This document shows, piece after piece, positions 1 through 64,000 of a stretch of DNA of 64,000 bases. Source of the DNA: Takashimella koratensis (taxonomy: Eukaryota; Basidiomycota; Tremellomycetes; Trichosporonales; Tetragoniomycetaceae); assembly GCA_003116875.1 (NCBI GenBank), contig BCKT01000003.1, positions 189,143 through 253,142 of the forward strand, written 5' to 3'. Both the position numbers and the translations under genes were made by a program. Below the pieces are notes generated by a model. The model was not told where the DNA came from. It worked only from the letters and a program-made list of their open reading frames with translations, and did no database searches. Positions within the stretch are counted from its first letter, which is position 1. Each line of letters opens with the position of its first letter.

Positions 1-922
1 TGATCGAGAACGCCAAACCATTCGATTTCAGATGGGCCAATCCCAGCTGGACGCAGGCCCAAATCGATGCCGTCATTAACGAGCTTGCTGACTTTCAAAT
101 CCAACTCTCAACGATTTCGTTCCCTGCCATCGGTTGTCTCTACAAAAGCGAATCTGGACCGATCGTTGGGCCGCTCTTGCGCAATGGAACCAAAGATCTT
201 CCCGAGTCACTTCGAGGCCCTTTCAAATCGTTCAGAGAGGCGTGGTCAACTCGCATTGAATGGCATATGTCTCGGGCGAAGACAGTGGTGCCTTATCTGA
301 GGCATCTCGCACTCCGCGAGCTCATCCGCCATCCCGTATACGATTCTACTTCAACCCGGTTTTACATCGCTCATGGAGAGCCCAAGGGCGACCATTTTCT
401 TGCCAGCCTTCCTGACGGTACTCTCCAATCGGTAATCGACTGGGAGTTGTAAGTACAATTTCACAAGACGCACATTTGTCCGTAAAACGAGAGCTGACTC
501 CTTCCCCCAGCTCCAAGACTCGTTCGTTTGAGGATGCGTTCGCGGCTCCTAGGGCGCTCCTCGATTTTCCCGCGTTTTCCGCGGGCTCCAATGCCTTGAG
601 CCGCGAAGAGGAACAGCTCGCCCATGCGTACGAGAGCAAAGGTCGGCGGGACTTGGCAGCGTGCGTACGCGAAGGTCGGAAATACCAACGTATGATCGAC
701 TGCGTGGAACATACGTGGGGTTTTAGCTCTCGGAAGTTGAATGCGCTAGTAGAGGCTGTTACTGGCGAGAGGTTCTCGTTCGATGAGTCGATGGAGGAGT
801 GGATGGTCAGGATGAAACAGAAGTTTGTAGACGATGAGAAACTACAAGAGTTGGTCACCGCTGCTGAGAAACGGAGCGCTGCTTGGAACGCCCGTAAGGC
901 AGAGAACGAGATGAAGAGTTAG
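1..922 (+). CDS. APH-like phosphotransferase-fold protein, 5' end outside window
   Basis: Open from the first bases in the frame starting at position 3. Exons 3-448 and 511-922, with a gtaagt donor at 449 and a cag acceptor at 510. The protein matches two downstream genes: a segment reading FPAIGCLYKSESGP, then GPLLRNG, then RFYIAHGEPKGDHFL and SVIDWE. This is the C-lobe of the aminoglycoside phosphotransferase/choline kinase fold, where HGE..GDH stands at the catalytic HGD....N loop and IDWE at the metal-binding Asp. After the intron comes the family-specific tail (RSFEDAFAAP, LAACVREGRKYQ). The N-lobe and start codon lie upstream of the window. Substrate unknown; the loop has Glu where APH enzymes use Asp, so activity is open. 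Confidence 0.8.
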
Positions 923-1295
923 ATGAAGGGCACATTATGATCATGCTTGACCTTTTTGCTGTATGCACTTGGCTATTGTCTGGTTTTCTCTTCCTTGTGT
1001 TCAAAATCGTCTTTGTCCTTGAGCATAACGCCTCTCTGCCGCCATTCAAAGGACCCCGCTTGGTGAACTCCGACCAAGTACGCGTTCGCCATCACTTAAG
1101 TCATCAACATCCACCGCTTCATCCTCTCCAAAGCTCACTTGATTTATCCCTCGCGGGTCTTGCCCTCAAAGCAGCGACGCAAGCATCGTTCTCATCCAAA
1201 GGTTGTCGAAGCCAACCATCGGTCCGCCAGACGATTCTTTGGCTCGTCAACTTGAGTAGTTCATCGATTTCCAGTCTCACCAATACCATCAACCA
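923..1295. other. intergenic spacer between tandem APH-like genes
   Basis: About 370 bases holding the 3' end of the first APH-like gene and the promoter of the second. No further gene, repeat or convincing regulatory site is visible. Confidence 0.5.
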
Positions 1296-2508
1296 ATGGA
1301 CGGCTCGAACCGGCGGCGCAAGAAATGTACTCGTGGTTCCCGGGACTCTCCACCTCCGCATCCATTCATGGAGCTTTTCGCTTGCATCGCCGCGTCAGAC
1401 CTAGCCGCGGAAGCCGCCCTCCTCCGTCCCGGCCATTCAGCCAAGATGGGAGAGCTACCGCGTTTGGACTCTGAGAAATCGTGGGCTTTTGTGGGCGGCA
1501 ACAACGTTCACATCCACATCTTCTTCGACGATGGTGTCACATGGCTCGCCAGAATTTGCACGCGCGCATATCCTATCGGTGATTTGAGCAGGACGAGCGA
1601 GATGGAGACGATGAAGGTGATGCAAGCAGCTGGACTGAAAGTTCCAAAGGTCTACAGCCAGACTAGCAAGAGGCGTAAGTAGGCTCATGGTCCAAACTAC
1701 GAGTCATCACGATAGAGACATGGTACCTGGAGCTTACGCGTCATGACGTATATTCGGCAGTGAAAAACGGTTGCGAATACTACTTCATGCAGATCTTCAA
1801 ACATGTCCGAGCTTGCCATTCGCCTCTCGCAGCAACATTCATGTACGAACCTACCCCCTATCCCATCGACACGGTCATTGAGGGGCTTGCCGACCTCTTG
1901 ATTCCGCTCTACTCTTTGAGTTACGATTCGATCGGGAGCCTGCTCCCCGACCCACATGGGAGTAAAGGTGTGGTTGGCCCGCTCAATAGAAGCGTTCCAA
2001 CAGATGCTCCGGACTGGGTCCGAGGCCCCTTCAATTCCTTTCGAGATCGTTACGACAAACTCATCGACTATCATCTCCAAACGTCAACCTCTGCTTCTCA
2101 CCACGTGATGCATCTGGAGCTTATAGAGTTGCTTCGCCATCCGGCCTTCGACGATACCGCCGAGCGATGCTACATACTACACGCCGAGCCGAAAGGCAAT
2201 ACCATCTTCTTGTCTCTAAGTCGGACGGACACGTAGTCACAGTGGTCGATTGGGACGGGTGGGTTCGGAGCTGACTTGTCTTCGGTAAGGGAATGAAACC
2301 AACCCTTGTATGCCTCACAAAACAACAGCTGACGCGGTGTTCTAGCGCATATACGATACGTCTCGGCGGAGCCTTCGCTAGTCCGTTCGCGATCCTCGAC
2401 TTCAAGACCTTCTGGACAGAAATGAAGAAGACCTTCAGCAGCGACGAGCACCTCGTCGTTTCGTTCATGTTACAAATGGTATCCTCAGCTCGCCAAGTGA
2501 TCCAATGA
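1296..2508 (+). pseudogene. decayed APH-like gene, middle copy
   Basis: Aligns with the intact copy at 4136-5488 and keeps its splice sites: exons 1296-1674, 1761-2258, 2346-2508, with the first two introns at the same phases. Three defects are visible. Near 2217-2220 one base appears to be missing: the frame runs into tag at 2234-2236, while the next frame carries on with KSDGHVVTVVDWDG, which matches the family VIDWE site. The catalytic loop reads HAEPKGNT instead of HGEPKGDH. In the last exon about 80 residues between the AFASPFAILDF segment and the WTEMKKTFSSDEHL segment are gone, including the conserved CVREGRRYQ stretch. A truncated but expressed protein or an assembly base error cannot be excluded, but the combined lesions favour a pseudogene. 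Confidence 0.75.
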
Positions 2509-2781
2509 GTGTTGGAAGTACTAGCGCCTCCTTTTCGTCCGTCTTTGTTGAGGTTTCCTTTGTATGACGCTCCTGATTCACTAGATGCTCTTCACCAACA
2601 ATGGCTTTCTTTCATCGCCCACTGCCTCTTGTCCACAACAATTGCATTTATCCATAGTTTCCGCATAGTCTCAACCTTCATCGTCACCGAGATCTCGATT
2701 TTCTTGACCAAATCCATTCGTATCCGAACGACACAACGTCTCATCCTTGATTGATAACGATGCTGTCGATTGTCATCGCCA

Positions 2782-3421
2782 TCAGTCATCGTCGTCATCG
2801 TCATCGTCAAACTCATCATCGCTGTCGTCTCCTTCCTCTTCTTCCTCGTCCTCTTCTTTGATGACGTCCAGAATATCGTCGAAATATCAGTATCCGAGAC
2901 CGCCTGTGACACTTCCGTCGTCGTGAATCTCGTTGATCACATCTACGACACTAGACACTCATCTGCAATGAAAAAACGAATGACTAACGCTTGGAACAGT
3001 AAGCCCAGCCAGTACAGTTCTCCGACGTGCAACCTCGGTGTCGGCAGTTATGTCCCTGGTAGCCGCTTTCCCTGTTTAAATGAGTTTAGGGACACAGTCA
3101 CTGTCAAAGGATTGACGTGCCCAGCACTCACTTTCGAAGGATGAGGTCTTCCAACGTTGAGCTCTTTATCGGCTTATCCGTCTGGTGTCTTCACTTCACT
3201 TACGATCTATGCAGTACCTGTGATTCTTGAAAGGCTCGTTGAAACAGAAAATGCGCATGCAGTAGCGCGGAGCGTGGACTTTTGCGCTGGTCAGATCAGT
3301 GAGGGAATACGGTGGCGAAAATCCAGTGCTGGTGGTGATGAATCCGAAGGATTATCAAAGGTGATGCCTTGATGCACAGCACTGGGACTTACCGCCATTG
3401 AAAATAAGCTGCTGAAGCCAT
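2782..3421 (-). pseudogene. Cys/His-rich acidic-tail gene, probably disrupted copy
   Basis: Five-exon structure on the minus strand, found by comparison with 5645-6312: exons 3421-3393, 3286-3204, 3147-3132, 3071-2989 and a last exon from 2942. Exons 2, 3 and 4 are 83, 16 and 83 nt, exactly as in the second copy, with equal phases. The protein has YCMRIFCFNEPFKNHRYC, then GYQGHNCRHRGC and AYCSKH, the same Cys/His pattern as its paralogue. In the last exon the frame meets TGA at 2889-2887, before a stretch rich in Asp/Glu that ends at 2782. The stop either truncates the acidic tail or is skipped by an alternative acceptor at 2856 (in frame, weak pyrimidine tract). Function unknown. Confidence 0.6.
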
Positions 3422-4135
3422 GTCTATGGTGTCTGTGGAGAGAGGGATGTGCAGCAGCGTTGTGAATGCAGACTATCACAGGATCGTGAGACTGACCCGA
3501 ATCACCTGGCGAGCAAAAGTGGAAGGATGAGAGACCTTTGCGACAGTGAAAAATGGTGAGTTTATAACCCCCTTCCCAAGGAAACCAACCTGTTAGATCA
3601 TCATAGGAGGCGTATTGTTCGCCTTCGACAATCCAAATACTCCCAACTGCATCCACACATTTTTCATACAGGGGAGGTGCCAAAAGCCTATCAACCGAGG
3701 CAAATGGAAAAACAATAATGACATTGTGCGCCCTAGTCTTGCGTGTCAAAGACAACTTCAGGTCAAATGACCACATAGCACAACACAGATTGGCGCCGAT
3801 CTTCAACCTCGCCATCTTGAAGATGGTTTCCCTTCTCGACCACGAATTAAGCCGCCCTCAGTGTGCAACGGGGGGGCTCCTTTGGTGTCACTTCTCGGGC
3901 GCCGGTGACTCGGGCACGTGCCACATTTCCTTGCACAAAGGACCCCGATTCAAATTTGACAATGTCCATCATTCTCTTTTGTTTTCACCATATACCCGAC
4001 TTGTCACTCGCTACCAGTAGCTGGCGTACTCAATCTTCTCTCAATTCTGGGCTGTGCTTCAGACTCTACCCTCACCATATCCCGAGGCCCAACCCCGCTA
4101 CTACCGCAGCCAATCTCCCTCGATCAACCGCCAGC
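3422..4135. promoter_or_regulatory. divergent intergenic region
   Basis: About 710 bases between the starts of the disrupted Cys/His gene (minus) and the intact APH-like gene (plus); it must hold both promoters. No convincing further coding region; the open frame on the minus strand here lacks family signals beyond the first exon of the Cys/His gene. Confidence 0.4.
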
Positions 4136-5488
4136 ATGTCCGAGACCGAAGACATTTTCATCCCTCGGAGTGAATTGATGGCGTTCCTCTCAACCGTAGA
4201 CTTCCCCGCCTCCGCTACGCGTCTCCGTCCTGGTCATACCGCCGTGATGCCCGATCTCACTCAACCGTACGACTTTGGCTCCAGAGGCATGTCCAATATT
4301 CACATTCAGATCATATTTGATGACGGCGAGATTTGGCTTGCAAGGGTGCGAGGAAGGAGATCGACACCGCATGACATGGTCATGTCCAGTGAACTCGCTA
4401 CGATGAAAGTCCTTCTTCACTCGGGTCTTCCCGTTCCGAGAGTCTACAGTGCGAAGCCGGAGAAACGTAAGCCCCATCGCCTGTCAAGGACACTCCCAAT
4501 AAGCACCACGCTGATGACGTAGCCAGTCGCCAACGGATGCGAGTACTTCTTCTTCGAAATGATTTCAAACGCACACCCCTGTGACTGTCCGATTCGTCCT
4601 CGCAACAGCGGCGGTTTTTCTCTCGAACAAATCAAAACTGTCATCGACGAATATGCCGATTTCATCATCGGACTGTCGAAGCTCACATTCCCCGCCATCG
4701 GATGCCTCCTAGAAAATCCTGGTGGTGACGAACCGCTTGTCGGTCCTCTATTGCTGAACTTCAAGCAGAATGCTCCAGCCTCAGTGAAGGGACCGTTTTG
4801 TTCTTATCGAGAAAGATACATGGCGCTCATTGAGTGGGACGCCCAAGAAGCTACTTCAGTATTCAAGTACCTGGTCAACTTGGAGCTACGAGAACTCCTA
4901 CAGCATCCCGCCTTCGACGACGATAGCGATCGTTTTTACATACGCCACGGCGAGCCAAAAGGCGATCATATTCTCGTCAATCTCCCCAGCGCTAAGCTTG
5001 TGTCGGTCATCGATTGGGAAGGGCAAGTGTTATGGAATAGAGTCATCGGAAGGGTAGCGATTGAAGAGGCGTAGCTGACGATGTTATTGCCCTGGTTCAG
5101 TGCCTGGACCACTAGTTTTCGAGAGGCGTTCGCCGCTCCCAGTGCTATCCGTGGCCTCGACTTTTACGCAACAGATAGCATTAGCCCCGAGGAAGATCTG
5201 CTTGCAGCATCTCTAGAGAGGAAGGGCCATCCCTCGCTTGCACGCTGTGTTCGGGAAGGGAGGCGATACCAGCTGATGGCGCACATTGTCGGTCAGCCCA
5301 CGAGTCCCAACGCAGTGAATGCCCTGCGCCGAGCGGTGACAGGCGAAACGGCTGACGCCCGGGAACCCAAAGAAAGCTGGATCGACAGAATAGCTCGAAA
5401 GTTCGGGGGTGATGAAAAGTTGGAAGGTCTCCTTAAACGACGTGCTGGGATTCCGAAGAAGACAAGCGAGAACAGCCGTAAACCATAG
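4136..5488 (+). CDS. APH-like phosphotransferase-fold protein, intact copy
   Basis: Exons 4136-4466, 4527-5022, 5101-5488; 404 residues. Start chosen at the first ATG of the conserved N-terminus (MSETEDIFIP). The N-lobe shows RLRPGHTAVM, IIFDDGEIWLARVRG and GLPVPRVYS; the C-lobe shows FPAIGCLLEN, HGEPKGDHILVNLP and SVIDWEG; the tail carries CVREGRRYQLM. These are features of the phosphotransferase (APH) superfamily, but Glu replaces the catalytic Asp of the HGD loop. The second intron (5023-5100) uses a GC donor (gcaagt) with a normal cag acceptor; the equivalent intron in the sister copy has GT. Cytosolic by appearance, no signal or membrane segment. It is convergent with the Cys/His-rich gene at 5645-6312. 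Substrate cannot be told. Confidence 0.82.
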
Positions 5489-5644
5489 ACAGTCACAATC
5501 ACACATACATCATGGAGTTGAGATCAAACCAGATTTCCACATCAAACGTATCAAGTCTCGTCGTCAAGTTGCGCCCTACGGCAAACACAGTCCTCTGTAG
5601 CTATTACTGCCAGTGCACCCTGCTGAAACCACTTTCAACCCAGT

Positions 5645-6312
5645 TCACTCTCCAAAGCTCGAATCTGAGTCGCCGTCAGCCTCATTGGCCATGTCGTAGA
5701 AATCGTCGCTGTCGGCGCATTCCTCCTCACTCTCGTCGTCCGAGTCGATATCGGGACAATCGGAGAAATCGTAGTACTCAGAGCTGGCGCCGTAGTAGTT
5801 CCCCGCTTGGTCGGGAAGCCCTGCGTAGTCTGAACCACGATGTCAATCGGGGAGCTAAAGAGCAACTGGAACGTTGAGAGCAATGGAGAGATGACTGACG
5901 CTTGGAGCAGTAGATGGAACCTGGCATGTTGACGTTATCGCAGTCTAGGTGACGACAAGTGTGACCGGTGTAGTAGCTGTCTCTACAGGCAAGGTCAGCG
6001 GCGATTTCAGCAATCGACCAGAAACAGGCAGCCCACCTCCACTGCAACATGTCTGGCGAGTAAGAGTGTCAGCGAGACCATACGAGACCCTATGTCGATG
6101 AGCGGGAAAAGAGAGACACTCACGTTCCTTGCAGTATCGATGGCCACGAACCGGGGTGTTGAAGCGGAGAATGCGCATGCAGAACTTGGGGTTGGAGTTC
6201 CTGGGACTAAAAAGGGAGGAAAACCATCGGCGTTAGCTGGTGGCTTGACGATATGAAGAATGGGTGGTATGAGAGGACAAGAGACCTACTTGTCCGAGTA
6301 ATCGGTCGGCAT
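5645..6312 (-). CDS. small Cys/His-rich protein with acidic C-terminus, unknown family
   Basis: Exons 6312-6290, 6206-6124, 6052-6037, 5982-5900, 5829-5645; 129 residues. The N-terminal half has spaced Cys and His residues, FCMRILRF then GHRYCKEH, and GHTCRHLDCDN then YCSKH, that look like a metal-binding, probably zinc, fold made of two similar halves. The C-terminal half is very acidic (many Asp, Glu, Ser) and Tyr-rich. A 16-nt exon lies between two 83-nt exons. The disrupted gene at 2782-3421 is a paralogue with identical internal exon lengths. I do not recognise the family; a nuclear or protein-binding role would be a guess. Confidence 0.72.
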
Positions 6313-7310
6313 ATTGGCTTTAGAATGAGCAGAGTTGAGATGGGAGTTGAGGGGAAGAAGAGTTCACGCCCTGGGACAGGATGCGGAATTGGGAGCGAAG
6401 GTGAAGCGCTATCAAGTTGCGATCTTATACCCGTTGTGAAGTCTTATGGAGGGTATCTTGCTCTCATAAAGGTAAGAACGCCCCCAGCACGCTTATTGTC
6501 ACCTGTCGCGCTCATGCGGAAGCCGGGAGGATGCCGGGACAACAGGTTCCGAGTTCTCATGTGCGATGGCATCATGAGGAACAGAGACATGCTCGTTGCC
6601 TCGCTTTTATGAGAGCGTGGTACAGCACCGTGAGGGTAAATGTAGGCTAGTGCTAATAGATTCAGTAAATCCCGAAAGTGAAAGGACACAGAAAGGAAGC
6701 CCGCCCAGTGCCGCCGGTTAGCATCGTCTCAGACCCCATTCAGAATGGTACCCCGATCTCGCTCATACCTTTAAAGCGGTCCTTCGCATGTCATGCAGGC
6801 TTCTCGTCTTCGCTTGTTCTCGGCACTTCACATTCCGTTCTTTTCAGACACGCCTCTGTGGCGCTGCAACATCCTTTACAGCTTACCCTCACCGCGCCGT
6901 CAGGGCTGCTTGCGTCACTTCGAAGAGCGTGGATCACTATGTACATTTAGGCGTTCAATCAAGTCCTTTGATCATTGCGGACTCCATTTGGAAAGTGTTT
7001 GGTTCGCTTAAGATGAGCTGGAAAGAGCGTGTTCCCGAATCTAGAAGACGTCATCGCCCTCAAATGGCTTCAAGCTCGCTTCCTCGACAATCAGACGCTG
7101 CATTAATACTTCGTCGATTGTTTCCAATAGCTCTAATCTCTTATGATGTATATGTGGTCTGTCTCAGGCAGGCATACATCCTCTATGCTCTCGGCCTCTA
7201 CTCCATTCTCTAACTAGACTTGACCGCTCGATCGAGCTTACAATAACCAAAGCCAGGTATACCGACTCCTCTCTCTTCTACAAGAACCCATGTATAGTGA
7301 TAGTATGCAC
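6313..7310. other. 1-kb intergenic stretch
   Basis: Lies upstream of the Cys/His-rich gene start and downstream of the transporter stop. Open frames here lack splice support or family motifs. It presumably carries the promoter of the Cys/His-rich gene; nothing else recognised. Confidence 0.4.
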
Positions 7311-9278
7311 TTAGTGCTGGACGGCAGTAGCAGTAACGGTCTTGAAGTCGACGTCGTCCTGGACGACAATGTTCTCGGCTTTGCCCATCTTGCGACGGAG
7401 AGCCTGGATACGACGGGTCTCCTTCTCCGACTCGAAAGTGAGGTACCAGCAGACACCGCTCATGAGAGCTGCGAAGATGATGCAGCTACCGCAAACGACG
7501 AATGAGACGGTGTCTATGGCGGGTCAGTCATGTTCGGTCTGTATCAGGGATAGCAAGGGCAACTTACAGGTAGGGCCGTACTTGGACTGGAAGACCTGAG
7601 CAGACCAAAGGCCGGACATCTGACCAGCACCGGTGAGGAAAGCCATGATGAACGCCGCGTTGGTGGTACCCTTGATCGCCTGGACACGCCACGGGATGAA
7701 AGTTTGGTACGCCCACGAAGCGAGGGGGTACATGGTGACGATGATGGCGTACTGCGCGGGCTTGCTGTTGATGAATGCGAGCATGAAATAACCGGCAATG
7801 TTGTAGGACAAGGCAAACCAGAGCAGGACGGGACGAGGGATAAAGGTGATGCGGTCGTTGAGGTACGCGCCGCCGATACCACCGATCCAGTAGAGGGCCG
7901 CAGGAGGAATGGTGACTGTATGGCCATTAGCAAGGGTCATGTTATTGATCAAGTGAGAAGGGTTACTCACGGAGGACGTTCTGGGCGGCGTTCTTGGTGA
8001 GACCAAAGCTGGTGATAATGGACGGGAGCCAGAAAGCGAGACCAAGGGCACCAGTGTTGTAGGCGAGGATCATGACCGCAAACGCAAGGTTGGTAACGTC
8101 CTTGAGAGCGCCCTTGAGCTCTTGCACGTCAAAGTTCTTGTCAGATTTGCGGGACGAGCCGGGACCGAGACGACCGATGATGAACTTGCGCTCGCGCTCG
8201 CTGAGCCACTTGGCATCCTCGGGGACTGGGTGGGTCAGCTACGATCCCAGGGCGAAGTATAGTCGACTCACAGCCAGGCATGAATGCCCAAACGAGACCA
8301 ATGAGGACGAAAGCCATGAGACCCTGGATGATGTAGACCCACTGCCAGGCACCAAGACCACCCTTGCCATCGATAAAGCTGACACCGTAACTTGGAGGGG
8401 GTTAGCAAGGCTCAAGAAAGAGTAGGTCGAGAAGCTTACCAGAGGAGAGCGACGAAGATGTTGCAGAAGTTGAACATGGCAGAGATGGCGGCGAAACGGG
8501 GGCCGACCTCGTCAGGGCGGTACCAGTAAGTCAAGTGGAGGTAGGCACCGGGAGCCATGCCGGCCTCGAAGAGACCAAGGAAAGCGCGAGCCTAAGGTCG
8601 TCAGCGTCCGCGTCCAGGGAGAACGAGAAGTAGACTCACAGTGAGGAGACCAGCAGTGTTGTAAGCGGCGGCGTGGCAGATAGCAGCAATAGACCAGAGT
8701 GAGATGATACTGACGAGTGTCAGCTCAACGCGAGTCGGAAGAAGACAGCTCTCAGCGAACCAACTCACCGAATGTAGTGCCATCGAGGGGTAGCCTTCTT
8801 GAAAAGCAAGTTGGAAGGCAGCTCGCCGAGGGCGTAGAAGAGGGTGAACACGGTGGAGGCGTAGGCGTAAGTGTCGGAGGACATGTGGAGCTGGGTGAGG
8901 ATGTTGGTGGGGCTACCAGTGTTCATCGTCTTCACGCTAAAAAAAGTGTAAGTAGGGGCTAGGCAAGGGAGGCGCAAGTTCACTTACTAGGAGATAGCGC
9001 CGCTGTCCATGCCTCGGAGGAGGTATGTGAGAAGAAGAGGAGTGACCAAGCGGAAGTCGATCTTGCGGATAAGTCGCTGACCCTCCTCGTAGGTCATCCT
9101 TGTACCGTCAGTAAGGTTGACGCCTTGCTGAACACCAAGTCACTTACAGGTCACGCCATTCGGTTTGCTCCTCGACAATAGCAGCGTTCTTCTCGTTGGA
9201 GGTGGATGGGGCATCGGCGACAGTCGCCAAGGCGTACTGGTCCTTGCCAGCCTCGATCTCAGACTCGATAGCGGACAT
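7311..9278 (-). CDS. MFS transporter, Dal5/allantoate-permease (anion:cation symporter) type
   Basis: Nine exons: 9278-9148, 9098-8988, 8936-8769, 8709-8640, 8591-8440, 8390-8272, 8225-7971, 7915-7568, 7513-7311; 518 residues. The order of hydrophobic segments and the N-terminal IRKIDFRLVTPLLLTYLLR signature are those of fungal Dal5/Fen2/Seo1 carriers that import allantoate, ureidosuccinate, vitamins and similar small anions at the plasma membrane. The C-terminal cytosolic tail is basic (EKETRRIQALRRKMGK). It is divergent from the hydantoinase across a 1-kb spacer, so a likely job is uptake of hydantoins, N-carbamoyl amino acids or related ureides; the substrate is inferred from neighbours only. 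A fragment of a paralogue of its last exon lies at 24020-24178. Confidence 0.88.
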
Positions 9279-10305
9279 GGTGATCCTGTGTAGAAGGTAG
9301 AGTGGGAGTTGGAGGAGGAATCGATGTGGAGGGTCAGGATATATGAGTATGAGTGATTCGGCGGAGTTGGAAGTTCTGTGAAATCGTAACTTCGGAATCA
9401 GTCGTCGGCTTTAAGTAGGTATCCGTGAATCGATGGGGTAGTCGGCGAATTGGTGGGCGAGTCGCCAAGCACTACGCCGTTAGAACGTTGGGCGAAGGCA
9501 AAGAGACAAGTTAGAGACCGCGTCATGTTGGTCTCGACTTCAAAAGAGATCTGCCTGCTTTTCGTGGTCCCGCCGGGGCAAAGATCCAGAACTTGAGATA
9601 AGGTCAGCCCATTTTGACCAATGAACTGATTCCGAGTGAGCGATTCGCTTCGCCAAGACTAGCGCCAAACCGTTCCGATAGCGACACGAGGCTGGGCGCA
9701 GCATACGGCGTCGGCTCCCGCGGCGAGACGGTTAGAAAGTTAGGGTCAATAGGGCATTTTGACTTTTTAATCGAGGTGTGGATCCGGGACAGATCTGGTT
9801 CCAGAGGGTTTATATTGTTCCGGCCAGTCAGGATGGAGTGAAGCAAGCGCTCGTGGACGAAAGTGGGTCGGGGTATTGAAAGTGGGATCTATTAAGTACG
9901 CGAGGCCATGCAGGGCAGAGACAGGCAGGGGGAGTCGGGGGACCCAACAGACCCCCGCCACTGAATAGCGGGTCTCAGGCACCTCCACTCAAATCCTCCC
10001 TCCCGTGTCGGAAACCGCGGTAGGCAGGGAGAGGAGGTGAACTTCTTTGCCGACGGCCAAGTGGCACGGCGGACTGAAACCATGCATGGCCAAGCGGGCG
10101 GCGAGGTCCTTCGCCGGTCAAGTTCCAACGGCCGATTCGAGCGAGAAACCGAGGTAGGGAGGCACCCCGTACGTCGGGGCTGTCCGTAGGTAGGCCAAAG
10201 ATTATGACCGCTATCTAGTGCACCATCTCTCGAACTCGTAACTTTTTGCCAAATTCCAAGCTGAGATTGAACATTGACGTTATCCATCTTACAACACCAA
10301 CCAGT
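9279..10305. promoter_or_regulatory. divergent promoter region, transporter / hydantoinase
   Basis: About 1 kb between two divergent start codons of the putative hydantoin cluster. It contains an AGATAAG at 9596-9602 and a CTATCTAG-type core near 10211-10217, both fits to the HGATAR site of fungal GATA nitrogen regulators. No gene seen inside. Confidence 0.45.
9596..9602 (+). promoter_or_regulatory. possible GATA-factor site (AGATAAG)
   Basis: Matches the extended HGATAR consensus bound by fungal nitrogen GATA factors. Short sites occur by chance, so the weight comes from its place between two genes expected to be nitrogen-regulated. Confidence 0.3.
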
Positions 10306-12047
10306 ATGAGCGCCTTTGACTTTGACCTTGTTGTGAAGAACGGTATCGTCGTGACGGCGTCGGTGAGTGCTGCCGGTACCCGCTCAAAGATTTCGCTGAC
10401 ATGTCTGGCTCTAGGACGAGACGGAATGCGACATCGGTATCAAGGACGGCGTCGTCGTTTGCCTTGCCAAGAATCTCCCTTACGGCCCTAACTGTGAGGT
10501 CATCGACGCCGAGGGCGCGTACATTACGGTACGTCAAACCCCCCTCTTTACCGGCCTTGGTGACAGTGAGGTCTTAGCTGACAACTCTCTGTAGCCCGGC
10601 GGCGTCGACTCGCACGTCCACATTGGCCAGTCGGCCTCAGGCGCTCGTAGCGCTGACAACTGGACCACCGGTACCCGCGGCGCCATCAGCGGCGGCACCA
10701 CCACCGTCGTTGCTTTCGCTGTTCAAGCCAAGGGCACCTCGGTCATGGACGCGGTTGAGGCTTACTACAAGCTGGCGGACGGCAAGACTCACTGCGACTA
10801 CTCGTTCCACGCTATCGTCACTGACCCGAGCGAGAACGTCGTCAAGGTCGAGGTCCCCAAGATGGTCGAGTTCGGTATCACCAGTGTCAAGGTGGGTCAG
10901 CTGAGATCCCAGGGTAGCGGTGTCAGAGCTGACAACGTTGCAGATCTACATGACCTACCCCGCGATGAAGCTCAACGACAAACAAGTGCTCGACATTCTC
11001 TGCGCTGCCCGACGGACAGGTGTCACCACCATGGTGCACGCCGAGAACGCCGACATTATCGACTGGATGACTGCGAACCTTGTTGAGCGCGGTATGGTCG
11101 AGCCCTGGCACCACGGGACCGCCCGACCCCCTATCGTTGAAGATGAGGCGACCAACCGCGCCATCGCCCTTGCCGAGGTTGTCGATGCGCCCATGCTTAT
11201 TGTCCACGTTAGCTCCAAGGAGGCGACTGCGGTCATCCGCCGGGCTCAGACCCGCGGCCTCCCCCTCTACGCCGAGACCTGCCCGCACTATGCCCTCCTC
11301 ACCGCCGAGAAGATGATGGCCCCAGGCTTCGAGGGGTATGTCATGGCTTCGTCTTCTCCTTTCCCTCCTCATACGTTCATCTAAGCCTTGCTGACACGTC
11401 ACAGTGCCAAGTGCGTCTGCGCCCCGCCAATCCGATCCGACCCCATGGACAAGCAGGGTATCTGGGACGGTCTTGCCAACGGCACCTTCACCGTCTTCTC
11501 CTCCGACCACGCCCCTACCAACTTCTACGACGAGCTCGGCAAGCAGCGCGGTATGCTTAACAACCCGACCAAGAACGCTCGCGGTGATTTCCGTTACATC
11601 CCCAACGGTCTCCCGGGAGTCTGCACCCGTACCCCTTTGCTCTGGTCCGAGGGTGTCTTGAAGGGCCGACTTACCAGGCAGAAGTTTGTCGAGCTCAACT
11701 CGACCAACGCCGCCAAGCTGTACGGAATGTACCCGAAGAAGGGGACTATCGCGCCCGGGTCGGACGCCGACTTGATCATCTGGCGAAGCGAGAGCGCTCG
11801 TAAGCCCCTCGTCATTAGGCAGACCGACTTGCACCACGGTGCCGACTACACGCCCTACGAGGACATGGAGATCGAGGATTGGCCCAAGACTGTCTTGCTC
11901 CGTGGTAAAGTCGCGTACGACGGTGTCTCCAACAAGGTCCTCGCTACCGAGGGCCAGGGCCAGTTCATCAAGCGTGGATTCAGCACCCTCCCAGGTCCCC
12001 GAGGACACTCGTCGGCATGGCTCAACGGGTTCAACCCGCACGCATAG
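10306..12047 (+). CDS. dihydropyrimidinase / D-hydantoinase family amidohydrolase
   Basis: Exons 10306-10362, 10415-10528, 10595-10891, 10944-11335, 11405-12047; 500 residues, the usual length of the family. It opens the ring of 5,6-dihydropyrimidines or 5-substituted hydantoins to N-carbamoyl amino acids using two metal ions. Metal ligands are visible: PGGVDSHVHI (His64, His66), the Lys to be carboxylated at the end of exon 3 (SVKIYMTYPAM, Lys156), HAEN (His188), LIVHVSS (His244) and SSDHAP (Asp321). The KIYMTY stretch separates it from allantoinases and dihydroorotases. Linked to a racemase, a D-carbamoylase and D-amino-acid oxidase, it is better read as a D-hydantoinase than as a pyrimidine-catabolism enzyme, though one protein could do both. 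Confidence 0.92.
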
Positions 12048-12665
12048 GTGGAATTGAGTGGTTCATTAGATTGGTGTTATAGATAGGGGCTCTGGAGTCT
12101 GTAGCGTTCGTGTGCAGTGAACAACATGCATTTCTTGGTGGCTATGACACTTGACTCGGCTCTCAGGAAGCGGCTCTCCTATGTTGTTCAGATCCTTTCT
12201 CCAGCCTATGCGGCGCTCGTACGCGACTTCGCTCGAAAGCACACACATTCGCTTGCGGTGTCTCCGTCCTTAACCTATACGGGTATGCATCGCGGGGTGA
12301 CAACACAGCTCCTCTTAGGTCCGGGTGAATGGGCATTTGACCAATAGGATGAAGTCAAACTCGACGACTGGACGCTTCGCCGGCGGCTTAGAAGGGAAGG
12401 GAAGGGGATCGCCGAGTCTATTTTGGCCCGGATCCACGGCGTAAAACTTGTCGCTGTACATTGTCGGAGCTGACAGCCGGGGTGCAGCGCGTGGCTATTC
12501 GGTCCTATGCGTGCGGGGGGAGCGGGTACACCGTGTAGCCTCTATTTGCCGCAGGGGAGCTAGGCAAATGCGAAGGAAATGAAAAGGGCCTGGGGTCTGT
12601 TGGCGAATTTCCATTTTCTTGCACTCCACTCTCTCACTCCACCACCACGCTTGTACATCGCCACC
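12048..12665. other. intergenic spacer
   Basis: About 620 bases between two plus-strand genes, holding the promoter of the aldolase-like gene. One AGATAG core lies at 12081-12086. No gene recognised. Confidence 0.4.
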
Positions 12666-13915
12666 ATGGCTCCCATTGCGATCAACGAGACCACAACTGA
12701 GGCCCACGAGGTCGTCAAGCCGGCCACTGAGTTCAAGCAGAGCACGGCGGACCTCTCGAAGAACCCCTTGCAGCGTACGTGGCGTGGGAACAAGGAGGGC
12801 ACCCTCGTCATCGAGGGCTACCCCGCGTTCATGGAGGCGACCGACGAGGAGGGTCTCCTGAAGAAGCGGCAATGGGTCAAGGTGAGTTTCATTCAAGCTT
12901 GACATACAGGTGTAGATAGGAAGGCGTGGTAATGACTGCTGTTCATCGGAGGTGATTGCTGACAGAACACAGGAGCACATGGCTCTCTGCTTCCGATTTT
13001 GGGGCAAGCTCGGGTACGGAGAGGGTATCAGTGGTCACATCACCGTTCGTGACCCTATCCTCCGTGACCACTTCTGGATGAACCCCTTCGGTGTCCACTT
13101 CTCTGCCATGACCGTCAGCGAGTGAGTACAGTCGTATACAACTCGCTCAAAGTGGCGATCTAGGATGAAATTAATACTCACACCTGACTAGCCTTGTCCT
13201 CGTTACACCTGATGGTTATGTTCACCCCCTCGGCAACCAGCGACCCATCAACGTGAGTACCATCATCAATACCAAGTCGCAATCGCTATCCCATCGAAAC
13301 CGTGTACACGAATTGACTCTGCTAGATGGCCGGTTTCTACATCCACTCCGCTATTCACCACGCTCGCCCCGAGGTCGAGGCCGCTGCGCACTGCCACTCT
13401 TTGCACGGCAAGGCCTGGTCGTGCTTCGGTCGCCCTGTCGACATCACCACCCAGGACTCTTGTCTCTTCTACGACAACCAGGCTGTGTACGACAGCTTTG
13501 GTGGGATCGTTCTCGCAGCTGAGGAGGGTGCCAACATCGCCAAGGCGCTTGGACCCAAGAACAAGTGCGCCATCCTCAAGAACCACGGTCTCCTTACTCT
13601 TGGTCACACTGTCGACGAGGCGATTTACCTCTTCTCCGCACTCGACAAGCAGTGCAAGTGTCAGCTCATGATTGAGGCAGCGGCCGCCAACGGGATCAAG
13701 AAGACCCTCATTGACCCAGAGGACGCCGCCTTCACCGCTGCCACCATCCAATAGTGAGTGTTGCCACAAGCATGCGCGTCAATCTTCGACCTGGCTTGCA
13801 AGACTGGGAAAAGAAGGAAGCATGCTGACATGTCATCAGCCACGAGAACGTTTACTACAACCTCAACCCCGAGATCGAGCTTCTCCGCAAGCGCGAGCCC
13901 GACGCGTTGGAGTAG
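12666..13915 (+). CDS. class II aldolase/adducin-domain protein (Mug14-like)
   Basis: Exons 12666-12881, 12973-13121, 13192-13252, 13326-13753, 13840-13915; 309 residues. The core shows RFWGKLGYGEGISGHIT, then VTPDGYVHPLG, then HCHSLHGKAW (His164 and His166, likely metal ligands) and LKNHGLLTLG. This is the fungal branch of the class II aldolase/adducin superfamily, whose bacterial members are zinc aldolases or decarboxylating enzymes; reactions of the fungal proteins are mostly not known. It sits between the hydantoinase and the racemase on the same strand, so it may process a side-chain product or an oxo acid made by the pathway. The last short exon supplies YHENVYYNLNPE. Cytosolic by appearance. 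Confidence 0.88.
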
Positions 13916-14531
13916 AGAGATAGACTATTTTGTATCTTGTTTTATGCACGTCCGGTACCTTTGACGCCAGTCATGAGGCAACGACAGCCTGGCACCGTCA
14001 CGTCCTGGTTCCGGATCCTTCCACTTACATCCATGGGCAACGGGTCCCGCGCCTGCCGGAGCGAATGTGCTGCTCTTTGCCTTCCTGTAGACAGGTCAAG
14101 TTTGTGTCCTCGCCCGCCCGCATACTGACTTACCAACATGCATGGCTTGGGGGCTTAGTGGCGAGATCTTACTCAGGGCCAAAAACGCATAGTCGCCCTC
14201 CCCACCCTGTAAAGGGTCATTTTCGCCGACGGCGTGAGATAACATTCTCTCCCCCACCGCCCACTCGGCCAAGTACAACAGCACATATCCTACTCTCGTC
14301 GCCGTCTATTGCCGCCTCGGCTGCCTGATTGACTGGATCTGGCTGGCTTGGGCTTCGCCAACTGTGAGCGGCTATGTGCGGATTGAGACTCGCTCGTTGG
14401 AGATACACTGATCCGTGTATTCGGCTTCTGACATCAAACTTTGAAACTGTACGACTGGACCTACCGTTCCCAGCCAGAGTCACCGCTCACCACCTGACTT
14501 GAGCCACCACCTCCTCCACCGACCCACAACC
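13916..14531. other. intergenic spacer
   Basis: About 620 bases upstream of the racemase gene. It holds an AGATAA core at about 14237-14242 and pyrimidine-rich stretches nearer the start codon. Open frames here carry no recognisable motif. Confidence 0.4.
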
Positions 14532-15269
14532 ATGACTACGCTAAAGCTGCTTATCGTCAATCCCAACTCGTCGGCATCCATCACCGTCGCGGTCGAGGAG
14601 TCGCTAGCGCCCGTTTGCCCTCCTGGCGTCTCGCTCGTTTTCTGGAACCCATCCACTGGCCCACCCGGTATCAAAGACGCGCAAACTGGTATCGAGTCCA
14701 CCGAAGCCTGTATGGCTGAGCTGGTCGGTACTCCTTCGGTTCCCCCTACCCATCCTTTGGTCGGATATGACGGTGTCCTCGTCGCTTGTTTCACTGAGCA
14801 CACGCTGATCGACCGACTCGCCGACCACTTCGTCGCTACCAAGTCGAAAGCCGTTTGTCTCGGTATTTTCCAAGCCGGCCTCGCAGCGGCGTTGCTCCTT
14901 ACTTCGAGGAAGTTTGGGATCATCGCCACGGGCACAGGGAGGAGAGAGAACCATTACGTGGGGGTCTCAAACTTCCTCGGAGCCGACGCCGATAACTGTC
15001 CTCGATTCGTAGGATCGAAGACGACGGGTCTGCAAATCGTCGAGCTGCAAGATCTAGCGCTGCAGGAGAAGGTCGAGAAGGGGATGAAAGAGACCACGGG
15101 GGAGTTGGTGGATATGGGCGCAGAAGTGTTGGTGTTGGGTTGCGCGGGGATGTGCGGGATGGACCCATGGTTGCACAGTGCGGCAGAGGCGAAGGGGAAG
15201 GGTATCAAGATTGTCGACAGTCCCCGAGCAGGTATGCAGATGCTCGTCGCGCTCCTTCGCGCACGGTAA
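14532..15269 (+). CDS. Asp/Glu/hydantoin racemase family protein
   Basis: Single exon, 245 residues, start at the ATG giving MTTLKLLIVNPNSS, the N-terminus typical of the family (LxxINPNxS). The family interconverts enantiomers by proton transfer between two Cys: VACFTEH (Cys86) and VLGCAGMC (Cys204) supply them. A known fungal relative, Dcg1, lies in the Saccharomyces allantoin cluster. Next to a hydantoinase and a D-carbamoylase the simplest reading is a hydantoin racemase converting L- to D-5-substituted hydantoins; an allantoin-type substrate is the alternative. It is the only clear enzyme of this cluster without introns, which could reflect transfer or intron loss. Confidence 0.9.
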   Translation: MTTLKLLIVNPNSSASITVAVEESLAPVCPPGVSLVFWNPSTGPPGIKDAQTGIESTEACMAELVGTPSVPPTHPLVGYDGVLVACFTEHTLIDRLADHFVATKSKAVCLGIFQAGLAAALLLTSRKFGIIATGTGRRENHYVGVSNFLGADADNCPRFVGSKTTGLQIVELQDLALQEKVEKGMKETTGELVDMGAEVLVLGCAGMCGMDPWLHSAAEAKGKGIKIVDSPRAGMQMLVALLRAR

Positions 15270-15425
15270 GGGTTGTCAGCGACCATTTGTAGTTTTGGGA
15301 ATAAAGTCTATGCATTGTCACTTGTTGCATGTATCACATCACAGCGGCTCAAAGAACAGAGCAAGAGCAAACGTATTGTCCTTTGATAGATGATGTAGTG
15401 AGATATCTCTAAAGGGTCTACGCGA

Positions 15426-18373
15426 CTAGACGGCAAAGTTGAACAAGGTGTCGAAATCCCACTCGGTCGCGCTGAAATCCCACATGAACTGCTGTTCCCC
15501 TGCTCCTGTACCATTGGGTGTCGTACTAGCTGGTAGTGCTAGTCCACTTCCCGTGATTGTCATTGCCCCGCTTTGAGACGTCTCAGGCACCGCCAAGCCT
15601 CCGTTCCCTCCATCCACCGCTGCTGACGTCGATTCTGGCTGCCCGCCTTGACCGTCGTCTGTGCTCGGACCCTGTAACGCGTCGCAGAGTTCATGGTGTT
15701 CGTCGACGCCTCGGAAACGGGCAGCGACGGCGGCAGCTCGGCGTAAAGCTGGGACAGCAACGTCCCAGGATGCAGTGGTGTGGAGGCGACGTAAAGTCGC
15801 GATGAAGGAAGTCAAGAGCCGGAGTGGGTCTTCAGCGGGTGACGAGTCGGATGCGAGGGTGAGCCGAATGAGCGAGGACGTCACGGATGACAAAATGTGG
15901 GAGGCGTCTAAAGAACAAGTGGGTCAGTAAAGCTACAGGAGTGTTGAAGGTGTTACGTACAGATTAAGAAGTAACCGTCCACCTCGGGAACTGTCAAGCG
16001 GTTGACAAAGTCCACGCAATCATGGAAAGGCGCCAAGATATCCGCTGACGGGGTGAAAGTCGAACCCAATCCATGCTCGAGCTCGATTTGAATACGTTTC
16101 AGCATACACCGAAGTCCGAGCAGATGAACAAGGAAAGAGTCTAGGCGCAGGTCAGCAATACCATGAGTGAATATCGCGTGGTACTTACTAACGCCCGTCG
16201 CTCTTGGCGCAGACCGCTCTGCAACGTCTTTCCACTCGATGAACATCTCATCAACCAACGAGGCGATATCGCCCACTTCGTCTCGCCTTTCCGACGCGCT
16301 GCGGTCGCTCACTACCCCCAATGTGCAGACTTCGGCCTGAAGACGACATACGATCTGCGCAAGGCGACAGGACGCGATGAACGACTTGGCAGAGTCCGTG
16401 GATACTTCGCCATAGCTCTTGGAGGCGTTGACAACGCTGGATAATAGAGGAAGGGGGACAGTTGAGTTGTACGCCTGGATATGACACGGGCGAGAGTTTA
16501 CTGAATCGTGTCAGCAAACTATAGCGTGATCAAGACTTACAGAAACTCATCCAGGCATCGTGAATCGCCAACGTCCACCAAAGCCTCACTCGCAGCTCTT
16601 GCTCCCATTTCGGGATTGCCCATTTGAGCGGGCTCATATGCATACCTAATAGCTGCGCAAGTGCGATAGTCTGGAGCATCACAGGTCAGCGCTGGCCCGA
16701 GTTGAGAGTGTCACCTAGAACCCACCTTGGCTAGAAGAAGATATGAGGAGCGACTGCTTGTCGATGGCCGCATCCCCAATTCCAACACAGCGGCGGCGAC
16801 ACCTGCCAAGCTGTTCTCGGCCTGGCCCAGCGAAGCGGTACCATACAAGCTGACCGTCGGCGGTGCTATAGGGCGGAAGGATGCCGAGTGGCTAAGGGAA
16901 GAGCAGATCATCGCAGCCAGGAGCTGGGGCGGGAAGTTGTCATCGTTGCTAGGCAGGATTGGTAGAGCCGGGTGAATTGAGGTGTTGTAGAGAGCTAAAA
17001 GAGACGCTTCGGTAGGGTGAAGAGGGTGGTTGCGAAGAAAGACCCGGATATGCGCGAGCGCGGTGACTCCCATGGACGGAAGAGGTGCAGCTGGGATATA
17101 AGTAAGCGGAAAGCGTTGTTAGAGAACAGTCAACCTACATTCGGCCTTGGGATGCATGACGACAAAGATTGGTCGAGTAGGGTCTGAGGACTGGAGATCC
17201 GTCAGCTGGGGACAAGAGATACGCAGCTGAGTGACGCACGATTTGCTTAACATGGGGACCATCGTTGGCGCTCGCGTTGGCCGCTGCGGGATCGGAGATG
17301 GGGAGCAGGTCGTCGGTGAGGACGACCGTGAGCACTGTGAGATTCCAGATGTCAGCACAAGCCTGCTTCATCTTACTCGCGCGCCGCTCACCATGTGGAT
17401 CGAAATCCGAGTTGGCATATTGATCAAAGGACGAGATGTTGGTCTTTGCGATTGCCTTTACATGTCGGCCCCTAGGAGCCGGTACCGGAGCAGGGGTAGC
17501 TTCCGATGTGCTTCTCGATGACATTTCACTGGTGTCTCGAGTACTTGGGCCATCCTCAGCAGCAACGGCGGGTTTCGACTGGGATGCGGAGTCGGGCTTG
17601 GAGCCGTGTCTGGCGCTCTGTCCTGCATCGCCGACATCATCGTCGTCGTCACGTTTACGGCGCTTAGAGATAGAGGCCGTCGGAGTGTCCACGGTCCGGG
17701 GGGTATCGTCCATCCCGTCGTCCCCTCGCATCGGCTCGTCCGCACCGTAGTCGTCATCCATATCGTTATCGTCCTCATCTTCATCTACAGCTGCCTGTTT
17801 ATGCTTGGGTCGAGTAGGCTGGGACTTTGCTCCCGATGACGATGGGGGTGCCGGTGCCAGAAGCCGAGCTTTTCTTGGCGGTGGGGCCAAGTCGAATGTA
17901 CACGGTTTGTGGGTCTCCGAGCACTGAGTACAAGGGGGTCCTCCAGAGCCGATGGTGCATCTCGACTTGGATCGACGGCACAGGTCGCAAGGACGGTTCT
18001 TCCTTGATCGGGGAGGCCGGGCACCGCCTGTCGGGGAAGGGACGGTGGAGGTCGACGGACCTGCCCGAGGGGCCTGAGCGATTTCCCGAGGCTGTGAGAC
18101 TCGAGAATCGGTATGTTGCGTGTGATTGTATGTATGCCGCCAGCTCGAGTCGGTCAAAGTATCTGGGTGAGGCAGACCGTAGTGCGTAGGAGGCTGGTAA
18201 GTGAGAGAGGGGTCGATGATGGGGTAAGAAGCAGCACTGTTTGCTGAGCCTGGTCCAGCGGCGGTAGTTGTGGACGGCGAGATGTCCTGGTCGGCGGGAG
18301 CGTAGTAGCCGCGGTAAGCCATGTCGAGGTCCCGGTCACGGCGATCGTCTGCGTGGCCGTGTGCGTGCTGCAT
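15426..18373 (-). CDS. Zn2Cys6 transcription factor, likely cluster regulator
   Basis: Eight exons: 18373-17392, 17334-17240, 17190-17139, 17090-16726, 16670-16541, 16500-16189, 16140-15961, 15907-15426; 865 residues. The start is the first ATG in frame (MQHAHGHADD). The zinc cluster is RPCDLCRRSKSRCT then PPCTQCSETHKPC, preceded by basic residues. A long low-complexity acidic region follows (a run of Asp/Glu/Asn), then a nuclear-type basic patch (SKRRKRDDDD). The second half carries the fungal middle homology region, with QLLGMHMSPLKW and RLWWTLAIHDAW. It is convergent with the racemase (156 bp apart) and sits in the middle of the hydantoin genes, so it probably controls them. A relic of a paralogue of its last exon is at 23586-23983. 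Confidence 0.88.
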
Positions 18374-18716
18374 GGTGCTGCCGAGGTGAGGTGAGATGGG
18401 ATGGGATGGAGGGGGATGAGATGAGGGATGGAGGGAGATGGGTAAACACGGGGAGACTGAGGAAAATAAAATCAAAAGGAAAACCCTCTAAGGAAACGTA
18501 AAGATACCATTGGTGGGAGGCACAACTCGTTATCTGCTCTGGGTCAACACAGGGCAAAGGGCTTCCGTGACTGAGAGCGGGCTGGGGCGATCATGAAGAA
18601 TACAAGCCGGCGGTCAGAGCATCGGAGATGCATCAGACAGAGCAAAAACCTATGTCACAGTGTATGCATGCCATGAGTCAAATGCGAGTACATCATCTCA
18701 ACACCCTCTGCCACGA
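18374..18716. promoter_or_regulatory. promoter region of the Zn2Cys6 regulator
   Basis: About 340 bases upstream of the regulator start and just past the oxidase stop. It has a GATAAC core on the minus strand near 18532 and an imperfect GGGAT/GGATGAG purine tract around 18390-18430. No gene seen. Confidence 0.4.
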
Positions 18717-19957
18717 TCACAACGCCAGGACCAACTCGACCGCGTCGGCGGCCGTACCCCAGCAGCTCTGCCACCCTGCGCCACCATGGCCGTAGTTGTA
18801 CACCACCGCAGTACCCTGCACGTCTTCCCCTCGCTCAAGCCTGACACCGTCTCGTCGGGACGGGCGGAATCCAACGAGGTGGTCCGCGACCAGCTCAGAC
18901 AACGGCGACTCGAGCGACAACGAGGCAACGTCAGGCTCACCAGCCAACGCCGGGGCAGACTGGTACGCTGGTCGCAAGGCCGGGCAGATCTCGAGTGCTC
19001 GGCGGAGAATGTCCCCCTTGGTCTCCTCTCGGGGGTAAGGGTACCAGTCGTCAATCTCCCTAGTGCCACCGAGAATCACGTCGCCGTCGGGTCGGGGGAT
19101 AACGTACGTCCGCTCACCGCCCTCACCACCGTCGAGGCTACCGACCTGCCGAGTCCAGCCGTTGCGCACCCATGGAGCGCGGACCTTGACGACCTGGCCT
19201 CGGGTAGGGAAGACGGTAGAGTCCTCGACACCGCCAAGAGTAACCGCACCGATCCCAACACAGACAACGACAGCCAAGGGCGTAACGTCTCCGATGAGAG
19301 CACGGACGGAGGGCGTTGAGAGAGAAGTCAGGGACGAGAAGTGGTATCGGTGGACCTTGCCACCGAGCTCACTGACTCGTGCAAGCAGGCGGTTGAGATA
19401 GACAGCCGGGGTCATGGTGAGCGAAGTGAAAGCGATGGTATGGTCGACCGGCGGGTTCGAGACTGTCTTGGGGTCAAGCACGGTGAACTGGAAGATGTCA
19501 GTAGGTCATGTGTATGAAGGTTTAGATGACTCACGTCTGGGTGCTCCTCAAAGATTTCGAGGTGCTTGTCTGTCCCGACGTAGAGTTCGGTCTGCTTGAG
19601 AACCATCAAGCCGGACTTCTCGCCCACGGTCTTCCATTCGTCGTACATGATCTTGAACGCTGTAATGTAAGGTCATTTTAGCGATGATCTTTGTGTACTT
19701 GCCGCAGACTACGTACTCTGACTGTCCCACCGCCGTTGACGAGTGTCGTTGTCGTCGGCAAAGCTGAGATGATGAGCGCCCGCGATCGTCGATGCATAGT
19801 AAGCGTCGAGCGGGTCGTTGGGCATGTGGTCTGCAATGACATGGACCGGGTGACCCTTGGACTTGCAGAGCGGCGACTCGAGGAGGCGCACGGCAGTGGT
19901 GAGTCCGATGACGCCCGCGCCGAGGACGACGATGGGAGCGGGAGTCGAGGAAGTCAT
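18717..19957 (-). CDS. D-amino-acid oxidase
   Basis: Exons 19957-19717, 19659-19535, 19487-18717; 378 residues. Oxidises D-amino acids to 2-oxo acids, ammonia and hydrogen peroxide with FAD. Signatures in order: FAD loop [10 protein letters not shown] (Gly13, Gly15, Gly18), [11 protein letters not shown], the second strand region [36 protein letters not shown] (substrate-carboxylate Arg) and [13 protein letters not shown] near the C-terminus. The protein ends ELVLAL directly after the last helix and lacks the Ser-Lys-Leu peroxisome signal of many yeast relatives, so it may be cytosolic. D-aspartate oxidase is the main alternative. Divergent from the D-carbamoylase, whose product would be its substrate. 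Confidence 0.92.
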
Positions 19958-20480
19958 GTCTGTGAGCTAGGTAGGGATAGGATGTGGAAGAGAATGGTCG
20001 GTGATCGAGGGTCTTAGAAGACGTCTTTTCTTTAATTTTGTTGTTGCAGTTGCAGTCCACCGGCGAGCGATCATCGCCGACTCTGTTACAGCGGCGCGAG
20101 TCGGACTCTGCGTTGGCCCTGTCCTGGATCTGTCCGTGATGCTGCCGGCTGGCTCCTGCATGCATGGACCCGGATTCGAGCGAGTTCCGATACGACCAAT
20201 GAGACCCATGCATGGGCTGAATAGAGGTCGAACGCTCGCGTCTGACTGGCTGGGGGGGACTTGGCCGGGAGTTGGCCGCCGGCAAAGTGGCACCGGGCGG
20301 TCCATTTCCCCCCGAATCGCTCCAGATCCTCAGAGACCAAAGATCCTCCACCGTCAGCGACACCTCTGTCACAGGTACCTGAGCAAGCTCTCACCGAGGT
20401 TTGAGATCAGTTCAAAAGTTTTCCTCGTCTTCTTCTCCCTTCTCACACTTCTTCTGTCCTTCCTCATCACTAGAGCCACC
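19958..20480. promoter_or_regulatory. shared divergent promoter, D-amino-acid oxidase / D-carbamoylase
   Basis: Only 523 bases separate the two start codons, so the consecutive steps of the pathway very likely share control sequences. The carbamoylase side is pyrimidine-rich (20420-20465). No strong GATA site was seen in this stretch. Confidence 0.55.
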
Positions 20481-21661
20481 ATGCCCCGTCTCATCAAAGT
20501 CGCTGCTGTCCAGGTCGGTGCTGTCCACCGCTCGACCCCTCGTGCCGAGGTCCTCGCCCGGTTAATCAAGCTGCTCGAGGATGCCGCTGCCCAGGGCGTC
20601 CAGCTCGCCGTCTTCCGTGAGTCATGCAGTTGCGCAAGCACCCGACCAGCCGCTGACAACGACTCCGCCTTCCCCTACAGCCGAGACGACCTTCACAACC
20701 TTCTTCCCGCGCTACTACATCACTGACGAGGCCGAGCTGGCGAGCTACTACGAGCTCGAGGACGAGGCTACTGGCTCTGTGGTCAACTCTCCCAACGTCA
20801 AGTCCTTCTTCGCCCGCGCTCTCGAGCTCGGCGTCGACGTTCAGATCGGGTACGGCGAGGACACTGGCGTCCCCGGGAAGCGATACAACACTGCCGTCTA
20901 CGTTTCCGGCAAGACTGGCCAGGTGCTCAACAAGTACCGCAAGGTGCACTTGCCCGGCACTATGGAGCCCTTCGACTTGGACCCGAACACCACCAACCAG
21001 CTCGAGAAACGATACTTTGTCCTTGGTGACTTGGGCTTCAACGCCTTCCGCGCCACCTCGCTCAAGGATGAGGCAAGCGGGTCGTCCCCCATCGTCGGTC
21101 AGCTCATTTGCAACGACCGTCGATGGGCCGAGGGCTGGAGATGCTACGGCCTCCAGGGTGTGGAGATTCTCTGCTGCGGCTACGTGAGTCCAGTGGTCCG
21201 AACTTGGCTCCTGCCTTCAATCGAGATCCAGATCTAGCAGTGTAACGAGCCGGTGAGCTAGAGCTAATCGTTCACAGAACACCACCGCATATGCGCCTCA
21301 GCTCTGGGGTGGTGACCAGAACATTTCTCGCGAGAAGGCCTACGATGGTGCCATGTTCCACCACAAGCTCGTTGTCCAGGCCCACGCGTACACCAACTCG
21401 ATGTTCTGCATCACCTCTGCCCGAGCTGGTGTTGACGACGGTCTTCACCCACTCATTCCCGGCTCGATGATCGTCGATCCGGAGGGCTACATCGTCGCCG
21501 AGTCCAAGACGGAGGACGACGAGCTCGTCGTTGCTACGATCGACCTCGATGCCTGCAACCAGGGCAAGCAGAGGACTTTCAACTTGGGTAAACACCGTAG
21601 GCCAGAGATGTACGACCGAATTGTCGCTACCGACGGTGTCGTCCCTCCCGCCGAGCCATGA
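20481..21661 (+). CDS. N-carbamoyl-D-amino-acid amidohydrolase (D-carbamoylase)
   Basis: Exons 20481-20616, 20681-21183, 21278-21661; 340 residues. Nitrilase-superfamily enzyme hydrolysing N-carbamoyl-D-amino acids to D-amino acid, carbon dioxide and ammonia. The catalytic triad is present: FPETTFTTF (Glu47), KYRKVHLPG (Lys133) and LICNDRRWAEGWRCYG (Cys189), followed by GVEILCCGYNT. The ICNDRRW block is typical of bacterial D-carbamoylases rather than of beta-ureidopropionases or carbamoylputrescine amidases. The first intron cuts the codon just before the catalytic Glu. Such enzymes are known mainly from soil bacteria, so an ancient transfer followed by intron gain is plausible but unproved. 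It supplies substrate to the divergent D-amino-acid oxidase. Confidence 0.93.
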
Positions 21662-22124
21662 TTGGCTCCCAACTCCGGTGCCCACTATCATAGACAGACC
21701 CATGCATTGCATATACCCAGGCAGCTCCATACTGCCCTTGCCCCTTGTGTTGGCGCGTACATCCTCTTCACGTCGCTTGCAGCCCAGACTTCAACCGGTT
21801 ATTGATGGTTGAGAAATCCGCTGCCGCGTTCTGCCGCTGGTCTCAGGGCTTGCCGTGAACTTTTCGCGACGATCTGACTTGGCCGTTTTACTTGCCGTCT
21901 CGCCGTTTCGTTCGCCGTTTTACGCCAAGACCCGCCGTTCTAGGGACATGAAGGTCGGTTTCTGCCGAGTGGCCAATACGGTTGCCGCGAGCCCAATCCC
22001 GCCCTGGCAGACGACTTTAGTATAGATAAGCCCCGAGGCGCGTTCTCTTGCGCCCAAAATCTCTACGCTTAACCGGGGAGACTGCTTGTTACTCGCACTC
22101 AAGTCCCACCATCTATTCTATACT
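21662..22124. promoter_or_regulatory. promoter region of the dioxygenase gene
   Basis: About 460 bases. An AGATAAG (22024-22030) lies some 95 bases before the dioxygenase start. A set of GCCGTTTT/CGCCGTTT-like short repeats lies at about 21880-21940 and has no assigned meaning. Confidence 0.4.
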
Positions 22125-23407
22125 ATGCCCGTCGCTGTCCCCACGCCCGAGGCTGCCCCGGTGCCCGCGCACGCCAAATACCAAGAGACCTCGAGCGCTG
22201 TCGCGAGTCTCCCCGTCGTCGACTTTGAAGGGTTCGACGGCGGTTCCGGTCCTCGCGCCAAGGAAATCTCGGAGCAGTTCTTCGCAGCCTGCCGTGATGT
22301 GGGCTTTGTGTACATCAAGAACTTTGGGATGGACTTGGATATGGTCAAGGACATGTTTGGGTGGTCGAAAAAGTTCTTTGACCTACCCAAGGAGGTCAAG
22401 ATGAAGGCCCCTCACCCGGTGGAAGGGTGGCACCACCGCGGGTACTCGGCTGTTGGTGTGAGCACTGCTGTACAGCTGGTGAGTCTCGGAAGTGGCGAGT
22501 GCCCTGGTCCAGTGTCTAACACTGACTCCAATGTCTCCAGCCTCACGATGCATCTGAGGAGGAAGTCGCTATCTACAAGGCGACTCGCAAGTTCCCGGAC
22601 AAGAAGGAGTGAGTCTAGATCCAGCTTCTCTAGCCCAAGCTTGACGTGCGCTGTCAACACCACTGACTTATTCAGGTCATTCGAGTACGGCCACGAGGAC
22701 CACCCGCACCTCCCGAACATCATCATCCCGGACGAAGACCTCCCCGGTTTCCGTGCGGCTCTTATCAACTACTTCGAGGTCGCCAAATCTGCATCCAAAA
22801 ACATCCTCAAAGCACTCGAGATGGGTATGCCGCACGTCACACCCGGTTTCTTGCTCGAGTACCACGCGTGGGGTGATAACCAGCTCCGACTACTGCATTA
22901 CCCTCCGCAGAAGACAGAGGCGCTGAGGAGTGGGGAAGTTGGACGGATCGGAGAACACACTGATTATGGGTGTGGAACGTTCTTGTTCCAGGATGATACG
23001 GGAGGATTGGAGGTTGAGGACCCCCACAACCCGGGTAGCTTCCTCCAAGCTAAGCCGCTCAAAGACCACGCTGTTTTCAACATTGGTGAGTCGATCCTCG
23101 GCGCCACCGGTCATTTTCACTTCCAAATGGAAGGCACTAGTGCTCACATATTCTAGGTGACTTGCTCCAGCGATGGTCGAACAACACCCTCCGATCAACC
23201 TGCCACAGGGTCCGCTGCCCTCCTGATTTTGTAGGCGAAGAGACCCCAGCCCGCTACTCGATCCCCTACTTCTTCCGACCCGACCCGGAGCGCGTCATCG
23301 ACTGCCTCCCCGGCACGTTTAACGACACTGACAGGCCTAAATTGTACAAACCTGTGTCGACGTTGCAGTATGTCAGCGAGAGGCACAACCACACTTATCG
23401 AAAGTGA
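22125..23407 (+). CDS. 2-oxoglutarate/Fe(II) dioxygenase (isopenicillin N synthase-like family)
   Basis: Exons 22125-22478, 22541-22608, 22676-23085, 23157-23407; 360 residues. N-terminal DIOX_N part with LPVVDFEGF and RDVGFVYIKNFG, then the jelly-roll core. The facial triad is visible as GEHTDYG (His, Asp) and STCHRV (distal His), and the 2-oxoglutarate-binding RYSIPYFF follows. Fungal relatives include thymine-7-hydroxylase-type and gibberellin-oxidase-type proteins, so substrate cannot be fixed by sequence reading. It follows the D-carbamoylase on the same strand and closes the putative hydantoin cluster; oxidation of a heterocycle or of a D-amino-acid side chain is possible. No targeting signal seen. 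Confidence 0.88.
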
Positions 23408-23585
23408 AAATGTCGTTTGGACGGTGGACTCTGGGCTCTGTTGGCGTTTGCTACCCGGATAGTTGTTGAAGTAGCCAAGATGTATCAGTTATTCCCTATC
23501 ATCGAACGTCGCCGTTGTTCCTTCAACTGTTTGAACAAGACGGTTACAGAAAGGAAGACTATACGGGGCAGTGCATGTTGGTTCA

Positions 23586-23983
23586 TTACGCCAAGGTTGT
23601 AAAATCTAAGAACTGGTCAAACGTTGGTTTCCCACCCGGCCACAGCCAAGCCAATTGCGACTCTACCGCAGCCTCCGTACTCTGACTAAAGACTGCCGAT
23701 GCAACTGACTGGCCTGGTGCTATCCCTCCAGGCGTGGAAGACGAACTTCCCCTCAGGGCCTCACAGAGAGCCTCGTGCTCTCCAGACGCCTTGAATCGCT
23801 CACTTACAGCTGCTGCTCGCCGTAGAGCCGGAGCAGCTACATCCCACGTGTTGTTGGATTGGAAAGTATGGAGCGAGCGAACAAGGCGAGCGATAAGGTC
23901 CATCACGCCTGTTGGAGTCGCAGGTGCCGCTAGTGCAAACCGTATCAAGGAGGAGAGGACCGATGAGAGGATATGGGAGCAGT
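23586..23983 (-). pseudogene. relic: last exon of a Zn2Cys6 regulator
   Basis: The minus strand reads SHILSSVLSSLIRFAL, NNTWDVAAPALRRAAAV and GEHEALCEALRG, then a C-terminus ending DFTTLA. This matches the last exon of the regulator at 15426-18373 (SHILSSVTSSLIRLTL, ASWDVAVPALRRAAAV, EHHELCDALQG). It starts at an AG acceptor in the same codon phase as the parent exon, but there is no zinc cluster, middle region or upstream exon nearby. The frame is open, so decay of this piece is recent or it is fused to unseen transcript. Best read as a remnant of a duplicated cluster. Confidence 0.7.
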
Positions 23984-24019
23984 CTGTGTCAGGTAAAGAA
24001 CATCAGCAATGATAGTTAG

Positions 24020-24178
24020 ATCGCCGTTGTCATCGTCTCCATGTACTGTTGGTACCTCACCTACAGTACTGAGAAGGAGACTCGACGTATCCAGGCGCTC
24101 CGTCGTAAGATGGGCAAGCAGCAGAACGTCGTTGTTCACGACGATGTCGACTTTGTCACTCCTGCTCACCAGCAGTAA
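24020..24178 (+). pseudogene. relic: C-terminal piece of a Dal5-type transporter
   Basis: Fifty-two open codons ending in taa. CWYLTYSTEKETRRIQALRR then KMGKQQNVVVHDDVDF nearly repeats the end of the transporter at 7311-9278 (CWYLTFESEKETRRIQALRR, then KMGKAENIVVQDDVDF). The match begins within the last membrane segment; directly upstream is an in-frame tag, and no other transporter exon precedes it. It lies 36 bases from the regulator relic, head to head. The reading frame is intact, which suggests the loss of the rest is not old. Confidence 0.75.
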
Positions 24179-24339
24179 CAACTGGTACTTCGAAAACCGT
24201 GTCGAAAAGCTGCACTCTCATTTCCGAGAGCCCTTGGCAGCTTTGTTCCACATTAGATATATTGTCCTCGTATTTAACCTTTTATTTCGATGATTCTCTT
24301 TGGTATACATTGGCTTCTCGACTACTCCCGGATTCCCGA

Positions 24340-25890
24340 CTAGTATGCGTACAGAAGTTTCACTCCCGGTTCCTGCTTCAGTTTCCTGTTCATCGTCTGC
24401 AACCAAATCCTCAATGCCCAAGAACAAATAATTACACCCGTCACTAGCGCTGCGTTCGTCGCCATTGCCATAAGGTACTGAGGGCCCGACTCGGCCGGGT
24501 AAAGGTACGGGCTGTAGATGAACGATGTCATCGAGATACAGTTGACGATTGAGAGAGCAGCAGCTTTCTTCTCGGGCGTCTGTCCACATGTTGCTGAAAC
24601 CCAACCGAGGATGACCGAGTTGGCGGAATACGCGCCAGTGGCGAACAAGAAGCACGCAATGTAGCGTGGTGCCGTTTTAAGCGTGACAGCAGCCATGATG
24701 AAGCCGATGAGCGCGACGACCATACCGCCTGTGATGTGCCACGTTCGCTCGTTGAAACGACCCGACGAGTAGCCGAGCCAGACCGCGAAGAACCCAGCGC
24801 AAAGGTAAGGCGGGCAGGTGAGAACGAGTGTAATGGTGGTTGAGTAACCGAGAGTCTGAACGACAGTTGGGAAGAACGAGTTGAATCCGCAAGCAGCAAG
24901 GTGCATGCTCTGGAGGACGGCAAAGAGGTAGATTCGCGGGTCGACGAGAGCTTGTTTGAAACCAGCCATGGGGCCCTTGCCGGCCTCGAGTCCGACGGTG
25001 TCGCGGTCCATTCGATCCTGTGCGAGTTGTCGCTCCTCGGGTGTAAGCCAACGAGTCGAGAGTGGCTGATCCGGAAGTAACCACAAGCCGATAATCGCAA
25101 CGCCAAATGTCACAGCGCCGAGGATGATGAACAACCATCTCCAGCCAGCAATCCCGTGAACGCCTGAGAGAGTCGCGAAAACAGCGGCAGAGATGAGACC
25201 CGCAAACGAAGTGGCGAAAATGTTGGCCGAGTATAGAATACTGATGCGTGTGGCAATCTCACGGCGGGTGTAGAAGAGCGACAAGAGGTAAATCGCACCA
25301 GGGTAGAAGGGGGCCTCTGTGTTGTGTTAGCAATTGAGAATGCTTCTGGAACAGGGAAACTAACCTGCAAAGCCCAGGAGGAAGCGAACGGCGAAGAGAC
25401 CGGCATAGTTTTGAGCGGCTGCGGTGGCAGCTGAGCAGACAGCCCAAGCCATCATCCAGCATGCCATCCAAGTGGACGGGCGGACGTGTCGGGTGGACAT
25501 GAGCAAGTTGGACGGGATTTGGATAAGTGTGTACCCGGCGTACAACACCGAGACTGTTACGTTGAATTGGTTACCGACGAGACCAAGGTCTTTGGTGAGG
25601 GTGCCGAGCTTGGCATTGGCGATGGCGTTCTGGTCCGTCTTGTTAAGGTAGTACATGGCGAAGAGGATGGGCATGATGTGCCAGTCAAGTTTGCGAACTA
25701 GACGCCTCTCCTCGTCCGAGACTTGGGTCGAGGTACCGAAACGGTCGACGTGGGCGTTCTTCTCGTCGAGAGCATCTTCCTTGTCGGCAAAGACGGGAGC
25801 TTCAACGTGTTCGACGTCGATCTTCATGTCGGCATCGGCTGCCGGGCCGAGTGTGCCGGTGGCTGAGTGGTAATGTGTTGGTGAAGACAT
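24340..25890 (-). CDS. MFS transporter, Dal5-type (anion:cation symporter)
   Basis: Exons 25890-25365 and 25316-24340; 500 residues. N-terminal cytosolic part, then LVRKLDWHIMPILFAMYYL, NKTDQNAIANAKLG and the usual twelve hydrophobic segments, with GWRWLFIILGAVT and WLTPEERQLAQDRM in the central loop. These are the marks of fungal ACS/Dal5 carriers for organic anions. It is divergent from the DapA-family aldolase (566 bp), so a sugar acid or related carboxylate is a reasonable substrate guess. A TATATAA lies about 70 bases upstream (25959-25965, minus strand). Not closely similar to the transporter at 7311-9278. Confidence 0.87.
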
Positions 25891-26456
25891 GTCTATGGGT
25901 TTGAAGTTTGGGGCAGCTGTCGGACTGTGAGGTCCTCAGCAGCAAGATGAGTGCCGCGTTATATATGCCGCCATGTCTTCCTTTGGTTTGTCCCACTTTG
26001 AGATGAGAGATGTGGTGAACGAGAATAGAAGTCGACGGAAACAGTCATCATCGTGCCCATGGGGCTCTTTCTCTCCATTCAATGGCAGTCGCACTCCCCA
26101 TCTCGGATGCAGTCACCCGTTTGGTGGGTCACCGGTTGAAATTTCGCCGAACCGACGGTTGTCTCTCCCGCGGCACAGGCGGCCAGGGATGGTCACGGAT
26201 GCATGCTTCCGAGGGTCATGTTGACGGTTGCGCTCAACCGTCCGGGTAGTCAGTTGCCAGTTACAAGCATCCGTTTGGGGCTCAGAGTCGAGTCCGCTGC
26301 CGATGTCGACGGCTACTAGCGTGGTCAGCATGATGAGCTCCAAAGGTATAAGAGCGAGCGCGACGATGGCCTCGAACTCGCCACCCTAGCTCCTCGACAA
26401 CACTTTGAAACCAACGCTCTCCAGCCTCACACCAACCAAAACTCACAACCTTCACA
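25891..26456. promoter_or_regulatory. divergent promoter, transporter / DapA-family aldolase
   Basis: 566 bases between two divergent starts. Minus-strand TATATAA at 25959-25965 serves the transporter; a TATAAG at 26347-26352 lies about 105 bases before the aldolase ATG, with a pyrimidine-rich leader after it. Confidence 0.5.
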
Positions 26457-27446
26457 ATGGTCCACAACCTCTCCAACGGCAACGGCACCGCCGGCCACTT
26501 CACCAACCCTCGCGGCCGCGTTGGCTTTGACATGGCAGGCATCACCCCCGCTCCCGTCACACCGTTCAACGAGGACGGCTCGGTCGACTACGAGGCGATC
26601 CAGCGCCTTGGTTCGTGGCTCGGCTCTATCGAGGGCGTCAAGGGTCTCGTCGTTCTCGGTCACGCTGGCGAGGGCACTTTCCTCACTGAAGAGGAACAGT
26701 GCGACGTCATTCGTGCGTTCGTCAAGTCGGTCAACAACAGGATCCCCATCATCGCCGGTATCACCCGCGAGGGTGACTACGTTGCGGGCCTCGAGGCCAA
26801 ACGTGCCAAGGAGGCCGGCGCGGCCGCAGGCCTCCTCTACCCTTCTCACGGCTGGCTCCGATTCGGCTATCAGAAGGGCGCTCCCCAGGCGAGGTACAAG
26901 ACCGTCTACGAGGCTTCGGGACTTCCTCTCATTCTCTTCCAGTACCCGGACGTCACCAAGGCTACCTACGACCTCCAGACTCAGCTCGACATCCTCGCCC
27001 AGCCCGGTGTCTTCGCGATGAAGAACGGCGTTCGTAACATGCGCCGATGGGATACCGAGATCCCCGTCATCCGCCGCGAGAGGCCCGACTGCTACCTTCT
27101 CACTTGCCACGACGAGTACCTCCTTCACACCGTGTTCGACACCGATGGCATGCTCGTCGGCTACGGCTGCATCGCTCCCGAGCCGCTTCTTGAGATGATC
27201 GCCGCTGGGAAGAAGCACGACTACGCTAAGGCACGCCAGATCCACGACCAGCTCCTCCCGGTCACCAAGGCGGTCTACCACCGAGGCTCCCACATGGAGG
27301 GCACGGTCGCGCTGAAGCATTCTCTCGTCGCGCGTGGTATTCTCAACCACGCCACCGTTCGCGGCACCCTCCTCCCTCTCGACAAAGGCGCCGACCAGGA
27401 GATCTTTGCGGCAATCAAGGCGGCCCAGCTTCCCCGGGTTGCTTAG
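26457..27446 (+). CDS. DapA/dihydrodipicolinate-synthase family aldolase
   Basis: Single exon, 329 residues. Class I (Schiff-base) lyase/aldolase of the DHDPS/NAL family. The barrel signals are AGITPAPVTPFNEDGSVDY, LVVLGHAGEGTFLTEEEQ (the glycine-rich substrate loop), PIIAGITREGDYVAGLEA, LILFQYPDVTKATYDL and FAMKNGVRNM, whose Lys is at the Schiff-base position. Fungal relatives include L-threo-3-deoxy-hexulosonate aldolase of galacturonate breakdown and 4-hydroxy-2-oxoglutarate aldolase; reading alone does not decide. Setting: divergent from a Dal5-type transporter, convergent with a Zn2Cys6 regulator, which suggests a small catabolic unit. Probably cytosolic. Confidence 0.88.
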   Translation: MVHNLSNGNGTAGHFTNPRGRVGFDMAGITPAPVTPFNEDGSVDYEAIQRLGSWLGSIEGVKGLVVLGHAGEGTFLTEEEQCDVIRAFVKSVNNRIPIIAGITREGDYVAGLEAKRAKEAGAAAGLLYPSHGWLRFGYQKGAPQARYKTVYEASGLPLILFQYPDVTKATYDLQTQLDILAQPGVFAMKNGVRNMRRWDTEIPVIRRERPDCYLLTCHDEYLLHTVFDTDGMLVGYGCIAPEPLLEMIAAGKKHDYAKARQIHDQLLPVTKAVYHRGSHMEGTVALKHSLVARGILNHATVRGTLLPLDKGADQEIFAAIKAAQLPRVA

Positions 27447-27531
27447 TCGATAGCTTAATGAAGTCGAGCACCGAGTTAGAAGGGTTTTGTATTTTTTCAA
27501 AGGCAGTTGGTATGCATCCTCGAACTTCTCC

Positions 27532-29916
27532 TCATTGCTGGCTGCTGCCCAGGAAATCGTTGGATAAGAGCTCGCCCCACTCCATATTACTCCAATCTGG
27601 CCATCCCATCTGACCCGCCGCAACTTGAGGATTCTGCGTCTGTGTATACATCATCCCGTTTAAGAACTGCTGCAATTCCAACTGGTCCACCTGACCCTCT
27701 CGCCAACCATTGTTCGTCGCCACGCTCCCTTCGTCGATGCTCGGTAGCAGGCCAACGATCATGGCAAACTGTTTTGCGATCCCAAGTAGAATTCGATACG
27801 TCGGCGCGACGGCAAGTCGGCTCACGTGGTTGACGAGTCGCGTGATCGCAAGCTGATCTAAGGCCAAAGTTTCCACAAACTCGGGAAGACGAGTTAGACG
27901 GGGTAGACAGAGAATAAAGATGGCGTGGTGGAAATAGAAGAGGTCGAGCCAGACAAGACCATCGAGCTGGTTATAATTTGCCATCTCTGTCAGCTTGTCG
28001 ACGGTGTGCCTCGCCGCCAATACTGCAGATGACGCCAGCGAATGAATAGCGGGTACCGGTGAAGGTTCAGCGTGTCTCGATGAATCGACCGCAGCATCGA
28101 CGACGTTGAGGAGGAATGGCCGGCCGAGAACGGAACATAGGTGGTCGTAAACCACGTGAAGATGGAGTACCGCCCTCCGATGTCGATCGTTGATAAAGTA
28201 GCCTGTTGGATGTAGGTGAAGGGGGAGTGCTTGATACCACTGTTGCAATTCAAACTTCAACGATTCCGCTGAGGCCGCCGCAGTCGCCAATATGTCTGCT
28301 CGGTTCCAGCTCGCCGATATCGACGCCGTGAAACGTTTCACCCGTACCGCCAGCGTGGACAGAGATACCGCCGCAGCAAAATGACCCGGTGGAGTCTCGT
28401 TGCCATCGATAAAGTCCTCGTCGGGAAGGGGAGCGGAAACGTCGACGAGATCTGTGCTCGAAGGACGTCCTAGGATGAACGAAAGACTTTGTTCGAACAT
28501 TGTCAACGTCCACCAGACGATACGGCGGATGTTTCGATCGACGGGGTTGAAATTCGAGCTATCTCCTTCGCGGTGCATTCCAAGGGCGATGGCCGAGCGT
28601 GCCGCCTGTCCGATCAACATCCACGCTCCATTTCGCTCGCCCGCATTGTGCTGGTAGAGAGAGAGCAGCATGAGTGCCTGTACGCCCGCCATGCTCGGGG
28701 TCAGGCAAAGACTGGCGAGGCCTTCCCATACGACGTGGGTGAGATACCGGTGTTGGATGGCTCGAAGATCAAGCTGAGGTCCATCCGTCTCAGCCTCAAG
28801 AGAAACTGCGCCCAGGACGAAAACCATGAGGAGTGCGCATACCCAGCCGGGGTCATCTTTGGTGACAGGCGGTTGGGTGGATGTCGTGCTCCTCGAGGGC
28901 CAGATCGCTTCGTATTGAGTAAAGAATGAGCCGCGATGGAAAATGATAAATCGTGGATGAACTCGCGCAAAAAACGCTCGAACGAGTCGGTCGGCAACCT
29001 CTCTCGGTGGTAATGCCTGGCGCCAATCTGTCCGTTGTTGCTCCCTGATGGCTCCGATGGGGGCAGCTCTGGTGGTCGTATCGCTAAAAGGGTCGGCGCG
29101 AGGTTGGGAAGGCGACGGTATGATGTTGCTCAGTCGTGTTGCTGCTGAGTTTGCTGGTGACAGTCCGTCGGTCGCATCGGTCGCTGGGTGGCCTGGAACT
29201 CTGGCCTCGAGAGCGAGCGAGTTGCCATAGCTCGTAAACTCCGCTGCCCTGACAAGCCGGTCGAGAAAGTCTTCTTCATTCGGTATAAGCGAGCTCAAAT
29301 CCGCCTTGGTGACGATTTGTCGCGCCGTAATGGCAAAGTAGATGACGCTGGCGGGACCGACGTAGTGGTACTCTCCACGGGCACCAGGGAGGAGCCGTCC
29401 CTCGGGTATTTTGAACACCTCTGACGCGGTGATCGGTTCGGGAGCGAGCTGAATGGGCATCACGTCTTGTGTGAGTTCAGGTAGTAGGCCTACGTCCTTC
29501 ACAGCCTCGGGCAACATTGGTGAAGGCGGTGTAAGCGGAGGAAGAGACATGGCGCTGCTCTCACGGTACTCTGCCCCAATCCCTAGCTCGTTCGAGAGCG
29601 CCACCAAATCGCCCATAGTGTCGATAGACCTCCCCGGATACATGATCCGAACCAATGACTCGAGAGCCCTACATCGCTGCTCTAGTCTCCGATGACGAGC
29701 GACATCGATCTTTGGCTTTCGAGGTGCGGTCGACTCACACACTACATCGCTCTGGCTGCACTGTGTACACGGCTGAGCGGACCCACGAGGGCGAAGACAT
29801 CGAATCTTGCGCACTTTACACCGATCGCAACTGATCTCGGTACGCTGCCGAAGGTGGTCGGGCACCCGACGCCGAGCAGCCGTAGACGACGAAGCGCTGC
29901 TGTTCCCGTTACTCAT
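27532..29916 (-). CDS. Zn2Cys6 transcription factor with fungal middle homology region
   Basis: Uninterrupted, 794 residues from the ATG at 29916 (MSNGNSSASSS). In-frame ATGs further upstream (30135, 30177) are possible but run towards the divergent gene. The zinc cluster reads ISCDRCKVRKIRCLR and PCTQCSQSDVVC, followed by a coiled linker (RHRRLEQRCRALESLVRIMY). The middle homology region has HPRFIIFHRGSFFTQYEAIW and SAIALGMHREGD with RRIVWWTLTMFEQSLSFILG. A large regulator without introns is unusual in this window. Convergent with the aldolase gene (85 bp) and divergent from the YCII gene, so either may be a target. Confidence 0.88.
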   Translation of the reverse strand: MSNGNSSASSSTAARRRVPDHLRQRTEISCDRCKVRKIRCLRPRGSAQPCTQCSQSDVVCESTAPRKPKIDVARHRRLEQRCRALESLVRIMYPGRSIDTMGDLVALSNELGIGAEYRESSAMSLPPLTPPSPMLPEAVKDVGLLPELTQDVMPIQLAPEPITASEVFKIPEGRLLPGARGEYHYVGPASVIYFAITARQIVTKADLSSLIPNEEDFLDRLVRAAEFTSYGNSLALEARVPGHPATDATDGLSPANSAATRLSNIIPSPSQPRADPFSDTTTRAAPIGAIREQQRTDWRQALPPREVADRLVRAFFARVHPRFIIFHRGSFFTQYEAIWPSRSTTSTQPPVTKDDPGWVCALLMVFVLGAVSLEAETDGPQLDLRAIQHRYLTHVVWEGLASLCLTPSMAGVQALMLLSLYQHNAGERNGAWMLIGQAARSAIALGMHREGDSSNFNPVDRNIRRIVWWTLTMFEQSLSFILGRPSSTDLVDVSAPLPDEDFIDGNETPPGHFAAAVSLSTLAVRVKRFTASISASWNRADILATAAASAESLKFELQQWYQALPLHLHPTGYFINDRHRRAVLHLHVVYDHLCSVLGRPFLLNVVDAAVDSSRHAEPSPVPAIHSLASSAVLAARHTVDKLTEMANYNQLDGLVWLDLFYFHHAIFILCLPRLTRLPEFVETLALDQLAITRLVNHVSRLAVAPTYRILLGIAKQFAMIVGLLPSIDEGSVATNNGWREGQVDQLELQQFLNGMMYTQTQNPQVAAGQMGWPDWSNMEWGELLSNDFLGSSQQ

Positions 29917-30259
29917 CGCAGTCGTTAAGCGCTGGAGCGATGTTGGTGGAAAGAAGTGAAGGGGACCCTGGGGTGGTGGAAGTAGTCTGCCGGCAATGCC
30001 GGGTACTGTGGCTGACAACGTCCACGGAGGCAAAAACAATGGCCCGGGCCAGGGTCCCCCAGAGAAGTTTACCAGGCTCCCACTGGATCTCTCACCGCGC
30101 GCGCGTCGTCGGACTCCGACGCTGTGACAAATCATAGAGCCCGCCTGTTGCCAAAGATTTCCCCGCTGGGCGGTCATTTGCAAAAGCTGGCAAGCATATA
30201 AAGACTCTGGCAAACTCTTGACTTGTCACACCCCACACCTCTGTCAGCGTTTAACCGAC
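29917..30259. promoter_or_regulatory. divergent promoter, Zn2Cys6 regulator / YCII gene
   Basis: 343 bases between starts. TATAAA at 30197-30202, about 58 bases before the YCII ATG, is a good TATA candidate. Confidence 0.5.
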
Positions 30260-30684
30260 ATGCCTTTGTACCTCGCATACTGCCCCGACAACGCTAACGC
30301 GCTCGAAAAGCGTCTCGCAGCGAGGCCGGAGCACCTCGCTCTGTCCGCGAAGAGTAAGGAAGCGGGTACGAGTGGTGAGTTGATTGTTGGACCCCTTGTA
30401 CAACCCGCTGACGAGAGCTCCGCCGACACGCAGTCTTTGGCCGAGGCACAGTCACCGACGAGTATACACACCACGCAGGCTCAAACCCTCCCGCCGTCGC
30501 AGAGGGCGCAACCAACCCCGGGATGAACGGCTCCGTCATGATTTATCGATACCCCAACATCGAAGCGGCGTGGGAGCGGCTTCGCAGCGATCCGTATTGG
30601 TTGCAAGGGGTCTGGGACCAGAGCAAGGCCACGATTACAGAGTTCCTCGACGCTCCCAACGACGCGACCATGAAAATCGTTTAG
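30260..30684 (+). CDS. YCII-domain protein
   Basis: Exons 30260-30374 and 30479-30684; 106 residues. Exon 1 ends in GTGAGT with one codon base left over and the exon from 30479 completes it, joining AGTSG to SNPPAVAEG. The N-terminus MPLYLAYCPDNANALEKRL and the second half (MNGSVMIYRYPNIEAAWERL, then YWLQGVWDQ) fit the YciI-like dimeric alpha-beta barrel fold, known from small proteins and from muconolactone isomerase-like enzymes. Function cannot be named. It is convergent with the glycosyltransferase gene and divergent from a regulator, so it may be part of the same catabolic unit as the DapA-family gene. Confidence 0.8.
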
Positions 30685-30766
30685 GCAGGAACTTGGAGCT
30701 AAGGGTCGGTCATGTATGCTACAGTTTGCATTGCGGTACATAACAGGACGCGTCATTCATTAGACC

Positions 30767-32659
30767 TCAGACGAGCGAGCCCATACTCAGCATCCCCTTC
30801 CAACTCTCGCCAGTGGTGACGTCCTCCTTGAGCCTCTCCGCAATCATCTTGGCATTCTCTCGCAGCACCGAACCTCGTTCACCTTGCATGTCCTTTAGAA
30901 TCCCAGCAATCTCACATCGAAGCGCGTCATCCGTGCCCTCGATCAATACTCCTGTCGCGTTCTTCCTCGGCAGATGGTGCTGAGACCTCGCCTGGTAGAG
31001 CTCCACGCCGACTTTGTGCGTGAGCGATATCTCATTAGCCTAAGAGGAGGGACGAGGCAGTATCAGCGGAGTACAGAACAGAGCTGTGTTCTTACTCACG
31101 ATCCACGGCTGATCCCACGCGCCCGGCCAGCAAACTGATAGCTATGTCAGTTTTCCCAATGTCTTGCCAACGGGACCACGCACTCATTGGGACCGCGCGA
31201 AGCATCGCCTCTTGCGTAGAGTTGCTCCCGCAGTGCGTCACGAAACAGTTGACAGCCTGTTAGAGTCAGCGCTCAGTTGAGAGTACAAGAAATACCGGGT
31301 GAGACAAAATATCAGCCTGCGGAGCCCAGTCCACTTTCAGGCCCTTTTTCCCCATCTTCGCGATAGTTTCCTTGGCGTTGTTCACAACACTGTCGCCTCC
31401 ACAACAGCCTGCCAGAAGCAGGAGCTCCGACTTCCCAATCTCTTCGAACAGCATATCAAGTTGATCGGCGGACGGCGGGCAGAACTCGCTACCAAAGGCA
31501 ACGTAGATCACGCTGTTCGGTCCGTGCGACTCCAACGCCTTGTCCAGGAAGACCATTGCCGGGTCGGTCGACATCTGGCGCGGAGCGATCTCGGCCATAT
31601 TGCCCCAAAGCTGAGGGCCAACACAGAGTAGCTGGTCACCATAGTCGGGGATAGAGTCGATATCCGGGCTGGTGAGAGCAGCCGGCCAAAACACAATGTC
31701 CTTGGCGGGTTGACGGGCGTGAGGGACGTAGTTGATCCAGGCAGTGCAGTGCATATCCCATCGAGCTATTAGGTCAACAAACATTTTGGGTGTATCACGG
31801 GAGGCTTACAAGTGCGGCTGGGGTCGAGTTCCCAGAGATCTAACGTGAAAGTCAGTGACATCGACGCGCCTGCATGGCCGAGATCGTACTCACACATGGG
31901 TCCCAAACCTGGGATTTTGACGAGCTCATCGGCTTGCGCGAACACCTAGTAATGTTAGACGCGGTATCGAGCACCTTGGCAAATGTGCTCACCTGTTGAA
32001 ACGCGTCTGCCTTGCCCACGCCTTCCTTGTTCACCAGACGATCGTATTGTGTGAACAATTGGTAGAACGCTTGCTCCGGAGCGTATGCGTTACCGATGAA
32101 GAATGGAAGAGACACTGGTGAGAGCCGGCAGAGCTTTGGTGTAAACTTCAACCGGTCAAGAACGGCTTGAAGGCAGTCGAGAGACGCCATGCAGGCGAGG
32201 ATATCCCAGAAGATGACCGCTGGTGCACCGATAAACGCGTCCGTCTCACTCCCGTTCGTCTCCTATACAGTTAGAACTGCAACTTTTCATTGTCATCCGG
32301 TAACTCACTTCAAGATCCGCTTCCACGCATTTTATGGCCTCGCTCCCGATCCAGCAAGAAAAGTTGAAGATGTAACCGTTGTCCTCTTCGATCAGGTTGG
32401 GGTTGGTGATATACGGTGGAGGTGGAGGAGTCGTGAATGGGTAGTAGACGACACGGAACCTCGATAGCTGATCCTGGGTCATACTCGCGCGGAAGACTGC
32501 GAGCTCCTTGTCAGTTTTCTCCTGCACGACCGCAGCGATGTAGAGGTTGACCTTGATGTGAGCGTGAATGGCGACGAGGCGAAGAGCGAAGACCATCTCG
32601 CCGCGGGTGTGCCCCCATGCTGGATACGCGATGACGGTGTAGAGCAGTGGTGCGGACAT
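30767..32659 (-). CDS. UDP-glycosyltransferase (GT1 family)
   Basis: Eight exons: 32659-32309, 32262-31993, 31945-31894, 31839-31810, 31765-31296, 31256-31184, 31134-31100, 31039-30767; 517 residues. Start at MSAPLLYTVIAYPAWGHTR, the typical N-terminal acceptor-side strand with the GHxR/His motif. The C-terminal sugar-nucleotide site spans the junctions of exons 5-7: VDWAPQADILSHP, VNCFVTHCGSNSTQEAM and ICWPGAWDQPWIANEI, which is the UDPGT signature. Transfers a sugar, usually glucose, to a small acceptor such as a sterol, lipid or xenobiotic; acceptor unknown. No clear signal peptide or C-terminal membrane anchor is visible. Exon 4 is only 30 nt. Confidence 0.88.
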
Positions 32660-33102
32660 GACTCTGACAGGTAGCACTCCGTCTTGGGGGAGCATTGTAG
32701 GCTCCAGTCCATTTTGACGGCGGATCACCTATATACGCTCCCCGGGAGTGGCGAGAGCACCGGGTACATGTGTGATCCACGGCGCCCGACGCCGAATGCC
32801 CGGCGAACAAGCTCTGTACCCGCTCAGAGTTGCGGGACGACGACGATAGTGCCGACGAGGGAGCCGGGAGCCCCATCGAGCCGCGCGGGATGACGCAAGA
32901 GCCCAAAGGAGGTGTGCAGCATAGCCCCCCACGTGTGCACCAAAGTAATCAACCGACCGTGGCTCTGGAAATGGATGGCATCCCTCTGACCGAAGCTGTT
33001 TGAACTACAAGACAATGGCAGGGAAGGGAGATAACACGACTGGGAAAGCTAATGTGACTACTTCTGTTGGAACTCGATTGATGACACACACAATTTTCAG
33101 CT
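32660..33102. other. intergenic spacer upstream of the glycosyltransferase
   Basis: About 440 bases before the glycosyltransferase start and after the sugar transporter stop. No gene or clear element recognised. Confidence 0.4.
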
Positions 33103-35143
33103 TCAAGCTTGTTCGAGATGAGTGACCTCGCCCTTCGTATAGATTAGCTCCCAAAGTATAGACCATGACCTACCTTTCGCTTGACATCCTCCATGGGGGT
33201 TTGAACTTCTGGCTCGGCCATCTTGCCAGCCTCGATATCACCGTGAGCAATACGAGCAAGGGCGGCGCCGTAACCAGTAGTCTCGATCTTTGAGTACTCC
33301 CAGCCCCAGTGCGGTTTCTGAGAGATGTCAGCCGAAGTCAACATGCTCATCGATGCGTAAACTTACCTCGAAAAGCTCGTCAACTTCTTCGAGACCACGA
33401 CCCTTGAGTTCAGGGACAAAGAAGATGGCAAAGAAGAGGGAGATGACGGAGATACCACCGAAGATGTAACCAATCTTTCCGCCGATGTTACCGTAAGGCG
33501 CGTTCATGATATAAGGGCTGGTGAAGGAGACGAGCCACGACGTAAGCAAGTCGATGGTCGTGCCAAACATCATGACTAAATGTGGTCAGCATGGAAATCT
33601 CACGACCTGGTGTTGTACTCACTTTTCTTCCTCATACGGAGACCACCGAGCTCAGAGCCGATAAGGTCTGACGACAACGTTAGTGTCGTCTCCAAAGTCA
33701 GAAAGAGTTTACTCACAGCAATGAGTCGCCCAGGAAACCTTCTCAGACCAGAGCATGAGCACAAAGCTCGCCACGACGACGTTATTTGACGTAGTGGTTC
33801 GCACCGTACTGCTGCCGAGCCCGGCGATGAGGCAGTCCCAGAGGATCAAAAGAGTCGCACCGAAGATGATGAGAGGCCGACGACCGATGATGTCCGTAGT
33901 CATGATAGCCATGAACGAGCCGATTGCACCGACGAGCTGAACGACAGTCGCGTAGGTGAATGACTTGGCACCGAGACCGATTTGAGTGAAGAAGCTGAAG
34001 CAAGACTGTTAGACGGGAGTTCAATGCACATCGGGTCGAAAACTCACGTAGGTCCGTATGCGTTGTAGAAGGAGTTACCGGTCGACTGGTAGAAGAAGAA
34101 GCACAGAGCACAGATGATGGCTCGTCGGAAGTAGGTGCCTCGGAATAGATCCCTCCATTTCGCGGTCTGGAGTTGTCGGTCTTCCTCAATGGCCATCTGA
34201 AGGGTCTCGATCTCAGCTTCGCAGACGCCGGCATCAACGTCCATGCGAGGTCGGAGTCGTCTCAAGCTCTTTAGGGCGTCTTCGTTTCGACCATGGCTGA
34301 CGAGCCAACGAGGAGACTCAGTAGTGAGGGGGACCAGGAAGAGGAGCATGACGGCAGGGATCATCTGGACCCCGACAGGAACCATCCATCCAATCTTGCG
34401 GGTCTCGGTCGCGTAGGCCTGGCACATGCCTGAACCCCAGACACTGGAGAGAGTGATGACGGGAGTGAGGAGACCAGCGCAGAAACCACGGAGCTGGGGA
34501 GGGGCGACCTCGGCGGAGTAGGTGGGGACCAGGTTCTCGATGTAGCCGACCGCCATGTACGCGATAACTCGGCCAATGGTGAAGGCTTGCCAGTTTCTGT
34601 AAAATGTTAGTAAAGGATGTGGATGGTGAGGCCTCGTTGACTCACGGTGCGGTGAGCTCGACTATCAAGGAAAGAATGTTAGCATTTGGCCTCGACCAAC
34701 GTCGAAAAGGACTCACCAACAACAGCGATGATCTGCAGCCAAGCGACGATCCAGAGAAGCTTCTTGTAGCCGATACGCTCGCAGACCGGTTCAAATGTGG
34801 TGCAGCCGGCGAGTCGACCGATGAAAACGACTAAAAGCAAGGTTTAGCAGGGTTATAGCCCGCGACGGCGACTGCAGGACTCACTGGAGTTCATGATAGC
34901 CTTTTGGTAAGTAGTCAAGGAGCGGGTACCATTGGTGAGAGTACCAAACGAGCCAAGCCATGACGGTAGAGCTTGGAGCGATCCGAACGAGGAAGTGTCG
35001 CTGTGTGCTATGTCAGCGAGATCGACCAAGAGTCATTTAGCAGGATAGACTTACGTGCCGAAGATGAGATCTCCGCACGCGAAAGTGAAGACGCAGAAGC
35101 AGAGATACGGCGAAGCGTGTTTCCAATCGTCGCGGAAACCCAT
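33103..35143 (-). CDS. sugar transporter, MFS SP family
   Basis: Ten exons: 35143-35055, 35000-34885, 34830-34717, 34661-34646 (16 nt), 34596-34048, 33994-33717, 33667-33623, 33575-33367, 33317-33174, 33132-33103; 529 residues. Family marks: GRLAGCTTFEPVCERIGYK, GRVIAYMAVGY, TESPRWLVSHGR after segment 6, IIGRRPLI, and VPELKGRGLEEVDELFE after segment 12. The last intron is 41 nt with a GCTAATC branch point; spliced, the protein ends GEVTHLEQA, a common tail in fungal sugar carriers, while retention would give VGHGLYFGS. Plasma-membrane hexose, disaccharide or polyol uptake is expected. Divergent from the transaldolase-family gene. Confidence 0.88.
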
Positions 35144-35935
35144 GTTGAATAAGCAAGCGAAGAGATAGCGAGAGCGTTAGAAGCTACAACGGTGTCGAGA
35201 GGAGCACTGTGAGGGTGAAGCGGCGTTGGGGGGGTGACCTGGGAAAACGCATCCTCTGTCAAGTTCAGCAGTCGGCTTTTAATTGACGCACCGCGAACCT
35301 GTGTCAAGAGCGACGGCGGTAGTGAAAGAGCAGAGACATAAGCGTAACAGGCAAAACTATGACGGAGTTGTGCGGTTAGCGTCAAAATCCCCACCTTGAG
35401 CGGGCCGGGGTAAGCAGGGCCCGCAATCGGGCCCCCACCTCATATGATCATGAGGCGGAAACGGGGCTCTACGGGGGAGTCGAGAGGGCCAGTCGCCAAT
35501 TTGGTGCACTGTCGTGCTTGGCAAGGGAGAAAAGTGGAGTTTGTGGAGTTTTTGGTCGGGTCATATGGAGTTTTCTGTCGGCATCTTGCCGCATCTTGGG
35601 CCGAATGCGATCTCTCGGCAAAGAGCGGACTCCAAGAGCTTCGACAGAATCCGGGGAGAAGAAGTGAAGAACCCGGAATGTGGAGAATCTTCAGACTGGG
35701 TATGCTCACATGATCGTGGAGAGCTGCGTGCGGCAAGGTGCGGTCCGAAGACGTCGCGATAGCTTGGCGTTAGTGTGGTCGAGCAACGGAAGACTCCGGG
35801 GCGGGCTACGTCAAACTCGTCCGTGGTTTCTCCACGAGCGACATCTTGGGTGACACCAATAAAAGCGTGGTTCGTTCAACTCACTCGTGCCCCATCAACT
35901 AACCCACGTAAACACCAGTCAGCACTTCCAACACC
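35144..35935. promoter_or_regulatory. divergent promoter, sugar transporter / transaldolase-like
   Basis: About 790 bases between two divergent starts that join sugar uptake with sugar-phosphate metabolism. AATAAAAG near 35859 precedes the transaldolase-like gene. No further gene. Confidence 0.45.
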
Positions 35936-37252
35936 ATGATCAACAAGACCGAGTCCCTTCTCGAGCAGCTCGAGAGCTACATCGCTGTCGATGCCGATAC
36001 GATGGACCACGAATTCATTAGGACGCTTCCTATTCAGTGTCACGACATGACGAGCAACCAGAAATTTGTGCACGAGGCTTTGGTTGACCCTCGCAACAAG
36101 GACATTGTCGAGAGCACTGTGAAAGAAATGAAGGGCCAGCCGTGGGAGGAGGTGTACGCCGTCTGCGTGAGTTTTGTTCAAACGTTGGTCGAGGAGACAA
36201 GTTGACCTGCGTATAGATTGCCAAATTCGCTGCCAACGTCCTTCCCTTGATCTCTGGACGTGTTCTTGCCCAGACCTCGCCTACCCATGCCCACGATGAG
36301 GAATACGTGTACGAAAACGCCCGTCACTACGCGAAGGCGTTCAACGCCCAGGGTATTACCAAGTAAGTTGCACCAGCCGGATCCGGGAGTATGCTTATCT
36401 ATCCACAGTGACCGCTTTGTCGTCAAGATCGCCGTGACCAGTGCCGGCGTTCGTGCCGCTAAGCGTCTTGCTGCTGAAGGCATCTCGACTCTGGGTACCA
36501 CTTTGTTCTCCGTCCACCAGGCCCTCGCCGCCCATCAAGCCGGCATGGTTGCGGTCAGCATGTACTTCAATGGTGAGCTGAAAGCTCTTCAGAATGCTGA
36601 TGTTGCACAGACCCCGCGGCGCATACGGACGCATCCATTTGGCCCGACGTCGCGGAGCCGCTCTCGCAGCACCCCATGGCAGCTCGTCACATTCAGATTC
36701 GTCTTGCGTTCAACCGTATTGCCAAAGCGACTGGCAAGAAGGTCCCCGAGATGAAGACCGCGTCGTGAGTGGACATTCGCTGCACATTTTTGGGTGGCCC
36801 TAAAACTGACATCTGCTTCCAGGGTTGTCTCTGCCCGTGAGGTTCTGACTTTGGTCGATATGGGAGCCGACCACACTACACTTGGCAAACCTATGCTTGA
36901 GGACTTGATGAGCTACTCCAACCTCCCTGCCCACCAGAAGGGGTACTGGAAGAAGACCATCAAGGACCAGGGCCAGGACCCTAACGTCATCTGGGAGAAG
37001 TGGGCGCCCTTGTCCCCCAACCAAGAGCGCATGGTTGAACTCGCCGCGACTGGGCCTTTCAGCAAGTTCACCATGGAGGATGGCAAGGTCATTGATGAGT
37101 CAATTGACTTTTTGGCCCCGGGAGTGGTAGACAAGCTCAATGAGCAGGACGAGGTTTCCAGGTTGCGTATCGCTGAGGGCCTTAAGCGCTTCGGCCTAAT
37201 GGAGGCGGAGAGCAAGAAGGTCATCGAGGGCTTGCAGGAGCAGTTTGCCTAG
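35936..37252 (+). CDS. transaldolase / fructose-6-phosphate aldolase family protein
   Basis: Exons 35936-36166, 36217-36362, 36409-36572, 36611-36764, 36823-37252; 374 residues. The barrel strand RFVVKIAVTSAGVRAAKRLA carries the expected Schiff-base Lys; GISTLGTTLFSVHQALAAHQ follows as in transaldolases (the usual NLTLLFS region). FNDPAAHTDASIW and HIQIRLAFNRIAKATGKKVP lie around the next two junctions. It differs from the housekeeping pentose-phosphate transaldolase and belongs to a divergent fungal subgroup. Role would be dihydroxyacetone transfer between sugar phosphates or a retro-aldol step. Shares an intergenic promoter with a sugar transporter, which supports a role in sugar or polyol use. 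Confidence 0.82.
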
Positions 37253-37527
37253 AGTAGGGGTCATGTCGGATACGAGCTATGCATGTAGAGCGGTTCAGCT
37301 GGTCGGCCGAACCAGAGTCGGAGCAGACTCGGGTACGGGTCATTAGCGGAGCCGTTGCCACGGCGGCGGTCAAAGCCGAGGGAATGGTCACGCGGCTCGC
37401 AAAGTTACATTGAATCCAGGTGGAGGCGAGCTCAGAATCTCCACATACAGTGAAGCAGTTGACCCGACTTGTGTTTTGCCCACTCACCTATCCTGTGGAG
37501 AAGTGTCCACAAGTCCACGTATCAAGC

Positions 37528-40500
37528 ATGTCGCATAGTAACGGGGCTAGCACGTCGTCCTCCACTAGCGAGACGTTTCCCTGTTCCTGGCCTGGCTGTC
37601 AAAGAGCATACAGGCGGTTGGACCATCTCGAGCGGCATGAGCGGACCCGTGAGTTTTACAGTAGGATAGGTCAGGTGCTCAACCGCGAGTTGGCGAGTGC
37701 TGAACATCCGTGACTCTTCGCAGACTCTGGCGACCTGAACTACGATTGTCGAATATGTGGGAAGCGATATGGGCGCAGGTTAGTCGCCGCACATGAACCT
37801 CTAGATGTCGGGGCAGCCCGGCTAAAGGCATCAGTACTGACTGTCCTCAGTGATGTTCTCAACCGACACTTGGTTCAAACCCATGGAGAGAAAGCAGCGA
37901 GCATAGGGCGGCCTCGGAAAGCTGCATGGTATGTTACCCTTATACTTGCTGCACCCACTGACCTCTTGGTAGTATTGCCTGCGCAAAGCACAGACTTTCA
38001 TGCGACGGGCTCCCACCTCGACCTTGCTCGCGATGTAGGAAAGATTCTCAAGAATGTCGGTACCGACACTTGGAAGAGACCGAGGATGCCGACCGGACAA
38101 GGTCTGCATCCCCTCGTCGGCAATCTACATCCACCGAGAGCTTTGGGCCATTCTCGTCTCCTAGTACGAGGCCGTTGCCCGAGTTCATACTTGGCATGCC
38201 AGGCGGTGGGACGGAAGAGACGAGTGGAGTCACTTCGGTGGATCCAATATCACTACCGACGATCAGTCCCGCACAGCTCTCTTCCGGTAAGTGCTTGCCC
38301 CTGGAGCACACAACTGACCTCCAGTTGATCCGCCATCTGTCCCTCTACCCATCATCGATCAACCTCCAGCATTTGATTTCTCCCTGTTGAACGACGCGAC
38401 GTCAGCCACCGCACCAGACTTTCTCACCAACCTCTTCCTCTCCGCCACTGTCCAGCCACACCAGGACACATCGTTTATGCAGCTCCCGGGCGCTGTCCCG
38501 AGCCTGTCTATCTTTGACTGGGGATTCACAGATCTTGACGCGAACATCTTTGACCCCATTGCAACCCACGCGCCGCCAACTCCGGTGGTACCTCTCGAAG
38601 ACACAGGAACTGGGCATACTCAAGACAGCCCAGAGAGGGAAGAACATTTGCTCGTCGCGGTTTCAGCCGAGGAGTATGATGGGAGGCCAGGCAAAGATGA
38701 CTTCCCAGACGGTCAGCCCGCCGAGTCGTCATGGGTGAGAGCTTCGTCCTCTTGTTGTTGGGATGGTGTTGCTGATCACGTCTCCAGCCTAGTGTGTACA
38801 AACCGCACACGCCGGATACGAACGTCCATCTTCCCGCGGCGAGCGCGCTGTCATCTACGGATCTCATCGTCCCCCCTGGCAAGCGCTTCAACGCCGTTGC
38901 CCGACAGGTCATGGAGAAGCTCACACTCCACGCACACCAAGGGATCTGGCCGACCCCAGATCTGGGCAATTTCCCATCCGAGCAGACCCTCGGAGTGTGC
39001 GTCGACCTGTACTTGTCTAATTTTGCATCTTGGTTGCCGATCCTTGATAGTCCACGGGGTTCGTTTAGGACAGACAAGGCAGCGCCGCTGCTGCTGAAAA
39101 TCGTCGCTGCGGTGGGCTCAATATATAGTCGAGAAGGCCTGGAGAGGCTGGGCATGCCTCTCGCCGAGCTCGTCAGGAGGGAGATTCTGTTTATCGTACG
39201 TATCGTTTTCAATCAAGATTCCATTTTTGACCCCGGCGTAGTGCGAACATGACGGCCGATTTATCTACGAACTCGCGATCGTTCAAGCATCTCTACTACA
39301 ATCCTATTTTGGACTTTTCAGTGGCTCGCTCAAACTCTCCCAACACGCTGAAATCAGCCGGACAAGCCTCGTCAGCGCATGTCAGAAGATGCATCTCTTG
39401 CATGCACGTGTCTCGGCCGCGGACGAGGTGCAGCGTGCCGGCAGGGGAGAGGAGGATTTCGGCAGGGCGTTGAAGCAGGATCATCGTAGACGTCGATTAG
39501 GCTGGGGAATTTTCGTGAGTGACAGCATCTTACGGTTGAGAGATTCTCGTACTGACCACCGCATGCTGGACTGTGATGATAGCTTTTCGATGCTCAACTC
39601 GCATGCCTGTTTGGTCTTCCAGCCCAATATCCTTTTGGAGAGATTGATACACCTCTGCCCACTGTCGCACCCAAATGGAATCCTGGCGCTCCCTCCTTCA
39701 GCCAAGTCTTGTCAAGTCTGCTGGACGATGGACAACTACCACAGCTTCTCGATGATGTCGGGTACTCGGTCGTTGCGTACTCGCTCTACAGGTGAGGCAC
39801 TGATCAGAATCGATGTAGAGACTGTCGCTGAAGACTGTATCAGAATGTTGCTCGACACTGCGTCGTTCCGCTCGTTTGTGCCATGGACAGAAATTGCGTC
39901 TAATCGAACGTTCACTTCCTCTTCATATCGACGAAGGTATGTAGACATTGTTACACTTACATCGCTAAAATAGTCTAGTCCACAAATCCTTCTTGACCAA
40001 CTCGCTCGACACACAATAAGCAGTGCTTCAGCGCCTACTGCACTGATAGTGTCCTGTTCAGCACTTGCGTACCACTCGCGCCTCGCTCCCGTCTTACCGC
40101 GGATCAAAGCAGCTGCGGGGAAATTTGGGATTGGTGATGACGTGCAAGTAGCTCGAGCGGAGCTGTGCAATTGGATGGTCAACGATCCAAGAGCCGCGAG
40201 AACATTGTTTGCGCACGCTGCTATGCTCAGGTGTCTAATGTCGCGCTTTATCTTTGAGTGAGTCGGGCTTTCGGGAGGATACGGAAACGTCGTGCTAATT
40301 GATAGCACTCCGACCGAGTTGATTTGGCTATTCGACGCTACTCTCTGCCTTTGGGCCTGTCTTCGACTTTCTAACATTGTCACCGCTGCTCGGGCGGCTA
40401 GGACACTCACCAAAGTCGTCACGATCAGCTGGTCGCCGTCTTCTGCAGTTGACGCATGGATCGAGACAGGCGAAGGCACCGCCTCGGTACAGGGTACAGG

Positions 40501-40633
40501 TCTGGTCGCAGAGTTGGGTGTTAGAGCAGTGTTGCAGTCTTCCGCAGATCATCTAGACGTGCTGTCCTGGGGTTTAGCGAAGAGGTTCAGATCGGTAGTA
40601 TTAGAGTTGCTGGCTGCAGAGCATTGTGAATAA
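37528..40633 (+). CDS. C2H2 + Zn2Cys6 dual zinc transcription factor
   Basis: Eleven exons: 37528-37648, 37724-37778, 37851-37928, 37973-38286, 38325-38734, 38788-39195, 39242-39514, 39583-39761, 39808-39936, 39979-40257, 40306-40633; 857 residues. Two classical fingers at the N-terminus: FPCSWPGCQRAYRRLDHLER then HERTH, and CRICGKRYGRSDVLNRH then LVQTH. Directly after comes a fungal zinc cluster, CIACAKHRLSCDG and RPCSRCRKDSQEC. The rest holds the fungal middle homology region (YLSNFASWLPILD, FDAQLACLFGLP). The 39762-39807 intron (46 nt, GTACTC donor) is the least certain junction. Ends 33 bases from the stop of the convergent alpha/beta hydrolase. Confidence 0.82.
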
Positions 40634-40666
40634 ATGCAGTAGATGTACATTTGACATGGAAACTCG

Positions 40667-41873
40667 TCAAGGCGGTCGAATGTGCTTATCTACAAAGTCT
40701 AACATGGGAACAATGTATTCGTCCCAGCCCACATCCCCAGGAGACTGGGCTGTCAGCAAAAATCAAAAACTTTGAAGCTCACAGTGATATCTTTGTCAAA
40801 TCCATGTGCGCCTCCGTGAGCATATCTCTCGTCGAATTGGATGCCTTTTGCTCTCAGTTTTAAAGCAAGATTGTAGCTTTGCTGTACAGGCACTGACGTG
40901 TCTGCCGTCCCGTGAAGGAGAAACGTTGGTGGATATGTCGCCCACTGAGCCACCTGATCCGCCGACGACCACTTTGAGAACTCGGCGTTCAACTCGTCTT
41001 TCGTGGCAAAACGTTCGGCTCGAATAACGGTGTGCATGAACGTTTTGGTCCGTGAGACGTGCTTCATCATTTCCATTCGAAGGTACTGTTTATCCGACTG
41101 AGTGAAATCGGGAGCTGCCCATGCCTTACGCAACTCGTTGAGGGGGATGGTATCGAGCTCGGTGAGGTTGGGGCCGACGATTTCTGCTTGGGACAGGTCG
41201 CGACTCGCCAACTCGGCTTCGATCTCCTTGATAGTCCATCGACCAGATGGTTTGAGATAGGCTCGTCGTTCAGGAGAGAGCTGAGAGTCTGGTTCCAGGT
41301 TGTGGAAGAGAGGGTCGAGGAGGTCTACAGGGCCGTAGACGTCAATCACGACTCGAGGCGGCGGGGAGAAGTAGTGTCCACAGAGAGTGGACAAAGTCGC
41401 TCCTGCCGAGTCTCCACCGACGACATACGCGTCGAGGTCGATCTCATTCGCGCCCAGGATATCAGGCAAGCTGTATCGGCACCATTGGAGCGCGTCGAGG
41501 CAGTCCTCAAGCATGTCGGAGAGGCCGGCATGGGGCATGAGGCGATAGGCGATGGAAACGACGTGATAGCCCCGACTTCGAAACGCGCTGACGGCCCATG
41601 GATTAGGAAGGTAGTGTTTCCCGATCCTGTGAGATGGCCGCGAGGCAATTCGTTTTTGCAGTTGAGGATTTCATCAACATTTGGTTAGCCTTGAAGATGA
41701 AGAGTCAAGATAGAAAAGACACACATGTAGCCACCTCCGTGCATCCACATCACCCATGGCCGAGGCCCATCACCTATCACGGAAGGCCACAGTCTCAAAG
41801 GTATGGAGACACCATGGCTCGTCTTGTAGACGTGGTCAGAGAATGGCGTAGGACACAAGGGCTGTGTTGACAT
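40667..41873 (-). CDS. alpha/beta hydrolase (hormone-sensitive-lipase-like family)
   Basis: Exons 41873-41725, 41626-40783, 40744-40667; 356 residues. Order of signals: oxyanion motif MWMHGGGYM, VVSIAYRLMPHA, nucleophile elbow VVGGDSAGATLS, acid region LLHGTADTSVPV, and the His near YAHGGAHGFD. The last small exon supplies GDVGWDEYIVPMLDF. This is the alpha/beta-hydrolase-3 family of esterases, amidases and deacetylases. A paralogue with the same last-intron position lies at 61832-62933. No signal peptide. Neighbouring C2H2/Zn2Cys6 regulator is convergent; shared regulation is unproved. Confidence 0.85.
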
Positions 41874-42827
41874 GTTGATGTTGGATTGTTCGGTTGAGCC
41901 TGGACTCGGAAGGATCAGGTGTATTCAAAGGGCAGCTCGCAGCAGCTCGCACCGCCGGCAAGTCGGCTCCGACGGTATGGATCGAGTTGGAGGTAACTGT
42001 CAATCGACCACGTGCCTCTACGTCTTCCAGATCTTTTTCAGGCCAGCAAAGGGTGACGCGGCTTATTGTACTTTCCGCAATGATGGAGAGGATATAGTTA
42101 ACAAAACAGGAGTCTAGGTATGCCCAATGGAAGTTGGGCATGCGATTGCGTGAAACACCGCGGCCTCCCCGTAGGCTCTTCCCACGTCAATGCCGAGTCG
42201 CTCTGCGATCTTTGTTTGGTATACCGCTAATGGTGCGTCCGTCCCGGGTCAATGTTCAGCTGCCTGTTCTTCTCCTCGCCCCCCTCTCTGGTGTTTTTGG
42301 TTGGTTGAGGGGTGTCAAAGCAACGCCGCCCGATCGGACCAGAACTCTGCGCCACTTCGGAGCGTCGGAGCCGCCGGAGCGGAATCGGCCCTGACCGAAA
42401 AACCTCAACTTGACCAAACAGAGATCGAGACGATAAGCGTGACCATTTTCTCCACTTCCTCTCCTCGTACCCCCCCCCCACGCTTGGAACTAGGTCGCGC
42501 GATCCGAGGGGATTCCGTGAACTGCGACCCCGCCCGCGCCCAACTGGCGGAGAAACTCTGTCAAATTGGTGCGAAGAAAGAGGAGAGACGAGGGATCCGA
42601 GGCGAGGACTCGGGTCGGGCGATAAGCTGGAATTTTGGACCTTGGCACCCTTGCTCGCCCACATGGGTTGATGCTTTTAAACAGGTCATCTACTCTTTGT
42701 TCAAAACCACTCCCCTCCTCCTCGTCTCTCTGCACCTACTCCCACCCCCATTCGTGCCGAGTAGCTTTTGACCCCCGCCGACTTAACCCGACTCCCTCCA
42801 CCTCTACTCCCCACCCACTCCCCCACC
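41874..42827. promoter_or_regulatory. divergent promoter, alpha/beta hydrolase / transporter
   Basis: About 950 bases. The half next to the transporter is pyrimidine-rich, with a run of nine C near 42472-42480 and a CT/CA-rich leader at 42705-42827. No gene seen. Confidence 0.45.
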
Positions 42828-44551
42828 ATGTCATCCGAAAAGCTTGACACTCCGGACGAGCGAGTCGTCGGCCTCGCCGAGGACACCATCGGCAACACCG
42901 TCGACGACAAAGTCAATGCGAACATCCAGGCCCAGGAAGTCGATATCGTCGAGGCGTCCGAACACGAATACACCGAGGAGCAGTACCGGAAGCTGTTGCG
43001 AAAAATCGATTGGACGCTTCTCCCGCTCATGTGGCTCGCCTACGGTCTTCAGCAGACAGACAAAACGATCACCTCGGTCCAAGCGACCTTCGGATTGCGT
43101 ACGGACACTCATTTGGTCGGCCAGCAATACGCTTGGCTGTCCACCATGTTTTATATCGCCTACCTCATCGGCGAGACACCCGGTAACTTTATGCTCCAGC
43201 GTTTCCACGTCGGACGTACCCTTGGCGGTTTCATGTTCGTCTGGGGCATTGTCGTCCTTTGCATCGCCTTCTGCAAGAACTTTACCCAGTTGATGGTCCT
43301 CCGTACTATCCAAGGCATTGCCGAGTGCACCATCTCCCCTGCGTTCCTCGTCATCACTGCTGCATGGTACCGATCGAACGAGCACGCTCATCGCTCTATC
43401 GTCTGGGGCACCGCCAACGCTGGTTTCGGTACCATCGCCAACCTCATCACCTACGGGATCGGTACTGCGGCTACCAAAGCGGGCAACCCTAACATCGCAT
43501 GGACGTACATGTCTTACTTCCTCGGCGGGTTCACCATCCTCGTCTCGATCCCAGTCTTCTTTGTTCTCGGTACCCCGCGTGAAGTCAAGTGGCTCAACGC
43601 AAGCGAGAAACGTATGGCTATCGCTCGTGTCATCGCCAACAAGACCGGAAGTGACAACGAGAGGCGACCGGTGAACTGGGTTCACGTCAAGGAGACGTTT
43701 ATCGACCCCCAGACCTACTTCCTCTTCTTCTGTGTCTTCGTCGGATCCCTCCCCAACGGCGGTATCACCACTTTTGGTAACATTGTGTACACGTCGTTTG
43801 GCTTCTCCTCTCTCGACACTATTATCAAGGGTACTTTGCCCCAGAACATCTTCTCCGTCTTCTGGTTCCTCCTCGTCGGCTACATCACCATGTACCGCAA
43901 GGCTCTTCGATGTGAGTTGAGGTGATGATACCAACGTTCATGGGATCATCTCGCTGACCTACTGCAGTCTACTTTATGCTTTTCTCCCTCGTCCCCGCGT
44001 TTGTGGCCCTCCTCGTCCTCGGCCTCCTTCCCTCCAAGGCCGAGTACCTCTGGATCAAATGGGGTATGATGTTCATGTCCGTCACCGCCAACGTTGTCGG
44101 TCTCATGCTGTGGACTTTTGTCCCTTCCAACGTTGCTGGCCGCACGAAGCGAACCGTCACCCAGGCGTGAGTCCACTTCCACTCACCACCACACGCCTTA
44201 CTCTTTCCGTTCCACCTTGCTTTGCTCTTCGTCTGACTCTACATCTAACTGACCTACCCCAGTGTCCTCTTCGCGGCCTACTGCAGCGGCAACGCCGTCG
44301 GTGCGCAAATCTTCCAATCCAGCGACGCACCGCTGTATCACATCGGTTTGACCGTCTGCGCCGTCATGTACGGGTTCGAGTTCTTCCTCCTCGTCGCTTG
44401 GCGTCTCTACTACGTTTGGATGAACAACCGCCGTGACAAGATCGTCGCCAAGCTGGGCATCACGGCCGAGCAGAGCGAACACCAAGGTCGTCTCAACGCC
44501 GAGGCCGATATGTCGGACTGGTCCAACATTCATTTCCGATACACCCTCTAG
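42828..44551 (+). CDS. MFS transporter, Dal5-type (anion:cation symporter)
   Basis: Exons 42828-43911, 43968-44166, 44263-44551; 523 residues. Long acidic N-terminal tail, then LRKIDWTLLPLMWLAYGLQ and QTDKTITSVQATFGL, GETPGNFMLQRFHVGRTLGG, IQGIAECTISPAFLVITAAW, and further hydrophobic segments to twelve. Fungal ACS/Dal5 family; typical substrates are carboxylates, ureides and vitamins. The C-terminus is cytosolic and charged (EADMSDWSNIHFRYTL). Divergent from the alpha/beta hydrolase and convergent with the FAH-family gene. Substrate unknown. Confidence 0.88.
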
Positions 44552-44744
44552 ATGCGACTTGGGGTTCTCAGAGTTGTTAGGCTTGGCGTTATGAGATGAT
44601 CAGAGAGATAAGCTTGTTGGTAGAGGTCAAGTTGAGAGTGACTGTCAGGACGAAATAGTTAGAGTATAAATACACTGCTCCCGTTCCTTTTGTATGGAGA
44701 AATGCATCGATGCTCCTTGATGGTAAACGGTCATTGTGACTGGT

Positions 44745-45904
44745 TTACTTCTCCTCAACAATGCGGTTGACGAGGGTTCCAACGCCATGAGAGACGAACA
44801 CTCGGAACTCGTCGCCGTCTTTCAAGATACGACGCGGCTCAGCGGACCATCCAACGCCTGCGGGAGTGCTGTGAAATGTCAGTATTGCTTCCTCGACCTA
44901 AACAACAAGCTAAGATGCAAGGACTCACCCGGTGATGATAATAGTGCCAGGCTTAAGAGTGGTACCCTGGGATAAGAAGGAGATGATCTTGGGAATGGAG
45001 AAGATCAAGTCGCTGCGGGAGTACCATCGAGTCAGCTCTGCCGTCTAGCTTGGTACAAAACCACGGTCGGGATGGGTCAAGATATGATTCTCTGACTCAC
45101 TCCAAGCCGCTTGACTGAACGACGGTGCCGTTGAGCTCGCCCTTGATCTTGACCTCCTGAATCGCCTTGACTTGTTCCTTGGGGACAGCCGCGGGGCCAA
45201 TGGGACAAGCGCCGTCGAACGACTTGGAGTAGCACCATTGGGACTGAGCAAACTGGGCGACGCGAGAAGAAATGTCGTTGGCAGCGGTGTATCTGCCCAG
45301 GCCAAACAGTCAGCACGTCTCGTCCTTTGAACTCAATGAAACACGGCTTGACTCACCCCCAGAGGTAATCCAGCGCTTCGGCTTCGGAGACATTCTTAGC
45401 TGCTTTACCAACGATCAACACGACTTCCGATTCGTAGTCTGCTGCGTTGTCGGCGACGACGGATTTGGGGATCACTGTTGAGGCTGGGTACGGGTCTGCG
45501 AGTGCTCCTTCTGGTTTCAAGAAGAGAGTCGGGACATCTGGGAGAGCCATGTTGACTTCCTTGGCGTGGTTAACGTAGTTAAGGCCGATACATCGGATCG
45601 TCCCGACCTCTTCCTGCGCAAGGGGGCTGAGTAGGCGAGAAACGGTCTCGACTCGGTCGGTACGCTCGCCAGGGGAGAGAATTGAGGTTCCGGAGAAGAC
45701 AGAGACTTCGATAGGGGTGGAAGAGAGAGAGGCGAGTCCGACATCGAGAGAAGGGTCAGTGGGCTCGCCGATGAGTGGGGTGGGAGAAGAAGTGGGAACG
45801 AATCGCACAAGTCGGGTGAAAGTGGACATTGTCGCTTTGGAGAAGGGTGAAACGATTGTGCGGCGGGCAGATTGGGACAGTCGAGAGAGTCTCGATGAGA
45901 GCAT
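44745..45904 (-). CDS. fumarylacetoacetate-hydrolase (FAH) family protein, probably mitochondrial
   Basis: Exons 45904-45357, 45292-45101, 45012-44929, 44868-44745; 315 residues. The FAH domain shows [30 protein letters not shown], the metal-ligand stretch [41 protein letters not shown] and GTIIITGTPAGVG. Members hydrolyse or decarboxylate 2,4-dioxo acids (acylpyruvase, oxaloacetate decarboxylase, hydratases). Residues 1-25 are rich in Arg and Ser without acidic residues, a mitochondrial-type presequence, and a second Met at residue 26 could start a cytosolic form. Divergent from the small gene at 46387, which has the same arrangement. Confidence 0.88.
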
Positions 45905-46386
45905 TTATCAAGTCAGGAGAGAAGGTAGAAAAGTGAGTCGCAAAACCGGTCCTAGATAGTGTCGACGGCGGTGGAAATGTTCAGAAAGACAGAGAGAGCT
46001 TAGCCCGGCTGGCGGTCGGAAAGCGATGGCGACGAATAGGGTGAAGGTTGCGATATTTCCGGGGCCGCCAGTGGGGCAGGTCTCCTATGGTGCGCAGGGA
46101 CGTAGAGCGCAGGGCGTGGGCGGCCAAAGGGGAAACAAGCAAGCGGGGACTTGAAAGCTACCGAGGGGGACCAACTCGCCGCTTTCGGCCGGCCGGAACG
46201 TGACCCGCGAGATCCGGTTAACCACGGGTCTCGTCTCGTCTCGTCTCGTCCAGTTGCCCGCTTGCTCTTTCCCCCTTGCTCCCTTGTCCACGTCCACGTC
46301 CACTCAACGTCCATCGCTCAATCCTTGTCGCGTGCATCCGGGACCCATCGATACTGCTTGCTCGCTAGATGACGTCGGTATAACTC
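45905..46386. promoter_or_regulatory. divergent promoter of two mitochondrial-type genes
   Basis: 482 bases between starts. It holds four perfect tandem copies of TCTCG at 46229-46248. No TATA box stands out. Confidence 0.5.
46229..46248. repeat. short tandem repeat, (TCTCG)x4
   Basis: Four uninterrupted 5-bp units in the divergent intergenic region; pyrimidine-rich on the plus strand, about 140 bases before the plus-strand start codon. Confidence 0.8.
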
Positions 46387-47108
46387 ATGTTCCATCTTTC
46401 AACTCTTCGACAAGTTCAAACTCGTCACTTCATTGCTCGTTTAGCCGTATCTCAACAACTCTTACTTCGCGCAATGTCGACAAAGGCCCCTGTTAACCTC
46501 GTTTCTGTCAACACGGTCCCAGAGCGGGCGAAGAAGGTGATCGGGCAGGTGATCGAAAACGTCAAGGACAAGTACACCATCGTGCATGCCGGAAACTCTG
46601 AGAGTGAGTACAGTGGGGTGAAGGTGGAGATGAAGGAGAGTAGGGAAGGGTGACGATGAATGCTGACAATTCTAGCTATCGAAGGTGTCAAGCCGCTTCT
46701 GCTCTCTGTACAGCCTCCACCCGGTATCTTGGTGAGTGCAAGCTCTTGCGCACCGGCGAATGTTTCTCTTGTGATGCTGCAGATACTGACTTACTATCCA
46801 GTTCTGCGCTTCCATGGTACGTCGCTTAGCGAGCTTTTCATCGCCCGAAAGAGTTGTACCTCAGCTTCATGACGCATTGCCTCCGAGCAGCCCAACATCT
46901 ATCATTCCCTCTCTGAACATGTGGAGAAAGTGCTGACCACCCACAGTGGACGCCCGAGCAGCAAGAAGAGATCCAGAAGATCGCACGCGAGACGATCCCA
47001 GGTATCAAGACTCACGGGATCCCTACGGGTCTTCAGGTCAAAGTTGGGCCCGAGGGAGTTGTCAAATATCTCATGGAGCAGATTGACAATGTCATGGCTG
47101 AGCCATGA
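46387..47108 (+). CDS. small conserved-looking mitochondrial protein, unknown family
   Basis: Exons 46387-46603, 46676-46731, 46802-46816 (15 nt), 46947-47108; 149 residues. The first 29 residues (FHLSTLRQVQTRHFIARLA and on) are basic and lack acids, as in mitochondrial presequences; Met30 could start a shorter cytosolic form. The mature part reads VNLVSVNTVPERAKKVIGQV, IVHAGNSETIEGVKPLLLS, ILFCASMWTPEQQEEIQKIA and LQVKVGPEGVVKYLMEQID. I do not recognise the family. The 15-nt exon codes FCASM, and without it the frame is kept, so skipping would delete five residues only. Divergent from the FAH-family gene. Confidence 0.72.
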
Positions 47109-47442
47109 GCAGTGTGGTCTTCGAAGGTAACGGGAGAAGAGAAAGAGGACATGAGAAGGTCGGAGCAGCACAATACGATCCTTTGCATGATGCCCTCGTG
47201 AAGTTGGGGACGATGGGGACGGTACAATGTGGAAATATCATATGCAGGAACAAGAGTTTAACCTTTCCCCATTGAACAGGACATCAAGCTCATACTGAAC
47301 ACCTCGGGACGCGAGGCTGATGTTTGCTGTACCTCAACGAGACGGGGCTTGCTCGATTACATCGTTGACAGATTGGTCGGGAACAAGATTTTCCTACACG
47401 CCGTCAGCAGACAACTTGAAACCACTAGTTCAGAACCAGGAC
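47109..47442. other. convergent 3' intergenic stretch
   Basis: About 330 bases between two stop codons; expected to hold both polyadenylation regions. No gene recognised. Confidence 0.4.
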
Positions 47443-50400
47443 TTACCACATATCGTCATCACCCACTGGGAACAAGATATCGTTCATCTGAGGCTGCATC
47501 TGCGTCTGTTGTTGCTGCATCAACTGCTGGCTGTGATTCTGGTTCTGATTTTGGTGGGTTTGATGCATGGTCTGACCGAACACATCGCCAAGGTTCATCG
47601 AGAACGATTGTGAGACATCGAGCATGTTGTTCGGAGCTTGGTTCCAAAGTTGATCCTGGATGATCTCTTGAGCTGATGGCATCATCCAGTTCTGGAGAGA
47701 GGTCGTGTCCATGCCTCCGAAGTAGTGAGGGCCCGTGCTAGCCTGTGTACTTGTGCTGCTACCCGTATCGTGGTGGTTGGTATTGGCGGCAGAACTAGGG
47801 GCCGTCACATTCCCGCTGGTGTTGAGGTTGGTATTCGCGTTGTTGCTGGTGTTGTTGGGTCCATTTGTGCCGAGAGCACCAGCATTGCCAGCTGTCGACT
47901 GTAAAGGAGAGACTAGGGACGAGATCTGCCATTCCGGGGAGATCCCACTCAATAGGTGTTTCGCCAGTCGGTGCATGTACGCCGGCATGTCGTCTGAGCT
48001 GCGCGATGCGTCCTCTGTCGAGCTCCGAATCGCAGAGAGACTCCGGATGACGCGTTCTCGGTCAACCGGAGTCATCGAGACGATATTCTGAGACTGAGTC
48101 AGCTTTGCATCTTCGTTATCGTAAGAAAATGGTTTCAACCCACTTTGACGAGCCATACCGAGGTCACGGCTAAGGCGACCCAAACTAGGTTGAAGCAAAA
48201 CGGTAAGAGCGCCGGCTGAACAAACCCGTCCTGGAATACTGTGGCCACACCGAGCGCCGCGTCGATACACTCGGTGAACGCAAAGGCCAGCGGCGTAGGT
48301 TCCAGTCCACCTTCGTTTCGGTACCGTGCATGGAAGAGGAGTCGGTACTCTGAGATATGGAAGAGGTAGAATGCGTCACAGAGTCGGATCGTCGAGATCT
48401 GTTCGGATCGGAAGTTGAACTCGTCTGTGGACGAATCAGCAACGATTCATTGGCTAACCTAAGAAAAGGCAGTTTATGAGCGAGCAGCACTCACCATTCT
48501 TCTCCAACCACTTTGATCGCCACCGTTTCCACTCTGCCTCAATCATCGCCAACACCCTCAGATTAGCTGGGTTCCCATTCATCCCAGCCAGCGCGTCCGC
48601 ATAGAGTCGACACATTCGGCTGAAGGTAATCCACGGTGCGAGCGTCGATTCGCCAGGGCAGGATATCTGGGGGTGCTCGGTCGCCCATTCTGCTGGGTCA
48701 TCGAGCTCTTCCCCAATCATGCGGGGGAGAGAGTGGTGAATTGCAAGGCTGGTTCGTGTTAGCGGTGGATCCTTGAGCAAAGCGATAGCAGACGACCTTA
48801 CTGATAGTCCGCGATGATAAGATCTGTTTGACAAACCGTCAATAGAGTCGTCAAGATGCCAAGGAGGATAGAGGAAGCAGTTTACTTACTCGACCAGGCT
48901 CGCTCATGATTCAAAACCTCCCTCGCCTTGCGTTCATTTCGCGGCAACGGTCTTGGCCCTCTCACATTCAACCGTAACTCCTGAGCCATCCTGATCGCGT
49001 ACCCAACTCTCCTCCAACTCGTCCCATCATCCGCCTTCTTCCAATGCGTGAGCAGTAAAATCGCCTGAACAATCTCCAAGCTGCAGAGCCCGAACTCAAC
49101 CGCTTGGCCCAACAGCTTGTTGGCGAGCATCAGGCAGGAGGTGTATTGTTTCGGTCGGATCACTTTGGCGGTGACGGTGAGGATGGATGTGAAAAGGAGG
49201 GAGGATCGTTCACGACATGATGTGGCTGTATGCACGACGGGGTCGAGAATGGCGACAGTTACGTTCAAGTGATCAAAATAGCTGAAGGGATGGATTTAGC
49301 GAAAGCGCAGGTGAGTAAAGAGATGAACCTACTACTTGAAGAGCTCAAATGCATCGCCCTCCTGAAGCAGACCCGCAGTGATTGGGTCTGGGCAGTCTTG
49401 TCGCAGAACCCTGTTGAACGCGGAAAGTCCCCCGGGCGATGTGTCTGTCGTTGCTGAAGGAGGTAGTTTTCCCGTCCCAGACATATAAGCTGAGGCTTCC
49501 TCAGCATTCCGCTCGAATCACTTCAAATCCCGAAGAGCTCACGAGAAGAGTCACCCTCGATGGGTACGACATGTGAGAACTGAATATCAACTCTGCTTGC
49601 GGCTGATCGAGTAGGGGCAAATGGAGGCGCTTGGCCTTGAGGCTGCTGAGACGAAGATGCAGGGAGAGGCGGGGGGGCTTTCGATTGCGATATGGAATGC
49701 GACCTAGGATGCATTTGGCCTTGTGCTGGGGCGAATGATTGAGACTGCGGGTTCACAAGCGACATGGACGTACGGTGTCGGCTGCTGGTACCGACGTTGA
49801 TCGAGTCATCAAACCCAGTGTTCACGTGTCCCGTGTTCGTTGAGTAAAGCGGGTCAGAGAACGGCTTGTGCTCGTCCTCTCTCAACCCAAGTCCACCAGC
49901 TCCCGCGCTTGTCGATGGTCCGCCCGAGCTGGTTGATCCACTCCCAAGATCAAGCGCCAACGTCCGTGCCGCGTCAACTTCGTCTGGGTTTTTACGTTTC
50001 CGGCCTCGGTTGTGTTTTTTGTATTTGCAGTCAAGGCGGTGCGAGGTGCATCGCTTGCAGACAGAGTCTTCGCCGAGTGTCTGACACTTGCGCTATGAGG
50101 AGTCAGCGAGGTGATCGATGGAATTAGGAAGCGAAGAAGATGAGATGAGGTTGGGGTGGGGTGAAGATCTTGGGGGGACAAAGTTTGGGACCGGACCGCG
50201 AATCGCCGGAGAGCAATGACTCACTTTAGCTGCTCGACAAGGTAAACAGCTGACCTTGCTGAGAGTTGAGAGATGCGGTTAGTACATGAGTAGAAAATGT
50301 GAGAATGGTGGTGTTTGACATGATAGGTATGCAGAGATGGATGCAAGTCTGAGTTGACTCACGCCGATGGCTTTGCGCTACCTAGTTGAGAGAGGTCCGG

Positions 50401-50451
50401 AGATGGCGACGGCGAATCTGCCTGAACTTTTTCGTCATCCGACGAATCCAT
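47443..50451 (-). CDS. Zn2Cys6 transcription factor with Asn/Gln-rich C-terminus
   Basis: Nine exons: 50451-50363, 50258-50225, 50092-49543, 49489-49333, 49281-48890, 48823-48802 (22 nt), 48748-48495, 48424-48144, 48087-47443; 807 residues. The zinc cluster is split by an intron: KVSCLPCRAAK then RKCQTLGEDSVCKRCTSH and RLDC, followed by a basic patch (KKHNRGRKRKN). The middle homology region shows FDHLNVTVAILDPVVHTATS, LGQAVEFGLCSLEIVQAILL and MAQELRLNVRGPRPL. The C-terminal 150 residues are Asn-, Thr- then Gln- and Met-rich, a typical activation region. Divergent from the DUF3500 gene across 617 bases, which may be its target. Confidence 0.86.
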
Positions 50452-50753
50452 CGCTCCCTCGATGAAACAAGTCGCAGTTGGTATCTGACCTTTGACCTCG
50501 GATGACTACGGGACGATGGGATGGTGGCCTGCTTGAAAGTCCGGGATGTACCGAGAGGGTGATGGTTGGTTGAGCCGACAAAGTCTTGCTCGGGAGATTT
50601 CTGTGTGGTCGGCAGAGGTAGCGGCAGCGACTAGACAGCCAAGAGGACACGAGCGAAAGCGCAGCAGTCGTCAGATTCGCACGAGGCGGTCCCGTGACCG
50701 AACGTCTGGGATGTGATGGGGCTGTGAGGTGAGGCTCGGTCGAGCCTGGCTGT

Positions 50754-50785
50754 GGGGTGGTGGGTGGTGGGTGTTGGGCGGTGGG
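50754..50785 (+). repeat. seven-base-period G-run array, possible G-quadruplex
   Basis: GGG runs begin at 50754, 50762, 50769, 50776 and 50783, separated by four bases each (TGGT, TGTT, CGGT). Five runs with loops of four fit the standard intramolecular G-quadruplex pattern on the plus strand. Confidence 0.6.
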
Positions 50786-51011
50786 TGGTGGTGAGGGGCG
50801 GATGTCGATGGATGTGGGTCAACAGAGTTTGGTGCAGAAACAAGTCGCCGCAAGGTAAGGGATTAGGGATGGTCGTCTGGTTTCTAATGGATCGGAGAGG
50901 TCATCCTAATGCGCTTGGATGATTTTGTAATCACCTCGTCGCATCGCCCCTTGGACCCGGCCCAGAAACGATCCGAGGCAACAGCCGACACCGGGCCAAG
51001 AGACAGCACAG

Positions 51012-51018
51012 TATATAA
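51012..51018 (+). promoter_or_regulatory. TATA box candidate (TATATAA)
   Basis: Consensus TATA element about 50 bases before the DUF3500 start codon, with pyrimidine-rich sequence between. Confidence 0.5.
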
Positions 51019-51068
51019 CCTGCTACTCTCTCAACTCTGCTTCACCTCCCCCTTCATCTCATTTCGCC

Positions 51069-52639
51069 ATGGTCTCTGCCCCCGTCAACTCTGGGTTCAT
51101 CCTCACCGACGACCCCTCGACCCCACGGACCGACGCGACCGTCTCGTTCCGAGACATCCTCCCTAAACCCGACCACCCTCGTATCGCCGGTATCCACTCT
51201 CACTCTGCTATCTCATGGTGTCAGTCCCGTCGCGATGTCCCGGCCCCAGCATGGTTGATCAACCGGCTGGACATTGCCAACATCGAGAGGCCTTACAAGG
51301 GGTTCTCAGCGGACGGACACCCGGACCCGAGCTTGATCAAATACGAGCTAGATGAAGGAGCACCCGTTGAGGCTGCCGTTGAGGCGGTCGATAGGTTGCT
51401 AAAAGGTATCACCGAGGACGAGAGGAAAGAGGTAGTCAAGGGGGATGTGGAGAGTGATGACGAGTTCAGAGCTTGGTCCAACCCAGAGCTCTACGTGAAC
51501 CCAGGTGAGTCAAAGCTGTAAATGATCCCTTTGCCCTGCTAAGCTCTCTCTGCAGGTGGTATTCGCCTCGACGAGGCGTCGGAGCAAACCCAGGCACTCG
51601 TGCACGATGTCCTTAAAGCTTCTCTCTCCGAAGACGGATACACCAAAGCTCTCGGTTGTACACTTACCAACCACTTTCTCGGCGAGCTCGTCGACGGTCT
51701 CTCGGTACTCAACAAGCACTCTTACAACTTTCGCCTTTTCCTTCCTGCTTCTTCATCCCCTTCCTCGCCTCGCCGCGCGAGCGTTACGCAGCCATGGGGG
51801 TGGACGTTTTTCGGACACCACCTTTGTCTTGCCGTCACGTTTGTTGGGAAGCGCATGGTCGTGGGTCCGACATTCATGGGTGCCGAACCGGATAGAATCG
51901 ATGTGGGACCTCACGCCGGGTTGAGGCTGTTCAGCCACGAAGAGGTCAGGGCGCTGACGCTCATGCGTGAGCTGTCGCCTGAGAGCCAGAAGCGCGCGCA
52001 AATAAGTGAAGGGATGGACTGTGCTCATGGGCTACCAGAGGATCGCTGGAACCCCTTCGACGAAAGGTGAGCCCGCGTGTTCTCTAACTCTTGTTTCTCG
52101 TCTCGAAGACTAAATCTGAGTCTCAGACACCTCGGTGGAGCGCACCAGGATAACCGAGTAGTGCCATATGAAGGATGTCCGATCTCCGCATTTACAGAGT
52201 CTCAGAAAGAAGAGATCTACGCCATTCTCAAGGCGTTCAACATCTACCTACCCCCAGGTCCGCTCGAGCACAAGATGCGTAGGCTCAAGCAGTTCGAGGA
52301 CCAAACGTATTTCGCGTGGATTGGCAAGTTTGGGTTAGGCGATCCATATTATTTCCGAATTCACTCGCCAGTGACTTTCTGCGAGGTGAGCATTGGGTAC
52401 AGGACTCCTTGATAGCGCATGACTGACTGTTGTCCAACTACAGTTTGACTTCCACTGTGGTAGTGAGTGACGAACTGCGTTAATGAGTCGAAGCAGTCGC
52501 TGACACGCCCCGTCTAGTCTTCCTCACCAACACTTCGCCCGCCAAATGTCACGTTCATACGGTCAACCGCTTGCCCAACTGCGAAGACTACGGCAAGGCC
52601 CTTATCCAGCAGTGGAAGAAGGAGACGGGTGAAGCTTGA
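51069..52639 (+). CDS. DUF3500 family protein
   Basis: Exons 51069-51504, 51556-52066, 52127-52385, 52444-52462 (19 nt), 52518-52639; 448 residues. The DUF3500 signals are WGWTFFGHHLCLAVTFVGK, VGPTFMGAEPDRI, GPHAGLRLFSHEE in the centre, and FDFHCGIFLTNTSPAKCHVH and NRLPNCEDYG at the end. The conserved His residues suggest a metal or small-molecule site, but no biochemical role is established to my knowledge. An N-terminal extension of about 150 residues carries an acidic segment. The short fourth exon holds the FDFHCG part of the motif. No signal peptide. Confidence 0.85.
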
Positions 52640-53542
52640 TGGCGTGGAGGATTAGGATTCTTGACCTATATACGAGAGCATGTATGATTCCGGCTGTTAT
52701 GATACAACGCTGTTCGATAGTGTCATTGAACTTTCTGCAAACACCGAGACAGTCTCCCTTCCTGCTGAGAGAGCTTTTTGACGACAATGTCTAGCATCGT
52801 CAATGGTCTGGGTTGTTGCAATTGCTCCCGGCAAGCGGCAGTAAACGGCCCGTTGTCTCCGAAAATGTCACGTGATATCCCCCCCTCGCGATTCCCAGAA
52901 AGGAGGCACCTCGTCTCCGCGACTCGCCCCAGGCTGGGGTTTGTCACTCCAAGCCAAACTCAACTGCGAGGTTCTCGAGGTCTTGACCCAACTGAAGGCG
53001 GGGTTCATCACTCGCCAATTGATACAACCGGACTGAAACGAGCGGACATATCTTACCCCGCACGTCCCTTGCGTCGACGTCTCTCAAATCCCCGCAAAAT
53101 TGTAACCGCATTGACCGAAACCGCCTATGCGGGGAAAACAACCACGCAGCAACCTACACCACAATGTGCGCAATGGGTTGGCCAAGTCGCCGACGAGCGC
53201 GGCCAGGATAGCGGGATCGTGATGGGGGCCACGAGGTCAGAAGGACCAAGGGCCCAGGGCATCGCGGCGGCGCGGTGCGGTAGAGACCGGGACTAGCCGA
53301 CAGAACAGGGCCCAAAAATGGTTAGAGAAGAACGACCGGTCTGTGGGTTCATATGGGTTGAAGAACCGATCTCATACTTGATTGCTTGGATATATCATCG
53401 CTCAACCCAGTCTCGCTATCGCCAGTGACTTGTACATACCTCTCCCACCGGCAGTGCTCTGCTCATACACACCCAGACGACATTGGCTTGGAGAAACCGA
53501 CAAAGAGAGAGGTCAACAACAGCCTTATCACGACTAGCCAAC
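52640..53542. other. intergenic spacer
   Basis: About 900 bases between two plus-strand genes; holds the 3' end of the DUF3500 gene and the promoter of the monooxygenase. Open frames present lack splice support or motifs. Confidence 0.4.
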
Positions 53543-55532
53543 ATGACGCGACCGGCACTCGCGGACGACCTCCGCATTCACATGTGAGTGTCCCCAGCTT
53601 CAAGATATGAGGAAGTGATCGGGTGCAGATGGTGAGATGTAAGAGACAAAGTTGAGCTGATGACGACTGCAGCATTGGAGCAGGGTGAGTATCGATACGT
53701 AGTTACGGGCCCAGGCTGTTCTTGCCTTTCGAAAACTCTACCGAACAACCATACGTGATCTGGAACTGACCGCTGTCCATCTTTTTTGTTCTACAGGATG
53801 GGTGGGATGGGATCAGCCCTCGCTCTCGCTCGTCAGGGATTCACCAACATTCACGTTTGGGAATCCGCCCAGGAAATCGGTGAAGTCGGGGCAGGAATCA
53901 ATATCACACCGAATTTATCGAGAATTCTAGATAAATGGGGGGTCTTGCATATTGCCGAAAACGAGGCGGTAGCTCTCAAGTCTGCCAGCGTTTTGAGTGA
54001 GTACTGCTTAGAAGGGAAAGGATGGGGGAGAGAGGTATAGAAGAGAAGGAGGAGAACCCGAGCTGATTGAGATCAGAATGCGCGACGGATGAGACCCTTA
54101 CGAGCGTGGATTTTGGGTACATTGAGAAGGAATTTGGTTGGCCATTTTTCGTAAGTCACGGCCACAGAGGAGGAGCGGTTTGATGTGAAGGATGAAGAGG
54201 CTGATATGATCCAGGTCGTACACCGCTCTGCGCTGCAAAAGAGCCTAGTGACCGGCGCTATGGAGACGGGCGTCGTCAAGCTTCACCTGAACAAGCTTGT
54301 CGACGAATACGACTTTGAGAATACTCGATTCAAGGTATCCACTCGAAAGCGGTCTTCGACTTGCCCTGTTTCTCCATCTACTAATGGACACGGTGAGACC
54401 CCCGGGCAGAGGTCCAATGGGTACGCGACCAACGGGGCCAACGGCGTCAATGGGGACCACAGCGACGGACACGCCACCAACCCCGACGCCGACGGCTGGA
54501 TCGAGGCTGACGTCATTCTCGCCGCGGACGGAGTCAAGAGCAAAGCCCGAGGCGCGATGCTCGGCAGACGCGGAGAGACAGACAGTGTGGTCGACACTGG
54601 TCAGGCCGCGTACCGGATCATGGTTAAGCGCGAGATGATCAATGAGGATCCGGAACTGTTACCGTTCTTCGAAGGGTCACATTCGTATCGCTGGATCGGG
54701 GAGAAGAGACATATCATTGTGAGTCGTGAGCAAAACCACACATGGAGATTTTGATTGAGGCGTTGACATATGACTCGTGGATGTAGGCGTACCCGATCGC
54801 GTCACATGGGCTGTTCAACATGTCCACCGCTCATCCTGATCGAAACTTTGTTCAAGCGGATACATGGACAGCGACAGGGAGCAAATCCGAGATGCTTTCC
54901 GTCTTCCACGATTTTTGCCCTCGAGTTCAGAAACTCCTAGCTCTAGTGCCTGAGGGTGATGTGCTCGAGTGGAAGTTGAGGGTACACGAGCCGTTGAGTC
55001 ACTGGGTGGATAATAATGTTGCGCTCATTGGAGACGCGTGTCATCCGACTCTTCCGCACTTGGCTCAAGGTGCTGCGCAGGCAGTCGAAGACGCGGCGGT
55101 ACTGGGGGTGGTTTTGGGGAAGATCAAGGATAAAGCGGAGATCAACAAGGCGCTGCAGGTGTACCAGGTGAGTACAGGCGGTATGGGAATGGAAAGGTGA
55201 GCTCGTGCTTGATATTGACTCCATAAAGGCATTGAGGAAACCACGCGCAGACTGGGCTGTAGTCACAGCTGCAGCAAACGGAAAGGGTCTACACCTGGCC
55301 GAAGGGAAAGACAAAGAAGCTCGGGACAGGATGTTCCGAGAGGCAGACAAGAAAGGCGGATCAAACCCGGACAAGGCAATTGATAAGTGAGTAGGAGAGG
55401 GGGGGGGGAGTCAGATAAAGATGGGAATGAGTTGACCTGACGATGGGTAGGGAGACACAGCATATTCTGTACGCTCACGATTGTGCCAAAGAAGCGGAGG
55501 AAAAGTTCGATTCAATCATGGCTAGTCTCTAA
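53543..55532 (+). CDS. FAD-dependent monooxygenase (salicylate-hydroxylase-like)
   Basis: Eight exons: 53543-53583, 53673-53684 (12 nt), 53797-53996, 54077-54150, 54215-54718, 54787-55167, 55229-55386, 55451-55532; 483 residues. Aromatic-ring hydroxylase of the PHBH class. FAD motif IIGAGMGGMGSALALARQGF (Gly16, Gly18 and Gly21) is assembled across three exons, the middle one only 12 nt. Then GEVGAGINITPN, the DG motif DVILAADGVKSKAR and the second FAD motif GDACHPTLPHLAQGAAQAVE. A Gly/Asn-rich insert (residues about 175-205) lies between the FAD strand and the DG motif. Uses NAD(P)H to hydroxylate an aromatic acid, substrate unknown. Confidence 0.88.
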
Positions 55533-56885
55533 GTGGTAGGAATCATGATAACGGCTAGGAATAGGGAGCTCGGTTGTGATTTGGAGGAGGGCAGTGTGAT
55601 GGCTGGTGTTGTGGTTAGTCGGTCTCATTGGGTATCGTTGTACGACTTTGAATCTGCTCTGGATAGGGTGAGAGGGCTCGCGTGCGAAGATCGCGTTCCA
55701 TCTATGCAAATTGTACGAGCACAGACCCTACAACAGGGTGTGGATGTTGGACGTTGGATGATGGATGAGGGTGGTAATAAGGATATATAGCCTGGTGGCA
55801 TACCTTTCGACACTGGTCCGTGCCGACTCAGAGGTCGCAAAGTTGCTCGACTCTTGTGCCCTAGTTTGGGCCCCAGCTCAGTCTCTCCCTTACGCCCTCA
55901 CACCAGGGGATCACCGGCGTGCACCCTTGCCCCCTTTCCCCCCATCACTCCGAGCACTCTCCATGTCTCTGCGAATACAATCCTTTAACCTGAATTTCAG
56001 GTGGGCGCCCTAACATCTTCGCCACTTCTCTATCCAACATCAACCTCCACCGTCCGCTCTCTCGCATCCTTTACCCGATTTAACCGGGTCACCTCACCAC
56101 AGAACAAAATCCCGGATGACGACTCTGTTCACCCAGGGCCGCAAGACATGACTTGGCGGTGTCTCCCAAACTAATCCCCACCCCGCATTTTTCCCGGCGG
56201 GCGGGCAATCGACTCTGCGGGAACCCCGCAAGTTCCCCTTCGATCCAAGACCCATCCTTTTGGTGTCCCCCCTTTGCACCCTGGGTTCAAACCCCTCCTT
56301 TGACCTCCGCAACCCCCACCGGGTCCTTTGATTACCCCGCAATCTATTTGTTGCCCGCACAGACCGCAGTCCGTCCCCACTCCCTCGGTCACTCGGTCCA
56401 CTCACGATCCAATCCAACCGGGTCAAATGTCACCATTCAACATTGCATCCACCATAGCTGACTCGCTGACGGGTGCGTAGACTCAAGGCAGGGAGACAGG
56501 GAGATACGAGGAGACACACCCCAGGCGAGTGAGCGCGATCACTACGATCCGGTAGAGATTGCAATCAGCAGCCGTACGTCGAAAAGCAGAGGATACCGAT
56601 GTCGCCGTTTGGAGCTGGTACCTTCTGTCGTGAAACGTCTTCAGGTTGGACTCGACAAGGTATATAGATACGAGATCTCGCCAGATCGTGGACCCCTCCT
56701 TCATAGCGAGAACAACCTTGCAACCCACCTCTTACCTCGTAACCCATTCTCATTACCCCGCGACATCTCCACTTCTCCACACCTCCAGCTCTTGTCTCTA
56801 CCCCTTCGTTGATTTGATTTTCACTTGTTCTCCTCGACACTCGTGGTCTCTTACTTCCCGCCCCACCACTACCACCTTGGCCACC
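55533..56885. other. 1.35-kb intergenic stretch
   Basis: Long spacer with C-rich segments around 55870-56340 and a TATATAGATA near 56660, about 225 bases before the transporter start. No gene recognised; open frames here have no motifs. Confidence 0.4.
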
Positions 56886-59018
56886 ATGCCATCCGCCCAC
56901 ACCGACATTGAAGGAGGCACCCACCGCTCTCTCGGTCTCCTCCGAGACGGTAAAGACCCTTCTCTCTCCCCAAACCATCCGATCAACTCCATCGGACCAT
57001 GGCGCAAGTTCCTCATCCTCTGCGTCCTCAGTTACAGTGGCTTCTTGGCAAACTTTAGGTATGTCGAGGCGAGGCATCACGGTGGCACCTTTCATCCACT
57101 CAATATTCAAGGTCGCTGACAACTACTTCCTACGCCTTGGTCCTTCTCCTCATCAATTGATCCTACGTCGTAAACCCTGTTCGACTCGTACTTGTTTAAC
57201 AGTGTGGCGATTATCCAAGTGGCTTTCGTGTGGGTCCCCTCATCTTGACTCACGCCCACTTTTCAAACAACTTCTTGTACTGATCATTGCTCTTCAGCCC
57301 ACTCGGCGCCGCGTTTGGTGTGTCCCCGGGACAGATCCCAAACACTATCGGTTATAACCTCCTCGGTATAGCTGTCGGTCCGCTATTCTGGAACCCGCTA
57401 TCCAAGGTTAGTCCTTCCCTTCGAGGGTATTACCACCCCCTCGTTTACCGCCTGTCACTTCCTTGCCCGCTGTAACTCTCACGCCAACTCGTCCGTCCTC
57501 ACCAGTGTTCCCTTTCCCTCACTCCTAACAAACCCACTAACACACATAGACCATCGGCCGTCGCCCCGTCTATCTCCTCGGCTCTTTCCTCTTCATCCCC
57601 TGCGTAATCTGGATGGCGCTCTCCAAATCCTACGTTGTCTTCTCCCTCGCCCGGGTTTTCGCAGGCCTCACCTCATCCTTCAGCCAGACCGTCCCACCCG
57701 CCACTGTTGCCGATATCTTCATCAAAGAGATCCGTGGTTCCAAGATGTCCATGTTCGGTGTCGCCGTCGTCATCGCCCCGGCCGTTGCCCCCGTTTTCTG
57801 TGGATTGATCGTCAACTCGACTTCGTGGCGAAACCTATTCTGGCTCGTCCTCGGTCTCGCGGGACTCCAACTTGTGCTCTTCTTCTTCATCGTCCCCGAG
57901 ACTCTATGGAACGAGGAGGAAAGTACCGAAGCGGATGTCGATATCTCTGTAGGGACTGGGAAGAACCAAGGTGTTCAGAACGAGGTCATGGGAATGGGTG
58001 AGGACAAGAATACTTCGGAACAGTATATCGAGAATTCGGCTCAGGTCGGGAACACAGCGGTTACGAAAAGAGGACACGTGGGGGCTGCTTGGATGCCATG
58101 GCAGAGACCCAAGGAATACCTCGTCATCTTCCTCTCCCCTATTCTCATGGTAAGTTGTGACCAGCGTCATCCTTAGCCAACATCCCCTGCACTCGTTTGG
58201 GCCAAACTGTTGCTAACTCGTCACAGCTCCGATACGTGGCAATCTCCATCCCATCAATCTACTACGGATCCGTCTTCGCCTGGTCGGTCGGAATCACCAT
58301 CGTCATGCCTCAGAAATTCGAAGCACCGCCATACAGCTTTGCCACTATTCCGTTAGGCGCAGCGTTCCTTGCCTTTGGGATCGGCGGTGTCCTTGGGAAG
58401 TGGTCGGGAGGTATTGTGGGAGATAAGACGGTCTCGTACTTTGAACGAAAGGCTGGGAATCGTCAACCTGAACATCGACTCTGGGCTTTGGTGAGTGAGG
58501 TCAAGGAGGAAATAGTGACAAAGTCGAGTCTGAGTCTGGGACAATGACAACATTGGCTAACACGAACACTGAAGATCCCGATCCTTCCATTCATGCTCGC
58601 TGGGTGCATCATTGTCGGCGTGACGGTTAAGAAAGAGCTTCACTGGATCGCCTACTTGATCGGCGGTGGTCTTTACTTTTTCTGTCTCTCCGCTGCCACC
58701 GGTATCCTCCAGACTGTAAGTGCTTCCTTCACACTGTTGACTGCCTATGCATGTATCTGACTATGACAGTACGTTCTCGAGAGCTACATCACTCGCTCTA
58801 TGGACACTCAAGCCGTCTTTGTCTTCTGGAAAGCCATGTGGGGGTTTGCGATCGCTTTCTTCGTTTACACCTGGGGAGTGGACCACGGCTTCCTTGAGGA
58901 ATATATCATCCAGGGGGTTCTGGCTTCGGGTGTAGGTTTGGTGCTGTGTTTGCTGTTTATCTGGAAAGGGTACGAAATTAGGAAATGGCAGGGGATGCCA
59001 GTGACTCCCAGGGCTTAA
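56886..59018 (+). CDS. MFS drug:H+ antiporter-like transporter (DHA1 type)
   Basis: Seven exons: 56886-57058, 57203-57229 (27 nt), 57298-57406, 57550-58149, 58227-58490, 58575-58715, 58770-59018; 520 residues. Signals: NSIGPWRKFLILCVLSYSGF in segment 1, SPGQIPNTIGYNLLGIAVGP, TIGRRPVYLLGSFLF (loop 2-3), ARVFAGLTSSFSQTVPPATV, and a central cytosolic loop of about 100 residues. The set fits fungal DHA1 carriers that export drugs, polyamines or metabolites. It follows the FAD monooxygenase on the same strand, so export or import of an aromatic compound is possible, but the 1.35-kb gap weakens the link. Confidence 0.85.
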
Positions 59019-59665
59019 GAAAGAAAGAGGGACAAGGGAGAAAGTGGTGGGAAGGTTAAAGGTGTAGGTGTGTGAGGCAAATGAATCGGTGCAAGGGATC
59101 ATGTCGAGGTTAGTCGTGCATAGGTTTCATCGTCGAGGGTATCTTGGTGGTAGTTTGTAGGTTTCAAGTAGGAGTCAAATAGGGAGTATCAAATCTGAAG
59201 TGTTCTTTTCGGGATCTGTTTTGTACTGTTCATCCGCGCACGGGAATATCAATGAAATGTCAAGTAGTATCTCATCTTAACTGGAATTTAGCTTTCCTAC
59301 TCACTCAAGCTGAGTTTACGTTCATGCAAGTGTCTACAGGATCAAAGTAAAGAGATCCGAGTCGGACTCGAGTCGACACAGGCGAACACTGCCACCGGAC
59401 ATGATGCTGGAAGTACTACCTGTTGTCCCTGTTGATTATAAACGGCGGCCCTTGGGTAAGCCGGAATACGGTTAACCTTCCAACCTCGCAACCTCCTCAT
59501 CCTCATCCTTGCCACCACTACCACCTGCACCGCCGCTGCCGCCGCCGCCGCCGCTGCCAGTATCGCCTCCCAGCGTGGGCTCAAAACCTGTCCGTCCGCG
59601 TGGTGACTCTTGGCCGCTATCTACCCACTCCTCGCGCTCAGTCCAATCTCCACTCTCCCGGGGCG
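59019..59665. other. intergenic spacer
   Basis: About 650 bases; the last part (59480-59640) is built of short CC-A/CCG and CCT units and gives long but meaningless open frames on both strands. Confidence 0.4.
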
Positions 59666-61375
59666 ATGTCGCTCCCACCACAGACCCCTCCGCTCACTCT
59701 GACCCATCTATCCTCCGATTCCCCTCCCTCTCCTCTCTCCCCACTCCTCGCCACACCCCCTTCCCACCCCCTGCACACGACCAAGATCTCATCCGAGGCC
59801 AGTCTCAGTCTCGACCGTTTCGCATCACCCACGAAAAGTAGCTTGGCGAGATCGAAGCAGAAAAACCTGGCTCAACCGGTTCAAGTCAAGCAAGATGGGC
59901 GGAACAAGGTTCCATCGGTGACGAATCAGGAACAGGGTTCCAACACAGGTTCTGCGACTTACTCAGCCCGCAGGACGATGGGAGTAGGCGCGGAGGGGTT
60001 GACGGCCGCGACGACAACGGTAGTGAGGACGCCGACTAAATCGATGGCCATCTCGAGCGTGATGGCACCGACTGTTACCTCACGAGCGCGGTCCACCCCC
60101 CGCTCATCTCTCCTCGACCATTCCGTTCCTCATCCCGCCCCTACTCCTCTCTTTCCAAGGTCTCACAAAAATCTCGTACCCATTCGCGCCCGTCAAACCC
60201 CACCAGCGCCCCGTATCTCTCCTCCAGCCGATATCATCCTTCTCGTCGCTTCTCACCTCGCATCCACAAGTCAATCCCGTACCCTCGCTGCACTCGCATC
60301 CACTTCGTCGAGTACCTACGTCCTCCTCAAATCTATCCTCTACCGCCGCGTCTCGCTCTCGGCTTCAGGCGTGCACGTCCTTTTCGGTGGGCTGCAGAGC
60401 GACCCGCTGACAGGAACGACTCGGATGGTGCTTGATAACCTGGAGAAGAACTACGATAGCGCCTACCGAAGTCGATTGTTGTTTCTACCCGGTAACGCAC
60501 TGATACGGCGGCTGCACAACCTTACACTAATCGTTCATCTCGAGTTTCGTAATATCTGCTCGTTTGATGAAACCGCTCCGCTTGCGAACCTCCCGCTTCC
60601 GAAAGACTACAAGGTAGCAAGTTACCGACTTCTTCCCAACGTCAAGTCACTCAGCTTCAGAGCCCCGGCACTGAGAGTCCTCCGGTGTCACGGACGCCAG
60701 GATATCTGCTTGGTCCTGGCGGCAAAGCGACAAAGGTACTCTGACTTCATCCGAGCCCTCGCACGGCATTGCGACCCCGAACACCTCTGTTTGGACGACC
60801 CGTTCCCTTCGTATGTCGCACTCAACGGGAGCTACAACCATGCGATGGCTAGAGACGATTCAGACCTCTACCCGCATGTCATTGAACAGATCGCTCGGCT
60901 GTGGTACCTCAAAAAACCTCGATCTTCTCTCAAATCAATCGGCTATCACGGGATCTCGACGCAATACATCTCTCTCGTCAAAGTCGGGATCGAGCAATCG
61001 ATTAGTTTCTCCTGGCGAGCAATCCGGACAAGCTGGTGGCAGTTCCATAACGCGCAGACATGGGTGAACAGGAACATGGAATGCGCGTCATGTGTTGCGG
61101 TCTCGATGATGATCAGGTACCTCGAATCGTATATCAAACACCTTCAAGCAGACAAGGACGGGACACCGGTGGTCAAATGGTTTCCACACACCGATAAGGG
61201 GCCAGGAAAGTGTAGTCGGAAGGATGTGTACAGGGTACTGCAAGAGGCGATAGAGAGACCAGCGGCAGAGGAGGGTCAGGTCACTCCAGTTGAGAAGATT
61301 GTCAAATTTGTTCCGACTAAAGAATGCTGCAGGGCTTGTACCCGTGAGTATTGCGACCAGGCGAAAAGGGAATAG
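59666..61375 (+). CDS. F-box-like protein with disordered N-terminus
   Basis: Single exon, 569 residues from the first in-frame ATG (MSLPPQTPPLTLTHL). Residues 1-180 are Ser/Pro/Thr-rich and probably disordered. A short helical motif at about 190-230, ADIILLVASHLASTSQSR then TLAALASTSSSTYVLLKSIL, has the Leu/Ile/Val pattern of an F-box (Skp1-binding) in fungal proteins. The rest contains no obvious leucine-rich or WD repeats; several Cys near the end (CCRACTREYC) could bind metal. A role as substrate adaptor of an SCF ubiquitin ligase is possible but weakly supported. Intronless, unlike most neighbours. Confidence 0.68.
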   Translation: MSLPPQTPPLTLTHLSSDSPPSPLSPLLATPPSHPLHTTKISSEASLSLDRFASPTKSSLARSKQKNLAQPVQVKQDGRNKVPSVTNQEQGSNTGSATYSARRTMGVGAEGLTAATTTVVRTPTKSMAISSVMAPTVTSRARSTPRSSLLDHSVPHPAPTPLFPRSHKNLVPIRARQTPPAPRISPPADIILLVASHLASTSQSRTLAALASTSSSTYVLLKSILYRRVSLSASGVHVLFGGLQSDPLTGTTRMVLDNLEKNYDSAYRSRLLFLPGNALIRRLHNLTLIVHLEFRNICSFDETAPLANLPLPKDYKVASYRLLPNVKSLSFRAPALRVLRCHGRQDICLVLAAKRQRYSDFIRALARHCDPEHLCLDDPFPSYVALNGSYNHAMARDDSDLYPHVIEQIARLWYLKKPRSSLKSIGYHGISTQYISLVKVGIEQSISFSWRAIRTSWWQFHNAQTWVNRNMECASCVAVSMMIRYLESYIKHLQADKDGTPVVKWFPHTDKGPGKCSRKDVYRVLQEAIERPAAEEGQVTPVEKIVKFVPTKECCRACTREYCDQAKRE

Positions 61376-61831
61376 AGCTGATTGTTCGGCCGCTTGTCGC
61401 GCGTTGTGCAGGTGATATATGACTGGACGCTCTCGACGCAAAGACGAGCGTCATCTAGGTCATCGACTACACTCGTTCATCAAGACGCCTTGGCCGATGT
61501 CTCACTCTGGCCTATCTCTCCATTTCTCTCAACACCCTGGTCATGATCTCACATCTTCAATCCCAAATCGCTGTGCCATCTCAGCGTGTCAGCTTGTGAT
61601 CCCTCTCCCGTGTATCCTCTTCCCCGACGCTCATCACGGCTCTTCACGGTCGATGAATCGTACCACGCCTTTCAAACTTTTTAGCCCCAATCCCTCCCTG
61701 CTTATTGGTATCACCATTTCATTTGTGTTCATAGCAACTGTATTTCTATGTACAATACTGATTTCCACCAAGTTTAGGTAGTGCCGTGCACTCTCCAATG
61801 TATGTTCTTAACGATGTCGTTGGTTCCCCTT
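61376..61831. other. convergent 3' intergenic stretch
   Basis: About 455 bases between two stop codons. No gene or repeat recognised. Confidence 0.4.
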
Positions 61832-62933
61832 CTAGTTTTTGACGTGACGGTCCATAAAGTCGAGGCAAGCGACGACGCACTCGTTCCACCCTTCCACGTC
61901 GGGACCCTACCAGAGTCAGCTCCGTGTACCTCAACCTGTCCAACAACCCATGACTCACCGTGAATCGCTTGTCAAATACATGATCCTGGCCCGCCTCGTA
62001 GTACTCGGCGACATCGACCCCCATCTCCCTAAGCTTCTGCGCCATCTTCCTCGGGTGGGCAACAGGAACCGTTGGGTCCGCCTCGCCATGGATAAAGTAC
62101 GTAGGCGGGTAAGTCGTCTTCCCGTCCAACAAGTGATACGATGACCATGCCTTTGCGTACTCGATAAATTCCTCTTCCGACTTGAATCGCTCCGAATGAA
62201 GAGCGGACCTCACCCAGCCTGATTTGGCGTAGAGAGCGACTCGGCAATCGAGCTGTAACCATTTCTTATCGGTCATTTCAAAGTCAGGTCGACTAAACTC
62301 TTTGCGCATCCCGTCGATACCTAGCGTCTCGAACGCCGCGCCTTGGGGGACCTCGACCACGGCGTGGGACAGGTCGCGGTCAGCCACAGCGGCTTCGACG
62401 ACTTCGGGTGCGAATTTGCCGGAGAAAGGAATGATTCGACCGACGTTGTCGTATTGCTTATCGGCGAGATCTACGAGTCCGTGGTCGTCGATTACCGCGC
62501 GAGGAGATGGGTTGGTAAGTTTATGACCAAGCAGAGTGGAGATGCAACCGCCAGCAGAGTCGCCGCCGACAATGTATCGATTGATATCGACGTTACCTGC
62601 ACCGAGAAGGAGAGGGAGGTTTGCGCGACACCAGTCCCTTGCATCCGTTGCGTCCTCAATCATGTGTTCGATATTCGCGACGGGAGTCAATCGGTAGTCG
62701 GCGGAAACGACGTGGTAGCCTCTGCTAGTGAAAGCAGGGACGACCCAGCTGATGACGTCGGTGAAGAGGCCAAAGACGTATGCGCCTCCGTGCGTCCAAA
62801 GGACATAAGGAGCAGGAGTAAGGGAAGTGGTGGTGGCTGGCCAGACGCGAAGGGAGATCGAGACTCCGTGCTTGGTAGCGAAGACGTGGTCGCTATGCGG
62901 AGGCCAGGATTGGATCGTCGACGAGTGCGCCAT
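61832..62933 (-). CDS. alpha/beta hydrolase (hormone-sensitive-lipase-like family), second copy
   Basis: Exons 62933-61959 and 61906-61832; 349 residues. Start at MAHSSTIQSWPPHSDHVF; an upstream in-frame extension has no ATG-supported homology. Signals: oxyanion LWTHGGAYVFG, VVSADYRLTPVA, elbow IVGGDSAGGCIS, acid region FIHGEADPTVPV and His in YEAGQDHVFD, with EGWNECVVACLDFMDRHVK in the last exon. It shares its N-terminus, catalytic layout and final intron with the gene at 40667-41873, so the two are paralogues; this one has lost or never had the other gene's first intron. Esterase, lipase or amidase activity expected, substrate unknown. Confidence 0.87.
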
Positions 62934-63946
62934 GGTGAGTGAGCTGAGGGTGGATTTGGGGGATGGGGTGGATGAAGGAGCTAGAGAATGAGAGATGGGA
63001 TGAGAGATGGACGAGGAGGGGAACAAAGGAGAGACAAAAGAGAGGATGTGATTGATGGTCCCGGGCCGGCTGTTGACGTTCGGACTAATTATCTTATCGT
63101 CGCCGTCGCCCCTCGATGGGTTCCCCCCTAGGTCTTGGTATTGCTCCTCGTCTCATCTGCTACTACCTCCACCTCCACCTCCACCTTCACTCTTCTCTGC
63201 GTATCCCGCACAAACTGCGTCTCGCATGCGTGATCTACAGTGCTCGGTAAGAGCAAGTCTACCGTTGTACACGACTCTCGGCGTAGGTTCTCATTCGCTC
63301 TCGCCGTTGTATAGCCTAATTTTCCGCCGTCGGCGAGGTGGATGCCCTTAGCCTTGGATTTGGGTCCTGTGGGGTCTCCGACGGCAGCCGCGGCTCGCAG
63401 AACGGCAGGGAGACAGCTGCTATGTACAAGACGGCAATGACAGGGTGCACGAGCGGCAATGCGCAGACCAGAATTGTGAGGTGTAAATCCCACGGATGCG
63501 GATGGTGTATGCGGCTCACAGCGTTGGCGATATTCGGCTGGGATAGTATCAACATCCTGCCTTTCAACTCTTTAGCAAGCAGACAAACGAGTCTTTGGAG
63601 GAACCAGGTTGACCCAAATCTGCCGAGGCACATGCATGTGAATGTCAACAACAACTCCCTGGATCTGGTAATGATTGTATGTGTACACCTCTCCTACAGA
63701 CAACGACGCCCAGTGATCGTTGGTGACTGCCCACGGAGATCAGGACCCGCCCAAACCAATCACGACAAAATCGCGTCTACCTCTGACACCACCACTTCCC
63801 TCACTTTCTGTCCTATCCGACCACAAGCTTCACACTTCCCACTTCTCTGATACTTTATCTTCTGAAATACTTCTCGCAACCTATCTTCTCCGAATCCTTC
63901 TCTGGCCGGCAGATCCCTCCTTACACCGACTACCACGCTCTCAGAG
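62934..63946. other. 1-kb divergent intergenic stretch
   Basis: Between the hydrolase start (minus) and a possible start at the window edge (plus). CT-rich with CTCCAC repeats near 63165-63190. Open frames on both strands here show no motifs or consistent splice sites. Confidence 0.4.
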
Positions 63947-64000
63947 ATGAGTGCGTCAACCTCATCGACACCTACGCCGGTCCCATCGTCGTCGTCCCTG
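63947..64000 (+). CDS. possible start of a gene cut by the window edge
   Basis: ATG at 63947 opens 18 codons (MSASTSSTPTPVPSSSSL) to the last base, preceded by a pyrimidine-rich leader as in other genes here. A Ser/Thr/Pro-rich N-terminus says nothing about function. Could be chance. Confidence 0.3.
   Translation, partial: MSASTSSTPTPVPSSSSL

Follow-up and report, generated by a model that had tools for sequence, protein, structure and literature searches.

Eight intact genes at positions 7311–23407 of the 64 kb window (the whole stretch of DNA analysed), from a tremellalean fungus related to Kwoniella, probably form a co-regulated catabolic cluster. It would degrade a 5-substituted hydantoin, the corresponding N-carbamoyl (ureido) acid or both along a D-route that probably leads through D-aspartate to oxaloacetate and ammonia. 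Protein families, catalytic residues, gene linkage and fusions in other fungi, and the clustering of a promoter motif were all observed directly, and the families, fungal linkage, fusions and shared motif support the predicted assignment as a eukaryotic D-hydantoinase-type catabolic cluster. The contiguity and positions of the eight genes, as given in an earlier sequence-only reading of this DNA, were borne out by gene models (Table 1) that were built with a codon-usage splicer, with the 2-oxoglutarate (2OG) dioxygenase, racemase and regulator corrected by hand; all are sequence-predicted. The best Pfam E-values of the seven proteins other than the regulator range from 8e-23 to 2e-42, and the genes for the hydantoinase and the carbamoylase lie within at most 11.4 kb.

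Table 1. Predicted genes and motif copies of the cluster (positions in the 64 kb window)
Feature	Position	Strand	Details
ACS-type MFS transporter	7311-9278	-	9 exons, 514 aa; PF07690
Motif TTTGCCGACGGC overlapping CGGCCAAGT	10046-10062	+	starts 260 bases before hydantoinase ATG, 768 from transporter ATG
D-hydantoinase/dihydropyrimidinase	10306-12047	+	5 exons, 500 aa; TIGR02033
Motif TTCGCCGGCGGC	12376-12387	+	upstream of aldolase-like gene
Class II aldolase/adducin-like protein	12666-13915	+	5 exons, 309 aa; PF00596
Motif TTCGCCGACGGC	14222-14233	+	upstream of racemase; CGGCCAAGT also at 14266
Hydantoin/allantoin-type racemase	14532-15269	+	single exon, intronless, 245 aa; Cys86/Cys204; PF01177
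Zn2Cys6 transcription factor, candidate pathway regulator	15426-18373	-	7 exons, 859 aa; PF00172 below cut-off
FAD oxidase, D-aspartate-oxidase type	18717-19957	-	3 exons, 370 aa; nearest 9vpf
Motif TTTGCCGGCGGC (20275-20286) and CGGCCAAGT (20259-20267)	20259-20286	-	divergent oxidase/carbamoylase promoter
N-carbamoyl-D-amino-acid hydrolase	20481-21661	+	3 exons, 340 aa; PF00795, E47-K133-C189
Half-motif CGGCCAAGT	21877-21885	-	240 bases upstream of dioxygenase
2-oxoglutarate/Fe(II) dioxygenase, thymine 7-hydroxylase-related	22125-23407	+	4 exons, 353 aa

By family membership, all three enzymes of the hydantoinase process appear to be encoded, as had been proposed. The hydantoinase scores 487 bits against the TIGR02033 D-hydantoinase equivalog model (cut-off 393), and its best-scoring model is the PRK13404 dihydropyrimidinase subfamily at 613 bits, which is under the cut-off of 647. 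It shares 44 % identity with 2fty, 43 % with 1nfg and 78–83 % with homologues from Kwoniella and Naematelia. In the loop that follows the HxH motif, an Arg or Lys is present in 5/5 aligned tremellalean sequences (query included) and is absent from 2fty, from 1nfg and from the hydantoinases of two bacterial loci, L051 and L082. For the carbamoylase, N-carbamoyl-D-amino-acid hydrolases account for all of the best 11 PDB matches, with E-values down to 9e-66, and it is 79–84 % identical to five Kwoniella homologues. The fold of the racemase is nearest to the allantoin/hydantoin racemases; no NCBIfam model matched it. Catalytic residues, previously said to be visible in every core enzyme, were confirmed in alignments for the carbamoylase (E47/K133/C189 in 13/13 sequences), for the racemase (the Cys86/Cys204 pair in 25/25), the query being included in both counts, and for the metal-ligand motifs of the hydantoinase, which agree with those of 2fty and 1nfg. 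Activity on hydantoins and D-selectivity are predicted for the cluster enzymes from their families.

The fourth core protein is, by sequence, a D-aspartate-oxidase (DDO) type enzyme and is predicted to oxidize acidic D-amino acids. In the PDB comparison it matches the D-aspartate oxidase 9vpf with an E-value of 2e-120 and the best D-amino-acid oxidase with 2e-34, and in a tree the query and 9vpf fall in one 24-row set with support of 99/98. Hence, of the earlier assignment as a D-amino-acid oxidase, the FAD D-oxidase part holds and the general D-amino-acid type is replaced by the D-aspartate type. The DDO-type insert and an Arg at the position of 9vpf R243 were found in all 16 linked oxidases aligned, including the query, and both are absent from 1c0i and from the Dichomitus, Auricularia and Trametes oxidases in the alignment. 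The same arginine is carried by 33 of 37 other aligned oxidases, so that the aspartate assignment applies to the family as a whole rather than to the cluster in particular. In the tree, the linked oxidases do not group in a single clade: 12 changes are required, and 75 of 500 shuffles gave a number as low. Among the matches listed, the nearest oxidase is that of Cryptotrichosporon argae (75 %). The C-terminus of the query, -LAL, is not a peroxisomal signal, a feature of some DDO members and not all; seven linked Microbotryomycetes-type oxidases end in -AKL, -PKL, -SKL or -YKL, and the Cryptococcus sequences do not.

Other fungi share parts of this arrangement. Rather than the random gene order in close relatives that the sequence-only reading had named as evidence against it, its proposed search for co-location of carbamoylase, racemase and oxidase in fungi revealed linked pairs. 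The pair most often kept together is carbamoylase and oxidase, whose contigs match in length in 12 of the 13 fungal strains listed for both, with locus tags one apart in four strains and three apart in three; this pairing is kept in Agaricomycotina and Pucciniomycotina. The racemase adjoins the carbamoylase in Kwoniella sp. DSM 27419 (IAU60_002541/002542). In Cryptococcus sp. DSM 104549 the locus tags of racemase and oxidase differ by two, and in Tremellales sp. Uapishka_1 carbamoylase, racemase, oxidase and aldolase are on contigs of identical length (76217). Contigs of equal length also carry the hydantoinase and carbamoylase in K. shivajii, where the listed oxidase is on another contig than the carbamoylase, and the hydantoinase and oxidase in Naematelia. 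Carbamoylase–racemase fusions, in named Ascomycota, make up 10 of the 120 carbamoylase matches listed. Many species with a listed oxidase, including Cryptotrichosporon argae and C. neoformans, are not among these 120, and thus the cluster is not universal.

A 12-base motif, picked by eye on inspection and counted afterwards, has 18 copies in the genome of 25 Mb; four of them lie in cluster promoters and are the only ones in the window. It is not in the promoter of the regulator gene itself, and the dioxygenase promoter has the half-motif only. The Zn2Cys6 protein probably controls the cluster genes through this candidate motif, TTYGCCGRCGGC. Its earlier identification as a Zn2Cys6 regulator stands; PF00172 is below threshold (18.9 bits, cut-off 21), and the six-cysteine motif can be read by eye in the translation. 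The only PDB matches of the transporter, which is MFS_1 in Pfam, are two D-galactonate transporter entries, both weak (best E 1.5e-6). The label Dal5-type is plausible, and the protein is a candidate for the uptake of a ureido acid or hydantoin; passages in PMC1342634 and PMC2329640 describe Dal5 as carrying ureidosuccinate.

We infer the order, stereochemistry and substrate of the pathway, and its regulation, as follows. The transporter would import a hydantoin or ureido acid, the Cys-pair racemase would interconvert L- and D-hydantoin, the hydantoinase would open the D-ring to give an N-carbamoyl-D-amino acid, and the nitrilase-fold carbamoylase would strip off the carbamoyl group as CO2 and NH3. 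Deamination of the D-amino acid by the FAD oxidase would follow, yielding oxaloacetate, NH3 and H2O2 if this is D-aspartate. The oxidase of this cluster and the 15 linked fungal oxidases in the alignment are all of the D-aspartate type, which makes D-aspartate the likeliest D-amino acid, and with this product the likely inputs would be hydantoin-5-acetate or N-carbamoyl-aspartate (ureidosuccinate). The proposed route from a hydantoin to a 2-oxo acid and ammonia is thus supported in its core D-route, with oxaloacetate likelier than an unspecified 2-oxo acid since the oxidase is of the D-aspartate-oxidase type. Ureidosuccinate is an intermediate of pyrimidine synthesis, and hydantoin-5-acetate is its cyclic form. 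A tentative, narrower version is that the pathway is dedicated to these compounds, the L-form being flipped via the ring to the D-form and harvested as oxaloacetate and ammonia.

As a reading of hydantoin utilization, what holds is the core; the route does not account for the aldolase-like protein or the dioxygenase. The nearest solved structures to the aldolase-like protein are TqaM (1.4e-66) and, lower, the decarboxylase NovR (1.6e-47); it may process the oxo acid, for example as a decarboxylase, though this is a guess. The dioxygenase, whose translation holds the motifs EHTDYG and STCHRV, is nearest to the thymine dioxygenase 5c3p (5e-61). It might, at a guess, prepare a substituted ring, but it is probably peripheral to the pathway core, and it lies off the carbamoylase contig in both other fungi open to comparison (n=2).

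Several other roles were weighed against this D-route. Broad scavenging, in which many 5-substituted hydantoins would be fed through a general D-amino-acid oxidase to assorted 2-oxo acids, is unlikely. The hydantoinase and carbamoylase families include D-specific members of wide range, according to passages in PMC7431475, and range is unreadable from sequence, but the oxidase is much nearer to D-aspartate oxidase than to the D-amino-acid oxidases and the D-aspartate-oxidase insert and arginine are in every linked oxidase aligned. A specialized-metabolite cluster whose product is a D-amino acid or a compound of the hydantoin type, tailored by the TqaM-like protein and the dioxygenase, would fit the presence of a 2OG dioxygenase and the closest matches of the aldolase-like protein, as TqaM and NovR both come from natural-product clusters. 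However, no synthase-type core enzyme stood out in the gene models of the window (13 scanned against Pfam), and the carbamoylase–oxidase pair, the one most often conserved in other fungi, looks degradative, making this role very improbable.

Allantoin and reductive-uracil roles are both disfavoured. In purine-ureide catabolism the racemase would be an allantoin racemase, the hydantoinase an allantoinase and the transporter a Dal5-like permease; the racemase model is indeed closest to allantoin racemases, and passages in PMC2329640 have Dal5 carrying allantoate. Yet the hydantoinase, above the D-hydantoinase cut-off, reaches 238.8 bits against an allantoinase cut-off of 357.9, no allantoinase was found in the cluster (allantoinase models being far below cut-off), and a separate gene at C13:760897-762556 passes that cut-off (430 against 358). 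Contig C16 carries a second racemase, roughly 3 kb away from an NCS1 permease, and the D-carbamoylase and D-aspartate-type oxidase would have no place in the route, which leaves it scarcely credible. Breakdown of dihydrouracil and dihydrothymine would unite a PYD2-type dihydropyrimidinase with a thymine-hydroxylase-like dioxygenase under one theme: the best PDB match of the hydantoinase is a dihydropyrimidinase (2fty), no other gene of the dihydropyrimidinase type was found in the genome, and the dioxygenase is closest to a thymine dioxygenase. Against this, no dihydropyrimidine dehydrogenase was found, the sole Fer4_20 match being glutamate synthase in a six-frame search of best candidates only, where a split exon could be missed. 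The cluster carbamoylase is of the D-amino-acid type and a gene of the M20 type that exceeds the TIGR01879 cut-off is found elsewhere (contig C4), while racemase and D-oxidase would be idle because N-carbamoyl-beta-alanine is achiral. This role is improbable.

D-hydantoinase and D-carbamoylase are in industrial use and, to our knowledge, their natural role is an open question. The D-route cluster points to a specific assay candidate, an aspartate-derived hydantoin or ureido acid, and it provides eukaryotic enzymes together with candidates for a regulator and a binding motif. If the ureidosuccinate version is true, it would provide a natural fungal substrate for these enzymes and a shunt returning pyrimidine precursors to central metabolism.

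Parts of the cluster resemble known fungal systems. The dihydropyrimidinase 2fty, which we take to be PYD2 of Lachancea kluyveri, has the same metal-ligand motifs as the hydantoinase, which differs in being linked to a D-carbamoylase, racemase and D-oxidase. The Saccharomyces DAL cluster, which degrades allantoin, shares a possibly related permease kind and a PF01177 racemase; in contrast, the allantoinase here is elsewhere in the genome. OpaE, a fungal Asp/Glu-racemase-family protein, has the same fold and two-cysteine mechanism as the racemase, according to passages in PMC12661438. The fungal D-aspartate oxidases (9vpf, Dao1 of Cryptococcus and the Vanrija/Cryptococcus humicola enzyme) share family, insert and arginine with the oxidase, but its gene sits in a hydantoinase-type cluster; looking for carbamoyl and hydantoin, or for N-carbamoyl, gave no match in the main texts of the D-aspartate-oxidase papers PMC10006432, PMC8708985 and PMC4489021. 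A search of openly licensed papers turned up no account of a fungal cluster of this kind. The same three enzyme families make up the bacterial D-hydantoinase (hyu) process, and at L051 (Achromobacter) and L082 (Bordetella sp.) a carbamoylase, a 46–47 % identical hydantoinase and a racemase lie within 5 kb. A D-aspartate-type oxidase was found by tblastn in none of the 80 nearest bacterial carbamoylase loci, three of which gave weak oxidase profile matches (E 1e-4 to 9e-4). The cluster appears to be a fungal version of the bacterial system that is eukaryotic, carries introns and lies on both strands rather than in a single-strand operon layout, and that includes an oxidase of the D-aspartate type alongside a Zn2Cys6 regulator.

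The eight genes of the cluster (transporter, hydantoinase, aldolase-like protein, racemase, Zn2Cys6 regulator, FAD oxidase, carbamoylase and 2OG dioxygenase) were all present as intact gene models at the positions assigned to them by the sequence-only reading, which had proposed a eukaryotic hydantoin-utilisation cluster. They use both strands, seven of the eight contain introns, and a repeat search inside the cluster found a single 41-base repeat pair (76 % identity). The window corresponds to C3:189143–253142 in a genome that amounts to 25.1 Mb in 24 contigs, and the nearest kin of the window's proteins, among the matches listed in the protein comparison, are from Kwoniella, a member of the Tremellales, Naematelia and Cryptotrichosporon. 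The cluster is a real, co-localised D-hydantoinase system in a eukaryotic version that includes an oxidase of the D-aspartate type.

Though the oxidase had been read as a general D-amino-acid oxidase, this assignment is disfavoured by the structure matches, by an arginine in an insert, and by the tree, and the D-aspartate-oxidase type replaces it. Its closest solved relative is a D-aspartate oxidase (2e-120 versus 2e-34 for the best D-amino-acid oxidase), and the insert arginine aligns with R243 of the D-aspartate oxidase structure 9vpf. This arginine was found in all 16 oxidases linked to a cluster-gene homologue (query counted in), and neither the D-amino-acid oxidase 1c0i nor three Agaricomycete oxidases have it; because 33 of 37 other aligned oxidases also carry it, it is a feature of the family and not of the cluster. 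Maximum-likelihood phylogeny placed the query together with 9vpf and the Cryptococcus rows, whichever Dao they represent, within one set of 24 rows (support 99/98), and every linked Tremellales oxidase lies inside a surrounding set of 26 (support 100/99). One clade uniting all linked oxidases was not recovered. For C. gattii, a passage of PMC4489021 gives Dao1 as the sole recombinant Dao with appreciable D-Asp activity, and the terms sought on the cluster's chemistry were absent from the main text of the Vanrija D-aspartate RNA-seq paper (PMC10006432). Seven linked oxidases from Rhodotorula, Rhodosporidiobolus, Sporobolomyces and Pseudohyphozyma (P0224, P0226, P0227, P0229, P0233, P0234 and P0239) have C-termini (-AKL, -PKL, -SKL or -YKL) that look like peroxisomal signals, and the linked Tremellales oxidases (P0156–P0168 and the query) are without such ends; hence, the compartment in which peroxide is produced may differ between the two.

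The chemistry of the bacterial process is established (as set out in part of PMC7431475) and dictates the step order: the racemase would be followed by the hydantoinase and then the carbamoylase, with the oxidase as the natural final step. Judging from the oxidase type, the amino acid released would be D-aspartate. Two hints, neither of them decisive, agree with this substrate, namely that Dal5 of yeast is a ureidosuccinate carrier (passages in PMC1342634 and PMC2329640) and that an Arg or Lys in the loop past the HxH motif occurs in five of five tremellalean hydantoinases (query counted in) and is missing from the dihydropyrimidinase 2fty, the hydantoinase comparison structure 1nfg and the hydantoinases of the bacterial loci L051 (Achromobacter) and L082 (Bordetella sp.). 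The nearest solved relative of the aldolase-like protein is TqaM, with the NovR decarboxylase ranking lower, a kinship that leaves room for a decarboxylase; a search for papers on TqaM turned up nothing that would assign a step to the aldolase-like protein, and further PF00596 genes exist in the genome. The dioxygenase is related to thymine dioxygenase, and a ring-modifying role is conceivable on that basis.

Other pathways have to be weighed against this route. An allantoin role for the cluster was rejected in view of its NCBIfam scores and of a separate allantoinase gene on contig C13, which exceeds the allantoinase cut-off (430 versus 358 bits). Reductive uracil breakdown is disfavoured, as dihydropyrimidine dehydrogenase was not found among the best candidates of a six-frame search of the genome, where the sole Fer4_20 match is glutamate synthase. 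A caffeine link (PMC12735256) was set aside because the one 'hydantoinase' passage in that source concerns an oxoprolinase-type domain. Elsewhere in the genome, a second racemase and an NCS1 permease are approximately 3 kb apart on contig C16, and two further genes of related type were located on C4 and C10 (see table); cluster partners were not recognised among the few gene models neighbouring the latter.

Features of the cluster, its flank and related genes on other contigs
Feature	Position	Strand	Remark
Cluster of eight genes	window 7311–23407	both	
Second-regulator C-terminal part	within window 23691–24178	-	46 % over 97 aa
Second-transporter C-terminal part	within window 23691–24178	+	67 % over 36 aa
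Second MFS transporter and DHDPS-family (PF00701) gene	window 24340–27446		adjoin cluster; MFS 24 % to cluster transporter
Candidate further Zn2Cys6 regulator	window 27532–30225	-	long open frame; cysteine motif by eye; missed by gene finder
M20-family hydantoinase/carbamoylase-type gene (L030/L031)	C4:344379–345612		above TIGR01879 cut-off; apart from cluster
Second, diverged D-carbamoylase-like gene	C10:1141293–1142633		49–69 % in pieces

The two C-terminal parts, seen in translations and measured by tblastn, make up a decayed duplicate and stand back to back, as if they were a divergent pair minus its middle. The adjoining MFS transporter and DHDPS-family pair may be a separate small pathway.

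The cluster genes are probably under common control. Four copies of TTYGCCGRCGGC are found in the window, each within cluster promoters (shuffled expectation 0.02). They precede the starts of the hydantoinase, aldolase, racemase, carbamoylase and oxidase genes by 195–330 bases, and the distance to the transporter start is 768 bases. As the whole genome holds 18 copies (13 for a reversed control pattern), four in 10.2 kb represent a strong local excess. The half-motif CGGCCAAGT also has four window copies (shuffled mean 0.45), which likewise fall without exception within cluster promoters, the dioxygenase promoter among them. Both patterns were picked after viewing these promoters and their counts describe clustering, not an unbiased test. 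The bare core, GCCGNCGGC, has six window copies, four of them in the cluster, and a CCG-N-CGG core fits a Zn2Cys6 protein.

Co-location was sought in other fungi using the locus tags and contig sizes in protein listings, where equal size points strongly but indirectly to a single contig and, at megabase size, to no more than a shared chromosome. The carbamoylase and oxidase were on equal-sized contigs in 12 of the 13 strains among the matches listed for both, the exception being K. shivajii (different contigs), and in seven their locus tags are 1 or 3 apart. The pair occurs in both Agaricomycotina and Pucciniomycotina, in strains that include Kwoniella (dejecticola, pini and CBS 9459), Rhodotorula, Rhodosporidiobolus, Sporobolomyces, Pseudohyphozyma and Dendrothele. 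Kwoniella sp. DSM 27419 has its racemase directly beside the carbamoylase, and in Cryptococcus sp. DSM 104549 the locus tags of racemase and oxidase differ by two. Four homologues (carbamoylase, racemase, oxidase and aldolase) are all on contig(s) sized 76217 in Tremellales sp. Uapishka_1. A hydantoinase partner was on an equal-sized contig in two of four named rows (carbamoylase in K. shivajii, oxidase in Naematelia), the other two not being comparable. The aldolase is linked in one of two comparable fungi, Saitozyma sp. JCM 24511 being the exception; neither of the two compared for the dioxygenase (K. shivajii and Pseudohyphozyma) has it linked. Many species with a listed oxidase, e.g. C. 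neoformans and Cryptotrichosporon argae, are not among the 120 carbamoylase matches listed, and the cluster is thus patchy across fungi; it is retained in part across several fungal lineages. Ten of these 120 matches (522–593 aa) combine the carbamoylase with a PF01177 racemase domain, the carbamoylase preceding in the four aligned. The seven named hosts are ascomycetes (Emmonsiellopsis, two Friedmanniomyces, Saccharata, Aspergillus puulaauensis, Zymoseptoria and Colletotrichum). Since these natural fusions join both enzymes, they offer independent support for one shared pathway.

The comparison with bacteria used the best 80 of at least 581 confirmed carbamoylase places. Racemase-like genes are nearby in 14 or 21 of the 80, depending on the probe, and hydantoinase-like genes in 37, of which most are 23–27 % identical to the fungal protein and four reach at least 41 %. 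By tblastn, none of the 80 showed a D-aspartate-type oxidase (three weak profile matches), and these neighbourhoods were rejected as a guide to the aldolase (weak matches in four) and the dioxygenase (none); absences carry little weight at 19 of the 80 loci because these are <15 kb. The carbamoylases of all 80 are 46–51 % identical to the fungal one, and many of the 80 belong, by record title, to Roseomonas-like and acetic-acid-bacteria genera, a kinship that suggests an old exchange between such bacteria and fungi.
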